Source: Crenobacter luteus (GTDB lineage: Bacteria > Pseudomonadota > Gammaproteobacteria > Burkholderiales > Chromobacteriaceae). Taken from it: a stretch of DNA of 64,000 bases. Shown here piece by piece: positions 1 to 64,000 of this stretch. The translations under genes were made by a program, and so were the position numbers. The stretch's first letter is position 1; every line of letters starts with the position of its first letter. The DNA lies in NCBI RefSeq assembly GCF_004345725.1, contig NZ_SLXG01000003.1:1-64000 (forward strand), given 5' to 3'. Under the pieces are notes generated by a model that did no database searches, was not told where the DNA came from, and was given only the letters and a program-made list of their open reading frames with translations.

Positions 1-1
1 G

Positions 2-136
2 GAAGAGGTCATCGAACGGATGTTGCTGCAGGCAAGCCCATTGGGTGAGCGGTTGGAGCGTGCGCCGATCAGGCAGATGCTGGCGCAACAGATAAAATCC
101 GCCATTGATGACTGTCGCCGGCGTCTGGAAAGCTGA
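2..136 (+). CDS. C-terminal end of an unidentified protein (partial)
   Basis: The window opens inside a plus-strand reading frame that gives 44 residues and ends at TGA 134-136. The visible tail is charged and probably helical (it ends RRRLES). There is not enough sequence to assign a family. Its base composition is lower in GC than most of the window, like the Wzz-type gene that follows, so it may belong to the same surface-polysaccharide locus; that is inference from position only. Confidence 0.5.
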   Translation, partial: EEVIERMLLQASPLGERLERAPIRQMLAQQIKSAIDDCRRRLES

Positions 137-509
137 ATCCGAGCCGGCGCAACGGCGACAGATCACGGTTGAACGTACTCAACGCTGAGTTTCTTGAGTA
201 CAAACATGAGTATGTTTTTTAATGGAGCAGCATGGTGAACTGTTTATTCAACGACTTGCAGTCACAATCGCTGTTCAATGTCTGATGGCGAGCAAGAGAG
301 CAACGCCGTCGCCCTATGAAGGTGGCGGCGTTTTTTTGCGCTGTTATGGCTGAATGGGCCGGTCAGGAGCTTGCTGCCGTCGGGCTCCCGTCTGGGTGGG
401 ATAAAAATGACAGGCAATATTTTCTCGCTGTTGGCATAATTGCTTTCTATGGACTCGCCTTCGCTCTCCGGGGCGGTCATGTTTTTCATTATCTCCTCAT
501 TGAAATGCT
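137..509. other. Intergenic region, relatively AT-rich
   Basis: There is no convincing gene between the partial frame and the Wzz-like gene. The stretch contains one clear hairpin terminator (302-337). A 65-codon frame (316-513) starts inside that hairpin and overlaps the next start codon by ATGA, but it has no ribosome site and no recognisable features, so I do not call it. Confidence 0.6.
302..337 (+). terminator. Rho-independent terminator
   Basis: AACGCCGTCGCC pairs with GGTGGCGGCGTT (two G-T wobbles) around a CTATGAA loop and is followed by seven T residues. It probably terminates the upstream polysaccharide-locus transcript. Confidence 0.8.
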
Positions 510-1496
510 ATGAACGCAATGATGCCTGACGATATGCGCGAACACGAAGAGCTGGATATTGCGGACTTGTTGATTGTCGCCTGGAATAACTGGTATTGGT
601 TTTTGTTGATTCCATTGCTCTCAATCGCGACTGCCTTGTTGTTTCTGTTTCAGGCGCCGGTACGCTATTCAGCCACGGCAAGCGTTGTGTTGCCCACAAA
701 AGTGGATGGGCGAGGGGCTCTGAATCTTTTCAACGGGGACAAACTGCAGAAGAATGCTCTTCTTGTCGCAGCGCTTTCTGATGCGGCTGGGGCGCAAATC
801 TCCGAAACCGAAAGGAGGGCATACCTGAAAGCCAGAGTTAAAACCGTGCTGACAAAAGATGGTTTGATTCAGGTGACGGTAGAAGATGCTGTCGCGGAGC
901 GCGCGACCAAGCTGGCCAATAGTTTCGCTCTTGCCGGGCAGGATGTTTTGTCCCAGTCGACCGCTACGCCGGAAGGCCAATTGCTTGCGTTCTTATCTGT
1001 CAGGCGGATTCAGGTTGTGAACAGGCTCGCCGAGCTGCACCAAGGTATTGGTGGCGTTGGGGCGGTGGCCATGCCTTCGGAAGCGGTGCGTCAGCAGCTG
1101 GAACGGGAGGGGAAACTGCTGGCGATGCTGAGCGATCTATCCGCGAAAACGGATAAAGAGACCGTGGTTGTTGAAGTGCCGGACTCGTCCGAGTGGTCGT
1201 CCGGCTCTGTGGTCGAGCGTCTCGTCAGGCAGCAATATTTCTATGAGGCGCTGCTGAAACGGATTGATCGCGATATCACCATGCTTCAGCCAGTGTTGAA
1301 AGACAGTTTTGGTGAAGTTCGCTTGGCCGAGGTGCCCGTCGAAAAAAGTTCGCCAAAATCGGCCAGAATCTTGGCCTTGGCGGGCGTGATTGGTCTGTTC
1401 GGTGCCTTATTTTGGGTTGTTTTTAAAACAAGTTGGCCCACGTTCAAGCATCGCATGCAGAAAAAGCTGGCCAGGTCTGCTGTTTCGAAAAATTAA
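510..1496 (+). CDS. Wzz/chain-length-determinant family inner-membrane protein
   Basis: A 328-residue protein with the Wzz (polysaccharide co-polymerase) layout: a short cytoplasmic N-terminus containing the DIADLLIVAWNNWYWFLLIP motif, a first membrane segment near residues 29-48, a long periplasmic region with predicted helices, and a second membrane segment near residues 286-306 followed by a basic tail. Proteins of this family set the length of O-antigen or capsule chains. The PVRYSATASVVLP stretch just after the first membrane segment is typical. No strong Shine-Dalgarno sequence precedes ATG 510. Codon use is visibly less GC-rich than in the genes after 1.55 kb, which fits a variable, transferred polysaccharide locus. 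The polymer is unknown. Confidence 0.8.
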   Translation: MNAMMPDDMREHEELDIADLLIVAWNNWYWFLLIPLLSIATALLFLFQAPVRYSATASVVLPTKVDGRGALNLFNGDKLQKNALLVAALSDAAGAQISETERRAYLKARVKTVLTKDGLIQVTVEDAVAERATKLANSFALAGQDVLSQSTATPEGQLLAFLSVRRIQVVNRLAELHQGIGGVGAVAMPSEAVRQQLEREGKLLAMLSDLSAKTDKETVVVEVPDSSEWSSGSVVERLVRQQYFYEALLKRIDRDITMLQPVLKDSFGEVRLAEVPVEKSSPKSARILALAGVIGLFGALFWVVFKTSWPTFKHRMQKKLARSAVSKN

Positions 1497-1554
1497 TCTC
1501 AAGACGAATAAAGGCTTTACCTTAGTTCTGTTTTTGTGATGAAGAGGAAAATCG

Positions 1555-2334
1555 ATGAAGAAATCTATTTTCTTGTTGGCGGCGCTTTTGCTATCGACCC
1601 AAGCGACGGCCGCCGACCTGCTCGACACGGTCAAAAGCCGTGGTTCTCTGAAGATCGCCCTCGAAGGGACCTACCCGCCGTTCAACTTCAAGGACAAGAA
1701 CCAGCAACTGACCGGCTTCGAGGTCGAGTTCGGCCGCGCGCTCGCGCAGCGGCTCGGCGTGAAGCCGGAATTCGTCACCGGCGAGTGGAGCGGCCTGCTG
1801 GCCGGCCTGCAAGCGGGCAAGTTCGACGTGGTGCTCAACCAGGTGTCGATCACCGACAAGCGCAAGGAAGTGTTCGACTTCTCGGTGCCCTACACGGTGT
1901 CGAGCGCGCAGCTGATCGTGCGCAAGAACGAGACGCGCAGCTTCAAGAACCTGGAGGACCTGAAGGGCAAGAAGCTCGGCGTCGGTCAGGGCAGCAACTA
2001 CGCCGACATGGCCAAGGCGGTGCCGGGCGTCGAGGTCAAGACCTACCCGGGCGCGCCCGAGTACCTGCAGGACCTGGCGGCCGGCCGCGTCGACGCGGCG
2101 CTCAACGACAGCTTGATGATCCCGTTCTCGATCCGGGAGTCGAAGCTGCCGGTGAAGGCCGGCGCGGCGGTCGGCGGCGTCACGCAGATGGGCGTGCCGT
2201 TCGCCCGCGGCAACCCGAAGTTCAAGGCCGCCGTCGACAAGGCGATCCGCGCGATGCAGGCCGACGGCAGCTTCAGGAAGATCTCGGTGAAATGGTTCGG
2301 CATCGACGTGTCGCAGGCGCCGGGCGCAAAATAA
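1555..2334 (+). CDS. tcyJ: Periplasmic cystine/polar amino-acid binding protein (TcyJ/FliY-like)
   Basis: A 259-residue solute-binding protein of the SBP_bac_3 family. An Sec signal peptide (MKKSIFLLAALLLSTQATAA) is followed by the ligand-binding fold with EGTYPPFNFKD, LTGFEVEF and VVLNQVSITDKRKE, all closely matching enterobacterial FliY/TcyJ, the cystine-binding protein. It captures the amino acid in the periplasm and delivers it to the permease encoded next. The start at 1555 has an AGAGGAAA ribosome site. The permease gene follows after 88 bases. Cystine as substrate is inferred from family resemblance; another polar amino acid is possible. Confidence 0.85.
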   Translation: MKKSIFLLAALLLSTQATAADLLDTVKSRGSLKIALEGTYPPFNFKDKNQQLTGFEVEFGRALAQRLGVKPEFVTGEWSGLLAGLQAGKFDVVLNQVSITDKRKEVFDFSVPYTVSSAQLIVRKNETRSFKNLEDLKGKKLGVGQGSNYADMAKAVPGVEVKTYPGAPEYLQDLAAGRVDAALNDSLMIPFSIRESKLPVKAGAAVGGVTQMGVPFARGNPKFKAAVDKAIRAMQADGSFRKISVKWFGIDVSQAPGAK

Positions 2335-2422
2335 GCGCCCTCGGCCAACCTTGAGGCGCGGCAAGCGCGCTCCTCACGCCCTCGGGGCCCGCCCCGGGGG
2401 CGTTCGCATTTGGAACAACAAC

Positions 2423-3082
2423 ATGAATTGGTGGGAATTGTTCGCAACCGCCGGGCCGGTGCTGCTGACCGGCGCGTTGTATACGCTGCTGTTCGCGGTC
2501 GCGGCCATGGTGCTCGGCCTCGCGCTCGGCTTCGCCGTCGCGCTGGTACGCGTCGCGCGCGTGCCGCTCGTCTCGCATCTCGCGGCCTTCTACGTCAGCG
2601 CGATGCGCGGCACGCCGCTTTTGGTGCAGATCTTCGTCATCTACTACGGCCTGCCGGGCGTCGGCATCGAGTTCGAGCCGGTGACCGCCGGCATTCTCGC
2701 GCTGACCTTGAACGTGGCGGCCTATCTGTCCGAGAGCATGCGCGGCGCGATCGCCGGCGTCGAGAAGGGGCAGTGGGACGCGGCGCTGTCGCTCGGCTTC
2801 ACCTGGTGGCAGAGCATGCGCTACGTGGTCGCGCCGCAGGCCTTGCGGCTGGCGGTACCGAGCCTGTCGAACAGCCTGATCTCGCTGATCAAGGATACCT
2901 CGCTGGTGTCGGTGATCACCGTCACCGAGCTGATGCTGGCGACCAAGGAAGTGATCGCGCAAACCTTCCAGCCCTTGCCGCTGTACCTGGCCGCCGCGGC
3001 GATCTACTGGGCGCTGTCGGCGAGCTTCGAGCGCGTGCAAAAGCGCGTCGAGGCGCGGCTGGAGCGGGCGCACCGGCGCTGA
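2423..3082 (+). CDS. tcyL: Amino-acid ABC transporter permease (TcyL/YecS-like)
   Basis: A 219-residue integral membrane protein of the HisM/TcyL type. It carries the EAA cytoplasmic loop (around EKGQWDAALSLGFTWWQSMRYVVAPQA, split here by position) that docks on the ATPase, and the MRGTPLLVQIF motif typical of polar amino-acid permeases. I chose ATG 2423 because E. coli YecS has almost the same length (222 residues); an upstream in-frame start would add a charged, non-membrane extension. It pairs with the binding protein just upstream. No ATP-binding subunit follows, so the ATPase must be encoded elsewhere. Confidence 0.85.
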   Translation: MNWWELFATAGPVLLTGALYTLLFAVAAMVLGLALGFAVALVRVARVPLVSHLAAFYVSAMRGTPLLVQIFVIYYGLPGVGIEFEPVTAGILALTLNVAAYLSESMRGAIAGVEKGQWDAALSLGFTWWQSMRYVVAPQALRLAVPSLSNSLISLIKDTSLVSVITVTELMLATKEVIAQTFQPLPLYLAAAAIYWALSASFERVQKRVEARLERAHRR

Positions 3083-3100
3083 GCCGGCCCCGTTCGCCCG

Positions 3101-3130
3101 ACACGCCCGCCTTCGCGGGGCGTGTGTTTG
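3101..3130 (+). terminator. Probable terminator after tcyL
   Basis: ACACGCCCGC and GCGGGGCGTGT form a GC-rich stem (one bulge) around a CTTC turn. The following T-run is poor (GTTTG), so efficiency is uncertain. Confidence 0.5.
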
Positions 3131-3317
3131 TGGACGCCGGATGGCGGAGGAGGACGAGGAAGTTTTACCTGACGCAAACTCGATGCAGATATTTCAACGA
3201 AATGCTTGAATGTCATTTAACTTTTGTCTAGGTTTGCTCTTTGATTGAAGCCGCCGCGATGCGGCGGCGCGCCTCGCCCGCGGGCGGGTGCGGGCCAAGG
3301 ACGAAAGGAGACGAACG

Positions 3318-4424
3318 GTGTTTGGTGCAGCGAAGAAACTGGCGGCCTGGCAGGCGCGCTGCGAGCAGGCGGAAAGGGAGAAGGAGGCGGCGCTGGCGCG
3401 CCTTGCCGCGCTGGAGGCCGAGCAGCGGCGGCTGGAGGACGAGCTGGCCGCGCTGCGCGCCGGCGAGGCGCGACGCGACGCCTATATGGGGCCGTTCGCG
3501 GCCACCTGCGACGACCTGCCGGCGTTGCGGCAGTCGTTCGCCGAGGTGGCGCAACTGCTCGACGGCCATTTCGATACCGCGACGCGCGCGGTCAGCGCGC
3601 TGGCCTACAGCCGCGAGGCGGTCGACGGCATGGTCGCCAATTTCGACGAGATCGTCAGCAAGCAGCGGCAGACCTCGGGGGCGATGGACGACCTGGTCGA
3701 GAAGACCACCCGCATCAGCGGCTTCGTGCGCTTGATCCGCGAGGTGGCCGACCAGACCAACCTGCTGGCGTTGAACGCGGCGATCGAGGCCGCGCGCGCC
3801 GGCGAATCGGGTCGTGGCTTTGCGGTGGTCGCCGACGAGGTCCGCAAGTTGGCCGAGCGCACCGCGCTGGCCACCACCGAGATCGCGTCGCTGGTCGGCG
3901 GTATCGAGACCGCCTCGCACGCGACCAAGCAGCAGGTCGACCTCGCCGCGGGCGAGGCCGGCCGCTATCAGGAGGCCGGCCGCGCGACCGCCGCGCGCAT
4001 CCGCGAGCTGGCCGACATGGCCGAGACGATGGCGCGCGTGATCGGGCAGGGCGCCAACGTCAGCTTCCTCGAGATCGTCAAGCTCGACCACATCGTGTTC
4101 AAGCTCGAGATCTACAAGGCGCTGATCGGCTTCTCGGCGCTGGACGCCGACAGCCTGTCCTCGCATACCACCTGCCGGCTCGGCAAGTGGTATTACGAGG
4201 GGCGCGGCTACCACGAGTGCCGCGACCATCCCGACTACCTGGGGCTGGAGAAACCGCACGCCGCCGTGCACGAGCAGGGGCGGCAGGCGCTCTCGGCCTG
4301 GGCGCGCCAGGACGCGGCGGCGACGCGCGAGGCGCTGCGCGAGATGGAAAGGCAGTCCGAGGCGGTGATGGCGATCCTGACCCGCTTCGAGCAGCAGCCG
4401 TGCACCAAGACGCTGGCCGGCTGA
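3318..4424 (+). CDS. Soluble methyl-accepting chemoreceptor with C-terminal CZB zinc-binding domain
   Basis: A 368-residue protein without signal peptide or membrane segment. It has an N-terminal coiled coil (residues 5-55, rich in E, A, R), a methyl-accepting signalling hairpin with the conserved tip [19 protein letters not shown] followed by [18 protein letters not shown], and a C-terminal CZB domain with [20 protein letters not shown] and VH, supplying the His/Cys/His zinc ligands. CZB receptors are known cytoplasmic sensors of oxidants or zinc that feed CheA/CheW (TlpD type). The start is GTG 3318, seven bases after AAAGGAG. The gene stands alone, without che genes nearby. Confidence 0.9.
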
Positions 4425-4444
4425 CGCCGGTGCCCATACGGCAA

Positions 4445-4467
4445 AACGCCCCGCACAGCGGGGCGTT
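4445..4467. terminator. Bidirectional terminator
   Basis: A perfect 9-bp stem AACGCCCCG/CGGGGCGTT lies between the convergent chemoreceptor and decarboxylase genes. Read on the minus strand it is followed by TTTT, so it serves the decarboxylase best. Confidence 0.75.
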
Positions 4468-4490
4468 GTCGCGTCCGGCTTGTGCGGCGC

Positions 4491-6755
4491 TTACAGGCGC
4501 ACGCAGTCGACGCAGTAGACCTTGCGACCGTCTTGCTCCTGCGCGACCAGGCCGTGCACGTCGGTCTCGAAGCCCGGCAGGCGGCGGTTGAAGTCCTGAG
4601 CGAAGCGCAGGTAGTCGACGATGGTCTTGTTGAAGCGCTCGCCCGGGATCAGGAGCGGGATGCCCGGCGGGTACGGCGTCAAGAGCACCGCGGTGATGCG
4701 GCCTTCCAGTTCGTCGACCGGCACGCGGTCGATCTCGCGGTGCGCCATCTTGGCGAAGGCGTCCGACGGCTTCATCGCCGGTTCCATGCCCGACAGGTAG
4801 ATCTCGGTGGTCAGCCGCGCGATGTCGTGCTCGCGGTACAGGTTGTGGATCTTCTGGCACAGGTCGCGCAGGCCGACGCGCTCGTACTCCGGGTACTTGG
4901 CGACGAACTCCGGCATGATCCGCCACATCGGCTGGTTCTTGTCGTAATCGTCCTTGAACTGCTGCAGCAGCGAGATCAGCGTGTTCCAGCGGCCCTTGGT
5001 GATGCCGATGGTGAACATGATGAAGAAGCTGTACAGACCGGTCTTCTCGACCACCACGCCGTGCTCGGTCAGGTACTTGGTGACGATGGCGGCCGGGATG
5101 CCGAGTTCCTCGAAGCTGCCGTCGACGTTCAGGCCCGGGGTCAACAGCGTCGCCTTGATCGGGTCGAGCATGTTGAAGCCGTCCTCGATGTTGCCGAAGT
5201 CGTGCCAGGCCTCGCCGGCCTTGAGCTTCCAGTCGTCGGCGTCGCAGATGCCCTCGGCCGACAGCTGTTCGGGGCCCCAGACGCGGAACCACCAGTCGTC
5301 GCCGTATTCCTCGTCGACCTTGCGCATCGCGCGGCGGAAGTCGAGCGCCTCGACCAGCGATTCCTCGACCAGCGCGTGACCGCCCGGCTGCTCCATCATC
5401 GCGGCGGCGACGTCGCAGCTGGCGATGATCGCGTACTGCGGGCTGGTCGACGTGTGCATCAGGTAGGCTTCGTTGAAGCTGTCGCGGTCGAGCGGGCGCG
5501 ATTCGGGGTCCTGCACCAGGATCTGCGACGCCTGGCTCAAACCGGCCAACAGCTTGTGCGTCGACTGGGTCGAGAAGATCATCGACTCCTTGCAGCGCGG
5601 CCGGCCCTCGCCGATCGCGTGGAAGTCGCCGTAGAAGTCGTGGAAGGCCGCGTGCGGCAGCCACGCCTCGTCGAAGTGCAGCGTGTCGACCTCGCCGTCG
5701 AGCAGGCCCTTGATCTCCTCGACGTTGTACAGGATGCCGTCGTAGGTCGACTGCGTGATGGTCAGGATGCGCGGCTTGGCGTTCGGGTTCTTCTCGACGA
5801 TCTCGCGCGCGAACGGGTTGGCGAGGATCTTCTGGCGGATCGTTTCCGGCTGGAATTCCGATTTCGGGATCGGGCCGATGATGCCGTAGTGGTTGCGCGT
5901 CGGCATCAGGAACACCGGCACCGCGCCGGTCATGATGATCGCGTGCAGGTTCGACTTGTGGCAGTTGCGGTCGACCAGCACGATGTCGCCGGCGGCGACG
6001 GTGCTGTGCCAGACGATCTTGTTCGACGTCGACGTGCCGTTGGTGACGAAGAACAGGTGGTCGGCGTGGCAGATGCGCGCGGCGTTGCGCTCGCTCGCGG
6101 CGACCGGGCCGGTGTGGTCCAACAGTTGGCCGAGCTCGTCGACCGCGTTGCACACGTCGGCGCGCAGCATGTTCTCGCCGAAGAACTGGTGGAACATCTG
6201 GCCGACCGGGCTCTTCAGGAAGGCGACGCCGCCCGAGTGGCCCGGGCAGTGCCACGAGTACGAGCCGTCGTAGGCGTAGTCGACCAGCGCGCGGAAGAAC
6301 GGCGGCGCCAGGCTGTCGAGGTAGGACTTCGCCTCGCGGATGATGTGGCGCGCGACGAACTCCGGCGTGTCCTCGTGCATGTGGATGAAGCCGTGCAGCT
6401 CGCGCAGGATGTCGTTCGGGATGTGGCGCGCGGTGCGCGTCTCGCCGTACATGTACAGCGGGATGTCCGGGTTGCGGCCGCGGATGCGCTGCACGAAGCC
6501 CCTGAGCTGGGCGAGCGCCTCCAGCGTTTCCTCCGGGGTGCCGCCGCCGAATTCCTCGTCGTCGATCGACAGGATGAAGCCGGCGGCGCGGCTCTGCTGC
6601 TGCGCGAAGGAGGTCAGGTCGCCGTAGCTGGTGTAGCCGACCACGCTCATGCCCTCGGCCTCGATGGCCGCCGCCAGCTCGCGGATGCCGGAGCCGCTGG
6701 TGTTCTCGGATCGGAAGTCTTCGTCGATGATGACGATGGGGAAGTAAAAACGCAT
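4491..6755 (-). CDS. PLP-dependent arginine (Orn/Lys/Arg) decarboxylase, AdiA-like
   Basis: A 754-residue fold-I decarboxylase of the Orn/Lys/Arg class. It has an N-terminal response-regulator-like wing domain (residues 1-120), the PLP core with SWHCPGHSGG (168-176), FDEAW (361-365) and the PLP lysine in STHKLLAG (K401), then the C-terminal domain with PPGIPLLIPGERF. The DEAW motif, rather than DSAW, favours arginine decarboxylase over lysine or ornithine enzymes. It converts arginine to agmatine and CO2, for acid stress or polyamine supply. ATG 6755 is chosen because AGGAAA lies 7 bases upstream; an in-frame ATG at 6776 lacks such a site. There is no antiporter gene beside it. Confidence 0.87.
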   Translation of the reverse strand: MRFYFPIVIIDEDFRSENTSGSGIRELAAAIEAEGMSVVGYTSYGDLTSFAQQQSRAAGFILSIDDEEFGGGTPEETLEALAQLRGFVQRIRGRNPDIPLYMYGETRTARHIPNDILRELHGFIHMHEDTPEFVARHIIREAKSYLDSLAPPFFRALVDYAYDGSYSWHCPGHSGGVAFLKSPVGQMFHQFFGENMLRADVCNAVDELGQLLDHTGPVAASERNAARICHADHLFFVTNGTSTSNKIVWHSTVAAGDIVLVDRNCHKSNLHAIIMTGAVPVFLMPTRNHYGIIGPIPKSEFQPETIRQKILANPFAREIVEKNPNAKPRILTITQSTYDGILYNVEEIKGLLDGEVDTLHFDEAWLPHAAFHDFYGDFHAIGEGRPRCKESMIFSTQSTHKLLAGLSQASQILVQDPESRPLDRDSFNEAYLMHTSTSPQYAIIASCDVAAAMMEQPGGHALVEESLVEALDFRRAMRKVDEEYGDDWWFRVWGPEQLSAEGICDADDWKLKAGEAWHDFGNIEDGFNMLDPIKATLLTPGLNVDGSFEELGIPAAIVTKYLTEHGVVVEKTGLYSFFIMFTIGITKGRWNTLISLLQQFKDDYDKNQPMWRIMPEFVAKYPEYERVGLRDLCQKIHNLYREHDIARLTTEIYLSGMEPAMKPSDAFAKMAHREIDRVPVDELEGRITAVLLTPYPPGIPLLIPGERFNKTIVDYLRFAQDFNRRLPGFETDVHGLVAQEQDGRKVYCVDCVRL

Positions 6756-7194
6756 GCCAGTTTCCTGAAAAAGCAAACTGCGCTGGCGGTGCGGAGCGGT
6801 GCGAACGACCGGCCCGTCCTGAGGGCGCTGAAAAAAGGGCGCTTTGCGCCGCAGTGCGTACTTGAGCTGCTTTCGGCAACCGTCTCGTCAGCCGGCCCGG
6901 GGGTGTCGTGAAGGCGCGCGCCGCGACGGCGCAGGCTCCGCTTCGGCCCCAAGTCACCCGTAAAAGGGGCGTATCTTAAACGAGAACGGTGACAAGATTG
7001 CGTTCTTGTCGGCGCGAATCCAGCGCCGGCGCGGGTTTGCCGGGCTAAGTGCCCGTGTTTCGGCGCTTTTGGCCGTCGTGCCCGGGCGAAAAAGCGTCGC
7101 AGTTTTACGACAATACGACACGACGGCGCTTGCCTTGCCGGCCGTCGTCTGCTCCCGCTACCCTTGTCAGACCGTTTTCCGTCCGGACCATTCC
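6756..7194. other. Divergent intergenic region
   Basis: This 439-base region separates the minus-strand decarboxylase from the plus-strand PLP enzyme and should hold both promoters. I see no hairpin terminator, RNA gene or strong promoter match in it. Frames in this stretch are extensions of flanking genes and lack ribosome sites. Confidence 0.5.
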
Positions 7195-8337
7195 ATGAAA
7201 TTCGCCACCAAGGCCATCCATCTGGGCCACGACCCGAAGGCGCACCAGCGCGCGGTGATGCCGCCCGTCTACCAGACCTCGGCGTTCGCCTTCGACCACG
7301 TCGGCGAGGCGCTGCCGTTCAGCTACGCGCGCGGCGGCACGCCGACCCGCGCCGCGCTCGAGGATTGCCTCGCCGGGCTGGAGAACGCCCGCCACGGCCT
7401 GGCGTTTTCCAGCGGCATGGCGGCGATCGACGCGGTGCTGCGCGCGACGCTCAAGCCTGGCGACACGGTCGTCGCGCAGGCCGACTGCTACGGCGGCGCC
7501 TACCGCCTGTTGACGCGGCTGCTGCAGCCGGCCGGCGTCAAGGTGGTGTTCGCCGACCTGTCCGACCCCGCCAGTCTGCCCGCGCTGCTTGACGGGAGCG
7601 TGAAGCTCGTCTGGCTCGAGTCGCCGTCCAACCCGTTGCTCAATCTCGTCGACATCGCCGCGCTCGCGGCGATCGCGCGCGCCGCCGGCGTCAGGGTCGC
7701 GGTCGACAACACCTTCGCGACGCCCTACCTGCAGAACCCGCTCGAGCTGGGCGCCGACGTCGTCGTCCACTCGGCGACCAAGTACCTCGGCGGCCATTCG
7801 GACGTGCTGTTGGGGCTGGTCGCGCTCGACGACGAGGCCTTGTTCCGCGACATCCGCCTCGTGCAGCTGTCGGCCGGCGCGGTGCCCGGGCCGCAGGACT
7901 GTTTCCTCGTGCTGCGCGGCATCAAGACGCTGGCGCTCAGGATGGAGCGCCACTGCGACAACGCCGAGCGGGTCGCCGACTTCCTGCTCGGCCAAGCCTC
8001 GGTAGAAAAGGTGTTCTTCCCGGGCCTGCCCGACCATCCGCAGCACGCGCTTGCCAAACGGCAGCAGCGCCGCTTCGGCGGCATTGTGTCCTTCTACCTG
8101 AGGGACGACAGCCGCGAGGCCGCCAGCCGGGTCGCCGAGCGCCTGCGGTTGTTCGCGTTGGCCGAGTCGCTCGGCGGCGTCGAGTCGCTGGTCAACCACT
8201 CGGCGACCATGTCGCACGGCTCGCTGCCGCCGGAGAAGCGGCGCGAGCTCGGCATCCGCGAGGGCTTGCTGCGGCTGTCGCTCGGCATCGAGGACGTCGA
8301 CGACCTGCTCGACGATCTGGCGCAAGCGCTGGCCTGA
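7195..8337 (+). CDS. Cys/Met-metabolism PLP enzyme (cystathionine gamma-synthase / gamma-lyase / beta-lyase family)
   Basis: A 380-residue protein of the transsulfuration family. It shows the N-terminal TKAIHLGHDP and PPVYQTSAF motifs, SSGMAAIDAV (PLP phosphate binding), SPSNPLLNLVDI, the PLP lysine in HSATKYLGGHSD and the C-terminal SLGGVESLVNHSATMSH and RLSLGIEDVDDL signatures. The family interconverts cysteine, homocysteine and cystathionine; sequence by eye does not separate synthase from lyase. ATG 7195 matches the usual family start; its ribosome site is weak. The gene is monocistronic, ended by the strong hairpin at 8351-8395. The cystine transporter earlier in the window fits a sulfur amino-acid theme but is not adjacent. 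Confidence 0.85.
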   Translation: MKFATKAIHLGHDPKAHQRAVMPPVYQTSAFAFDHVGEALPFSYARGGTPTRAALEDCLAGLENARHGLAFSSGMAAIDAVLRATLKPGDTVVAQADCYGGAYRLLTRLLQPAGVKVVFADLSDPASLPALLDGSVKLVWLESPSNPLLNLVDIAALAAIARAAGVRVAVDNTFATPYLQNPLELGADVVVHSATKYLGGHSDVLLGLVALDDEALFRDIRLVQLSAGAVPGPQDCFLVLRGIKTLALRMERHCDNAERVADFLLGQASVEKVFFPGLPDHPQHALAKRQQRRFGGIVSFYLRDDSREAASRVAERLRLFALAESLGGVESLVNHSATMSHGSLPPEKRRELGIREGLLRLSLGIEDVDDLLDDLAQALA

Positions 8338-8350
8338 GGCCGTAAAAGCC

Positions 8351-8395
8351 CGACAAGTTGGCCGAGCCCCGCAAAAGGGCTCGGCCAACTTGTCG
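8351..8395. terminator. Perfect 19-bp inverted repeat between convergent genes, built from two TTGGCCGAG copies
   Basis: 8351-8369 and 8377-8395 are exact reverse complements (19 bp) with a CGCAAAA loop. Each arm contains one copy of the window-wide 9-mer TTGGCCGAG (8358-8366, and its complement 8380-8388). It sits 13 bases from the ends of both convergent genes, so it probably terminates both transcripts, although neither side has a T-run. The head-to-head arrangement resembles the way Neisserial uptake sequences are placed in terminators. Confidence 0.75.
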
Positions 8396-8407
8396 CGGCG
8401 TCGCGAT

Positions 8408-9925
8408 TCACTGCGCCGGCGGCGCGTCGTCCGGCGGCACGGCAGCGGCGGCGAGCGTCGCCGCCTCGGCCAGCTTGCGGCGCCGGCGCGCGCGGAACAG
8501 GTTGACCGCCTTGAGCGTGATCGCGCCGCCGGACAACAGCGACAACAGCGCCAGCGGCGCGGCGACCAGGTAGGGGAAGAAGGCCATCAGCAGCGCCAGC
8601 GCGACGAAGAACAGACCGATGGTCAGGAAGGCCGCCGCCTCGCTGAGGTCGACGGTGCGCGTGCCGCGCACCACCGCGCCGAAGGCGTCGCCCAGCCGCG
8701 CCGCCTGGCGCACCGCCGCCGCGCCGGCGCGCTCGCGCGGCGTGTGCGACGGCGACAGCAGCGTCGGCTTCGCGCGCGGCCGCGGCCTGACGGCGACCGG
8801 CCGCGTCTTGTGGCCGGCGAGCACGATCTCGGTCGAATTTTCCAGATCCTTCAGGAAGCGCTCGGCCAACTGGCCGGCCAGCGCGCTGTCCTCGATCGCG
8901 ACGTCGACCTCGCGGTTGGCGATCCAGCTCGACCAGTTCAGGTTGGTCGAGCCGATGCGCGCCCAGCGGCCGTCGGCGACCGCCGTCTTGCCGTGCATCA
9001 TCGGCCCGTCCCACTCGTACACCCGCACGCCGGCCAGCAGCAGCGGCCGGTACAGCGTGCGCGATACCGTCGCGATCCAGCCGATGTCGGAGGAGCGCGG
9101 CACCAAGAGCCGCACGTCGACGCCGTCCTGCGCCGCGTGCTTGAGCGCGGTCAGATACAGGCCGTTGGCCATGAAGTAGGCGTCGGACAGCCACAGCGTG
9201 CGGCGCGCGAAGCTGGCGATCAGCAGGTCGAGCCGCATCATGTTGGCGGTGTCCGGCGTGGTCGCGATCAGCCGCGCCGCGACCTCGCCGACCGGCGCGG
9301 GCGGCGGCGGCAGCTCGTCGGCCGGCAGCGGCGCGCCGCAGGCGGCCCAGCTGTCGGCGAAGGCGAGCACCGCGTCGCGCACGATCGGTCCTTCGAGCTT
9401 CACGCCGGTGTCGCGCCACGGCGCGCCGCCGCGCCGCTCGTCGCCCTCCCAGCGGCTCGATACGCACAGCCCGCCGACGAAGGCGACGCGGCCGTCGACG
9501 ACGATCAGCTTGCGGTGGTCGCGCCCGAGCAGGCTGGCCGCGCCGCCCAGCGACGGCGGGTTGAACGCGCGCGTCTGGCCGCCGGCGGCGACGATGGGGC
9601 GAAAGAAGCCGCACAGGTGCTCCTTCCAGCAGCCGAGCCAGTCGTACAGCAGGCGCACGCGCACGCCGGCGCGCGCGCGCTCGGCCAACAGGTCGCGCAG
9701 CCGGGTGCCGAAGGCGTCGGCGGCGAAGATGTACATCTCGACGTGGATGGAGTCGCGCGCGGCGGCGATCGCCGCCTCCCAGGCGGGAAAGTTGTCGGTG
9801 CAGTCGAACAGCGGGGTGACGGCGTTGCCGCCGACCAGCGGCGCGCCGGCCGAGCGGGAGAAGGCCTGGTCGGCCAGCTGGCGGACGAATTCGAACGAGG
9901 CGGGGGTCGGTGATGGCGATGTCAT
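8408..9925 (-). CDS. Cardiolipin synthase / phospholipase D family protein
   Basis: A 505-residue protein with two HKD motifs: H137-K139-D144 in DHRKLIVVDG and H311-K313-D318 in MMHGKTAVADG, each followed by the usual GS/GG turn (IGSTNLN). This two-motif design catalyses phosphatidyl transfer in cardiolipin synthesis. Unlike ClsA it lacks N-terminal membrane segments; instead a hydrophobic hairpin lies near residues 440-485 (FLTIGLFFVALALLMAFF), followed by a basic patch, which probably anchors it to the inner membrane. The region 380-430 is proline/arginine-rich linker. Substrate choice cannot be settled from sequence. Confidence 0.85.
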   Translation of the reverse strand: MTSPSPTPASFEFVRQLADQAFSRSAGAPLVGGNAVTPLFDCTDNFPAWEAAIAAARDSIHVEMYIFAADAFGTRLRDLLAERARAGVRVRLLYDWLGCWKEHLCGFFRPIVAAGGQTRAFNPPSLGGAASLLGRDHRKLIVVDGRVAFVGGLCVSSRWEGDERRGGAPWRDTGVKLEGPIVRDAVLAFADSWAACGAPLPADELPPPPAPVGEVAARLIATTPDTANMMRLDLLIASFARRTLWLSDAYFMANGLYLTALKHAAQDGVDVRLLVPRSSDIGWIATVSRTLYRPLLLAGVRVYEWDGPMMHGKTAVADGRWARIGSTNLNWSSWIANREVDVAIEDSALAGQLAERFLKDLENSTEIVLAGHKTRPVAVRPRPRAKPTLLSPSHTPRERAGAAAVRQAARLGDAFGAVVRGTRTVDLSEAAAFLTIGLFFVALALLMAFFPYLVAAPLALLSLLSGGAITLKAVNLFRARRRRKLAEAATLAAAAVPPDDAPPAQ

Positions 9926-10113
9926 TAGGTGCTAAATGTTTGACTTCGAACAGGTTTGCCTAAAAAATGAACGGCAGCGTCGCATTTGTGAATATTCGAG
10001 TCTCATAAACGAAAAAAAAATTCCAAAACAGACCGGAAACGGGTCCGGAAACGATCGCCGGAATTGTCGTAAACAATTGATTTTTAAGGGAAAAACGGGG
10101 TGGCAAAAAGCGG

Positions 10114-10143
10114 TTGCAGCGTCGCGCGCCTTGCCCTTAGAAT
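10114..10143 (+). promoter_or_regulatory. Candidate sigma-70 promoter for gltBD
   Basis: TTGCAG (10114-10119) and TAGAAT (10138-10143) are separated by 18 bases, about 40 bases before the gltB start. The -10 box matches the consensus at five of six positions; the -35 box is weaker. The surrounding 9926-10180 region is AT-rich for this genome. Confidence 0.35.
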
Positions 10144-10180
10144 CGAAACATTCGTTTCACATTATAAGTAGGTAACTGGT

Positions 10181-16146
<5,966 letters not shown>

Positions 16147-16176
16147 GAAGGCAGCTCCTTCCCGCCCGGTATGCCG

Positions 16177-16199
16177 GCCCGCCTTTGGCGGGCTTTTTT
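16177..16199 (+). terminator. Rho-independent terminator of gltBD
   Basis: GCCCGCC/GGCGGGC stem with a TTT loop and six T residues (16194-16199), 30 bases after gltD. Confidence 0.9.
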
Positions 16200-16207
16200 C
16201 TTGCCGT

Positions 16208-16238
16208 CAGCTTGGCGAAGGCCCGTTCGGCCAAGCTG
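16208..16238. repeat. Inverted repeat with a degenerate TTGGCCGAG-like copy
   Basis: CAGCTTGGCGAA (16208-16219) pairs with TTCGGCCAAGCTG (16226-16238), leaving one bulged base. The arms hold near-matches to the TTGGCCGAG motif repeated across the window. It lies just after the gltBD terminator and could be a second, weaker terminator or an uptake-sequence pair. Confidence 0.5.
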
Positions 16239-16422
16239 GCGGTCGCTGTTCCCGTCCGTGCCGCGCGTCCTCCTGCCGCGTTGCGGCCTTCCCTGATGGG
16301 GTTTTCCGCAATGCGAAAACTCCTGATTTCGCCGCTCCCGGGCGCCGTCCATTATCCGGTCACGATCCACAACACAAAGAGGCGGCGACGTACCGCTTCG
16401 CACAGAGACGGGAAACTTGACC

Positions 16423-17742
16423 ATGCAGAACAAACCTTTCTACCGCACCCTGTACTTCCAGGTCATCGTCGCGATTGTGCTCGGCGTGGCCGTCGGCCAT
16501 GTCTGGCCGGACACCGGCGCGTCGCTCAAGCCGCTCGGCGACGGCTTCATCAAGCTGGTGAAGATGATGATCGCGCCGATCATCTTCTGCACCGTCGTGG
16601 TCGGCATCGCCGGCATGGAGGACATGAAGAAGGTCGGCCGCGTCGGCGGCAAGGCGCTGCTGTACTTCGAGGTGGTGACCACGCTGGCGCTGATCATCGG
16701 TCTGGTGGTCGTCAACGTGCTCAAGCCGGGTGCCGGCATGAACGTCGACCCGGCGACGCTGGACGCCGGCGCGATCGCCAAGTACACCGCCAAGGCCGGC
16801 GAGCAGTCGGTGGTCGATTTCGTGCTGCACGTGATTCCGAACAGCGTGGTCGGCGCCTTCGCCGAGGGCGAGATCCTGCAGGTGCTGCTGTTCTCGGTGC
16901 TGTTCGGCTTCGCGCTGGCCAAGATCGGCGCGCCGGCCAAGCCGCTGGTCAACCTGTTCGAGAAGGTGTCGCAGGGCCTGTTCGTCGTGATCGGCATGAT
17001 CATGAAGCTCGCCCCGATCGGCGCCTTCGGCGCGATGGCCTTCACCATCGGCAAGTACGGCGTCGCCAGCCTGACCTCGCTGGCCGCGCTGATGGGCTCC
17101 TTCTACCTGACTTGCGTACTGTTCGTGTTCCTGGTGCTGGGCAGCATCGCCCGCGCCGCCGGCTTCAGCGTCTGGGGCCTGATCAAGTACATCAAGGAAG
17201 AGCTGATGATCGTGCTGGGCACCTCGTCGTCGGAATCGGCGCTGCCGCGCCTGATGGCGAAGATGGAGCGCCTCGGCTGCCAGAAGTCGGTGGTGGGCCT
17301 GGTGGTGCCGACCGGCTACTCGTTCAACCTCGACGGCACCTCGATCTACCTGACCATGGCGGCGATCTTCATCGCCCAGGCCTGCGGCATCGAGCTGACG
17401 CTGACTCAGGAGCTGACCATCCTCGGCGTGCTGCTGCTGACCAGCAAGGGCGCCGCCGGCGTCACCGGCTCGGGCTTCATCACGCTGGCCGCGACGCTGG
17501 CCACCGTGCCGGACATCCCGGTCGCCGGTCTCGCGCTGATCCTCGGCATCGACCGCTTCATGTCCGAGGCGCGCGCGCTGACCAATCTGGTCGGCAACGC
17601 GGTCGCCACCGTGGTGGTCGCCAAGTGGGAAGACTCGCTCGATACCGAGACGCTGAAGCGCGAACTGGCCAACCCGAGCCCGCTGATCGACACCGAAGCC
17701 CTCGTCGAGCCGGTCGCCGCGCTGGCCGAAGAGCGCCGCTGA
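16423..17742 (+). CDS. dctA: C4-dicarboxylate:H+/Na+ symporter
   Basis: A 439-residue member of the dicarboxylate/amino-acid:cation symporter family. Long stretches match E. coli Dct[31 protein letters not shown], the serine-rich re-entrant loop, and [11 protein letters not shown] with [18 protein letters not shown]-type substrate and cation motifs. It takes up succinate, fumarate and malate across the inner membrane. ATG 16423 was chosen over TTG 16417 because GGAAA lies at better spacing. The C-terminal tail after residue 415 is acidic and variable. No dctBD two-component genes are adjacent. Confidence 0.95.
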
Positions 17743-17770
17743 TCCGATTCCTCCGCCTTGTTGTACTTGA

Positions 17771-17794
17771 GCCCGCCACCCGGCGGGCTTTTTT
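17771..17794 (+). terminator. Rho-independent terminator of dctA
   Basis: GCCCGCC/GGCGGGC stem, ACCC loop and six T residues, 28 bases after the dctA stop. Confidence 0.9.
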
Positions 17795-18148
17795 CATGCT
17801 GCGCCCAAGCGGGAGGGGGCGGGGCGTGGCGCGCGCGTCGCTTCGGGTGGCAGGGGCGAGGCGGGGATCGCGTACCCGCGCGCCAGCGGCTTGCCTGCCC
17901 GATCTTCTTCCGCTGCGGGGCCGACGAGGCGACCGTCGGCGTCCGCAGCGGAAAAGCCCCGCAGGCGTCGCGGTGCATGGTGGCGTCGTTACAAATGCCC
18001 GGGCAAAATAGCCAGAAGGAATTTGATTTTCTTTTCATATTCCTGGCCGGATTTCCTGGCCGTCGCCGACTCGTGGTGAACTCGATCCTGTCCCGCCGGT
18101 CTGCCCGTATCCGTCGTCTTCGTCGCTGCATTCTCGTGGAGGGTTTTG
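17795..18148. other. Intergenic region without recognisable gene
   Basis: About 350 bases between the dctA terminator and the antiporter. The first half is very GC-rich and carries only long random frames; the second half (near 18000-18060) is more AT-rich and likely holds the promoter of the antiporter gene. I see no RNA gene or repeat. Confidence 0.45.
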
Positions 18149-19867
<1,719 letters not shown>

Positions 19868-19899
19868 GCACGCCGCCGCGTCTTTGCCGCGCGGAGGCT

Positions 19900-19929
19900 C
19901 TTGAAATCCTTCCCGTCTTTCCCCACGTC
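19900..19929 (+). promoter_or_regulatory. Upstream sigma-32-like heat-shock promoter candidate
   Basis: CTTGAAA (19900-19906), 14 bases, then CCCCACGTC. This resembles the RpoH consensus CTTGAAA-N11-16-CCCCATNT. It lies 67 bases upstream of a second, better copy of the same arrangement. Confidence 0.45.
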
Positions 19930-19966
19930 ATGCCCATGCCGTCGCCGTTGCGCGAAGGCGTGGGCT

Positions 19967-19995
19967 CTTGAAATGCGGCAAAGCCGCCCCTATTA
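19967..19995 (+). promoter_or_regulatory. Sigma-32-like heat-shock promoter of groESL
   Basis: CTTGAAA (19967-19973), exactly 13 bases, then CCCCTATTA (19987-19995), abutting the CIRCE element. The -35 box is a perfect RpoH match and the -10 box close. Heat induction of groESL through RpoH is standard in proteobacteria. Confidence 0.65.
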
Positions 19996-20022
19996 TTAGC
20001 ACTCACTGGTGTCGAGTGCTAA
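19996..20022. promoter_or_regulatory. CIRCE operator (HrcA binding site)
   Basis: A perfect TTAGCACTC-N9-GAGTGCTAA inverted repeat, the known binding site of the HrcA repressor, starting directly after the -10 region of the groESL promoter and 79 bases before groES. Both halves match the consensus exactly. Confidence 0.95.
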
Positions 20023-20100
20023 TAACCGGCCCAATGCTCTGATTTTTGTGGGATTTTGACCGAAAATCCCGTTTTCAAAGTCCAATTAGGAGAGAGATCA

Positions 20101-20388
20101 ATGGCAATCCGTCCCTTGCACGATCGCGTAGTGATCAAGCGCCTCGAAGCTGAAGAGAAGACCGCTTCGGGCATCGTCCTGCCCGGTGCCGCCGCTGAAA
20201 AGCCGGACATGGGCGAAGTGCTGGCCGTTGGCAACGGCAAGATCCTCGAGAACGGTGAACGCCGTCCGCTCGAACTGAAGGTCGGCGACAAGGTCATCTT
20301 CGGCAAATACTCCGGCCAGACCGTCAAGGTCGATGGCGAAGAAGTCCTCGTGATGCGCGAGGAAGACGTGATGGGCATCGTGGAATAA
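20101..20388 (+). CDS. groS: Co-chaperonin GroES
   Basis: A 95-residue Gro[24 protein letters not shown] at the start (shown by its key residues RPLHDRV), the mobile loop [15 protein letters not shown] that contacts GroEL, and the closing [15 protein letters not shown]. It caps the GroEL folding chamber. ATG 20101 follows a TAGGAGAGAG ribosome site; upstream in-frame codons overlap the regulatory region and are not translated. groEL follows after 48 bases in the same operon. Confidence 0.97.
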
Positions 20389-22074
<1,686 letters not shown>

Positions 22075-22100
22075 GCAAGCGTCCGGATCCGTCCGACGAC

Positions 22101-22129
22101 AAAACCCCGCTCCTTCGAGCGGGGTTTTT
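22101..22129 (+). terminator. Rho-independent terminator of groESL
   Basis: AACCCCGCTC/GAGCGGGGTT stem with a CTTC tetraloop and five T residues. Confidence 0.93.
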
Positions 22130-22235
22130 CTTTGCCGTGCGCGGCCGGCCGACGGCTCGGCCAACCTTGGAGCGGCGAAGGAGGGCTGGCACAATCGCGC
22201 CATTCCGATGTTGATTGTTTTTTCAGGAGTCCGCC

Positions 22236-22982
22236 ATGCAACGCAGCGAATTGATCGCCCTTCTGGATGCCACGCTCGAACCGTGGCGCTTCAAGGACTA
22301 CGCGCCGAACGGCCTGCAGGTCGAGGGGCGCGACGCCGTGCGTAAGATCGTTACCGGCGTGACCGCCAGCCAGGCGCTGCTCGACGTGGCCGTCGCGCGC
22401 GGCGCCGACGCGGTGCTGGTCCACCACGGCTATTTCTGGAAGAACGAGGACGCGCGCGTGACCGGCGTCAAGCGCCGCCGTCTCAAGACGCTGCTCGACG
22501 CCGAACTCAACCTGCTCGCCTACCATCTGCCGCTCGACGCGCACCCGACGCTCGGCAACAACGCGCGCTTGGCCGAGGTGCTCGGCCTGGCGCTGGAAGG
22601 GCAGGGCGGCGAGCAGGGGCTGCTGTGGCACGGCCGCGTCGACGTCCCGCAGAGCGCGCGCGACTTCGCCGCCCGCGTGGCGGCGCGCCTCGGCCGCGAG
22701 CCGCTGCTCCTGGGGCCTGCCGGCAAGACCGTGCACCGCGTCGCCTGGTGCACCGGCGGCGCGCAGGGCTTTTTCGCCGACGCGGTCGCGATGGGCGTCG
22801 ACGCCTTCGTCACCGGCGAGGTCTCCGAGCAGAATCACCATCTGGCCGAGGAATACGGCGTCGCCTTCGTCGCCGCCGGCCACCACGCGACCGAACGCTA
22901 CGGCATCAAGGCGCTCGGCGAATTCGTCGCGCGCGAAACCGGGGCCGAGGTCGAATTCGTCGACCTGCCCAACCCGGTGTGA
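22236..22982 (+). CDS. NIF3 / YbgI family (DUF34) metal-binding protein
   Basis: A 248-residue member of the Nif3-like family, annotated in many genomes as GTP cyclohydrolase 1 type 2 homologue. It has the dinuclear metal ligands in VHHGYFWKNE, YHLPLDAHP and the C-terminal GHHATERYG, and FKDYAPNGLQVEG at the N-terminus. E. coli YbgI is of similar length. Its reaction is not settled in the family. ATG 22236 is preceded by CAGGAG; an earlier in-frame ATG has none. It sits alone between groESL and the pet operon. Confidence 0.88.
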   Translation: MQRSELIALLDATLEPWRFKDYAPNGLQVEGRDAVRKIVTGVTASQALLDVAVARGADAVLVHHGYFWKNEDARVTGVKRRRLKTLLDAELNLLAYHLPLDAHPTLGNNARLAEVLGLALEGQGGEQGLLWHGRVDVPQSARDFAARVAARLGREPLLLGPAGKTVHRVAWCTGGAQGFFADAVAMGVDAFVTGEVSEQNHHLAEEYGVAFVAAGHHATERYGIKALGEFVARETGAEVEFVDLPNPV

Positions 22983-23104
22983 AACGGTTCGTAACCCGCG
23001 CTGCAACAATTTCTTTTCATAACGGCTTCAAGTCCCTAGTGGTAATCGGGTAAAATCGGGCGATTTTGAAAATGCTCGGTTTCCACGTTTGAGGATGACT
23101 GTAA

Positions 23105-23689
23105 ATGAGTGAACAACACGTCGATACGGGGCGCCGTCGGTTTCTGACGGTCGCTACCAGCGCGGTTGGTGGGGTGGCGGTGGCCGGGGTGGCCACGCCG
23201 TTCTTGATGAGCTTCTTCCCGTCGGAACGGGCCAAAGCGGCCGGCGCGCCGGTTGAAGTCGACATCAGCAAGCTGGAGCCGGGCCAGAAGATCAACGTCG
23301 AATGGCGCGGCAAGCCGGTGTGGGTGTTGTCGCGCACGCCGGAAATGGTCAAGAACCTGCCGAAGAACGACGACAAGCTGGCCGATCCGAAGTCCGAGAT
23401 CGAGCAGCAGCCGGCCTACTGCCAGAACGAGACCCGGTCGATCAAGCCGGAGATCCTGGTCGCCGTCGGCATCTGTACCCACCTGGGCTGTTCCCCGACC
23501 TTCCGCCCCGACCTCGCGCCGGCCGACCTCGGCCCGGACTGGCTGGGCGGCTTCTACTGTCCGTGCCACGGCTCCAAGTTCGACCTCGCCGCCCGCGTGT
23601 TCAAGGGCGTGCCGGCGCCGAAGAACTTGGAAATTCCGCCGCACAAGTATCTGTCCGATACCCGACTGCTGGTCGGCGACGACAAATAA
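23105..23689 (+). CDS. petA: Ubiquinol-cytochrome c reductase, Rieske iron-sulfur subunit
   Basis: A 194-residue Rieske protein. The N-terminus has a twin-arginine signal (RRRFLTV) and one membrane anchor (GGVAVAGVATPFLM). The 2Fe-2S cluster ligands are in CTHLGC and CPCHGSKF, including the disulfide cysteines. It accepts electrons from ubiquinol in the bc1 complex and passes them to cytochrome c1. The three bc1 genes are contiguous and co-directional. Confidence 0.97.
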   Translation: MSEQHVDTGRRRFLTVATSAVGGVAVAGVATPFLMSFFPSERAKAAGAPVEVDISKLEPGQKINVEWRGKPVWVLSRTPEMVKNLPKNDDKLADPKSEIEQQPAYCQNETRSIKPEILVAVGICTHLGCSPTFRPDLAPADLGPDWLGGFYCPCHGSKFDLAARVFKGVPAPKNLEIPPHKYLSDTRLLVGDDK

Positions 23690-23704
23690 GCTGAAGGACA
23701 CAAG

Positions 23705-25024
23705 ATGAGCAAAGGGCAAAAGCTTCTCAACTGGGTGGACGAACGCTTCCCGCTGTCGTCGACGCTCAAGGAACACGTCACCGATTACTACGCGCCGAAG
23801 AATTTCAACTTCTGGTACTTCTTCGGTTCGCTGGCGCTGCTGGTGCTCGTGATCCAGATCGTGACCGGCATCTTCCTGACCATGAACTACAAGCCGGACG
23901 CGAACCTCGCCTTCCTGTCCGTCGAGTACATCATGCGCGACGTGCCCGGTGGCTGGATCATCCGCTACATGCACTCGACCGGCGCGTCGATGTTCTTCGT
24001 CGTGGTCTACCTGCACATGTTCCGCGGCCTGATCTACGGCTCGTACAAGCAGCCGCGCGAGCTGGTGTGGGTGTTCGGTTCGCTGATCTTCCTCGTGCTG
24101 ATGGCCGAGGCCTTCATGGGCTACCTGTTGCCGTGGGGCCAGATGTCGTTCTGGGGCGCGCAGGTGATCGTCAACCTGTTCGGTTCGATCCCGGTGATCG
24201 GCCCTGACCTGTCGGTGTGGATCCGCGGCGACTACGTGGTGTCCGACGCGACGCTGAACCGCTTCTTCGCGCTGCACGTGATCGCGGTGCCGCTGGTGCT
24301 GCTGGCGCTGGTGGTGGCCCACCTGGTGGCGCTGCACGAGGTCGGCTCGAACAACCCGGACGGCATCGAGATCAAGAAGAACAAGGACCCGAAAACCGGT
24401 CACCCGGTCGACGGCATTCCGTTCCATCCGTACTACACGGTGAAGGACGTGCTGGGCGTCGCGGTGTTCCTGATCGTGTTCTCGGCCATCGTGTTCTTCC
24501 TGCCGGAAATGGGTGGCTACTTCCTCGAGCATCCGAACTTCGACCCGGCCGACCCGCTGAAGACGCCGCCGCACATCGCGCCGGTGTGGTACTTCACGCC
24601 GTTCTACGCGATCCTGCGCGCGATCCCGTCCTTCTTCGGTACCCAGGTGTGGGGCGTGCTCGGCATGGGCGCCGGCGTGGTGGTGATCGCGCTGCTGCCG
24701 TGGCTGGACAAGTCGCCGGTGAAATCGATCCGCTACCGCGGTCCGAAGTTCAAGTTCATGCTGGTGCTGTTCATCATCGCCTTCATCGGCCTGGGCATCC
24801 TGGGCGCGCTGCCGGCGACCAACACCCGCACCGTGCTGTCGCAAATCCTGACCGTCGTCTACTTCGCGTTCTTCTTCGGCATGCCGTTCTACACCAAGAA
24901 CGACGTCGGCACCGTGCCGGTGCCCGACCGTGTGACCGAGAGCACGCCTGCCCGTCAGATCCGCTTCCTCGTGTTGTTCGCGGTGACGATCGTCGGTGCG
25001 GCGCTGTTTGCGATGTTCGTGTAA
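23705..25024 (+). CDS. petB: Ubiquinol-cytochrome c reductase, cytochrome b subunit
   Basis: A 439-residue polytopic protein with the haem-ligating histidine pairs in helices B and D (IRYMHSTGASMFF, YLHMFRG and FFALHVIAVP, VVAHLVALHEVG) and the Qo-site PEW-equivalent region PVWYFTPFYAILRAIP. It spans the inner membrane and carries both quinone sites of complex III. The gene begins 15 bases after petA and precedes petC by 17 bases. Confidence 0.97.
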   Translation: MSKGQKLLNWVDERFPLSSTLKEHVTDYYAPKNFNFWYFFGSLALLVLVIQIVTGIFLTMNYKPDANLAFLSVEYIMRDVPGGWIIRYMHSTGASMFFVVVYLHMFRGLIYGSYKQPRELVWVFGSLIFLVLMAEAFMGYLLPWGQMSFWGAQVIVNLFGSIPVIGPDLSVWIRGDYVVSDATLNRFFALHVIAVPLVLLALVVAHLVALHEVGSNNPDGIEIKKNKDPKTGHPVDGIPFHPYYTVKDVLGVAVFLIVFSAIVFFLPEMGGYFLEHPNFDPADPLKTPPHIAPVWYFTPFYAILRAIPSFFGTQVWGVLGMGAGVVVIALLPWLDKSPVKSIRYRGPKFKFMLVLFIIAFIGLGILGALPATNTRTVLSQILTVVYFAFFFGMPFYTKNDVGTVPVPDRVTESTPARQIRFLVLFAVTIVGAALFAMFV

Positions 25025-25041
25025 TTGAGGGGACGACCAGC

Positions 25042-25800
25042 ATGAAAAAAACATTCCGTCATCTGATCGCCGCGGTCGCCCTCGTGCTGCCGGCGGCCGG
25101 CTTCGCCGCCGAGAGCGGGGTGCCGCTCGAGAAGGCGCCGATCGACATCCAGGACACCGAGTCGATCCAGCGCGGCGCGCAGACCTTCGTCAACTACTGT
25201 CTGTCGTGCCACTCGGCCAACGCGATGCGCTACAACCGCCTGATGGACGTCGCGCTGTCGGAGGAAGAGATCAAGGGCAACCTGATGTTCGCCTCCGAGA
25301 AGATCGGCGACACCATGGCCGTCGCGATGGACAAGAAAGACGCCAAGGGCTGGATGGGCGCCGCGCCGCCCGACCTGTCGCTGATCGCGCGTTCGCGCGG
25401 TGCCGACTGGCTCTACTCCTACATGAGAAGCTTCTACCGCGACCCGAGCCGCGACACCGGCTGGAACAACCTGGTGTTCGACCGCGTCGGCATGCCGCAC
25501 GTGCTGTGGGAGTGGCAGGGCGAGCAGGTGCTCAAGGTGGCCAAGGATGCCAAGGGCCACGAGAGCAAAACGCTCGAACTGGTGACCCCGGGCACGATGA
25601 CCAAGCTGGAAAACGGCAAGGCCAACACGGCCGAGTACGACCGTCGCGTCGCCGACCTGGTGAACTACCTCGTCTTCATGGGCGAGCCGAACCAGGTCAA
25701 GCGCCACCAGATCGGCTACGTCGTGCTGATGTTCCTGTTCCTGCTGCTGTTGCCGTTTGCCTACTTCCTGAAGAAGGAATACTGGAAAGACATCCACTGA
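25042..25800 (+). CDS. petC: Ubiquinol-cytochrome c reductase, cytochrome c1 subunit
   Basis: A 252-residue cytochrome c1: Sec signal peptide, haem attachment motif C53-LSC-H57 (CLSCH), the axial-methionine region and a C-terminal membrane anchor (VVLMFLFLLLLPFAYFL) ending in a basic tail. It carries electrons from the Rieske protein to soluble cytochrome c. ATG 25042 follows GAGGGGACG. Although a long frame runs upstream through petB, only this start gives a signal peptide. Confidence 0.97.
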   Translation: MKKTFRHLIAAVALVLPAAGFAAESGVPLEKAPIDIQDTESIQRGAQTFVNYCLSCHSANAMRYNRLMDVALSEEEIKGNLMFASEKIGDTMAVAMDKKDAKGWMGAAPPDLSLIARSRGADWLYSYMRSFYRDPSRDTGWNNLVFDRVGMPHVLWEWQGEQVLKVAKDAKGHESKTLELVTPGTMTKLENGKANTAEYDRRVADLVNYLVFMGEPNQVKRHQIGYVVLMFLFLLLLPFAYFLKKEYWKDIH

Positions 25801-25825
25801 CGCAGCAGGTGATCGATCAGAAAGA

Positions 25826-25850
25826 AACGGGGAGCGCGCTCCCCGTTTTT
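25826..25850 (+). terminator. Rho-independent terminator of petABC
   Basis: AACGGGGAGCG pairs with CGCTCCCCGTT as a nearly loopless GC-rich palindrome, followed by a T-run, 25 bases after petC. Confidence 0.85.
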
Positions 25851-25953
25851 TGTTTTCAAATCAATGATTTGCTGTGTTTTTCTGGATTTTTCCGCTTGAC
25901 AAGTGGTAGAATCTGCTCATTTGTTGATCAATTCGCAAGGGACCCTGCCCGCC

Positions 25954-26556
25954 ATGATGACCCTCTACTCTGGCATCACCTGCCCGTTCAGCCAGCGCTG
26001 CCGCATCGTGCTGTTCGAAAAAGGCATGGATTTCGAGATCATCGACGTCGACATCCACAACAAGCCCGAAGACCTCGCGGTGATGAACCCGTACAACGAG
26101 GTGCCGGTGCTGGTCGAGCGCGACCTGATCCTGCACGAGTCGAACATCATCAATGAGTATATCGACGAGCGTTTCCCGCACCCGCAGCTGATGCCGGCCG
26201 ACCCGGTGATGCGCGCGCGCGCGCGCCTGTTCCTGCACCGTTTCGAGAACGAGCTGTTCGTCCACGTCAAGGCGCTCGAGGCCGGCGCCAGCGGCAAGGA
26301 GGCCACCCGCGCCCGCGAAGCGATCCGCGACGGCCTGACCATGATCGCGCCGATCTTCGCCAAGCAGAAGTACATGCTCGGCGAGGAATTCACCATGATC
26401 GACGTGGCGATTGCGCCCTTGATGTGGCGCCTCGAGCACTACGGCATCGAACTGGGCAAGGCCGCCGCGCCTATCCTGAAGTACGCCGAGCGCATCTTCC
26501 AGCGCCAGGCCTTCATCGATTCGCTGACGCCGTCCGAAAAGGCGATGCGCAAGTAA
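25954..26556 (+). CDS. sspA: Stringent starvation protein A (GST-fold RNA polymerase-associated regulator)
   Basis: A 200-residue glutathione S-transferase-fold protein: thioredoxin-like N-terminal half (MMTLYSGITCPFSQRCRIV) with NPYNEVPVLVERD, and the all-helical C-terminal half. SspA proteins bind RNA polymerase and affect stress and virulence gene expression; they lack GST activity. The start MMTLYSG matches the Neisserial homologues, so ATG 25954 is used; an upstream in-frame GTG adds non-conserved residues. sspB follows after 49 bases. The order petABC-sspAB is common in betaproteobacteria. Confidence 0.93.
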   Translation: MMTLYSGITCPFSQRCRIVLFEKGMDFEIIDVDIHNKPEDLAVMNPYNEVPVLVERDLILHESNIINEYIDERFPHPQLMPADPVMRARARLFLHRFENELFVHVKALEAGASGKEATRAREAIRDGLTMIAPIFAKQKYMLGEEFTMIDVAIAPLMWRLEHYGIELGKAAAPILKYAERIFQRQAFIDSLTPSEKAMRK

Positions 26557-26605
26557 GGACGCCGGCCGGCCGCACAGCGGTTGGCCGAGCCCCGAGGAGT
26601 CTGCC

Positions 26606-27016
26606 ATGGCTGCCAGTACCAAACCCTATCTGATCCGCGCGCTGCACGAATGGTGCTGCGACAACGGCCACACGCCCTACATCGTGGTGTGGGTCGACGG
26701 CCGCACCCGGGTGCCGAAGGAGTTCGTCAAGGACAACGAGATCGTGCTCAACATCGGCTACAGCGCCACGCAGGGGCTGAAGATCGACAACGAGTGGCTG
26801 TCCTTTTCGGCGCGCTTCGGCGGCGTGCCGCGCGAGATCGCGATTCCGGTCGGCAACGTGCTGTCGATCTTCGCGCGCGAGACCGGCGAGGGCATGGGCT
26901 TCGAGGTCGAGCCGGCGGAGGAAGCCGCGCCGTCCGGTGAAACCGAGTCACCCCGGCCGGAAGGCGAGTCCGGTCCCGCCGGCGGTGCGCGAGCCCACCT
27001 GCGCGTGGTCAAGTAA
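26606..27016 (+). CDS. sspB: ClpXP specificity-enhancing factor SspB
   Basis: A 136-residue adaptor. The folded domain (residues 1-105) has PYLIRALHEWCCDNGHTPY and the substrate-groove stretch WLSFSARFGGVPREI; a flexible acidic/proline linker then leads to the ClpX-binding tail ending LRVVK. SspB tethers ssrA-tagged proteins to ClpXP for degradation. The start has a GAGGAG ribosome site. A TTGGCCGAG copy (26581-26589) lies in the short gap after sspA. Confidence 0.95.
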   Translation: MAASTKPYLIRALHEWCCDNGHTPYIVVWVDGRTRVPKEFVKDNEIVLNIGYSATQGLKIDNEWLSFSARFGGVPREIAIPVGNVLSIFARETGEGMGFEVEPAEEAAPSGETESPRPEGESGPAGGARAHLRVVK

Positions 27017-27035
27017 GCGCCGCGCGCGGCTCATC

Positions 27036-27073
27036 AAGAACGGCCCGCACCGTCATGGTGCGGGCCGTTCTTT
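27036..27073 (+). terminator. Terminator of sspAB
   Basis: A 16-bp stem (27036-27051 with 27057-27072; AAGAACGGCCCGCACC and its complement) around GTCAT ends in TTT. Confidence 0.85.
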
Positions 27074-27081
27074 GTCGCCGT

Positions 27082-27097
27082 CGGCCAACGTTGGCCG
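27082..27097. repeat. Perfect 16-bp palindrome containing the TTGGCCGAG motif
   Basis: CGGCCAACGTTGGCCG is a perfect palindrome between the sspAB and amtB terminators. It combines one full TTGGCCGAG copy (27091-27099) with an inverted near-copy, in the non-coding gap between convergent operons. Confidence 0.75.
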
Positions 27098-27103
27098 AGC
27101 GCG

Positions 27104-27134
27104 AAAAAAGACGGGGACCGGATCGATCCCCGTC
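27104..27134 (-). terminator. Rho-independent terminator of glnK-amtB
   Basis: On the minus strand GACGGGGA/TCCCCGTC forms a stem followed by six T residues (A27104-27109 on the plus strand). Confidence 0.85.
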
Positions 27135-27190
27135 GTGAAGATTGCGCGGCCCGTCCTCCCTCAAGATCCGGACTGCGCAAGAGGCAAGCC

Positions 27191-28504
27191 TTATTCGACG
27201 CGTTCGCCGTGCAGCACCAGGTCCAGGCCCTCGCGTTCCTTCTCTTCGTCGACGCGCAGGCCGATCACCGCGTCGACCAGCTTGAGGATCACGAAGGTCA
27301 CCACCGCGCAGTAGGCCATGGTGATGGCCACGCCGAGCGCCTGCGCCGACAGCGAGGCCTCGACGCCGCCGATGGCCTTGACCGCGAACACGCCGGTCAA
27401 CAGCGCGCCGACGATGCCGCCGACGCCATGCACGCCGAAGGCGTCGAGCGAGTCGTCGTAGCCGAGCATGTGCTTCAGGCCGGTGGCGCCCCAGTAGCAC
27501 ACCACGCCGGAGATCAGGCCGATGGCGAGCGCGCCCTTGGCGTCGACGAAGCCGGCGGCCGGGGTGATCGCCACCAGGCCGGCGACCGCGCCCGAGGCGA
27601 TGCCGAGCACCGACGGTTTGCCCTTGGCGATCCATTCGGCGAACATCCACGCCAGCGCGGCGGCGCCGGTCGCGATCTGGGTGATCATCATCGCCATGCC
27701 GGCGCGGCCGTCGGCGGCCACCGCCGAACCGGCGTTGAAGCCGAACCAGCCGACCCACAGCATCGACGCACCGATCAGCGTCAGCACCAGGTTGTGCGGC
27801 GCCATCGCCTCGCGGCCGTAACCGACGCGCTTGCCGAGCACCAGCGCCGCCACCAGGCCGGCGACGCCGGCGTTGATATGGACGACGGTGCCGCCGGCGA
27901 AGTCGAGCACGCCGTGGTCAGCCATCCAGCCGCCCGGCGCCCAGACCCAGTGCGCGACCGGCACGTAGACCGCCAGCGACCAGACCGTCATGAACACCAA
28001 CATCGCCGAGAATTTCATCCGCTCGGCGAAGGCGCCGGTGATCAGCGCCGGCGTGATGATCGCGAAGGTCATCTGGAACATCATGAATACCGATTCGGGA
28101 ATCGTGCCGGCCAGCGGGTGGGTGGTCAGCTTGGCGTCGTCCTTCAGGTAGACGAGACCGTCGAGTAGCACGCGGTCGAAGCCGCCGATGAACGGGTTGC
28201 CCGGCGTGAACGCGAGGCTGTAGCCGACCACCGTCCACAGCACGGTGATCAGCGCACAGATCGCAAAGCTCTGCATCAGCGTCGACAGCACGTTCTTGCG
28301 GCGCACCATGCCGCCGTAGAACAGCGCGAGGCCGGGAATGGTCATGAACAGCACCAGCGCGGTCGCGGTCAGCATCCAGGCGGTGTCGCCGGCGCTGATC
28401 GTCGACGCATCGACCAGGGTGGGGGCGCCGTCGGCCAGCGCCAGCGCCGGCATCGCGGCGAGCCCGGCGCCGAGCCAGGCGGAACGGTTGATGGTTTTCA
28501 TCAT
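27191..28504 (-). CDS. amtB: Ammonium transporter AmtB
   Basis: A 437-residue Amt protein: a cleavable signal peptide (ending ALALADG), eleven membrane helices, the twin pore histidines in GGTVVHINAG and DAFGVHGVGG, and the structural aspartate in VLDFAGG. It conducts ammonium across the inner membrane and is blocked by GlnK. ATG 28504 follows GGAGAG. It lies 15 bases downstream of glnK, the standard glnK-amtB operon. Confidence 0.97.
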   Translation of the reverse strand: MMKTINRSAWLGAGLAAMPALALADGAPTLVDASTISAGDTAWMLTATALVLFMTIPGLALFYGGMVRRKNVLSTLMQSFAICALITVLWTVVGYSLAFTPGNPFIGGFDRVLLDGLVYLKDDAKLTTHPLAGTIPESVFMMFQMTFAIITPALITGAFAERMKFSAMLVFMTVWSLAVYVPVAHWVWAPGGWMADHGVLDFAGGTVVHINAGVAGLVAALVLGKRVGYGREAMAPHNLVLTLIGASMLWVGWFGFNAGSAVAADGRAGMAMMITQIATGAAALAWMFAEWIAKGKPSVLGIASGAVAGLVAITPAAGFVDAKGALAIGLISGVVCYWGATGLKHMLGYDDSLDAFGVHGVGGIVGALLTGVFAVKAIGGVEASLSAQALGVAITMAYCAVVTFVILKLVDAVIGLRVDEEKEREGLDLVLHGERVE

Positions 28505-28519
28505 TGCTCTCCTCTCGAT

Positions 28520-29095
<576 letters not shown>

Positions 29096-29167
29096 TCAAA
29101 GCGGCGTTGGCCTGCCCTTTTTGCTACACTCGAGCAGACAGGAAATGACACAGGCAAGGAGGCGAAC

Positions 29168-29455
29168 ATGCTCGGCCAGAAACTCTTCGAAGAACTCAGC
29201 AGCAAGATCAGCGAAACCATCGCCGCGAGTCCGGCCAAGGACGTGGAGAAGAACATCAAGTCGCTGATGTCGTCGACCTTCTCGCGGATGGACCTCGTCA
29301 CCCGCGAGGAATTCGACGTCCAGCAGGAAGTGCTTGCGCGCACGCGCGAAAAGCTCACCCAGCTCGAGGCTCGCCTCGCCAGGCTGGAAGCCGCGCAATT
29401 TCCCGAGGTCGCCGCCGAACGGGAAGAAACCGAGGCAAGCCAGGGCCACTCCTGA
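29168..29455 (+). CDS. ubiK: Ubiquinone biosynthesis accessory factor UbiK (BMFP domain)
   Basis: A 95-residue protein of the YqiC/UbiK family, with an amphipathic N-terminal part (MLGQKLFEELSSKISETI), the conserved SRMDLVTREEFDVQQEVL and a C-terminal coiled coil (REKLTQLEARLARLE). Family members assist the Ubi complex and bind membranes. GGAGGC precedes ATG 29168. comM follows after 12 bases, an arrangement found in other betaproteobacteria. Confidence 0.9.
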   Translation: MLGQKLFEELSSKISETIAASPAKDVEKNIKSLMSSTFSRMDLVTREEFDVQQEVLARTREKLTQLEARLARLEAAQFPEVAAEREETEASQGHS

Positions 29456-29467
29456 GCCCGCGCGGCG

Positions 29468-30964
29468 ATGGCGCTCGCGATCGTGCACAGCCGGGCGCTG
29501 TCCGGCATGCACGCACCCGAGGTGGCGGTCGAGGTGCATCTGGCCAACGGCCTGCCGTCTTTCACCGTCGTCGGCCTGCCCGATACCGAGGTAAAGGAAA
29601 GCCGCGAGCGGGTGAGGGCGGCGATCCAAGTCGCCGGCTTCGAGTTTCCCGCCCGTCGCATCACGGTCAACCTCGCGCCGGCCGACCTGCCCAAGGAGTC
29701 CGGGCGCTTCGACCTGCCGATCGCGGTCGGCATCCTCGCCGCCAGCGGACAGGTGTCCGCGGCCAGGTTGGCCGAGCACGAGTTCGCCGGCGAGCTGGCG
29801 CTGTCGGGCGAGCTGCGTCCGGTGCGCGGCGCGCTGGCGATGGCGTGGCACGCCTGCCGTGCCGGGCGGGCCTTTGTGCTGCCCTCGGCCAACGCCGCCG
29901 AGGCGGCCCGCGTCGCGCAGGCCCGGGTCTTGCCGGCGGCCTCGCTGACCTCGGTCTGCGCGCACCTGAACGGCCTGAGCCCGCTCGTCGCACAGCCGGC
30001 GACCCCGGTCGAGGTCCAGGACGACTATCCGGACCTGCTCGACGTCAAGGGGCAGGCCGGCGCGCGACACGCGCTCGAGGTCGCCGCCGCCGGAGCCCAC
30101 CATCTGTTGATGGTCGGCCCGCCCGGCACCGGCAAGTCGATGCTCGCCGCGCGCCTGCCCGGCATCCTGCCGGCGATGAGCGAAGCCGAGGCGCTGGAGG
30201 CGGCGTCCCTGCATGCGCTGAGCGAGTCCGGCGGCCGCTTGCCTTGGCGTCATCGCCCTTACCGTGCGCCGCATCACTCGGCTTCTGCGGTGGCGCTGGT
30301 CGGCGGCGGTTCCGAGCCCAAGCCGGGCGAGATCAGCCTCGCGCACCACGGCGTGCTGTTCCTCGACGAGCTGCCCGAGTTCGACCGCAAGGTGCTCGAG
30401 GTGTTGCGCGAGCCGCTCGAGAGCGGGGTGATCCACATCTCGCGCGCCGCGCGGCAGGCGAGTTTTCCGGCCCGCTTCCAGCTGCTTGCCGCGATGAATC
30501 CCTGTCCTTGTGGCTTTCTCGGCCATCCGTCGGGGCGTTGCCGCTGCTCGCCCGAGCAGCTTCGGCGCTATCGCGGTAGAATCTCCGGTCCGCTGCTCGA
30601 TCGCATCGATCTCGTCGTCGAGGTGCCCAGCCTCGCGCCGGCCGATTTGCGCCAGGGCGAGCCCGGAGAGGCGAGCGCGCTGGTGAGGCGCCGCGTCGAG
30701 GCGGCCAGGGAGCGCCAGTTGGCGCGCCAGGGCAAGCCGAACGCCCAGCTGAGCGGTCGGGAGCTCGAAGAGCTGGACCTGGCCGACGAAGACGCGCTGG
30801 CGACGCTGAGCCGGGCGAGCGAGAGGCTGGGCCTGTCCGCGCGCAGTTTCCACCGGGTCTGGCGGGTCGCGCTGACCATCGCCGACCTGGCTGCGGCGGA
30901 CCGGCTCGGGCGCGCGCAGGTGCTGCAGGCCGTTCAGTTGCGCCGCGCGCTCGTCGAGGGCTGA
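29468..30964 (+). CDS. comM: ComM/YifB family AAA+ ATPase
   Basis: A 498-residue protein: N-terminal Lon-protease-like domain (LAIVHSRALSGMHAPEV, GLPDTEVKESRERV), Mg-chelatase-type AAA+ core with Walker A GPPGTGKSM, Walker B FLDELPEF and sensor region, and the C-terminal domain with LSARSFHRVWRVALTIADL. In naturally transformable bacteria ComM is a hexameric helicase that extends donor-strand integration. Full length and all motifs are present. Its presence supports, but does not prove, transformability. It overlaps nothing and is followed by a SPOR protein gene after 44 bases. Confidence 0.92.
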   Translation: MALAIVHSRALSGMHAPEVAVEVHLANGLPSFTVVGLPDTEVKESRERVRAAIQVAGFEFPARRITVNLAPADLPKESGRFDLPIAVGILAASGQVSAARLAEHEFAGELALSGELRPVRGALAMAWHACRAGRAFVLPSANAAEAARVAQARVLPAASLTSVCAHLNGLSPLVAQPATPVEVQDDYPDLLDVKGQAGARHALEVAAAGAHHLLMVGPPGTGKSMLAARLPGILPAMSEAEALEAASLHALSESGGRLPWRHRPYRAPHHSASAVALVGGGSEPKPGEISLAHHGVLFLDELPEFDRKVLEVLREPLESGVIHISRAARQASFPARFQLLAAMNPCPCGFLGHPSGRCRCSPEQLRRYRGRISGPLLDRIDLVVEVPSLAPADLRQGEPGEASALVRRRVEAARERQLARQGKPNAQLSGRELEELDLADEDALATLSRASERLGLSARSFHRVWRVALTIADLAAADRLGRAQVLQAVQLRRALVEG

Positions 30965-31008
30965 CGGGCGCGGGCATATCCGATGAAATCCGTTTGTATA
31001 GAGGTTGC

Positions 31009-31725
31009 ATGGGCAATCGAGACTTGAAGAACTCGCCGCGTCCGGCGGCGAGCCGTTCGCGTGGCAAGTCGGCCGCGAGCAAGGGCGGCGGCGGCGTGCT
31101 GGCCGGCGTGCTGGTCGGCCTTATCATCGGCGTCGCCGTGGTGGTCGGCGTGGTGATGTATTTCAACCGCGCGTCCACGCCGTTCAGCAATCTGGAAAAG
31201 AACCAGCGCGACGCGACGGCGCAGACCGAGGACAAACCCGAGGTACTCGCGCCGGGCACCCGCCTGGCCGAGGCGCCGCAAACCGAAGCGCCGCAGCCGA
31301 GCTCCGCGCCGCTGGCCCAAAACCTTCCCGTGCCGGCCCCGCAGGCGATCGCCAAGGCCGCGCCGCCGAAGCCGGCCGCGCTGAAGGAGGAAGAGGCGCA
31401 GTTCGACTTCTACAAGATCCTGCCGGGCCAGCTCGACGCGGTGCCGGGCGAGGGCGGCAAGAAGGAACCTTCCGCCCCGGTGGCGGCCAAAAAGGCCTAC
31501 CTGCAGGCCGGCGCCTTCCAGCACGAGGCGGAGGCCGACAACCTGAAGGCCAAGCTCGCGCTGCTCGGCGTCGAGGCCAAGATCCAGTCGGTCACCGTGC
31601 CCGACAAGGGCCTGGTACACCGTGTGCGGGTGGGGCCGTTCAGCCGCGGCGAGGATCTCGACCGCGTGCGCGCCCAACTGAAACAGGACGGCATCGATAC
31701 CGCCGTCGTCAAGATCGACAACTAG
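31009..31725 (+). CDS. SPOR-domain cell-division/cell-envelope protein (FtsN/DedD-like)
   Basis: A 238-residue protein: short basic cytoplasmic tail, one membrane segment (GVLAGVLVGLIIGVAVVVGVVM, quoted in part), a proline/alanine/glutamate-rich periplasmic linker, and a C-terminal SPOR domain (residues 160-238; YLQAGAFQHEAEADNLKAKL and VHRVRVGPFSRGEDLDRVR) that binds denuded peptidoglycan at the septum. The layout is that of FtsN or DedD. ATG 31009 follows GAGG; upstream in-frame codons are unlikely. Confidence 0.85.
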   Translation: MGNRDLKNSPRPAASRSRGKSAASKGGGGVLAGVLVGLIIGVAVVVGVVMYFNRASTPFSNLEKNQRDATAQTEDKPEVLAPGTRLAEAPQTEAPQPSSAPLAQNLPVPAPQAIAKAAPPKPAALKEEEAQFDFYKILPGQLDAVPGEGGKKEPSAPVAAKKAYLQAGAFQHEAEADNLKAKLALLGVEAKIQSVTVPDKGLVHRVRVGPFSRGEDLDRVRAQLKQDGIDTAVVKIDN

Positions 31726-31770
31726 GACGCCGCACCTGCGGTGCCGCACTTTTATCGCGGAGACGATTCG

Positions 31771-32382
31771 ATGAAGAAACTCGCGCTCGTGGCGCTCTTG
31801 TTCGCCAGCTCGCTTGCCCAGGCGGCGATCACCCTCGGCAAGGACTACACCGTGCTGGCCAAGCCGCAGCCGGTCGCCGACCCGAAAAAGGTCGAGGTGA
31901 TCGAGTTCTTCTCCTACACCTGCATCCACTGCTATCACCTGGAGCCTGTGATCGGCGCGTGGGAGAAAAAGCTGCCGGCCGACGTCGCCTTCCGCCGCGA
32001 ACAGATCGTGTGGGCCAAGAACATGGAGGGCTTTGCCCGCCTGTACGCGACCATGAACGCCACCGGCACCGTCGGCAAGCTGCACCAGCCGGCGTTCGAC
32101 GCGGTCATCAAACAGAAGGCCAACCTGGCCGACGCGACGGTGCTGTCCGGCTGGGTCAAGACGCAGAGCGTCGATACCAACCGTTTCATGCAGGCCTACC
32201 AGTCCTTCGGCGTGAACGCGCAGGTGGCGCGGGCGGGCAAGATCACCCGCGATTACGCGATCGAGGGTACGCCCACCATCGTCGTCGCCGGCAAGTACGC
32301 GACGCAGCCGGCCGAGCCGGCCCGCCTGATGCAGGTCGTCGACGAACTGATCGCGAAGGCGCGCAAGGAACAGGGCCGCTAG
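31771..32382 (+). CDS. dsbA: Periplasmic thiol:disulfide oxidoreductase DsbA
   Basis: A 203-residue protein with a signal peptide (cut after AQA), the thioredoxin-fold active site C51-IH-C54 in SYTCIHCYHLE, and the cis-proline loop EGTPTIVV. It introduces disulfides into secreted proteins. The Cys-Ile-His-Cys dipeptide differs from the E. coli Pro-His but keeps the His that raises oxidising power. It follows the SPOR gene by 45 bases. Confidence 0.94.
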   Translation: MKKLALVALLFASSLAQAAITLGKDYTVLAKPQPVADPKKVEVIEFFSYTCIHCYHLEPVIGAWEKKLPADVAFRREQIVWAKNMEGFARLYATMNATGTVGKLHQPAFDAVIKQKANLADATVLSGWVKTQSVDTNRFMQAYQSFGVNAQVARAGKITRDYAIEGTPTIVVAGKYATQPAEPARLMQVVDELIAKARKEQGR

Positions 32383-32460
32383 TCCGGCACGCGCGTCGCT
32401 TTGACGGTTCATGCGAGGCAGCCCAGGCTGCCTTCTTCATTGCCTTAACGAGAATTCACC

Positions 32461-33282
32461 GTGGATATATTGTTGTTGGCCAAGGCGCTGCTGCTGGGCC
32501 TGGTCGAGGGGATGACCGAATTCCTGCCGATTTCGAGCACCGGTCACCTGATCGTCATCGGGGACCTGATCAACTTCCAGAACGACGGCAAGGTGTTCGA
32601 GGTCGTCATCCAGCTGGGCGCGATCCTCGCCATCGTATGGGAATACCGCGCGCGCTTCCTCCGGGTCGCCTGCGGTCTCGGGCGCGATCGGCTCGCCAAC
32701 CGCTTCGTGCTCAACCTGTTCATCGCCTTCCTGCCGGCGGCGATCATGGGCATGCTGTTCATCAAGCCGATCAAGGCCCATTTCTTCAACGCGATCAGCG
32801 TCGCCACCGCGCTGATCGTCGGCGGCCTGATCATCCTGTGGGTCGAGCGGCGCGACAACCACGTGCGCGTGCGTACCGTCGACGAAATGCGCCCGCTGGA
32901 CGCGCTGAAGGTCGGCCTGGCGCAGGTGCTGGCGCTGATTCCCGGTACCTCGCGCTCCGGTTCGACCATCATCGGCGGCATCGCCTTCGGCCTGTCCCGT
33001 CAGGCTGCGACCGAGTTCTCCTTCTTCCTGGCGGTGCCGGTGATGTTCGCGGCGACCTTCTACGACATCTACAAGCACTACGAGCTGTTCAGCTCGGCCA
33101 ACGTCGCGGTGATCGGGGTCGGCTTCGTCGCGGCCTTTTTCAGCGCCTTCGTCGCGGTGCGGGGCCTGATCCGCTTCGTGTCGGGGCACAACTACGTGCC
33201 GTTCGCCTGGTACCGCATCGCCTTCGGCCTGTTCATCCTGCTGTCGTGGCAGTTCGGCTGGATAGACTGGGTGGTGCAATGA
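32461..33282 (+). CDS. uppP: Undecaprenyl-diphosphate phosphatase UppP/BacA
   Basis: A 273-residue polytopic membrane protein with the two conserved catalytic regions [18 protein letters not shown] and [14 protein letters not shown]. It recycles the lipid carrier for peptidoglycan and O-antigen synthesis and gives bacitracin resistance. The start codon is GTG 32461; the ribosome site is weak (GAGAA). The length is typical. Confidence 0.96.
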
Positions 33283-33327
33283 GTGCTTGACCTGACGGGT
33301 GGATTGCGTTAAATTCGCTTTCCCTGA

Positions 33328-33404
<77 letters not shown>

Positions 33405-33410
33405 AATATA

Positions 33411-33446
33411 AACCCCTGATTCAGTTTTCAATTGAATCAGGGGTTT
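33411..33446 (+). terminator. Rho-independent terminator after tRNA-fMet
   Basis: A perfect 13-bp stem AACCCCTGATTCA/TGAATCAGGGGTT followed by TT. Confidence 0.85.
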
Positions 33447-33740
33447 TCCGTTATGTGTCGCTAACGCTGCCACAACCCTGTGGTGTGCAGCGCTGCGCCG
33501 CTTTCAGGCATGCAGCGGTGATAGCGCGGTCAGCACCGGGCTTGAGTGCGTACCGCCTTTTTGCGGTTTTTCGTTGTCCAGCCCCGAGCGTGGGCAGCAC
33601 ACAGATACAGGCATGCGCAGCCCGGGGGAGTCGTTTTGCCAGGGGCGTTTAGCCCGGAAATGACAAGGTTGCTACCTTCAGTTACGATCTTCAGGAAAGA
33701 CGGCCCCATCCCACTGCTGGCATCAGCGTGTGCATATAAC
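33447..33740. other. Left border of the island, no gene seen
   Basis: About 290 bases between the tRNA terminator and the TetR gene. A small hairpin ACCGC/GCGGT with T-run lies near 33552-33571. In-frame upstream codons of the TetR gene exist here but have no ribosome site. I see no attachment-site repeat. Confidence 0.45.
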
Positions 33741-34403
33741 ATGACTAAGTCCCCCACCTCCGAACCGGTCAACCACCGCACCTTGGTCGGTCGGCAGCGC
33801 CGTGAGCGCACACGGCAGAAGATTCTATCTGCCGCGCTCAAGGTGTTTGCACGGACAGGTACCAATGCCCCTTTAATCGAAGATTTCATCGTGGAGGCGG
33901 GTATCGCTCGCGGTACTTTTTACAACTACTTCCGGACCACGGGCGAGTTGTTGGAGGCCACGATAGAATGGCTGAGTGCCGACTTTATCGAGTCGATCGA
34001 GTGCGAGCTCGGCGAACAAACCGACCCCTTGTTGCGCTTGGCGACCGGCCTGCAGTTATGGCTGTACAAGGCGGAGCATGATCTTGCCTGGGCTTCGTTC
34101 GTGGCCCGTCCGGACTTCATCAAACGCCTGCCTTTTGAGCCAGTCTGGCGCGACCTGCATGAAGGCCGGCAAGCGGGCCTGCTTGACTTCCCCAATGAGC
34201 GGGTCGCATTCGATTTGCTGGCAGGTACGATGATCGTCGCCATGCAAGGCTACGTTCAGGGTAATACGCCGGCAGGCTATACCACCGATATCGTTCGCAT
34301 CGTGTTGCAGGGGCTGGGAGTGGAACCGGCCCGGATAGACACGGCACTGTCACACCCCCTGCCCATGGTGCGACGTCTGCCGGTGTCTATGCCTGTAGCC
34401 TGA
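33741..34403 (+). CDS. TetR/AcrR family transcriptional regulator
   Basis: A 220-residue protein with an N-terminal helix-turn-helix of the TetR type: GRQRRERTRQKILSAALKVF, then GIARGTFYNYFRTTGELLEA (residues about 55-75), and a helical ligand-binding domain. ATG 33741 is the most plausible start; longer in-frame forms lack a ribosome site and add low-complexity residues. It is convergent with the catabolic operon and is the only regulator in the island, so it probably controls it. A palindrome upstream of the channel gene (46199-46230) is a candidate operator. Confidence 0.87.
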   Translation: MTKSPTSEPVNHRTLVGRQRRERTRQKILSAALKVFARTGTNAPLIEDFIVEAGIARGTFYNYFRTTGELLEATIEWLSADFIESIECELGEQTDPLLRLATGLQLWLYKAEHDLAWASFVARPDFIKRLPFEPVWRDLHEGRQAGLLDFPNERVAFDLLAGTMIVAMQGYVQGNTPAGYTTDIVRIVLQGLGVEPARIDTALSHPLPMVRRLPVSMPVA

Positions 34404-34436
34404 GCCGGCTTCGTCGCCGGCCGCGGTTATGCCAAG

Positions 34437-36311
34437 CTACGCAGCAACCCAGGTCACCTCATACTTCAGACTGAACCCCGCCATGGCCTCGTTGATGGCC
34501 TGGGTGATTTCGGAATGCAGCGGCTGCGGTGCCGTAAGTACGATCCTGGCATAAACACCATGAACCGGGTGCGGTTCCACGCTGACCTGCCACTCCGACG
34601 CCTGCTGGACACACGGCGCGAGCACGGTGCGCAGCACATGCTCGGTTGCGTCATTGCGCAGATGGGGCTTGAAGACCTTGCCGACGGCCGTAAGCGGCAA
34701 ACTGCCGACGACGAAGATCTCGCCTGGCACTGCCGCGCGCTCTGGGATCGCCGTACGGGCATAATCGATCAGCTCTTCCTGGCTGACGCTCGCCCCCTCG
34801 TGCAGCGTGACATAAGCAACCGGTAACTCGCCGGCGTAACGATCCGGCTTGCCGACGGCCGCCGCAAGCTGGACGGCCGGATGTCGCATGAGGGCCTCTT
34901 CGATCACCGCGGGATCGATATTGTGGCCGCCGCGGATAATCAGTTCCTTTTGCCTGCCGGTAAGCCAGAAATAGCCGTCCGCATCACGCCGGGCCAGGTC
35001 GCCGGTGTTCAGCCATCGACCATCGATCCACAACTTGCGGTTGGCTTCTTCCTGCATGTAACCAGCAAACACGTTGGGACCGCTGATGGTCAACACGCCG
35101 ATTTCATCGACTGCACAATCGCGCACATAGACACCCTGTTCGTCCAGGATCACCGGTTTCATCTGCTGGTAGGGAATGCGCAGGCCGATCGAGCCAGGCC
35201 GGCGCTCCCCATCGCGCGGATTGATCGCACTGATGCAAGTTCCTTCGGTCAGGCCGTAGCCTTCCAATATGCGAATACCTGTGCTCTGTTCAAACTGCCG
35301 GATCAGCGCGGCCGGCATCGGTGCGGCGCCGCAGATGCCGAATCGCAACGACGACAGATCGGCCTCGCCCCGTGGCACGGCCATCAGGGCCGCGTATACC
35401 GTCGGTACGGCCGAGAAGGCGGTAATTTTAAAACGCTCGACCAGTTGCCAAAACTGGGCAAGCATGGCCCGGTTGCGGTAGCCCTGCGGTCCCGCGAGTA
35501 CGACATGCGAGCCGGCCATGAAGGCGGTCAAGCCGGTGACAATGACGCCATTCACATGGAACAGCGGCAGGCCGCACAGCAGGGTGTCGCCGGGACCAAG
35601 GTCGACTGCGACCGTGCCGCACCAGGCGTTCGCCAGCTCGTTACCGTGGCTGTGCCTGGCGGTCTTGGGTGTACCGGTGGTACCGCCGGTATGAAAATAA
35701 GCACAGATATCATCGCGCTTGATACGACGGCCGCTGAGCAGGTGATCCGCCGGCATCTTGAGCCGCTCGATGTCGAACGACAGGGCTCCTTCTTCCGGAG
35801 CTGACTCGTTGACCACCAGAACGGCCTGCAACGACGGGACTTTGCCGCGCAGTTGTACGACCTTATCCCACAACTCCGGCCCAGCGCTGCGCCCGAGCGT
35901 AACCAACACCTTGCAGGAAACCTCGTTCAGCAGCGCCGCAATCTGCTCGGCCTCCAATAGCGGGTTAATCGGGTTGACGATGCCTGCAGCCTGCCCTCCC
36001 CACAATGCGAAGTGGGTCTGCGGCAGATTGGGCAACAGGTAGGACACCACGTCAGACGCCCCTACGCCTAGCGTATGGAACAGATTGGCTGCGCGCGTGA
36101 TGTTGGAGAACAGTTCCTTGTAGCTCACGGTCAATGCCGCTTCGTCGGCAGACCCTTGCGGCAGGAAACTCAATGCCGGGGCATCAGGCCAAGCTTTGGC
36201 CGCGCGTCTGAACACGTCGTAGCTAGAGTCGAAACCCTCCAGACGCTGGTCAAGCGGGGTGGACTCCAACCGCTCGATATCGGCCAGAGAATGAATTGTT
36301 CGGTCACTCAT
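34437..36311 (-). CDS. Acyl-CoA synthetase (AMP-forming)
   Basis: A 624-residue adenylate-forming enzyme of the ANL superfamily. Motifs include the P-loop FHTGGTTGTPKTA, the A5 motif GYGLTEGT, the TGD hinge (LNTGDLARRD), RGGHNIDPAVIEEAL and the C-terminal catalytic lysine in LTAVGKVFKP. It activates a carboxylic acid to its CoA thioester. The substrate is unknown; in this setting it may be an acid released by ring cleavage. The C-terminus extends about 50 residues beyond most relatives. ATG 36311 is preceded by GGAG. It is the last gene of the minus-strand cluster, after a 214-base gap. Confidence 0.88.
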   Translation of the reverse strand: MSDRTIHSLADIERLESTPLDQRLEGFDSSYDVFRRAAKAWPDAPALSFLPQGSADEAALTVSYKELFSNITRAANLFHTLGVGASDVVSYLLPNLPQTHFALWGGQAAGIVNPINPLLEAEQIAALLNEVSCKVLVTLGRSAGPELWDKVVQLRGKVPSLQAVLVVNESAPEEGALSFDIERLKMPADHLLSGRRIKRDDICAYFHTGGTTGTPKTARHSHGNELANAWCGTVAVDLGPGDTLLCGLPLFHVNGVIVTGLTAFMAGSHVVLAGPQGYRNRAMLAQFWQLVERFKITAFSAVPTVYAALMAVPRGEADLSSLRFGICGAAPMPAALIRQFEQSTGIRILEGYGLTEGTCISAINPRDGERRPGSIGLRIPYQQMKPVILDEQGVYVRDCAVDEIGVLTISGPNVFAGYMQEEANRKLWIDGRWLNTGDLARRDADGYFWLTGRQKELIIRGGHNIDPAVIEEALMRHPAVQLAAAVGKPDRYAGELPVAYVTLHEGASVSQEELIDYARTAIPERAAVPGEIFVVGSLPLTAVGKVFKPHLRNDATEHVLRTVLAPCVQQASEWQVSVEPHPVHGVYARIVLTAPQPLHSEITQAINEAMAGFSLKYEVTWVAA

Positions 36312-36525
36312 AGCGCTGCTCCAGGTGTGATCTCTGTAAAGTGTGTGATTGCTGTGGTTGCTACATCCGTCCCCACTCGCGGTGACGTCGATTAAAGGGC
36401 GTCGGCATGAGCCGCCGGCTGGCTGCCGCGTCAAGGCCCGCATCCCGGACACCGGCATGACCTGATCCTGCCGGGGAATGTAGGCCGGCACGCGCTTTAT
36501 CCGCCTTGCGACGCGACGGCGCGCC

Positions 36526-37566
36526 TCACCGTCGACAAACGACAGGAGGCAACAGCAGCGCCCGGCCGGGTCGCTGCCATGCCACATGATCGAAAGCCTG
36601 CCTGGCATTAGCGAAGGGAACGGCAATGCCCACCGGCAGCTTCAGCGCGCCTTCACTCAGCAAGCGATGCAGCGCGTCGAGCGCTTCTTCTTCCGGTTTG
36701 AACACGACCCAGCCGTAACGGGCCCCTTTGGCCGTGGCCAACGTTCTGGCGCGCTGAAAGTCACGCCGGGTTCGCCAGGCGCCGCCAATCCAGCCGTGCT
36801 TGTCAAAATTCGGCAGCAAGGGGTGAACCGTGGTCGCCATGCCCAGTGCCCCCGGCTTGAGTGCCGCGATCAGCGTTTCCTCGTCCTGCCAGGCGCCAAA
36901 ATTCAGCGCCGCGTCGTAGCACTGCGGCAAGCCGGATAAAGGTTGGCGCTTGCGATCCCAAACCCCGGTCGCACCGAGGCTTTTGCAAACCTCGACATTC
37001 TGCGTAGCACAGATCGCGGTCACGATTGCCCCCCAGCGTCGCAGTAGCTGGATGGCCAGTCGGCCGAGCCCGCCGGAGGCGCCGTGTACCAGTACTTCGC
37101 ACCCCCTGGCGTTGGCCTCGCTGATGCCAGCCTTGCACAGCGATTGCCACAGCGTGGTAAAGGTGTATGGAAAAGCCGCCAGAGCGTGGGCGTCGTGACC
37201 CGCGACGAAGGGGCGGAGCCAGCGCGCGTCCACCGCCACATGGGTCGCGTACGCACCATTCTTCCCCGTCGGAACAAGACCGAAGACGCGGTCTCCCGGG
37301 CGCCAGCTTGTGACTGCCGGACCGACGGCCTCGACGACGCCGGCGATATCGTTTCCCAACACCAGCGGGAATCGTCCTGCCCCCCTGAGCGTCAACAAAC
37401 GTTGGCCGTAGCCGCCTGCGCGCTTGACGTCGATAGGATTGACGGCCGCCGCTTCGACGCGCACCACGACCTGCCCCTTGCCAGGTTGCGGCACGGGCAT
37501 GGCCTCGATCCTGAATGCCGGCAACTCCGCGGGAGAGGTGCAGAGAAGACGCTGGCCAACATTCAT
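36526..37566 (-). CDS. MDR-family NAD(P)-dependent oxidoreductase (quinone-oxidoreductase-like)
   Basis: A 346-residue medium-chain dehydrogenase/reductase without the catalytic zinc Cys/His set. It shows the N-terminal GroES-like fold (VEAAAVNPIDVKRAGGYG, GNDIAGVVEAVG, PGDRVFGLV) and the nucleotide-binding VHGASGGLGRLAIQL (an AxxGxxG variant). Such enzymes reduce quinones or enones. The start overlaps the stop of the preceding FAH-family gene by ATGA (37563-37566), so the two are translationally coupled. A role in reducing a ring-cleavage intermediate is inference from position. Confidence 0.85.
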   Translation of the reverse strand: MNVGQRLLCTSPAELPAFRIEAMPVPQPGKGQVVVRVEAAAVNPIDVKRAGGYGQRLLTLRGAGRFPLVLGNDIAGVVEAVGPAVTSWRPGDRVFGLVPTGKNGAYATHVAVDARWLRPFVAGHDAHALAAFPYTFTTLWQSLCKAGISEANARGCEVLVHGASGGLGRLAIQLLRRWGAIVTAICATQNVEVCKSLGATGVWDRKRQPLSGLPQCYDAALNFGAWQDEETLIAALKPGALGMATTVHPLLPNFDKHGWIGGAWRTRRDFQRARTLATAKGARYGWVVFKPEEEALDALHRLLSEGALKLPVGIAVPFANARQAFDHVAWQRPGRALLLPPVVCRR

Positions 37567-38519
37567 TTAGCGACGACCTTCGTGCGTTGCTGACCGAGAT
37601 CCAGCGCGCCGTCGTCGGTACGAATGCTCAGCGTCATGACATCGTTGGGCTGAAGGTAGAGCGGATTCTTCGTCGCTTTCGCGATGAAGGCCTTCCACTT
37701 CGCCGCATCGGACATGAAGTGTTTGAGAATGAACATGACCAGTTTGCCCGGTGCCTTGGCGGCACAACCGGCCGGCGTGCCGGTCGCGATCAGGTCGCCA
37801 GCCTGCATATCGTGCATCGCGGCCAGCTCGGTCAGGGTTTGGGCTGGCTTGAACAGCATCTCGCCACAGTAGGCTCGCTGCCGGACATCGCCATTGACGC
37901 TCAGCGTCATGTTCAACTCGCGCCAGCGCCGCCACTCCTGCGGTTCGAGCAGCAGCAATACCGGGCCGGTCGGGCCGAAGGTGCGGTAGCTCTTGCCCTT
38001 GTAGAACTGGCCCTGTGGCAGTTGTACGTCGCGCGCCGATACGTCGTTGACGATGGTCACGCCCGCCAGTACCTCGTGCAGTCGGTCGTCGCTGACCACC
38101 TCGCCGGGCACCAGATCCCGCGCCAGCACCAGACCCAGCTCGATCTCATAGTCCAGCAGTTTTACGTGAGCTGGGCGCACCACGTCGTCGTAGGGGCCGC
38201 TGATGCAGGAGGGCGCCTTGGTGAAGATGGTGTTGAACGGGAAGTTCTTCGGGTCGAGGCCGGATTCGCGCACGTGGCTCTCGTAATTGACACCCTGGCA
38301 GATGAACTGCTGATTCGCGGTCACCGGCGGCAGCACGCGGACGCTGCCCAGGTCGATCGTCGCTTGGGCGGCAGTCAATTGCCGGGCGGCGTCGCGCCCT
38401 TTGCGGACGACATCGGCGGTCGTCGGGTAGTCGCCCGCCAGCGGGGCGATCTTGTTGCCGAAGACAACGCCCCACTGTGGCGTGCCATTGGAGAGGAAAC
38501 GGATCAGTTGGGTAGCCAT
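37563..38519 (-). CDS. Fumarylacetoacetate hydrolase family enzyme
   Basis: A 318-residue FAH-superfamily protein. The metal-binding ExE motif is in LLDYEIELGLVLARD, and GVTIVNDVSARDVQ and DLIATGTPAGCAAKAPGKL are conserved catalytic and substrate regions. The superfamily hydrolyses C-C bonds in 2,4-diketo acids or isomerises/decarboxylates them, usually after ring cleavage. ATG 38519 follows AAGGAA at good spacing; an in-frame ATG at 38540 does not. It lies 21 bases after the dioxygenase gene. Confidence 0.9.
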   Translation of the reverse strand: MATQLIRFLSNGTPQWGVVFGNKIAPLAGDYPTTADVVRKGRDAARQLTAAQATIDLGSVRVLPPVTANQQFICQGVNYESHVRESGLDPKNFPFNTIFTKAPSCISGPYDDVVRPAHVKLLDYEIELGLVLARDLVPGEVVSDDRLHEVLAGVTIVNDVSARDVQLPQGQFYKGKSYRTFGPTGPVLLLLEPQEWRRWRELNMTLSVNGDVRQRAYCGEMLFKPAQTLTELAAMHDMQAGDLIATGTPAGCAAKAPGKLVMFILKHFMSDAAKWKAFIAKATKNPLYLQPNDVMTLSIRTDDGALDLGQQRTKVVAK

Positions 38520-38540
38520 GGTACTTCCTTGAGCGTTCAA

Positions 38541-39680
38541 TTAGAGCCAGGGGCGGGCCGGGGTATCGAGCGTCTTGCCGATCAGACGCAGCTTGGCCAT
38601 GCTCAGTCGCCCCTGCCAGATGAGTTTCAGGGCGCGCCAGACGAGCCCCAGCGACTTGGCGGGAAAGATTTCGCGGGGGGCATCGTCGCCCCAGGCCCAG
38701 ATGCTGCCCGTCGAAAACGGCACGTAGCGCGTCTCGTAGTCGGCGGTGAACACGTCGCCGTCGGTGTAGTGCTCGAAGTCGAAGCCGTCCGCGTCCTTCC
38801 AGTAGTCGAACAACTGGCTGCCCAGCAGGTGCCGACCGATGCCCCAGAAATGCTTGTGACCGCGTGCATGCATGACCTGTTGGCCCTGACCCAGCGCATC
38901 CAGGTCGATGACCTCCCAAGCGCTGTGCTCGTACCGCGGCTCCAGCGCACTTGCCAACACAAAGGTGTGGTGATCCGCAGGTTGCTCGCCAAGATCGAGT
39001 CTGAAGAAGGTCACAATGGGCGAGCCGTCTTCGAGGTATTGCACGTCGGTCGGGATGATCCCGATGTGACGCATATACCACTCGGCCATGGCTTCGAAGT
39101 TGGCGGTCTGGTAGACGAAATGGCCCAGCCTGCCAACCAGGGCCGGAGCGATGGCCGAACGGACCGTCCTGTTGACGCGCCGGATGTCACCCAGCACGTT
39201 CATGTCCTGCTGCAGTGACGGCCGGGTCGGCAAGGCCGGTACGGAGCCCCAGTCGGTGATCAGCCAAAGGTCGTTGCCATCCGGATCGACGAGTGCGACG
39301 CCGCGGCCACCGCCGGGGATCAGCTCGGGCGCGAGCGGTTTGGCCTGGCTCTCCCGCTCCAGCCGCGCGAAGTCGGTGTCGGCGGGCACCACGAACGCCG
39401 CCCCGGCAAAGCGGGGGCGCTCGGACTTCGTCGCCACCAGGATGGCCGGTGCGGTGCCGGCGCCGCGCATCACCAACTGCTCGGCGCTACGGGATACCGT
39501 CACCAGGCCGAAATCGCTCCAGAAACGCTCGGCTTCGATCAGATCCTTCTTTTCGAAGCGCAGGAAGGCAAGCTGGGTCGCCTTTTGCCACGGCCGTGGC
39601 CGTACCAGTTTCTTGACATGCTGGGGAGCCTGGCTGGAGGGGTACTCGGGTGGCGCCTGCAGTTCGTTGGACTTCTTCAT
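38541..39680 (-). CDS. Type I extradiol dioxygenase (VOC superfamily), long form
   Basis: A 379-residue two-domain vicinal-oxygen-chelate protein. The metal ligands are H187 (GRLGHFVYQT), H252 (YEHSAWEV) and E303 (FDFEHYTDGD), spaced 65 and 51 residues apart, the same as in BphC-type extradiol dioxygenases. The second-sphere residues H237/H238 (DHHTFV), H284 (GIGRH) and Y293 (FDYW) are also present. About 60 residues extend beyond the usual C-terminus. It should cleave a catechol-like ring next to the diol with Fe(II) and O2. ATG 39680 follows GGAAGGA. It is a paralogue of the enzyme at 43649-44563. Confidence 0.85.
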   Translation of the reverse strand: MKKSNELQAPPEYPSSQAPQHVKKLVRPRPWQKATQLAFLRFEKKDLIEAERFWSDFGLVTVSRSAEQLVMRGAGTAPAILVATKSERPRFAGAAFVVPADTDFARLERESQAKPLAPELIPGGGRGVALVDPDGNDLWLITDWGSVPALPTRPSLQQDMNVLGDIRRVNRTVRSAIAPALVGRLGHFVYQTANFEAMAEWYMRHIGIIPTDVQYLEDGSPIVTFFRLDLGEQPADHHTFVLASALEPRYEHSAWEVIDLDALGQGQQVMHARGHKHFWGIGRHLLGSQLFDYWKDADGFDFEHYTDGDVFTADYETRYVPFSTGSIWAWGDDAPREIFPAKSLGLVWRALKLIWQGRLSMAKLRLIGKTLDTPARPWL

Positions 39681-39717
39681 AAACACTGTCCTTCCTTGAA
39701 ACAAATTGGCCCGTGAA

Positions 39718-40554
39718 TCAGGCGATACGAATTTCGCCCAGATACAGGCTTTCCGTGAGTTCGCAGTCGATCCGCGCCCGCCCCAGTGCGTGACGGATTT
39801 CGACGCGATAGGCACCGCTCGCCCTGTCCAGATCGCCAAAACGGAAGTCGCCGAAGTCGTCGCTGTGCGTTGCGGCGATTATCTTCTCCCCCTGGAATAG
39901 CACGACGTCGGCACCGGCAACGCAATCGATGACCCCCGAAACGCTGGCGCTGACGCTGCCGCCGATGAAGCACTTCTCCCAGCGATCCAGATTCCGGTAA
40001 TAGACGCGAGGTTTGGCATTCAGCTTGGGCAGCAGCGTCCGCAGCCCCTCCTTGCCGGCTTTTTCCTGCATGGCCTTATCGTCGAGCTTGACCGCCTCGA
40101 ATACTTCGGTCGGGCAGGACTGCTGACAGCGCGGGCCTTTCCAGCCGGCGTCCAGCAGATGGGCGTCGAAAATCCAGGTCTGCGGCACCTGTTGCTCTTC
40201 ATTCCAGACGATGGCTTTGTAGGGGCAGGAACGGACGATATCCTTGCGCCCCTTCGCCTTGACCGGGTCAATGATGACGATGCCATCGTCGCGTTTGCTG
40301 ATCGCGTCGCCGCCGACCTTCATGCACGGCGCATCGTCGCAGTGGTTGCACATCACCGGCAGGTAGGTCGTCTCGACCATCGGCGCCTCTCCCTGCACTC
40401 GGCGCAGGATGCGGATCGGCGCCTCGCTGGCGAGAGACGCGGGCGCCGCGTAGCCCGGATAGTCGTTGCCGACATGTTCGTCGCGGTCGGCGATCACGCA
40501 GTTGTAGCAGTTCTCGCAACGCCCGACGTTGATGATCAGATTCCACTTAGTCAT
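39718..40554 (-). CDS. Iron-sulfur electron-transfer subunit of a transhydroxylase-like molybdoenzyme
   Basis: A 278-residue protein with a DmsB/NrfC-like ferredoxin part (residues 1-190; cysteines C13, C16, C19, then CNHCDDAPC at 69-77, C110, C143 and C147; nine in all, enough for two cubane clusters) and a C-terminal beta-sandwich (from about residue 195; FIGGSVSASVSGVIDCVAGA, DDFGDFRFGDL) of transthyretin/Cna-B type. This ferredoxin-plus-beta-domain design is known from the small subunit of pyrogallol-phloroglucinol transhydroxylase and its relative resorcinol hydroxylase. The start overlaps the large-subunit stop by 8 bases. The assignment to that subfamily is by architecture. Confidence 0.8.
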   Translation of the reverse strand: MTKWNLIINVGRCENCYNCVIADRDEHVGNDYPGYAAPASLASEAPIRILRRVQGEAPMVETTYLPVMCNHCDDAPCMKVGGDAISKRDDGIVIIDPVKAKGRKDIVRSCPYKAIVWNEEQQVPQTWIFDAHLLDAGWKGPRCQQSCPTEVFEAVKLDDKAMQEKAGKEGLRTLLPKLNAKPRVYYRNLDRWEKCFIGGSVSASVSGVIDCVAGADVVLFQGEKIIAATHSDDFGDFRFGDLDRASGAYRVEIRHALGRARIDCELTESLYLGEIRIA

Positions 40555-43546
40555 GGGCCACTCCTGCTTCGATACGGCTGTGTTTGAAGGCTTCGGCTCC
40601 CTGCCATTTCTCGATCTGGACCAGACACGAGTTCGGGCTCATGCTGCTGGTCCCCTGGGTCTGCGGCCGGTCCGGGGTGAGCATGTTCATGCAGCCACCG
40701 ATTTCGACCACTTCGCCGGCCACCTCCACCAGCTGGAACTCGGCACTGGCTTCAAAGGACTTGACCACCCCCGGCACCACCAGCGCCGACACATCGGCGG
40801 CGCAGATCACCGCACCGCGGTCGTTCCAGACCTTGACCAGATCGCGGTGTGCAATGCCGCGTGCAACCGCATCGGCGGGGCTGATGCGCAGCAGCCAGAA
40901 GTCGTGGCCGGCGATACGGGCGCGATGGTCCTGCACCCGGCTGGTCACGCTGCTCTTGCCGTCGCTGGAGGTATGGAAGCTGTAGCGCGAGTGGGTCGCG
41001 ATCATCTGCAGCGGATACTTGGCGGCCAGTTCGCTTGTGCCCAGACCTTCCCACGAGGGGATGTAACGGTTGAGCGCTGGCCGCTCGGGGTTGTCCCTGG
41101 TATGGCGCTTGAGGATTTCCGGCACGAACTCGATCTTGCCGCTGGGGGTCTGCAGCCCCTTGCCGAACTCGTCGGCGAATTGCGAAGGCAGCGGATGCGG
41201 CTCCGGCACATCCTTGCGGCGGTCTTCTGCGAACCAGCGCATGTCTACCGGCGCGCGCAGCTCCGGCCTTTCCGGTGGCACGACGTAGTAACCCTTGCGG
41301 CAGAATTCGGCCCAGGAGATCCTCTCCGGCAAGTCCGAGGAGTCGAACATCCGCTTGACCCAGTCCAGTTCGCTGCACCCCTCGGTGAACACGCCGCCCA
41401 GCCCCAGCCGTTCCAGAATGGCCGTGAAGATGTCGTAGTCGGAACGCGACTCGCCGAGCGGCTCGATGCACTTGTGCTGCAGCGTCACCAGACGATGGTT
41501 GACCAGGGTATAGCCGTGGTGGGCATAACCGCCCGAATTGCACCATTCGCCGATGTCCCAACGCTCAAGCTGGGTGCAGGCCGGCAGGATGACGTCGGCG
41601 AACTGCGCTTCGCCCTCCATCCAGATCGACTGGTTGACCACGAATTCGATGCTGTCGTGGCGGTAGGCGTCGATCCAGCGACCGGACTTGGTGACGGTGC
41701 TGAACGCCGAACCGCCGTAGCGGTAGATCATGTGGATCGGCGAATAGCCGGGTATCGGATAGGTGAAGGGCGCGAACTGCGCCTCCTGCGACATGCCGTC
41801 CCAGATATAACCGGTGGCATGGCCGTCGATGATGGCGTCGGGCAGTTGCTGCCGCGGAACCAGCTGCTTTACCGGATTCATGGTCAGGATGTGCGGCATG
41901 CGCTGGTAATTGTTCACCGCGTTGCCGGTCCACATCAGGTCGCCGGAAATCCCGCCGTCGGCATAGCCGGGGAAATAGAAGTGATGGTCCACCGGCGTAC
42001 CGATTTGCAGGCAGCCGAAGTTGACGCCGGGTTTGCCCCAGCCCTGCATAGCCATCATCATGATCAGGCAGCGTGCCCACTGCTGGCCGGTGGCGCCGCG
42101 ACCAGCACCGCCGAAGCCGGCGCCGGTCATGCCGGTCGCCAGATAGACCTTTTTGTTACCCCACTTGCGCGCCAGCGCGCGCACGTCCTTGGCCGGCACG
42201 CCGGTTTCGGCCTCCTGCCATTCGGGAGTCTTGGCGATGCCATCGGTCTCGCCCAGCAGGTAGGCTCTCCACTCGTCGAAACCGGTAGTGCGGGCCGCGA
42301 CGTAGTCCTTGTCGTACAGGCCTTCGACGGTCCACACATACATGATGGCGATGGCCAGCGCGGCGTCGGTTTGCGGCCGGATCGGAATCCAGCGTCCGCC
42401 GAGCAACTGTGCGGTCGGGTTGTTATGCGGGTCGATATGCACGAACTCGATGCCGAGTTCCTTGGCCCACAGACGGCGCGTCGTGCCCTCGAAGCCGGCG
42501 TAGGCGCCGTTGGTGCTCTCCGGGTCGCAGGACCAGAAGACGATCATCTCGGCTTCCTTCAAGCAGTCCTCGACCGTGCTATAGCCTGCCGGCACACCGA
42601 TGCGCATCGAATTGCCGAAGTGATGCGTGGCGCCCCAGTACCAGCCCTCCCAGCTGTCAGGGTTGGCCGCAACGCGGGTGAAACCGATCAGGTTGGCGAA
42701 GCGCATCAGCGAACTGAGGTAATAGCCGACATTGCCCCACGAATGATGCGACGACATCGGGAAGGTGATCGAGCCGGGGCCGTGCACGCGCTTCTGGCGC
42801 TTGATTTCCTTGCTGACGATGTCCAGCGCCTCGTCCCAACTGATCGGCACATAGCCCGACTTGCCACGGTTTTGCGGGTTGCGCTCGCCATCGGGGTCGA
42901 AATCGACCCGCCTCATCGGCTGCAGAATGCGCTTGTCGGAATAGACCAGCGACTTCAGCGACAGCGCGTGCGGCGCCACCAAGGCGCGGCGCTGCGGGCG
43001 GAAGGTCTTGCCGCGCGCCTGCAGCTCCCAGCTTGGCGCGTCCTTGTCGTCGAGCTCGAGAGGCGTGACGCGCTGGATGCGACCATTCTTGACGTAGACG
43101 AACAGCGGCCCGCCGTTGGTGCAGGTAGTGTAACGCCGGGTGCCGTCGCGCATCGCGACGCCCATCTCCAGGCCGACGGTCTGGCTGAGATTGAGCGTCT
43201 GCATGAACCAGACGACCAGCTGATCCGGTCCCTTGGCGACGACCTTGAAATTCTTGGCGGCATGGATGATCTCGCCCTGGTCCGGGTTGGGCATCAGGAA
43301 TTTGAGAGCGGTCGGCAGATCCTTGAACAGCATGCTGACATCGGCATCGGTTGCCTTGCCGGCGCGGGCCATTACCTTGCCGCCGCGGATTTCCAGGAAG
43401 CGGCCGATGCTGCCATCCTGCAAGCCGATATAGGCGGTGCAGTTTCTCTGCAGCAGGCGCGTGCGGAACGCCGGGTACTTGCGGGCGGTAAAGCCGAGCA
43501 CCTTGGGCAGGGCGAACAGGATGGTCTTGAGGAGTAGTTTCTTCAT
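40547..43546 (-). CDS. Molybdopterin oxidoreductase, transhydroxylase/resorcinol-hydroxylase-like large subunit with N-terminal SCP2-like domain
   Basis: A 999-residue protein in two parts. Residues about 20-115 form an SCP2 (sterol-carrier)-like domain: a hydrophobic helix (KTILFALPKVLGF), then CTAYIGLQDGSIGRFLEIRG, KATDADVSML and a closing helix. From about residue 130 a bis-MGD molybdopterin domain follows with WDEALDIVSKEIK, FPMSSHHSWGN, HHFGNSMRIG (likely Ser ligand to Mo), FWSCDPESTNG and the C-terminal ATHSRYSFHTSS/MSPNSCLV region. The N-terminal edge has a single cysteine, so no 4Fe-4S site, as in transhydroxylase. No Tat signal is seen, so it should be cytoplasmic. ATG 43546 is chosen; its ribosome site is poor. 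Confidence 0.82.
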   Translation of the reverse strand: MKKLLLKTILFALPKVLGFTARKYPAFRTRLLQRNCTAYIGLQDGSIGRFLEIRGGKVMARAGKATDADVSMLFKDLPTALKFLMPNPDQGEIIHAAKNFKVVAKGPDQLVVWFMQTLNLSQTVGLEMGVAMRDGTRRYTTCTNGGPLFVYVKNGRIQRVTPLELDDKDAPSWELQARGKTFRPQRRALVAPHALSLKSLVYSDKRILQPMRRVDFDPDGERNPQNRGKSGYVPISWDEALDIVSKEIKRQKRVHGPGSITFPMSSHHSWGNVGYYLSSLMRFANLIGFTRVAANPDSWEGWYWGATHHFGNSMRIGVPAGYSTVEDCLKEAEMIVFWSCDPESTNGAYAGFEGTTRRLWAKELGIEFVHIDPHNNPTAQLLGGRWIPIRPQTDAALAIAIMYVWTVEGLYDKDYVAARTTGFDEWRAYLLGETDGIAKTPEWQEAETGVPAKDVRALARKWGNKKVYLATGMTGAGFGGAGRGATGQQWARCLIMMMAMQGWGKPGVNFGCLQIGTPVDHHFYFPGYADGGISGDLMWTGNAVNNYQRMPHILTMNPVKQLVPRQQLPDAIIDGHATGYIWDGMSQEAQFAPFTYPIPGYSPIHMIYRYGGSAFSTVTKSGRWIDAYRHDSIEFVVNQSIWMEGEAQFADVILPACTQLERWDIGEWCNSGGYAHHGYTLVNHRLVTLQHKCIEPLGESRSDYDIFTAILERLGLGGVFTEGCSELDWVKRMFDSSDLPERISWAEFCRKGYYVVPPERPELRAPVDMRWFAEDRRKDVPEPHPLPSQFADEFGKGLQTPSGKIEFVPEILKRHTRDNPERPALNRYIPSWEGLGTSELAAKYPLQMIATHSRYSFHTSSDGKSSVTSRVQDHRARIAGHDFWLLRISPADAVARGIAHRDLVKVWNDRGAVICAADVSALVVPGVVKSFEASAEFQLVEVAGEVVEIGGCMNMLTPDRPQTQGTSSMSPNSCLVQIEKWQGAEAFKHSRIEAGVAHD

Positions 43547-43648
43547 GGGGGGCAATCTTGAATCGGGTCCCGCTGCCGGAGGTTCTGCCCGCTGCGTTTT
43601 GCCGCGGACAGAACTCGTCGGCCATGGGTTAAGGGATGTCCGGAATGG

Positions 43649-44563
43649 TCACAGACCAGGGAAGGGCGGCCCCCACTGCAACAGCGTGTCGCGGCCGAAC
43701 GGGTAACGCAGCGTCGGCGTGTCGGCGTTGACCATGTCGCCATCGGAGTAGTGCTCGACATGGAAACCGGCCGGATCGGTCCAGTAGTCGAAGATCTGGC
43801 TGCCGTGGAAGTGGCGGCCGATACCCCAGCGGTGCTTGTAGCCCTTGTCCTGCATCAGCATGTGGCCGGTGCCGACATCGTCGAAATCGCGGCATTCGAA
43901 GGACGCGTGATCCAGCCCCGGCGCCGCTGCCTGCACGATGGCGAGGGTGTGGTGGTCGGTCCATTCGGCGCCCTTGTCGAGGTGCATGAAGGCCGCCAGC
44001 ACATTCGCCTCGTTACCGTCGTGGATCAGCTCGGAGGGTTTCAGGCCGAGGTTATGCCCGTACCACTCGATCATCTGCTGGGCGGCCGACGAGAACACGG
44101 CCAGATGGCCGAGCCGCTGGATGTGCGACGGTCCATACCCCGGACGCTGGTATCGGCCGAGACGGTTCTTGGCGTGCGCATCGTTCCAGACGATGGGCTC
44201 GCCACCGCAGGGAAGCGGCTCCAAACGCCGGGCACCAAAGCCGAATTCGAGCCGACGTCCTTCCGGATCGGTGGTATGGAAATAGCGGCCGCCACCGGGG
44301 TGCGGGCAATCGGTGATGTCGGCGCCGAAACGGGTGGCCAATTGCAGCAAGGCGTCCTCACTGGCGACCCGGAAGCCCATGCCGACAAAGGCGGCATCGC
44401 CTTGCGTCGTGACATAGGAAAACGGTGCACCGCCATAGGAGCGCAGATAAAGTGCATCATCCTGCTGCACCGCATCCAGCAAACCGTAATCGAGCATGAA
44501 TTGGCGAATGGCAGCCAAGTCGGGATGACGGAAAATGACGTATTCAATATCGTCGATCAGCAT
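43649..44563 (-). CDS. Type I extradiol dioxygenase (BphC-like, VOC superfamily)
   Basis: A 304-residue two-domain protein, the standard BphC size. Ligands H153 (RLGHLAVF), H219 (GLDHASFE) and E270 (HVEHYSDGD) have BphC-like spacing (66 and 51). H205 (DHHTLA), H251 (GIGRHFHG) and Y260 (FDYW) match the acid-base residues. It should cleave a catechol or trihydroxybenzene ring with O2. RBS AAGGAAAG precedes ATG 44563. Strong local identity with the island's second dioxygenase (both contain GIGRH, GSQ-F-DYW and the EHY-DGD motif) shows gene duplication. Confidence 0.87.
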   Translation of the reverse strand: MLIDDIEYVIFRHPDLAAIRQFMLDYGLLDAVQQDDALYLRSYGGAPFSYVTTQGDAAFVGMGFRVASEDALLQLATRFGADITDCPHPGGGRYFHTTDPEGRRLEFGFGARRLEPLPCGGEPIVWNDAHAKNRLGRYQRPGYGPSHIQRLGHLAVFSSAAQQMIEWYGHNLGLKPSELIHDGNEANVLAAFMHLDKGAEWTDHHTLAIVQAAAPGLDHASFECRDFDDVGTGHMLMQDKGYKHRWGIGRHFHGSQIFDYWTDPAGFHVEHYSDGDMVNADTPTLRYPFGRDTLLQWGPPFPGL

Positions 44564-44802
44564 TTAACTTTCCTTCTCGTTCCAACAACCCCCGTGCGCC
44601 AAAGTGCCATCGCGGGTCCAAAGACACGCTGTTAGCCGGCGAGCCCGCTTCAAGCGGATGGAGGCCACGAGCGAAGGCTGGGAATCCATACCGCTCGCGA
44701 TCGGCGAAAACCTGTATCCGCCCCATTTATCCGCACCACGGATGCAGATGCGACGTCCGCTGTCAGGCAAATAGCTTGACGTAGCAGGGGGAAAACCTTC
44801 GC

Positions 44803-46134
44803 TCAGAATTTGTGGGTGAGGCCGATCCCGAGCAGGTTGGCGTGGCTGCGGTAGCGGCCATGCAGCGTGCCCGGGCGGTCGGTGCTACTGCCGTCGTAGT
44901 TGTTGGCGCTGCGGTCGATGGCCGCTTCTTTGAACTTCAGATAGCTGTAGGCGACATCGACCGTGTTGTGCTCATCGATCCGGTAGCTGGCCCCCAGCGA
45001 AAGCATTTGCCGATCGCTGTCCGGCATCAGCGGCTGGGCGTAGCGAGAGTCGGAAACGGGCGAGTGGTCATACATATACCCCCCGCGCAGTGTCCATTGC
45101 CCGTCAAGCCGGTAGCTCGCACCGAGCGAGGCACGCCAGCTGTTTTTCCATTCGAGTTTGTCGGTGGCTTTGCGATCGGGATCCTGCGCGGTCGGCATCT
45201 CGATCACGAGGGACTGGAAGCGGCTATGGCGGGACCAGGTCACATCGCCCATGATCGCCCAGCGGGAATCCAGCTGTTGGTAAGCATGGAGGGTGAGCGT
45301 TTCCGGCGTGGTCAGATCGACCGAGCTATCGCTGTCGTCGAGGGCGCCCGTACCCTTGACCAGTTGCGACACCGGCGTGCCGGGGACGGAATAGCGGGCA
45401 TTGCCCCGCAGCGTATGCTTGATGAAAGAACGGTATGCGACGCCGATGCGGGTATCCGAAGTGGGCGTAAACAGGTAGCCGAGATTGAAGCCGTATCCCC
45501 AGTCATCGCCGGTCACACGGATTCTGGAATCGGGCTCAGACGAGACGAAGCTCAGCTTCTTCTCCAGCACCGCATCCATATATTGCGCCGTGACGCCGAA
45601 ACCGATGCTGTGCTGTTCGCTCAGCTTGAGCGCGATCGAGGGGTTGATCGCGATCGACTTCAAATCAATCGCGCTGCCGTAATAGCGGCCGGCAAAATCG
45701 TCGTCATACTTGATTTTGGCGCCGAACGGCGCGTATACGCCGACCCCGGCGGTCAACTGCTCGTTCAGGCGGTGCGCCAGGTAGAAGTGTGGCGCCACGG
45801 CGGTCTTGGCGTAGCGCCCGCCGCCGCCGGCCGGAGAGACCGGAGCGCTATTGCCGAAGATGTCGTTGCGGGTGGCCGCGCTGCCGCTGAACGCCGAATG
45901 CGGGACGACAATGTCGGCGCCAACGGTCAGCTGGCTGCTGTCCAGCTGCGTCAGCCCCGCCGGGTTGTAGAAAATCGCGGAAGGGTCGGCCGCCTCAGCC
46001 GAGCCGGCGTTCGAGCTGCCCTGCGCCCTGATGCTTTGCAATTCCAGTTGATAGCCGGCAGCCCAAGCCGCCTGGGCTGCACCATATGCAGCGGCAGCCA
46101 GTATGGCATGCCTCGCCATTGTCCTCTTCGACAT
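44803..46134 (-). CDS. Outer-membrane hydrophobic-compound channel, FadL/TodX family
   Basis: A 443-residue outer-membrane protein: signal peptide cut near WAAGY, then the FadL hatch signature AGYQLELQSIRAQGSSNAGSA (quoted as key residues AGSAEAADPSAIFYNPAG), alternating beta strands and the terminal aromatic residue in GLTHKF. The NPAGLTQL motif is diagnostic. FadL/TodX proteins take up long-chain fatty acids or aromatic hydrocarbons. ATG 46134 follows AAGGAG. It is the first gene of the cluster, 239 bases before the next gene, and a palindrome lies about 65 bases upstream. Confidence 0.93.
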   Translation of the reverse strand: MSKRTMARHAILAAAAYGAAQAAWAAGYQLELQSIRAQGSSNAGSAEAADPSAIFYNPAGLTQLDSSQLTVGADIVVPHSAFSGSAATRNDIFGNSAPVSPAGGGGRYAKTAVAPHFYLAHRLNEQLTAGVGVYAPFGAKIKYDDDFAGRYYGSAIDLKSIAINPSIALKLSEQHSIGFGVTAQYMDAVLEKKLSFVSSEPDSRIRVTGDDWGYGFNLGYLFTPTSDTRIGVAYRSFIKHTLRGNARYSVPGTPVSQLVKGTGALDDSDSSVDLTTPETLTLHAYQQLDSRWAIMGDVTWSRHSRFQSLVIEMPTAQDPDRKATDKLEWKNSWRASLGASYRLDGQWTLRGGYMYDHSPVSDSRYAQPLMPDSDRQMLSLGASYRIDEHNTVDVAYSYLKFKEAAIDRSANNYDGSSTDRPGTLHGRYRSHANLLGIGLTHKF

Positions 46135-46198
46135 TCCCGTCTCCTTTGTGCATTGTGAAGCTCGCCCTCTTCGTAGCGTCCTTCGACTTTGATTCAAA

Positions 46199-46230
46199 AA
46201 CATCAATAGTGTCAACTTGACATTGATGTT
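46199..46230. promoter_or_regulatory. Candidate TetR operator upstream of the island operon
   Basis: The core TGTCAACTTGACA (46210-46222) is a perfect palindrome, flanked by AACATCAA and TTGATGTT (46199-46206 and 46223-46230), also complementary, with a slightly off-centre spacing. It lies 65-96 bases upstream of the channel gene, where a repressor would block transcription. Binding by the island's TetR protein is inferred. Confidence 0.5.
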
Positions 46231-46344
46231 CACAAAGAAAACGAAGCGATTGTCGTTTTTATGTCACCTGGCGCGCAGGGGGCTGCAAGGAATCGAGCCC
46301 GTGGCGGTGTTGCTGCCGTGTCAACCGCGTGGACGGGTCGGTTC

Positions 46345-46536
46345 CGGGCCCGGGGCAGGCCGGATCCCTTTCTCGAGGCGCAGCTTGTACCCGAACCGTT
46401 CGAGGCCGCCTGCGCCGACGCCGGCCAGCCGCTGACCCTGAGGCGCCACGCCGGCTACGACCACGGTTATTATTTCGTCTCCACCTTCGTCGAGGACCAC
46501 CTGCGCCACCACGCCGAACGCCTGTCGGCGCGCTGA
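46345..46536 (+). pseudogene. Truncated 3' end of S-formylglutathione hydrolase (fghA remnant)
   Basis: The frame ending at 46536 matches only the last 57 or so residues of S-formylglutathione hydrolase: DPFLEAQLVPEPFEAAC, AGQPLTLRRHAGYDHGYYF (with the catalytic His in GYDH) and TFVEDHLRHHAERL. The N-terminal two-thirds, including the catalytic Ser region, are missing; upstream in-frame codons do not resemble the family. The remnant lies at the right border of the island, as if the gene were cut when the island arrived, and just before a formate-dehydrogenase-like gene. Confidence 0.7.
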
Positions 46537-46551
46537 CGCGCGGCATCCGCC

Positions 46552-48828
46552 ATGAGCCAGAAATTCCGCATCGAACCCTACGCCGGCCCCGCCGGCGGCT
46601 GGGGCGCGCTCAAGAGCACCACCCGCCACCTGCTGAACAGCGAGCAGGCGCTGAGCAACCTGAAGACGCTCGCCAACACCAACCAGCCGGGCGGCTTCGA
46701 CTGTCCCGGCTGCGCGTGGGGCGAGGGCAAGCACAGCGGCCGGGTCAGCTTCTGCGAGAACGGCGCCAAGGCGGTGAACTGGGAGGCGACCGCGCGCCGC
46801 GTCGACGCCGTCTTCTTCGCCGAGCATTCGGTCGCCTCGCTGTACGCGCAGAGCGACCACTGGCTCGAAGCGCAGGGCAGGTTGGCCGAGCCGATGGTCT
46901 ACGACGCGCAAACCGACCACTACCGGCCGATCTCGTGGGACGGCGCCTTCGCGCTGATCGCCCGGCACCTGAAGGCGCTCGATTCGCCCGACCAGGCCGA
47001 GTTCTACACCTCGGGGCGCACCAGCAACGAGGCGGCCTACCTGTACCAGTTGTTCGTGCGCGCCTACGGCACCAACAACCTCCCCGACTGCTCGAACATG
47101 TGCCACGAGGCCAGCGGCGTCGCGCTCAGGCGCAGCGTCGGCGTCGGCAAGGGCACGGTGACGATGGACGACTTCGAGCGGGCCGACGCGATCTTCGTGT
47201 TCGGCCAGAACCCCGGCACCAACCACCCGCGCATGCTCGACACCTTGCGCGACGCGGTCCGGCGCGGCGCGCAGGTGGTCGCGGTCAACCCCTTGAAGGA
47301 GCGGGGGCTCGAGCGCTTCACCCACCCGCAGCACCCGCTCGAGATGCTCGCCGGCGGCGGCACGACGATGCACACCCGCTACGTGCAGCCCAGGCTCGGC
47401 GGCGACATGGCGCTGGTGCGCGGCATGGTCAAGTCGCTCTTGGCCGCCGAACGCGCTGCGCAAGAGCGGGGCGAGCCGCCGGTGTTCGACCACGCCTTTC
47501 TCGCCGAGCACGCCGCGGGGCTGGCCGACTATCTCGCCGAAGTCGACGCGACGGGCTGGGACGCGATCGAAACCCAGAGCGGCGTCGCACGCGCGACCAT
47601 CGAAGGGTTGGCCGAGGTCTACCGCCGCGCCGAGCGCGTGATCGCGACCTGGGCGATGGGCATCACCCAGCACAAGCATTCGGTCGCGACGATCCAGGAA
47701 ATCGCGAATCTCATGCTGCTGCGCGGCAACGTCGGCAAGGAGGGCGCCGGCCTGTGCCCGGTGCGCGGCCACAGCAATGTGCAGGGCGACCGCACGATGG
47801 GCGTCAACGAACGGCCGGCCGACGCCTTCCTCGACGCGCTCGGCCAACGTTTCGGCTTCGCGCCGCCGCGCCGCCACGGCCACGCGGTGGTCGAGGCGAT
47901 CGAAGCGATGCGCGCCGGGCAAAGTCGGGTGTTCTTCGCGCTCGGCGGCAACTTCGCCGCCGCGACGCCGGACACCGCCGCGACCGAGGCGGCGCTGCGG
48001 AACTGCGACTTGACGGTGCAGGTCAGCACCAAGCTCAACCGCAGCCACCTGGTGGTCGGCAAGGCCGCGCTGATCCTGCCCTGCCTGGGCCGCACCGAGA
48101 TCGATATTCAGGCCGGCGCGCCGCAGCGGATCACGGTCGAGGACTCGATGAGCATGGTGCACGCCTCGGCCGGCGTGCTCGAACCGGCGTCGGCGCAGCT
48201 CAAGTCCGAGCCGTCTATCGTCGCCGGGCTCGCCGAGGCGGTGCTCGGCAAGTGGCCGGTCGACTGGGCGTGGTTGGTCGAGGACTACGACCGCATCCGC
48301 GAGCTCGTCGCCGACACCGTCCCCGGCTTCGAGGACTTCAACGCGCGCCTCGCTTCGCCGCGCGGCTTCTATCTGGGCAACAGCGCGCGCGAGCGGCGCT
48401 GGCAGACCGACAGCGGCCGCGCCCACTTCGCCGCCGCGCCGCTGCCGGACCACCTCGAGTCGCACGAGGGCGAGCTGGCCTTGCAGACGCTGCGCTCGCA
48501 CGACCAGTACAACACCACCGTCTACGGCCTCGACGACCGATATAGAGGCGTGTTCGGCGGGCGGCGCGTGGTGTTCGTGTCCGCCGCCGACCTCGCGCGG
48601 CTCGGCTTCAAAGCCGGCGAGACGGTGAACCTCGTCGCCGAGTGGGGCGACGGCGTGACGCGCCGCGCCGACGGCTTCACGCTGGTCGAGTACGACATCC
48701 CGGCCGGCTGCGCCGCCGCCTACTACCCGGAAACCAACCCGCTCGTCGCGCTTGCGAGCGTCGGCGACGACAGCCGCACGCCGACGTCCAAGTTCGTGCC
48801 GATCCGGCTCGAGCGCAGCGGGCCTTGA
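46552..48828 (+). CDS. FdhF/YdeP-family molybdopterin oxidoreductase
   Basis: A 758-residue protein with the FdhF/YdeP layout. It has the N-terminal GGFDCPGCAWGEGK, the molybdenum-cysteine motif NMCHEASG, the MGD-binding FGQNPGTNHP and NRSHLVVGKAALILP, RGHSNVQGDRTMGV and the C-terminal RSHDQYNTTVYGLDDRYRG. Relatives include E. coli YdeP and FdhF; formate oxidation is possible but not proven. Only two cysteines lie at the N-terminus, so a 4Fe-4S cluster is doubtful. The fghA remnant before it and a cytochrome c gene after it suggest formaldehyde/formate oxidation linked to the respiratory chain. Confidence 0.85.
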   Translation: MSQKFRIEPYAGPAGGWGALKSTTRHLLNSEQALSNLKTLANTNQPGGFDCPGCAWGEGKHSGRVSFCENGAKAVNWEATARRVDAVFFAEHSVASLYAQSDHWLEAQGRLAEPMVYDAQTDHYRPISWDGAFALIARHLKALDSPDQAEFYTSGRTSNEAAYLYQLFVRAYGTNNLPDCSNMCHEASGVALRRSVGVGKGTVTMDDFERADAIFVFGQNPGTNHPRMLDTLRDAVRRGAQVVAVNPLKERGLERFTHPQHPLEMLAGGGTTMHTRYVQPRLGGDMALVRGMVKSLLAAERAAQERGEPPVFDHAFLAEHAAGLADYLAEVDATGWDAIETQSGVARATIEGLAEVYRRAERVIATWAMGITQHKHSVATIQEIANLMLLRGNVGKEGAGLCPVRGHSNVQGDRTMGVNERPADAFLDALGQRFGFAPPRRHGHAVVEAIEAMRAGQSRVFFALGGNFAAATPDTAATEAALRNCDLTVQVSTKLNRSHLVVGKAALILPCLGRTEIDIQAGAPQRITVEDSMSMVHASAGVLEPASAQLKSEPSIVAGLAEAVLGKWPVDWAWLVEDYDRIRELVADTVPGFEDFNARLASPRGFYLGNSARERRWQTDSGRAHFAAAPLPDHLESHEGELALQTLRSHDQYNTTVYGLDDRYRGVFGGRRVVFVSAADLARLGFKAGETVNLVAEWGDGVTRRADGFTLVEYDIPAGCAAAYYPETNPLVALASVGDDSRTPTSKFVPIRLERSGP

Positions 48829-48886
48829 GTCCGGTGCCGCGTCGGCTACGATGGAAAATCGGGGCGACGCGGAGCGGGAGGGCATC

Positions 48887-49372
48887 GTGACGGGAAGAAT
48901 GGGAATCGTGCTGGCCGTGGCGGCGGCGCTGGCCGTGCCGCAGGCGTGGGCCGCCAAGCGCGGCGGCGAGTCGAGGTCGGTCGAGCGTGGCCGCTACCTG
49001 ACGCAGATCGCCGGCTGCAACGACTGTCACACGCCCGGCTATCTGATGTCGGGGGGCAAGGTGCCGGAGAAGCAGTGGCTGACCGGCGACGCCTTCGGCT
49101 GGAACGGTCCGTGGGGCACCACTTACGCGAGCAATCTGCGGCTCTACATGCAGGGCCTCAGCGAGTCGGACTGGCTCAAGGTCGCCCGCCACCGCGAACT
49201 GCGGCCGCCGATGCCGGTGCCGACGCTGCGCGCGATGAGCGACGCCGATCTGGTGGCGCTCTACCGCTACATCCGCTTTCTCGGCCCGGCCGGCGAGCCG
49301 GCGCCGGCCTACCAGCCACCCGGCGAGCCGCCGCGCGGGCCGGCGGCGGTGTTTCCGGCACCGCCGAAATAG
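48887..49372 (+). CDS. Periplasmic c-type cytochrome (mono-haem)
   Basis: A 161-residue protein with a signal peptide (VLAVAAALAVPQAWA), one haem motif CNDCH in IAGCNDCHTPGYLMSGG, and a C-terminal proline-rich tail. The GTG 48887 start follows GGGAGGG; an earlier ATG (48851) lacks such a site. The order after the YdeP/FdhF-like gene (58 bases) suggests it is the electron acceptor of that enzyme. The similarity to the small cytochromes beside alcohol and formate dehydrogenases is by eye only. Confidence 0.83.
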   Translation: MTGRMGIVLAVAAALAVPQAWAAKRGGESRSVERGRYLTQIAGCNDCHTPGYLMSGGKVPEKQWLTGDAFGWNGPWGTTYASNLRLYMQGLSESDWLKVARHRELRPPMPVPTLRAMSDADLVALYRYIRFLGPAGEPAPAYQPPGEPPRGPAAVFPAPPK

Positions 49373-49383
49373 CGGCGGCCATA

Positions 49384-49420
49384 CGTCAAAAAGCCGCGGC
49401 ATGCCGCGGCTTTTTGACGT
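49384..49420. terminator. Bidirectional terminator
   Basis: An 18-bp inverted repeat (CGTCAAAAAGCCGCGGC and its complement, two-base AT loop) with T-runs on both strands, between the convergent cytochrome and ruvX genes. Confidence 0.92.
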
Positions 49421-49432
49421 GGGCGAGGCGGC

Positions 49433-49861
49433 TCAGACCGCCGCGCCGCCGGTTTCGAACCAGGTCTGCACGATGGCCATCGCCGCAACCTGGTCGAGCG
49501 CCGGTTTCTGCTTTCTGCCGCGCACGCCGGCCTCGGCCAGCAGCGACTCGGCCAGTAGCGAAGTGTGGCGTTCGTCGACCAGCCACACCGGCAGGCCGAA
49601 GCGGCCCTTGAGCCGCTGTGCGAACTTGGTTGCCAGCCGCGTCATCTCGTGCGGCGTGCCGTCGGCGTGCGTCGGCAGGCCGACCACCAGCGCGCCGGGT
49701 TGCCATTCGGCGATCAGCCTGCCGATCGCGGCGAAACGTTCGTCGTTGCTCGGGGTATCCAGCGTCACGAGCGGCGTGGCGACGCCGACCTCGGCGGCGC
49801 CCATCGCGACGCCGATGCGGCGCTCGCCGAAGTCGAAGCCCAGTACGGTCGAATCTGTCAT
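49433..49861 (-). CDS. ruvX: Holliday-junction-resolvase-like YqgF/RuvX
   Basis: A 142-residue RNase H-fold protein. The first strand has [14 protein letters not shown] with the catalytic Asp, and [15 protein letters not shown] and [11 protein letters not shown] carry the other acidic/His residues. YqgF proteins act in pre-16S rRNA 5'-end processing; resolvase activity is a homology guess. It follows algH by 16 bases in one minus-strand unit. Confidence 0.92.
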
Positions 49862-49877
49862 CGGGGAGCCGGCGGGG

Positions 49878-50438
49878 TCAGGCGTGGCCGACGTCGCCGG
49901 ACAGCAGCGTCGAGTGGATGCCCAGCAGCGCCATGCCGGCCTCGAAGCGCTCCTCGGGGGGCAGGCTGAAGATGATGTCGGTCGACGCCGGGACGGTCAG
50001 CCACGCGTTCTGCGCGATTTCCTGCTCGAGCTGGCCGGGCTCCCAGCCCGAATAGCCGAGGCTGACGATCAGCTCGTTCGGGCCGCGCCCTTCGCCGAGC
50101 GCGGCGAGGACGTCCTTCGAGGTGGTCAGCGCGAGCTCGTCGGTGACCATCAGGCTCGACTGCCAGTTGCCGGCCGGCTGGTGCAGCACGAAGCCGCGAT
50201 CCGGGTGGACCGGGCCGCCGAAGTACACCGGCAGCGCGGCCAGCTCGTGGTCGTTCAGCGGCAGGTCGATCTGCTCGAACAGCTGCGCCAGCGCGATGCC
50301 GGACGGCTTGTTGACGATCAGCCCCATCGCGCCGTGTTCGCCGTGCTCGCAGATGTAGACCAAGCTCTTGGCGAAGAGCGGGTCGGCCATGCCGGGCATG
50401 GCGATCAGGAACTGGTTGGAGAGCGTTAACGTTTCCAT
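49878..50438 (-). CDS. YqgE/AlgH family (DUF179) protein
   Basis: A 186-residue DUF179 protein: [51 protein letters not shown] and [16 protein letters not shown]. Its biochemical role is unknown; algH was linked to alginate regulation in Pseudomonas. ATG 50438 is the usual family start. It is divergent from smc, with 127 bases between. The algH-ruvX pair is widely conserved. Confidence 0.93.
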
Positions 50439-50565
50439 GCGGGCATTATGGCACAGCGGAACAGCCGGAGCTTGCACTTCGCATGTCCGGTCCGCCGCGG
50501 TCGTCCCGGGCCGAAAAGCGGCTAAAATGGCGCGTTCTGTCTTTACCGATTCGAGCGAGGGCGTC

Positions 50566-53500
50566 TTGCGTCTCACCCATATCAAACTGGCCGGCTTCAA
50601 GTCCTTCGTGGACCCGACCGCCATTCCGGTGCCGGGCCAGCTGGTGGCCGTGATCGGCCCGAACGGCTGCGGCAAGTCCAACGTGATCGACGCCGTGCGC
50701 TGGGTGCTCGGGGAGTCGTCCGCCAAGCAGTTGCGCGGCGAGTCGATGCAGGACGTGATCTTCAACGGCTCCAGCACCCGCAAGCCGGTGTCGCGCGCGT
50801 CGGTCGAGCTGGTGTTCGACAACGCGGACGGCCAGCTGACCGGACCGTGGGGCCAGTACGCCGAGGTGTCGATCAAGCGCGTGCTGACGCGCCAGGGCGA
50901 GTCGAGCTACTACATCAACAACCAGCAGGTGCGCCGCCGCGACATCACCGACCTCTTCCTCGGCACCGGCGTCGGCGCGCGCGGCTACGCGGTGATCGAG
51001 CAGGGCATGATCTCGCGCATCATCGAGGCGAGGCCCGAGGAGCTGCGCGCGTATCTGGAGGAAGCCGCCGGCGTGTCCAAGTACAAGGAACGCCGCCGCG
51101 AGACCGAAAACCGGCTCGCCGACACGCGCGACAACCTCGAACGGCTGGCCGACCTGCAGCAGGAACTCGACCGTCAGGTCGAGAAGCTGTCCGAGCAGGC
51201 CGAGGTCGCCGCCCACTACCACGATATGCGCGGCGCGCTGACGCACAAGCAGAACCTGTTGGCGCTGGCGCGGCGCGAGGAGGCGGCCAGGGTCGAGGCC
51301 GCCGCGCGCGAGGAGCTGGCCAGGCTCGAGACCGAGGAGGCCGCGCTGTCGGCCGCCGCGACGCACTTCGACGCCGAACTGACCACGCTGCGCGAGGAGC
51401 ACTACGCGGCCAGCGACGCGGTGCAGGCGGCGCAGCAGCGCTTGTCCGACGCCAACGCGCAGCTGGCGCGGCTCGAGGAGCAGAGCCGCCACCGCGAGCA
51501 GAGCCGCGCGCGCATCGAGCGCGAAATGGCCGCCGCGCGCGACGAGCGGCAAAGGTTGGCCGAGGCGCGCGCCACGGTCGAGGCCGAGCTCGACGACTGG
51601 CTGCCGCGCCAGGAAGAGGCGCAGCTGATGCTCGAGGAGGCGCAGATGTCGCTCGAGGACGGCGCCGACAGCCTGCCCGAGGCCGAGGCGCTGTTCCGCC
51701 AGAAGGATGCGGCGCTGTCGCAGTTGACCGCGCAGCTCTCCAACCTGACGCGCGAGCGGGATCTGGCGCGCCAGCGCGGCGAGCACCTGAAGGAAAGCTT
51801 GCAGCAACTGGCCAGCCGCGAAGCGGCGCTCGCCAAGGAATTGTCCGACCTCAACCTGCCCGGCGACGACGCGCTCGCGGCCGCCGGCGACGAGGTCGCG
51901 CGCGCGAAGGCCGCGCTCGACGCGGTGCGCGCGCGCGTCGCGGCCGACGAGGGCAAGCTGGCCGACATGGCGTCCGAGCGCGAGAAACTCGACGAAACCT
52001 TGGCCGAGGCGCGCACGCGCCTGGCGCGCGCCGAGGCCGAGGCCGACGCGCTGGCGGCGGTGCTGGCGCGCGAGGCGGCCGGCGAGAAGATCGGCGACTG
52101 GCTGAAGGAACAGGGACTCGAGACCGCACCGGGCCTGTGGCAGTCGGTCACGGTGGCGCCCGAGTGGCGCGTGGCGTTCGAGGCGGTGCTGGGCGAGCGG
52201 CTGGCCGCGCGCGCCGGCGCCTTGCCGGATGGCGCGCCGCCGGCGCCGTTCACCGTGGTGGATGCGGCCGGCTCGGCCAACGTTCTGGCCGCGAAGCGGC
52301 CGTGGCCGCGCCTGCTCGACAAGATCGAGGCCGACGCGCCGTTCGCCGCGCCGCTGGCCGACTGGCTGGCCGACGTCTATCTGGCCGACTCGCTTAAGGC
52401 CGCGCTCGGCCAACGCGGCGAACTGACCGCGGGCGAAGTGCTGCTGACGCCCGACGGACACCGGGTGTCGGCGCACGCGGTCGCTTTCCACGCCGAAGGC
52501 CATGGCGACGGCTTGCTCGCGCGCCAGCAGGCGCTGTCGCAGGCGCAGGCCGCCGCCGAGGCGCTCGCGCCCGAGATCGAGAACCTGCAGAAAACGCGCG
52601 AGAGCCTGGTGAGCCGCGCCGGCATGATGGCCGAGGCGGTGCGCGCGCAAAAGGGCGCGTTGACGAGGCTCGAAGGGGAGCTGAACGCCGCGACGCTCGA
52701 ACAGGTCAAGCTCGACCAGGCGGCGCGCCAGGGCGCGGCGCGGCTGGCGGCGATCCGCGCCGAGCGCGACCGCCTGGCCGAGGAGCGCGCCGCCGCCGAG
52801 GACACCATCGTCGAGAGCGAAATGTTGGCCGAGGAGGCGGCGATGACGCTCGAGGCGCTGTCGGCGCAACTGGAAGACGCGCGGCTCGATCGCCTCAACG
52901 CCGAGACCGGGCTGGAGCTGGCGCGCAACAAGACGCGCGACGCCGAGCGGCGCCTGCACGAAATCAAGCTCGCGCAGCACACCGCCGAGCAGAAGGTCGC
53001 CGAGCTGGCGCGCCGCGCGCGCGAGCTTGCCGAGCGCGACGGCGCGCTCGAAGACAAGCTGATGGCCTTGGCCGAGGAGGCCGAGACGGTCGACGAGGCG
53101 GTGCCCGAGGAGGCGCTGCAGGAGGCGCTGGTCGTGCGCGAAGCCTGCGAGGCGACGCTGGCCGAGGCGCGCGACGCGCTCAACCACCTGACCGAGCGGA
53201 TGCGGCTGTTGGCGCAGCAGCAGCAGGACGCCAACGCGCGCTTGCCGTCTATCCGCGAGGCGCGCCAGGACTGGCTCTTGAAGCACCAGGAGGCGCGCAT
53301 CGGGCTGGAGCGTTACAACGAGGAATTGAAGGAGGCCGGCGCCGACGAGGCCGCGCTGCTGGCCGACCTGAGCGACGCGGTGAAGCCGAACGCGCTGGCG
53401 GCCGAGATTGCGCGTCTGGCCCGCGCGATCGAGAACCTCGGCGCGGTCAACCTCGCGGCGCTCGAGGAGCTCGACGAGGCGAAAAAGCGCGGCGAGTACC

Positions 53501-54054
53501 TCGCCAGCCAGTCGCTCGACCTCAACCAGGCGATGGAGGCGCTTATCGAGGCGATCGCCAGGATAGACGCCGAAACGCGCGAGCTGCTGAAGGACACCTA
53601 CGAGGCGGTCAACGCCAAGATGCGCGAGTTCTTCCCGACGCTGTTCGGCGGCGGCCGCGCCGAGCTGGTGTTGACCGGCGAGGACCTGTTGGACGCCGGT
53701 GTGCAGATCATCGCGCAGCCGCCGGGCAAGAAGAACAGCACGATTCACCTGTTGTCGGGCGGCGAGAAGGCGCTGACCGCGATGAGCCTGGTGTTTTCCT
53801 TGTTCAGCCTGAACCCGGCGCCGTTCTGCCTGCTCGACGAGGTCGACGCGCCGCTCGACGACGCCAACACCAGTCGCTTTTGCGATCTGGTGAAGAAGAT
53901 GTCGGACAACACGCAGTTCCTCTATATCTCGCACAACCGGCTGACGATGGAAATGGCCGAGCAGCTGGTCGGCGTGACGATGCAGGAGCAGGGCGTCAGC
54001 CGCATCGTCGCGGTCGACATCGTCGAGGCGATGAAGATGCGGGAGAGCGCCTAA
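50566..54054 (+). CDS. smc: Chromosome segregation protein SMC
   Basis: A 1162-residue SMC. It has Walker A IGPNGCGKSNVIDAVRW, two long coiled coils around a hinge near residues 520-640, the ABC signature LLSGGEKALTAMSL and Walker B PFCLLDEVDAPLDD. It organises and segregates the chromosome with ScpAB. The canonical N-terminus RLTHIKLAGFKSFVDPT supports TTG 50566, preceded by GAGG; an ATG at 50527 would add 13 residues that relatives lack. Six TTGGCCGAG copies fall within the gene. Confidence 0.96.
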   Translation: MRLTHIKLAGFKSFVDPTAIPVPGQLVAVIGPNGCGKSNVIDAVRWVLGESSAKQLRGESMQDVIFNGSSTRKPVSRASVELVFDNADGQLTGPWGQYAEVSIKRVLTRQGESSYYINNQQVRRRDITDLFLGTGVGARGYAVIEQGMISRIIEARPEELRAYLEEAAGVSKYKERRRETENRLADTRDNLERLADLQQELDRQVEKLSEQAEVAAHYHDMRGALTHKQNLLALARREEAARVEAAAREELARLETEEAALSAAATHFDAELTTLREEHYAASDAVQAAQQRLSDANAQLARLEEQSRHREQSRARIEREMAAARDERQRLAEARATVEAELDDWLPRQEEAQLMLEEAQMSLEDGADSLPEAEALFRQKDAALSQLTAQLSNLTRERDLARQRGEHLKESLQQLASREAALAKELSDLNLPGDDALAAAGDEVARAKAALDAVRARVAADEGKLADMASEREKLDETLAEARTRLARAEAEADALAAVLAREAAGEKIGDWLKEQGLETAPGLWQSVTVAPEWRVAFEAVLGERLAARAGALPDGAPPAPFTVVDAAGSANVLAAKRPWPRLLDKIEADAPFAAPLADWLADVYLADSLKAALGQRGELTAGEVLLTPDGHRVSAHAVAFHAEGHGDGLLARQQALSQAQAAAEALAPEIENLQKTRESLVSRAGMMAEAVRAQKGALTRLEGELNAATLEQVKLDQAARQGAARLAAIRAERDRLAEERAAAEDTIVESEMLAEEAAMTLEALSAQLEDARLDRLNAETGLELARNKTRDAERRLHEIKLAQHTAEQKVAELARRARELAERDGALEDKLMALAEEAETVDEAVPEEALQEALVVREACEATLAEARDALNHLTERMRLLAQQQQDANARLPSIREARQDWLLKHQEARIGLERYNEELKEAGADEAALLADLSDAVKPNALAAEIARLARAIENLGAVNLAALEELDEAKKRGEYLASQSLDLNQAMEALIEAIARIDAETRELLKDTYEAVNAKMREFFPTLFGGGRAELVLTGEDLLDAGVQIIAQPPGKKNSTIHLLSGGEKALTAMSLVFSLFSLNPAPFCLLDEVDAPLDDANTSRFCDLVKKMSDNTQFLYISHNRLTMEMAEQLVGVTMQEQGVSRIVAVDIVEAMKMRESA

Positions 54055-54055
54055 G

Positions 54056-54787
54056 ATGCGGCGGCGCGCGTTCGCGGCGGCGCTGGCCGCCTCGCTCGCC
54101 GCGCACGCGGCGACCTTCGCGCTGTGGCCGCCGCGGCCGTTGCCGATAGGCGTGCCGGCGCCGCTGACGGTCGCGCTGGTGTCGGGCGACACGCCGGCGC
54201 CGGCTGGAAAAGGCGTCGTGACCTCCGCCGCACCCTCCCAAGCGCCGCAGCGCGCGGCGGCTCCGGCCCGTCGCTCCGGCGATCTTGCCGCGCGGGAGCC
54301 GGCGCGTCGCGCCCCGGGGCAAGGAGACAGAGCCGCCCCCTCCCGCGCCGTGCCGGTGGCGCCCGTCACACGCGAGGCCGGCGCGGTCGGCGGAGGCAAT
54401 GCCGCCGCGTCGCCGTCCGGGTCGGAGGCGGGCAGGAGCCCCGCGCCGGTCGCGGGGGGCGCCCCGTCCGCCGGTGGCGGCGCCGACGAGGCGCCGCTGA
54501 CGCCGGCGCGCTATCGCGCCGATTACCTGAGCAATCCGCCGCCGGCCTATCCGGAGCGTTCGCGCGAGCTGGGCGAGGAGGGGCGCGTCGAGGTCCGCGT
54601 GCGCGTCAGCCCCGACGGCCGCGCCGCCGAGGTGCTGCTGCACCGTTCGAGCGGCTTTCGGCGCCTCGACGACGCGGCGCTGCGCGCGGTGGCCGGCTGG
54701 CGCTTCGTGCCGGCGCGGCGCGGCGACACGCCGGTCGAAGCGTGGCTGATCGTGCCGATGCCGTTCCGGCTCGAAGCGCCGCGCTGA
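54056..54787 (+). CDS. TonB-like energy-transducing protein
   Basis: A 243-residue protein: an N-terminal membrane segment (AFAAALAASLAAHAATFALW), a long low-complexity periplasmic linker rich in Ala, Pro, Gly and Arg (residues 40-155), and a C-terminal TonB domain with NPPPAYPERSRELGEEGRVEVRV and FRRLDDAALRAVAGWRFVPAR. TonB proteins drive outer-membrane uptake using the proton gradient. It begins one base after the smc stop codon, so it is co-transcribed. ExbB/ExbD genes are not nearby. Confidence 0.82.
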   Translation: MRRRAFAAALAASLAAHAATFALWPPRPLPIGVPAPLTVALVSGDTPAPAGKGVVTSAAPSQAPQRAAAPARRSGDLAAREPARRAPGQGDRAAPSRAVPVAPVTREAGAVGGGNAAASPSGSEAGRSPAPVAGGAPSAGGGADEAPLTPARYRADYLSNPPPAYPERSRELGEEGRVEVRVRVSPDGRAAEVLLHRSSGFRRLDDAALRAVAGWRFVPARRGDTPVEAWLIVPMPFRLEAPR

Positions 54788-54797
54788 CGGCCAGCAA

Positions 54798-54821
54798 AAC
54801 GCCCCGGCGGGCCGGGGCGTT
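54798..54821. terminator. Bidirectional terminator
   Basis: AACGCCCCGG/CCGGGGCGTT stem (10 bp) between the convergent tonB-like and yceI genes; on the minus strand it is followed by TTTT. A TTGGCCGAG copy lies just beside it (54829-54837). Confidence 0.85.
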
Positions 54822-54848
54822 CGGAGGGCTCGGCCAACGCCGAACCGC

Positions 54849-55421
54849 TCAGCTCGACTTGATCGCTTCGAGCGCGATGTTCAGCTTCACCTCGTCGGCG
54901 ATGCCCGGCAGGCCGTAGCCCATGCCGAAGTCGCTGCGCTTGATGGTGCCGACCGCGTTCACGCCGTAGGCTTCCTTCTTCAGCATCGGGTGCTCTTTCT
55001 TGGCGACCTGGGTCACGGTCAGCGTGACCGGGCGGGTCACGCCCAGCAGGGTCAGCTTGCCCTTCACTTCGGCCAGGCGGTCGCCCTTGTACTTCAGCTC
55101 GGTCGACTTGAAGGTCAGCGTCGGGTACTTGGCGACGTTGAAGAAGTCCGCCCCCTTGAGGTGCTCGTCGCGCTTGCCGAAGTAGGTGTTGATCGACGCG
55201 GCGTCGATGCTGACGTCGACCGAGCCCTTCTTGGCGACCTCGTCGAGGTTCACGGTACCGCTGACCTTGGTGAACACGCCGTTCTGCACCGACAGGCCGA
55301 GGTGGTTGACCTCGTAGCCGGCGTAGGTGTGGGTCGGGTCGATGGTGTAGGTCGCCGGGGCGGCCAGGGCGACGGTGGCGGCGGACGCGAGGATGGCGGC
55401 GAGGGCGGTGCGTTTGAGCAT
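54849..55421 (-). CDS. YceI family periplasmic lipid-binding protein
   Basis: A 190-residue lipocalin-like YceI protein: signal peptide ending VALAAP, then TYTIDPTHTYAGYEVNHLG, GTVNLDE, DEHLKGADFFNVAKYPTLTF and FGMGYGLPGIADEVKL. YceI proteins bind isoprenoid-type lipids in a beta barrel. ATG 55421 follows GGAGA. It is the last gene of a four-gene unit (marR-cybB-yceI-yceI) inserted between the smc-tonB pair and zipA. Its partner is the second YceI protein. Confidence 0.9.
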   Translation of the reverse strand: MLKRTALAAILASAATVALAAPATYTIDPTHTYAGYEVNHLGLSVQNGVFTKVSGTVNLDEVAKKGSVDVSIDAASINTYFGKRDEHLKGADFFNVAKYPTLTFKSTELKYKGDRLAEVKGKLTLLGVTRPVTLTVTQVAKKEHPMLKKEAYGVNAVGTIKRSDFGMGYGLPGIADEVKLNIALEAIKSS

Positions 55422-55459
55422 GGGGTTCTCCTGTGCTTGGGGCGGTTGAACGGCTGGGG

Positions 55460-56008
55460 TCAGGCGCCGCGCTTGAGCGCGACGCGGAATTTGATCTCGA
55501 CCTTGTCGTCGATGGTGCCGGTGTCGGACCACTCGCCCTCGCCGATCCGGAAGGCCAGGCGCGACACGGGCAAGGTCCCCTCGACCAGCGTCAGCGCGCC
55601 GGCGTCGCGCACGGTGAACGGCGCGGACACGTCGCGAGTGATGCCCTTCATCGTCAGCTTGCCGCTGAGCTGGTAGCGGCCGTTGCCGATCGCCTTCATG
55701 CCGGTCGACACGAAACGCGCGGTCGGGTACTGGGCGGTGTTGAACCAGTCCTTCTTCTTCGCCTCGACCACCGCGTCGGTGGTCGGCAGGTTGATGCTGG
55801 AGGTCTGGATCGTGAAGTCGGCCTTGCCGGCCTCGGGCTTCTTGGCGTCGAACACGACGTTGGCCGAGAAGCGCGCGAAGCTGCCGTCGACCGGCACGTT
55901 CAGCTGTTTGAGGGTGAAACCGATACGGCTTTGCGCGAGGTCGACCTGTTGCGCGAAGGCGAGCGGGGCGCAAAGCAGCGCGGCGGCGAAAAGGGCGGTC
56001 TTTTTCAT
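55460..56008 (-). CDS. Second YceI family periplasmic protein
   Basis: A 182-residue YceI protein with a signal peptide (ending PLAFAQQ). It shares the barrel pattern (VDLAQSRIGFTLKQLNVPVDGSF, KKKDWFNTAQYPTARF, GEWSDTGTIDDKVEIKF) but is clearly different from its neighbour, so the pair is an old duplication. It lacks the GMGYG ending of the first. The chosen ATG 56008 follows AGGA. Such pairs occur next to cytochrome b561 genes and may act in lipid or quinone handling at the membrane. Confidence 0.88.
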   Translation of the reverse strand: MKKTALFAAALLCAPLAFAQQVDLAQSRIGFTLKQLNVPVDGSFARFSANVVFDAKKPEAGKADFTIQTSSINLPTTDAVVEAKKKDWFNTAQYPTARFVSTGMKAIGNGRYQLSGKLTMKGITRDVSAPFTVRDAGALTLVEGTLPVSRLAFRIGEGEWSDTGTIDDKVEIKFRVALKRGA

Positions 56009-56040
56009 GGTCATCCTGAAGGCAAAGGACAAAAACGGGG

Positions 56041-56583
56041 TCAGCGACGGCGCAGCCGCATGCGGGCCATCAGGCCGTCGCGGTCGACGAACTGGTGCTT
56101 GAGCGCCGCGAGCACGTGGCCGGCCACCAGCGCGGCGAGCGTCCAGTTCAGGACCGTGTGCGCGTCGCGCAGCGCGTCGCCCAGCGCCTCGTTCTTGGCG
56201 ACCAGGTCGGGCAGCGCGAAAAGCTGCAGGTAGACGACCGGGAAGCCGTAGGCCGAACTCATCAGCCAGCCGCTCAGCGGTACGGCCAGCATCAGCGCGT
56301 ACAGGCCGAGGTGGCCGAGCCGGGCCATCGTCCGGGCGTGCGTGCCCATCGTCGCCGGCAGCGCCGGCGCGCGCGTCAGCGCGCGCGACAGCAGACGCAG
56401 CGCCAACAGGCCCAGCAAGGTGACGCCCAGCCACTTGTGCCAGGCGATCCACTTGAACTTGGTCGGCGACAGCGGCATGTCGGCCACCGTCAGGCCGAGC
56501 CAGAAGGTCGCGACGATCAGCGCCGCCATCAGCCAGTGCAACAGGACGGTCGGGGCAGCGTAGCGCTCGGCCGGATCGTTCAT
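56041..56583 (-). CDS. Cytochrome b561 (CybB/YodB family)
   Basis: A 180-residue di-haem membrane protein with four membrane helices. Haem-ligating histidines are in LLHWLMAALIV, WHKWLGVTLLG, GHLGLYALMLAVPL and DAHTVLNW/VLAALKHQF. It passes electrons between the quinone pool and periplasmic partners. The start overlaps the marR stop by ATGA (56580-56583). YceI proteins often accompany such cytochromes, as here. Confidence 0.9.
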   Translation of the reverse strand: MNDPAERYAAPTVLLHWLMAALIVATFWLGLTVADMPLSPTKFKWIAWHKWLGVTLLGLLALRLLSRALTRAPALPATMGTHARTMARLGHLGLYALMLAVPLSGWLMSSAYGFPVVYLQLFALPDLVAKNEALGDALRDAHTVLNWTLAALVAGHVLAALKHQFVDRDGLMARMRLRRR

Positions 56584-57038
56584 CGTTTGTAGTGCTCCAT
56601 CGCGGTGCCGAAGGCGCGCCTGAGCGCGGCCAGTTCGGCGATTTGACGCGCAAGGTCGTCGTTGTCGAAAGCGGCGAAGGCCTGGCGCATATGCGCCAGG
56701 TGCGCCGGAAACACGGTGTCGAACAGCGTCTGGCCGGCGTCGGTCAGCGCGACGAACACGCTGCGGCGGTCCTCGGCCAGGGCCTGACGGCCGACCAGCC
56801 CCTTGTCGGCGAGGCGGTCGATCACGCCGGTCAGCGTGCCCTTGGTGATCAGCGTGCGTTCGGACAGCTCTTTGCAGCTCATGCCCGGCGTGTTGCCGAG
56901 CGTCGCGATCACGTCGAACTGCGGCGGCGTCAGCCCCAGTTCGCGCACATGCGCGTTCGAATAAGCCTCGAAGGCCTGATAGGTGCGCACGAGTTCGCGG
57001 ATCAGCGGCAAGAAGGGCTCCCGAAAAGCGTTTGGCAT
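56580..57038 (-). CDS. MarR family transcriptional regulator
   Basis: A 152-residue winged-helix MarR protein: LTPPQFDVIATLGNTPGMSCKELSERTLITKGTLTGV and the wing DRLADKGLVGRQALAEDRRSVFVALT. ATG 57038 follows GGAG by six bases; a GTG upstream (57059) is less likely. It heads the marR-cybB-yceI-yceI unit. A perfect palindrome starts 29 bases upstream of it, so the gene is probably autorepressed along with the operon. Confidence 0.9.
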   Translation of the reverse strand: MPNAFREPFLPLIRELVRTYQAFEAYSNAHVRELGLTPPQFDVIATLGNTPGMSCKELSERTLITKGTLTGVIDRLADKGLVGRQALAEDRRSVFVALTDAGQTLFDTVFPAHLAHMRQAFAAFDNDDLARQIAELAALRRAFGTAMEHYKR

Positions 57039-57066
57039 GAACGGCTCCAAAAAGTTCACGCTAGGA

Positions 57067-57084
57067 TAGTTCTAATTAGAACTA
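57067..57084. promoter_or_regulatory. Probable MarR operator (perfect 18-bp palindrome)
   Basis: TAGTTCTAATTAGAACTA is a perfect palindrome in an AT-rich spot of a GC-rich region, 29 bases upstream of the marR start. Its size and two-fold symmetry suit a MarR dimer. Confidence 0.75.
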
Positions 57085-57216
57085 AATGGCAAGCCGCCCG
57101 GCGATGATGCCGGCGCTTTGTTAAAGACTGTGAAGCCGCGCCATGCAACTGTTGTAGCGGGCGCGCGGGCGATCGTTATAATAACGAACGGCAAATTTTG
57201 GGCGTCCCTTAAGCGA

Positions 57217-60901
<3,685 letters not shown>

Positions 60902-60984
60902 CAACGGCTTATTTTTTGCAACGGACTGGAGGCGGAAGGGCAAACCCTCTACAATCCGCCCCGGTCTCTTCGAAGGAAGCGAAC

Positions 60985-61854
60985 ATGAAAAAGATCACCA
61001 AGGCCGTGTTCCCGGTAGCCGGTCTCGGTACCCGGTTCCTGCCGGCGACCAAGGCGAGCCCGAAGGAAATGCTGCCCATCGTCGACAAGCCGCTGATCCA
61101 GTACGCGGTCGAGGAGGCGATCGCCGCCGGCATGACCGAGCTGATCTTCATCACCGGCCGCAACAAGCGCTCGATCGAGGACCATTTCGACAAGGCCTAC
61201 GAGCTCGAGACCGAGCTCGAGTACAAGAACAAGCAGAAGCTGCTCGACATCGTGAAGGGCATCCTGCCGCCGTCGGTGACCTGCGTTTACATCCGTCAGG
61301 CCGAGGCGCTCGGCCTCGGACACGCGGTGCTGTGCGCACGGCCGGTGGTCGGCGACGAGCCGTTCGCCGTCATCCTCGCCGACGACCTGATCGACGGCGA
61401 ACCCGGTGCGATGGAGCAGATGGTCGGCGTCTACGAGGCGAGCGGCGCGTCGGTGCTCGGCGTCGAGACCGTCGCGCGCGAGGAGACCGGCTCCTACGGC
61501 ATCGTCGAGATCGCCGACGCACCCGACGGCCGCCACCGCGTCACCAGCATCGTCGAGAAGCCGCACCCGGACGTCGCGCCGTCGACGCTGGCGGTGGTCG
61601 GCCGCTACATCCTGTCGCCGCGCGTGTTCGACAAGCTGGCGACCACCGGCGCCGGCGCCGGCGGCGAGATCCAGCTGACCGACGGCATCGCCGCGCTGTT
61701 GAAGGACGAGGCCGTGCTGGCCCACCCGTTCGACGGCGTGCGTTACGACTGCGGTTCCAAGATCGGCTACCTGAAGGCGACCGTCGCCTACGGCCTCAAG
61801 CATCCCGAGGTGGGACGCGAGTTCACCGCCCACCTCGAACAACTGAAACCCTAA
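60985..61854 (+). CDS. galU: UTP-glucose-1-phosphate uridylyltransferase
   Basis: A 289-residue nucleotidyltransferase with the signature [23 protein letters not shown], the catalytic [10 protein letters not shown] and [11 protein letters not shown] motifs. It makes UDP-glucose for lipopolysaccharide and other glycans. ATG 60985 follows AAGGAAG; the gene lies 83 bases after ligA. Confidence 0.96.
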
Positions 61855-61909
61855 TCCGCCGGCGCGCCCCAGAGGGCGGCGTGCCGCCCTTGTCATCCAG
61901 GAGTTTTCC

Positions 61910-62452
61910 ATGCCCAACCTCGCCGAAGCCCAAGGCATCCTCAACGGTGCCGACGTCCTCTTTACCGCCGAAGAAGTCAACGCCGCCGTCGACCGCATGG
62001 CAGCCGAGATCACCGAGAAGCTCGGCGGCGAATACCCGCTGGTGCTGGCCGTGATGGGCGGCGCGGTGGTGTTCACCGGCCAGCTCCTGCCGCGCCTTCT
62101 GTTCCCGCTCGACTTCGACTACGTGCACGTGTCGCGCTACGGCGACAAGACGCGCGGCGGCGAGCTGAACTGGAAGATGGCGCCCAAGGAGGACGTGCGC
62201 GACCGCGTCGTGCTGGTGCTCGACGACATCCTCGACGAGGGCGAGACCATGGCCGCGATCCGCGACAAGGTGATGGAAATGGGTGCCAAGGCCTTCTACA
62301 GCGGCGTGTTCGCCAACAAGCTGATCCAGAAGGCCAAGCCGATCGCCGCCGACTTCGTCGGCATCGACGTGCCGGACCGCTACGTGTTCGGCTACGGCAT
62401 GGACGTGCGCGGCATCTGGCGCAACCTGCCGGCGATCTACGCGCTCAAGTAA
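61910..62452 (+). CDS. hpt: Hypoxanthine-guanine phosphoribosyltransferase
   Basis: A 180-residue type I phosphoribosyltransferase. The PRPP motif is VVLVLDDILDEGETM, and the hood/base-binding regions VMGGAVVFTGQLLPRL and VGIDVPDRYVFGYGMD are present. It salvages hypoxanthine and guanine to nucleotides. A small hairpin (AGGGCGGC/GCCGCCCT, 61873-61890) lies between galU and this gene, so coupling may be partial. CCAGGAG precedes the start. Confidence 0.9.
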   Translation: MPNLAEAQGILNGADVLFTAEEVNAAVDRMAAEITEKLGGEYPLVLAVMGGAVVFTGQLLPRLLFPLDFDYVHVSRYGDKTRGGELNWKMAPKEDVRDRVVLVLDDILDEGETMAAIRDKVMEMGAKAFYSGVFANKLIQKAKPIAADFVGIDVPDRYVFGYGMDVRGIWRNLPAIYALK

Positions 62453-62473
62453 GCGCCGCCCCCTCCCGACACC

Positions 62474-62506
62474 GCCCCCGGCCTTGCTGGCCGGGGGCTT
62501 TGTTTT
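62474..62506 (+). terminator. Rho-independent terminator of hpt
   Basis: GCCCCCGGCC/GGCCGGGGGC stem with TTGCT loop, followed by TTTGTTTT. Confidence 0.92.
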
Positions 62507-62596
62507 GCGCCGCCGCCGTCGCGCCCGTTCGTGCCTATCCTTCCAGAGGGGGGCGCCATCGGGTGCGCCGCAACCCCGTCCCATCGGGAGACACGG

Positions 62597-63964
62597 ATGC
62601 GCATCACCTTTCTCGGCGCCGCCGACACGGTCACCGGCAGCAAATTCCTGATCGAGCACGGCGGCCGGCGCGTGCTGGTCGACTGCGGGCTGTTCCAGGG
62701 CTACAAGGCGCTGCGGCTGCGCAACCGCGACGTCTTCCCGGTGCCGCCGGACACGCTGGACGCGGTGGTGCTGACGCACGCCCACCTCGACCACAGCGGC
62801 TACCTGCCGGTGCTGGTGCGCGACGGTTTCGCCGGGCCGGTCTACGGCACCGCCGCCACCGGCGCGCTGGCCGGGATCCTGCTGCCCGACAGCGGCCACC
62901 TGCTCGAGGAGGAGGCCGAGTACGCCAACCGCCACGGCTATTCCAAGCATCATCCGGCGCTGCCGCTCTACACCGAGGAGGACGCGGAGCGGGCGCTGGA
63001 GAACTTCCGCGTGCTGCCCTTTGGCGCCGAGCACGAGGTCGCGCCCGGCGTGCGCTGCCGGCTGCGGCCGGCCGGCCACATCCTCGGTGCGGCTTCGGTC
63101 GAGATCGTCGCCGGCGGCGTCACGCTGCTCTGCTCGGGCGACCTAGGGCGGCCGCACGACCCGATCATGATGGCGCCCGAGCCGGTCGCCCACGCCGACT
63201 ACCTGCTCGTCGAATCGACCTACGGCGACCGCCGCCACCCGGCCGACAGTCCCGAGCGGCAGTTGGCCGAGGTGGTCAACCGCACCGCTGCGCGGCGCGG
63301 CGTCACGGTGATCCCGTCGTTCGCGGTCCAGCGCGCACAGTCGCTGATGTACTACCTGTACCGCCTCCGGCGCGCCGGCCGCATCCCCGAGCTGCCGATC
63401 TACCTGAACAGCCCGATGGCGAGCGACGTCACCGACCTGTTCCAGCGTTTCCACGCCGAGCACCGGCTGTCGGCCGAAGACTGCGCCGGCATGTGCCGCG
63501 TCGCGCACATCGTCCGCTCGGTCGAGGAGTCGAAGCGGCTGAACGAGCGCCACGGGCCGGCCGTCATCATCGCCGCCAGCGGCATGGCGACCGGCGGCCG
63601 CGTGCTGCACCACCTGAAGGCCTTCGCGCCCGACCCGCGCAACACGCTGCTGTTCTCGGGCTTCCAGGCCGGCGGCACGCGCGGTGCGGCCATCGTCGGC
63701 GGCGCGCGCAGCGTGCGCATCTTCGGCGAGGACGTGCCGATCCGCGCCGAGGTCGTCGCGATGGAGCACCTGTCGGCGCACGCCGACGCCGACGAGCTGA
63801 TGGCGTGGCTGGACGGTTTCGCGCGCGCGCCGCGCCACACCTTCGTCGTCCACGGCGAGGCCGGCGCCGCCGATACGCTGCGGCGCCGCATCGCGCACGA
63901 AAAGGGCTGGAGCGTGTCGGTGCCCGAGCACCGGGCCGGCTTCGAGCTGCCGGGTGACGCGTGA
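62597..63964 (+). CDS. Metallo-beta-lactamase fold, beta-CASP hydrolase (RNA-processing nuclease family)
   Basis: A 455-residue protein. Metal-binding motifs are THAHLDHSGYLP (HxHxDH), GHILGAASVEI and the beta-CASP His in VHGEAGAADTL; SPMASDVTDLF, IAASGMATGGRVLHHL and EVVAMEHLSAHAD are conserved beta-CASP stretches. Similar proteins are mRNA exonucleases/endonucleases (archaeal/bacterial CPSF-like), but the target in this species is unknown. ATG 62597 is preceded by GGGAG. The next gene begins at its stop codon (TGATG). Confidence 0.9.
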   Translation: MRITFLGAADTVTGSKFLIEHGGRRVLVDCGLFQGYKALRLRNRDVFPVPPDTLDAVVLTHAHLDHSGYLPVLVRDGFAGPVYGTAATGALAGILLPDSGHLLEEEAEYANRHGYSKHHPALPLYTEEDAERALENFRVLPFGAEHEVAPGVRCRLRPAGHILGAASVEIVAGGVTLLCSGDLGRPHDPIMMAPEPVAHADYLLVESTYGDRRHPADSPERQLAEVVNRTAARRGVTVIPSFAVQRAQSLMYYLYRLRRAGRIPELPIYLNSPMASDVTDLFQRFHAEHRLSAEDCAGMCRVAHIVRSVEESKRLNERHGPAVIIAASGMATGGRVLHHLKAFAPDPRNTLLFSGFQAGGTRGAAIVGGARSVRIFGEDVPIRAEVVAMEHLSAHADADELMAWLDGFARAPRHTFVVHGEAGAADTLRRRIAHEKGWSVSVPEHRAGFELPGDA

Positions 63965-64000
63965 TGGGCGCCGGCCATCCGCTCACGCTCAAGTGGCTGG
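63964..64000 (+). CDS. Start of an unidentified gene (truncated by the window)
   Basis: ATG 63964 shares one base with the TGA of the hydrolase (TGATG), so coupling is likely. Only MGAGHPLTLKWL is visible, which is not enough to assign a function. Confidence 0.4.
   Translation, partial: MGAGHPLTLKWL

Follow-up and report, generated by a model that had tools for sequence, protein, structure and literature searches.

What a molybdenum enzyme of the transhydroxylase type is doing among oxygen-dependent ring-cleavage genes is the question raised by the window, a 64,000-nucleotide stretch of the Crenobacter luteus genome. To our knowledge, all descriptions of the transhydroxylase/resorcinol-hydroxylase family come from oxygen-free metabolism. 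The initial annotation proposed that a phenol is hydroxylated here by the molybdenum pair and then cleaved by extradiol dioxygenases, whose genes lie on both sides of it.

A compact genomic island

The genes concerned form a 13-kb island (33409-46348, with no strand assigned) that is defined by a synteny break relative to another genome of the same genus (G001) and by a shift in composition. Synteny ends at 33408, just past the 3' end of a tRNA-Met (CAT) gene found by ARAGORN (33328-33404, plus strand), and restarts at 46349. There, the right edge consists of a truncated 3' remnant of an S-formylglutathione hydrolase gene (46349-46536, plus strand) that is full length in G001 (TIGR02821, 459 bits). 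The GC content is 62.5% inside the island versus 67.5% outside, and GC3 is 0.75 versus 0.92. The cargo comprises only a TetR regulator, an acyl-CoA synthetase (ACS), an MDR reductase, an FAH-family hydrolase, two extradiol dioxygenases (EDO1 and EDO2), the molybdenum large subunit (MoL), its iron-sulfur (FeS) subunit and a FadL porin, and all of these genes are members of the module. Horizontal acquisition of a catabolic module is the best explanation for the island. No att-type direct repeat of the tRNA end was found at the right edge, and because this end is a gene truncation, integrase-type insertion is not demonstrated. A second molybdenum protein (46552-48828) was rejected as part of the system, as it is YdeP-type and FdhF-like, lies outside the island and is syntenic in G001.

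Gene calls reproduce all of the gene positions first reported. Of the 4-8 bp overlaps described for the genes, only those of MoL with FeS (8 bp) and of FAH with MDR (4 bp) are confirmed; EDO2 and FAH abut with no gap and the remaining junctions are gapped. The functional unit is also larger than had been proposed, since the FadL porin, the TetR regulator and a 137-residue N-terminal domain of MoL went unmentioned. The 2.86 Mb host genome carries moaA and three heme-copper oxidases.

The molybdenum enzyme

MoL (40547-43546, minus strand, 999 aa) contains PF21423 (AhtL-like; 84 bits, cut-off 27), PF00384 and PF01568 domains. Among solved structures it is closest to the large subunit of pyrogallol hydroxytransferase (4v4c_A, E = 1.6e-272), with about 50% identity over 843 aa, and DMSO reductases match at about 1e-70 (910 bits to AthL versus 240 to DMSO reductase). 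The serine molybdenum ligand and the His144/Asp174/Tyr404 catalytic set are all present. Ser175, His144, Trp176 and Tyr404 each occur in 83/83 relatives, Asp174 in 75/83 and Tyr560 in 79/83. Similarity, catalytic residues and a tree all group MoL with AthL, as the initial annotation had it, and rule out an unrelated molybdoenzyme of the arsenite, polysulfide or DMSO type. On sequence grounds, MoL therefore qualifies as a bis-MGD molybdoenzyme of the transhydroxylase/RhL (AthL, PgtL) family; its activity in phenol hydroxylation is inferred.

The small subunit (39718-40554, minus strand) is AthS-like with a C-terminal beta domain, and its best solved relative is 4v4c_B (E = 1e-61). A cysteine census indicates that Cys23 and both cysteines of a KCTxC motif have been lost, which leaves ligands for two of three [4Fe-4S] clusters, so that the AthS-type hallmark of three clusters is not met. 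Strict anaerobes retain the ligands of the missing cluster. Judged by its sequence, the protein is a variant AthS-type subunit rather than a member of a different family. With one cluster missing, the path by which electrons would leave the complex is unclear, and no gene for an electron acceptor was identified.

Residues 1-137 of MoL (43136-43546, minus strand) are predicted to form an SCP2-like lipid-carrier domain. The AlphaFold model (pLDDT 89) matches UbiJ-SCP2 in Foldseek (E = 4e-6) and a human SCP2-like domain in VIA (Z = 11.7). A profile search with this domain against PDB sequences returned nothing, and PF02036 does not match it when the window domain is taken alone; 7 of 34 MoL relatives match that family, at best with E = 0.0017 and below the gathering score. 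The assignment thus rests on fold comparison only. By that standard the modeled domain has the SCP2 fold, and its lipid binding is inferred. The same domain occurs in MoL relatives that have no EDO, some beside pyruvate-dehydrogenase-like genes and some in strict anaerobes, and its presence consequently does not imply a lipid in every case.

Ring-cleavage and accessory proteins

Both EDO1 (43649-44563, minus strand; PF00903, E = 7e-10) and EDO2 (38541-39680, minus strand; PF00903) have the two-module VOC fold and H-H-E iron site that identify type I extradiol dioxygenases, and the triad is kept in 51/51 to 52/52 relatives. EDO1 superimposes on 3b59 (Z = 33.3) and on catechol 2,3-dioxygenases (Z = 32), and EDO2 is similar to 3b59. 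The domain, the triad and the EDO1 fold bear out the claim that dioxygenase genes flank the molybdenum pair. These are the only EDO1-like genes found in the whole genome, and both lie within 4 kb of MoL.

The FAH-family hydrolase (37563-38540, minus strand; PF01557, E = 1e-47) is acylpyruvase-like, and its relatives include 2,4-diketo-3-deoxyrhamnonate hydrolase and the acylpyruvase FAHD1. An E-x-E...D metal site and a His/Glu dyad are present (H89, E92, E132, E134 and D166); among relatives, the metal ligands are found in 53/53, 53/53 and 52/53, the catalytic histidine in 53/53 and the glutamate in 47/53.

The AMP-forming ACS (34437-36311, minus strand) is of the PRK07529 type (NF005714, 843 bits, cut-off 632). 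It is 76-81% identical to its counterparts in modules from two other genera of the family (G012 and G460), to whose regulators the TetR protein (33741-34403, plus strand; PF00440) is about 60% identical. The FadL-type outer-membrane porin (44803-46134, minus strand; PF03349, E = 2e-94) scores 113.6 bits against Escherichia coli FadL versus 34-45 bits against CymD, TbuX and TodX, and its sequence is of the long-chain type. The MDR reductase (36526-37566, minus strand; PF08240, PF13602), of the quinone-oxidoreductase/enoyl-reductase type, is found in only some MoL clusters and is accessory.

Recurrence and replacement of the hydroxylase

A search of 398 genomes of the phylum with PF21423 found almost nothing. 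This 55-position model is a poor probe, and the full MoL protein recovered six examples in 399 genomes of the order. Across 82 MoL loci, 42 have an EDO within about 10 kb and 40 of those 42 also have FAH; when only loci at least 64% identical are counted, the figure is 40 of 54. The MoL-EDO-FAH combination extends to Pseudomonas, Burkholderiales and Alphaproteobacteria. G012 and G460 carry FadL, MoL, EDO, FAH, FeS, ACS and TetR genes in other orders. Recurrence across unrelated genera, in varying gene order, together with the confinement of EDO1-like genes to the vicinity of MoL, indicates that the EDO-MoL pairing is more than chance. Pseudomonas MoL clusters include moaA.

The hydroxylase itself appears to be exchangeable. 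The Burkholderia stagnalis operon reads TetR-EDO-FAH-ACS-OmpW-MoL-FeS, and that on a B. multivorans plasmid (NZ_CP020399) reads TetR-FMO-EDO-FAH-ACS-OmpW, with identities of 69% for TetR, 78% for EDO, 76% for FAH and 75% for ACS. Microvirga (NZ_CP016618) has FMO-EDO-ACS-MDR plus FAH and TetR, and further versions of the operon substitute a two-component flavin monooxygenase for MoL-FeS. Both kinds of hydroxylase occur together in single clusters of Trinickia, three Pseudomonas and Salipiger. This exchange of an FAD monooxygenase for MoL-FeS suggests that the molybdenum enzyme occupies the usual slot of an O2-dependent phenol hydroxylase. The proposed pairing of molybdenum hydroxylation with extradiol cleavage is thus supported by conserved neighborhoods and more strongly by these replacement operons, with no biochemistry behind it.

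Proposed pathway and alternatives

From what was observed (which genes are present, their key residues and folds, their conserved linkage and the exchange of hydroxylases), we consider it probable, if not assured, that the island degrades a hydrophobic phenol by molybdenum hydroxylation, extradiol cleavage, FAH hydrolysis and CoA activation. Reaction direction, substrate and step order are inferred in the absence of biochemistry. FadL would admit the phenol, and the SCP2 domain may present its greasy part to the Mo-bisMGD site, which would hydroxylate the ring ortho to the existing hydroxyl with oxygen from water. By analogy with RhL, two electrons would pass from MoL to the FeS subunit. EDO1 or EDO2 could then use O2 to open the ring at the new vicinal diol. 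The FAH hydrolase would split the oxo acid so formed, in an inferred acylpyruvase-type reaction, and ACS would activate the liberated alkyl or 3-oxo acid for beta-oxidation; the MDR reductase perhaps reduces a quinone or enone. The molybdenum pair would replace or back up a flavin hydroxylase that consumes O2 and NAD(P)H, so that each ring would cost a single O2 and yield two electrons.

The SCP2 domain, the long-chain-type FadL and the ACS suggest that the phenol is hydrophobic and probably carries an alkyl substituent. The simple resorcinol-type substrate first suggested is too narrow in this respect. We infer that 5-alkylresorcinol-type phenolic lipids are the most likely class. The best family for the flavin-hydroxylase versions is 3-(3-hydroxyphenyl)propionate hydroxylase, which leaves room for a 3-alkylphenol in place of a resorcinol. 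The host genome has no type III polyketide synthase, and a self-made alkylresorcinol was rejected as the substrate; the strain name A-RE-19 led to no paper that could hint at the substrate. A more specific reading remains tentative, and we would sooner doubt than accept it in full: the island would be a mobile module for 5-alkylresorcinol-type phenolic lipids in which a lipid-carrier-fused descendant of the anaerobic molybdenum transhydroxylases replaces or accompanies a flavin monooxygenase in a low-oxygen aerobic pathway, and loss of the Fe-S cluster marks the move from anaerobe to aerobe. If so, O2 is paid for only at ring cleavage and not at hydroxylation.

The same chemistry could instead serve a non-lipid phenol of the resorcinol or phloroglucinol type, for example resorcinol itself, orcinol or the ring of a flavonoid or stilbenoid, with the SCP2-like domain a mere relic of the subfamily. 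We regard this as unlikely, yet it is the alternative to be taken most seriously. In its favor, relatives with the domain are found in strict anaerobes and next to pyruvate-dehydrogenase-like genes reminiscent of anaerobic resorcinol degradation, some MoL clusters have decarboxylase-superfamily amidohydrolases nearby, and the fde and ifc flavonoid A-ring pathways join a flavin hydroxylase to a glyoxalase-family extradiol enzyme (PMC11069340). However, the C-C hydrolase of fde and ifc is an alpha/beta or cupin protein rather than FAH, and a long-chain-type FadL and ACS belong to the compact modules. Some other MoL clusters are flanked by DUF1302, DUF1329 and MMPL genes, which are usually associated with hydrophobic substrates.

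Two further explanations would uncouple MoL-FeS from the dioxygenases, and each has little to recommend it. The complex might be a redox-neutral transhydroxylase or a reductive dehydroxylase, in the style of Pelobacter or of gut catechol dehydroxylases, and not the source of the EDO substrate. Its closest solved relative is indeed a transhydroxylase, and one lost Fe-S cluster would fit a reaction without net electron export, but conversion of pyrogallol to phloroglucinol destroys the vicinal diol that EDO requires, the same operon slot is filled by oxidative FAD hydroxylases, and catechol dehydroxylases form a clade apart from the transhydroxylase (PMC7028382). Equally weak is an arrangement of mere neighbors, in which MoL-FeS would belong to an anaerobic branch where a dehydrogenase complex oxidatively cleaves a hydroxyquinone, and the EDOs to an independent aerobic branch. 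In sister MoL clades, pyruvate-dehydrogenase-like genes do adjoin MoL (genes L068, L069 and L071) and EDO is lacking. Against this, gene calls and domain searches found no pyruvate-dehydrogenase-like E1/E2/E3 genes in the island, EDO, FAH and ACS stay linked to MoL across many genera despite rearrangement, and flavin hydroxylases replace MoL-FeS at the operon level.

The transhydroxylase family resides here in ordinary aerobes (Pseudomonas, Burkholderia and rhizobia), as an interchangeable component of extradiol pathways. If confirmed, the proposed pathway would show how bacteria can economize on oxygen and reductant and yet open the ring with O2, and it would provide a route for phenolic lipid breakdown. 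It would also correct the annotation of many genes called only "molybdopterin-dependent oxidoreductase" or "VOC family protein". The near-identical operons that differ in the hydroxylase alone constitute a natural experiment.

Comparison with known systems

Both subunits are homologous to those of the Pelobacter acidigallici transhydroxylase (AthLS/PgtL; 4v4c), with which they share the serine ligand, His144, Asp174, Tyr404 and the beta domain of the AthS-like subunit. Unlike the solved enzyme, the window MoL has an N-terminal SCP2-like domain and its partner lacks one [4Fe-4S] cluster; the Pelobacter enzyme serves a fermentative pathway, whereas the window enzyme is associated with oxygen-dependent ring cleavage. 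Resorcinol hydroxylase (RhLS) of Azoarcus anaerobius belongs to the same Ser-ligated family (PMC10100899). We infer the same type of reaction, hydroxylation with net electron release, but the known role of RhLS is in an anaerobic respiratory pathway that opens the ring without O2, whereas the island has extradiol dioxygenases, FAH and ACS.

The B. multivorans and Microvirga operons have orthologous EDO, FAH, ACS and TetR genes and a similar order, and differ in having an FAD monooxygenase, dependent on O2 and NAD(P)H, where the island has the molybdenum pair. The fde (naringenin) and ifc (isoflavone) A-ring pathways likewise follow ring hydroxylation with glyoxalase-family extradiol cleavage, but with an FAD hydroxylase, other C-C hydrolases and no molybdenum enzyme. 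A literature search for alkylresorcinol catabolic genes or for a transhydroxylase/extradiol combination found no description among the papers covered, which is weak evidence of absence. Molybdenum hydroxylation ahead of O2-dependent cleavage is nevertheless not entirely without precedent: xanthine-oxidase-family molybdenum hydroxylases act with dioxygenases on quinoline, nicotinate and similar rings, where water-derived hydroxylation precedes O2-dependent ring opening. Those systems use an unrelated molybdenum family and cofactor and act on N-heteroaromatic substrates. What is new, although not demonstrated biochemically, is the use of the DMSO-reductase/transhydroxylase family for hydroxylation of a phenol ahead of ring cleavage, with a lipid-carrier domain attached.

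Gene content and conserved residues

Among solved proteins, the molybdenum large subunit (MoL; 40547-43546; 999 aa; PF21423, PF00384, and PF01568) is closest to the large subunit of pyrogallol hydroxytransferase, AthL (910 bits, E = 1.6e-272, versus 240 bits for DMSO reductase), with approximately 50% identity over 843 aa. The iron-sulfur small subunit (FeS; 39718-40554) likewise matches AthS, the partner subunit of AthL (E = 1e-61). Ser175, His144, Trp176, and Tyr404 of MoL are kept in all 83 relatives compared, Asp174 in 75, and Tyr560 in 79; the window protein has all six. We take the roles of Ser175, as the molybdenum ligand, and of the other residues to be those in the published AthL structure. 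Both extradiol dioxygenases (EDO1 and EDO2) contain the type I H-H-E triad (aligned to BphC, 3b59), which is invariant in approximately 51 relatives, and an EDO1 model (pLDDT 91) gives Z scores of 31-33 to 3b59, catechol 2,3-dioxygenases, and homoprotocatechuate dioxygenase. The identities of the FAH-family hydrolase (FAH), MDR reductase (MDR), and acyl-CoA synthetase (ACS) were also confirmed.

All genes of the initial annotation lie where it placed them, and the unit that it described is real. The overlaps of 4-8 bp that it reported exist at two junctions only, and the unit was incomplete, since it lacked the gene for a FadL porin (44803-46134), the TetR gene (33741-34403), and the additional N-terminal domain on MoL. 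This domain (residues 1-137) has no counterpart in AthL, and sequence searches with the window version gave no match; the corresponding region matches Pfam SCP2 weakly in 7 of 34 relatives. Its predicted fold (pLDDT 89) is SCP2, with UbiJ-SCP2 as the top Foldseek match (E = 4e-6) followed by alkylsulfatase SCP2 domains, and VIA-align superimposes it on a human SCP2-like domain (Z = 11.7, 2.9 A, 112 residues). A homologous stand-alone SCP2-like protein of 122 aa is encoded in genome G052 (L031 5136-5504), a few genes upstream of another molybdenum oxidoreductase.

Replacement of oxygen-dependent hydroxylases

The neighbors of EDO1 relatives on plasmids supply the best functional evidence. Burkholderia stagnalis has the order TetR-EDO-FAH-ACS-OmpW-MoL-FeS, and B. 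multivorans has TetR-FMO-EDO-FAH-ACS-OmpW, where FMO is an FAD monooxygenase; the shared proteins are 69% (TetR), 78% (EDO), 76% (FAH), 75% (ACS), and 49% (OmpW) identical. Similar sets occur in Microvirga (FMO-EDO-ACS-MDR, with FAH and TetR) and Prescottella (EDO-FAH-FMO), and a two-component (HsaA-type) flavin monooxygenase accompanies EDO, FAH, and BKACE in B. cenocepacia and P. largidicola. The FMOs fall in the 3-(3-hydroxyphenyl)propionate hydroxylase group. Both hydroxylases can also occur together: Trinickia mobilis (L063 2986-14900) has an FMO 76% identical to that of B. multivorans and MoL-FeS in a single co-directional set around EDO-FAH-ACS-OmpW, three Pseudomonas loci contain both, and a two-component flavin monooxygenase adjoins MoL in Salipiger. 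Judged from these swaps and co-occurrences in gene order, MoL-FeS occupies the place of oxygen-dependent phenol hydroxylases. The earlier proposal that molybdenum-dependent hydroxylation is coupled to extradiol cleavage is thus well supported by comparative evidence, namely conserved neighborhoods and FMO replacement.

Distribution and phylogeny

Scanning 84,980 species genomes yielded more than 540 MoL relatives; the best 80 were retained, and G012 (another genus of the family) and G046 brought the set to 82 loci. EDO is present in 42 of these 82 and EDO with FAH in 40; for loci at least 64% identical the figure is 40 of 54. Gene orders include EDO-FAH-ACS-OmpW in Burkholderiales, MoL-FeS-EDO-FAH in Pseudomaricurvus alkylphenolicus, and DUF1302-DUF1329-MMPL-EDO-FAH-MoL-FeS, plus ALDH and ADC, or BKACE, in Comamonadaceae-type genomes; the Pseudomonas cluster includes moaA and an old-yellow-enzyme homologue. 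Six rhizobial loci (L035, L040, L041, L055, L062, and L127) have no two-module EDO; between ACS and FAH they instead encode two small VOC proteins of approximately 170 and 225 aa, which may be a ring-cleavage enzyme of another type.

A tree built by a quick method, in which AthL and the outgroup have long branches, groups the window MoL with Pseudomonas (91% identity, starred support); the strict anaerobes, which lack EDO, diverge close to its base. In sister clades lacking EDO (L068, L069, and L071), MoL-FeS lies next to ALDH and pyruvate-dehydrogenase-like E1/E2/E3 genes, in some cases together with DUF1302/DUF1329/MMPL. These sets resemble the anaerobic resorcinol route and probably serve to open the ring of a similar kind of substrate without oxygen. 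A separate Burkholderiales MoL-FeS clade without EDO (L094, L097, L103-L106, and L111; 57-59% identity) likely has a different substrate; in some members, a nearby gene encodes a protein similar to 4,5-dihydroxyphthalate decarboxylase.

Among FeS relatives (L032-L111), Cys23 and both cysteines of KCTxC are present in AthS and in the strict anaerobes L100, L102, L107, and L108, and they are gone (WIFDAH) in every EDO-associated subunit and almost all other proteobacterial members, which retain the ligands expected for the other two clusters. By the usual ferredoxin motif pairing, the lost cysteines presumably belong to one [4Fe-4S] cluster. The apparent parallel with oxygen-using partners is suggestive only, because the loss represents one or few events on the tree.

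An apparently mosaic island

MoL occurs in only 3 of 61 genomes of the family and approximately 1.5% of those in the order, a patchiness expected of transfer. Synteny with the same-genus genome G001 ends at 33408, just beyond tRNA-Met (33328-33404), and restarts at 46349, within the 3' end of an S-formylglutathione hydrolase gene that is full-length in G001. The intervening 12.9 kb has 62.5% GC versus 67.5%, and a mean GC3 of 0.75 versus 0.92; this mean covers nine genes with TetR counted in the wrong frame, and the other eight span 0.73-0.84. Beyond the module genes, it carries nothing notable. A YdeP/FdhF-like molybdenum protein (46552-48828) was ruled out as a module part, being syntenic in G001, host-native, and outside the island.

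The island looks mosaic: in DNA, the MDR-to-MoL center (83% identity over 7.0 kb, same order) and EDO1 (82%) resemble Pseudomonas benzenivorans, ACS instead resembles the G012 module (76%), and the best-placed partners of TetR and FadL are in G012 and G460, from other genera of the family. G001 has two near-identical tRNA-Met copies approximately 46 kb apart (C1 548937 and 595220). The window joins the left flank of one copy to the right flank of the other, which suggests that the site was also rearranged.

Substrate and relation to known systems

FadL scores 113.6 bits to the long-chain fatty acid FadL versus 34-45 bits to TodX/TbuX/CymD. Together with the SCP2 domain and ACS, it points to a phenol that is hydrophobic and from which a carboxylic acid is released. 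The acylpyruvase dyad of FAH, plus BKACE or ADC in other clusters, fits the di- and trioxo acids that a trihydroxybenzene would be expected to give on extradiol cleavage, as in the classical orcinol pathway. A 5-alkylresorcinol type of substrate is consequently the guess that we favor, rather than a finding. The host genome encodes three heme-copper oxidases as well as moaA, but a type III polyketide synthase was not found in it.

The system is real, coherent, and widely conserved, and the unit is bigger and more informative than the initial annotation reported. No description of the MoL-extradiol combination was found in the literature searched, which excluded most subscription journals. RhL, the large subunit of anaerobic resorcinol hydroxylase, and PgtL are Ser-ligated enzymes of anaerobic metabolism (PMC10100899), catechol dehydroxylases form a separate clade (PMC7028382), and flavonoid A-ring pathways use a flavin hydroxylase with a glyoxalase-type dioxygenase (PMC11069340).
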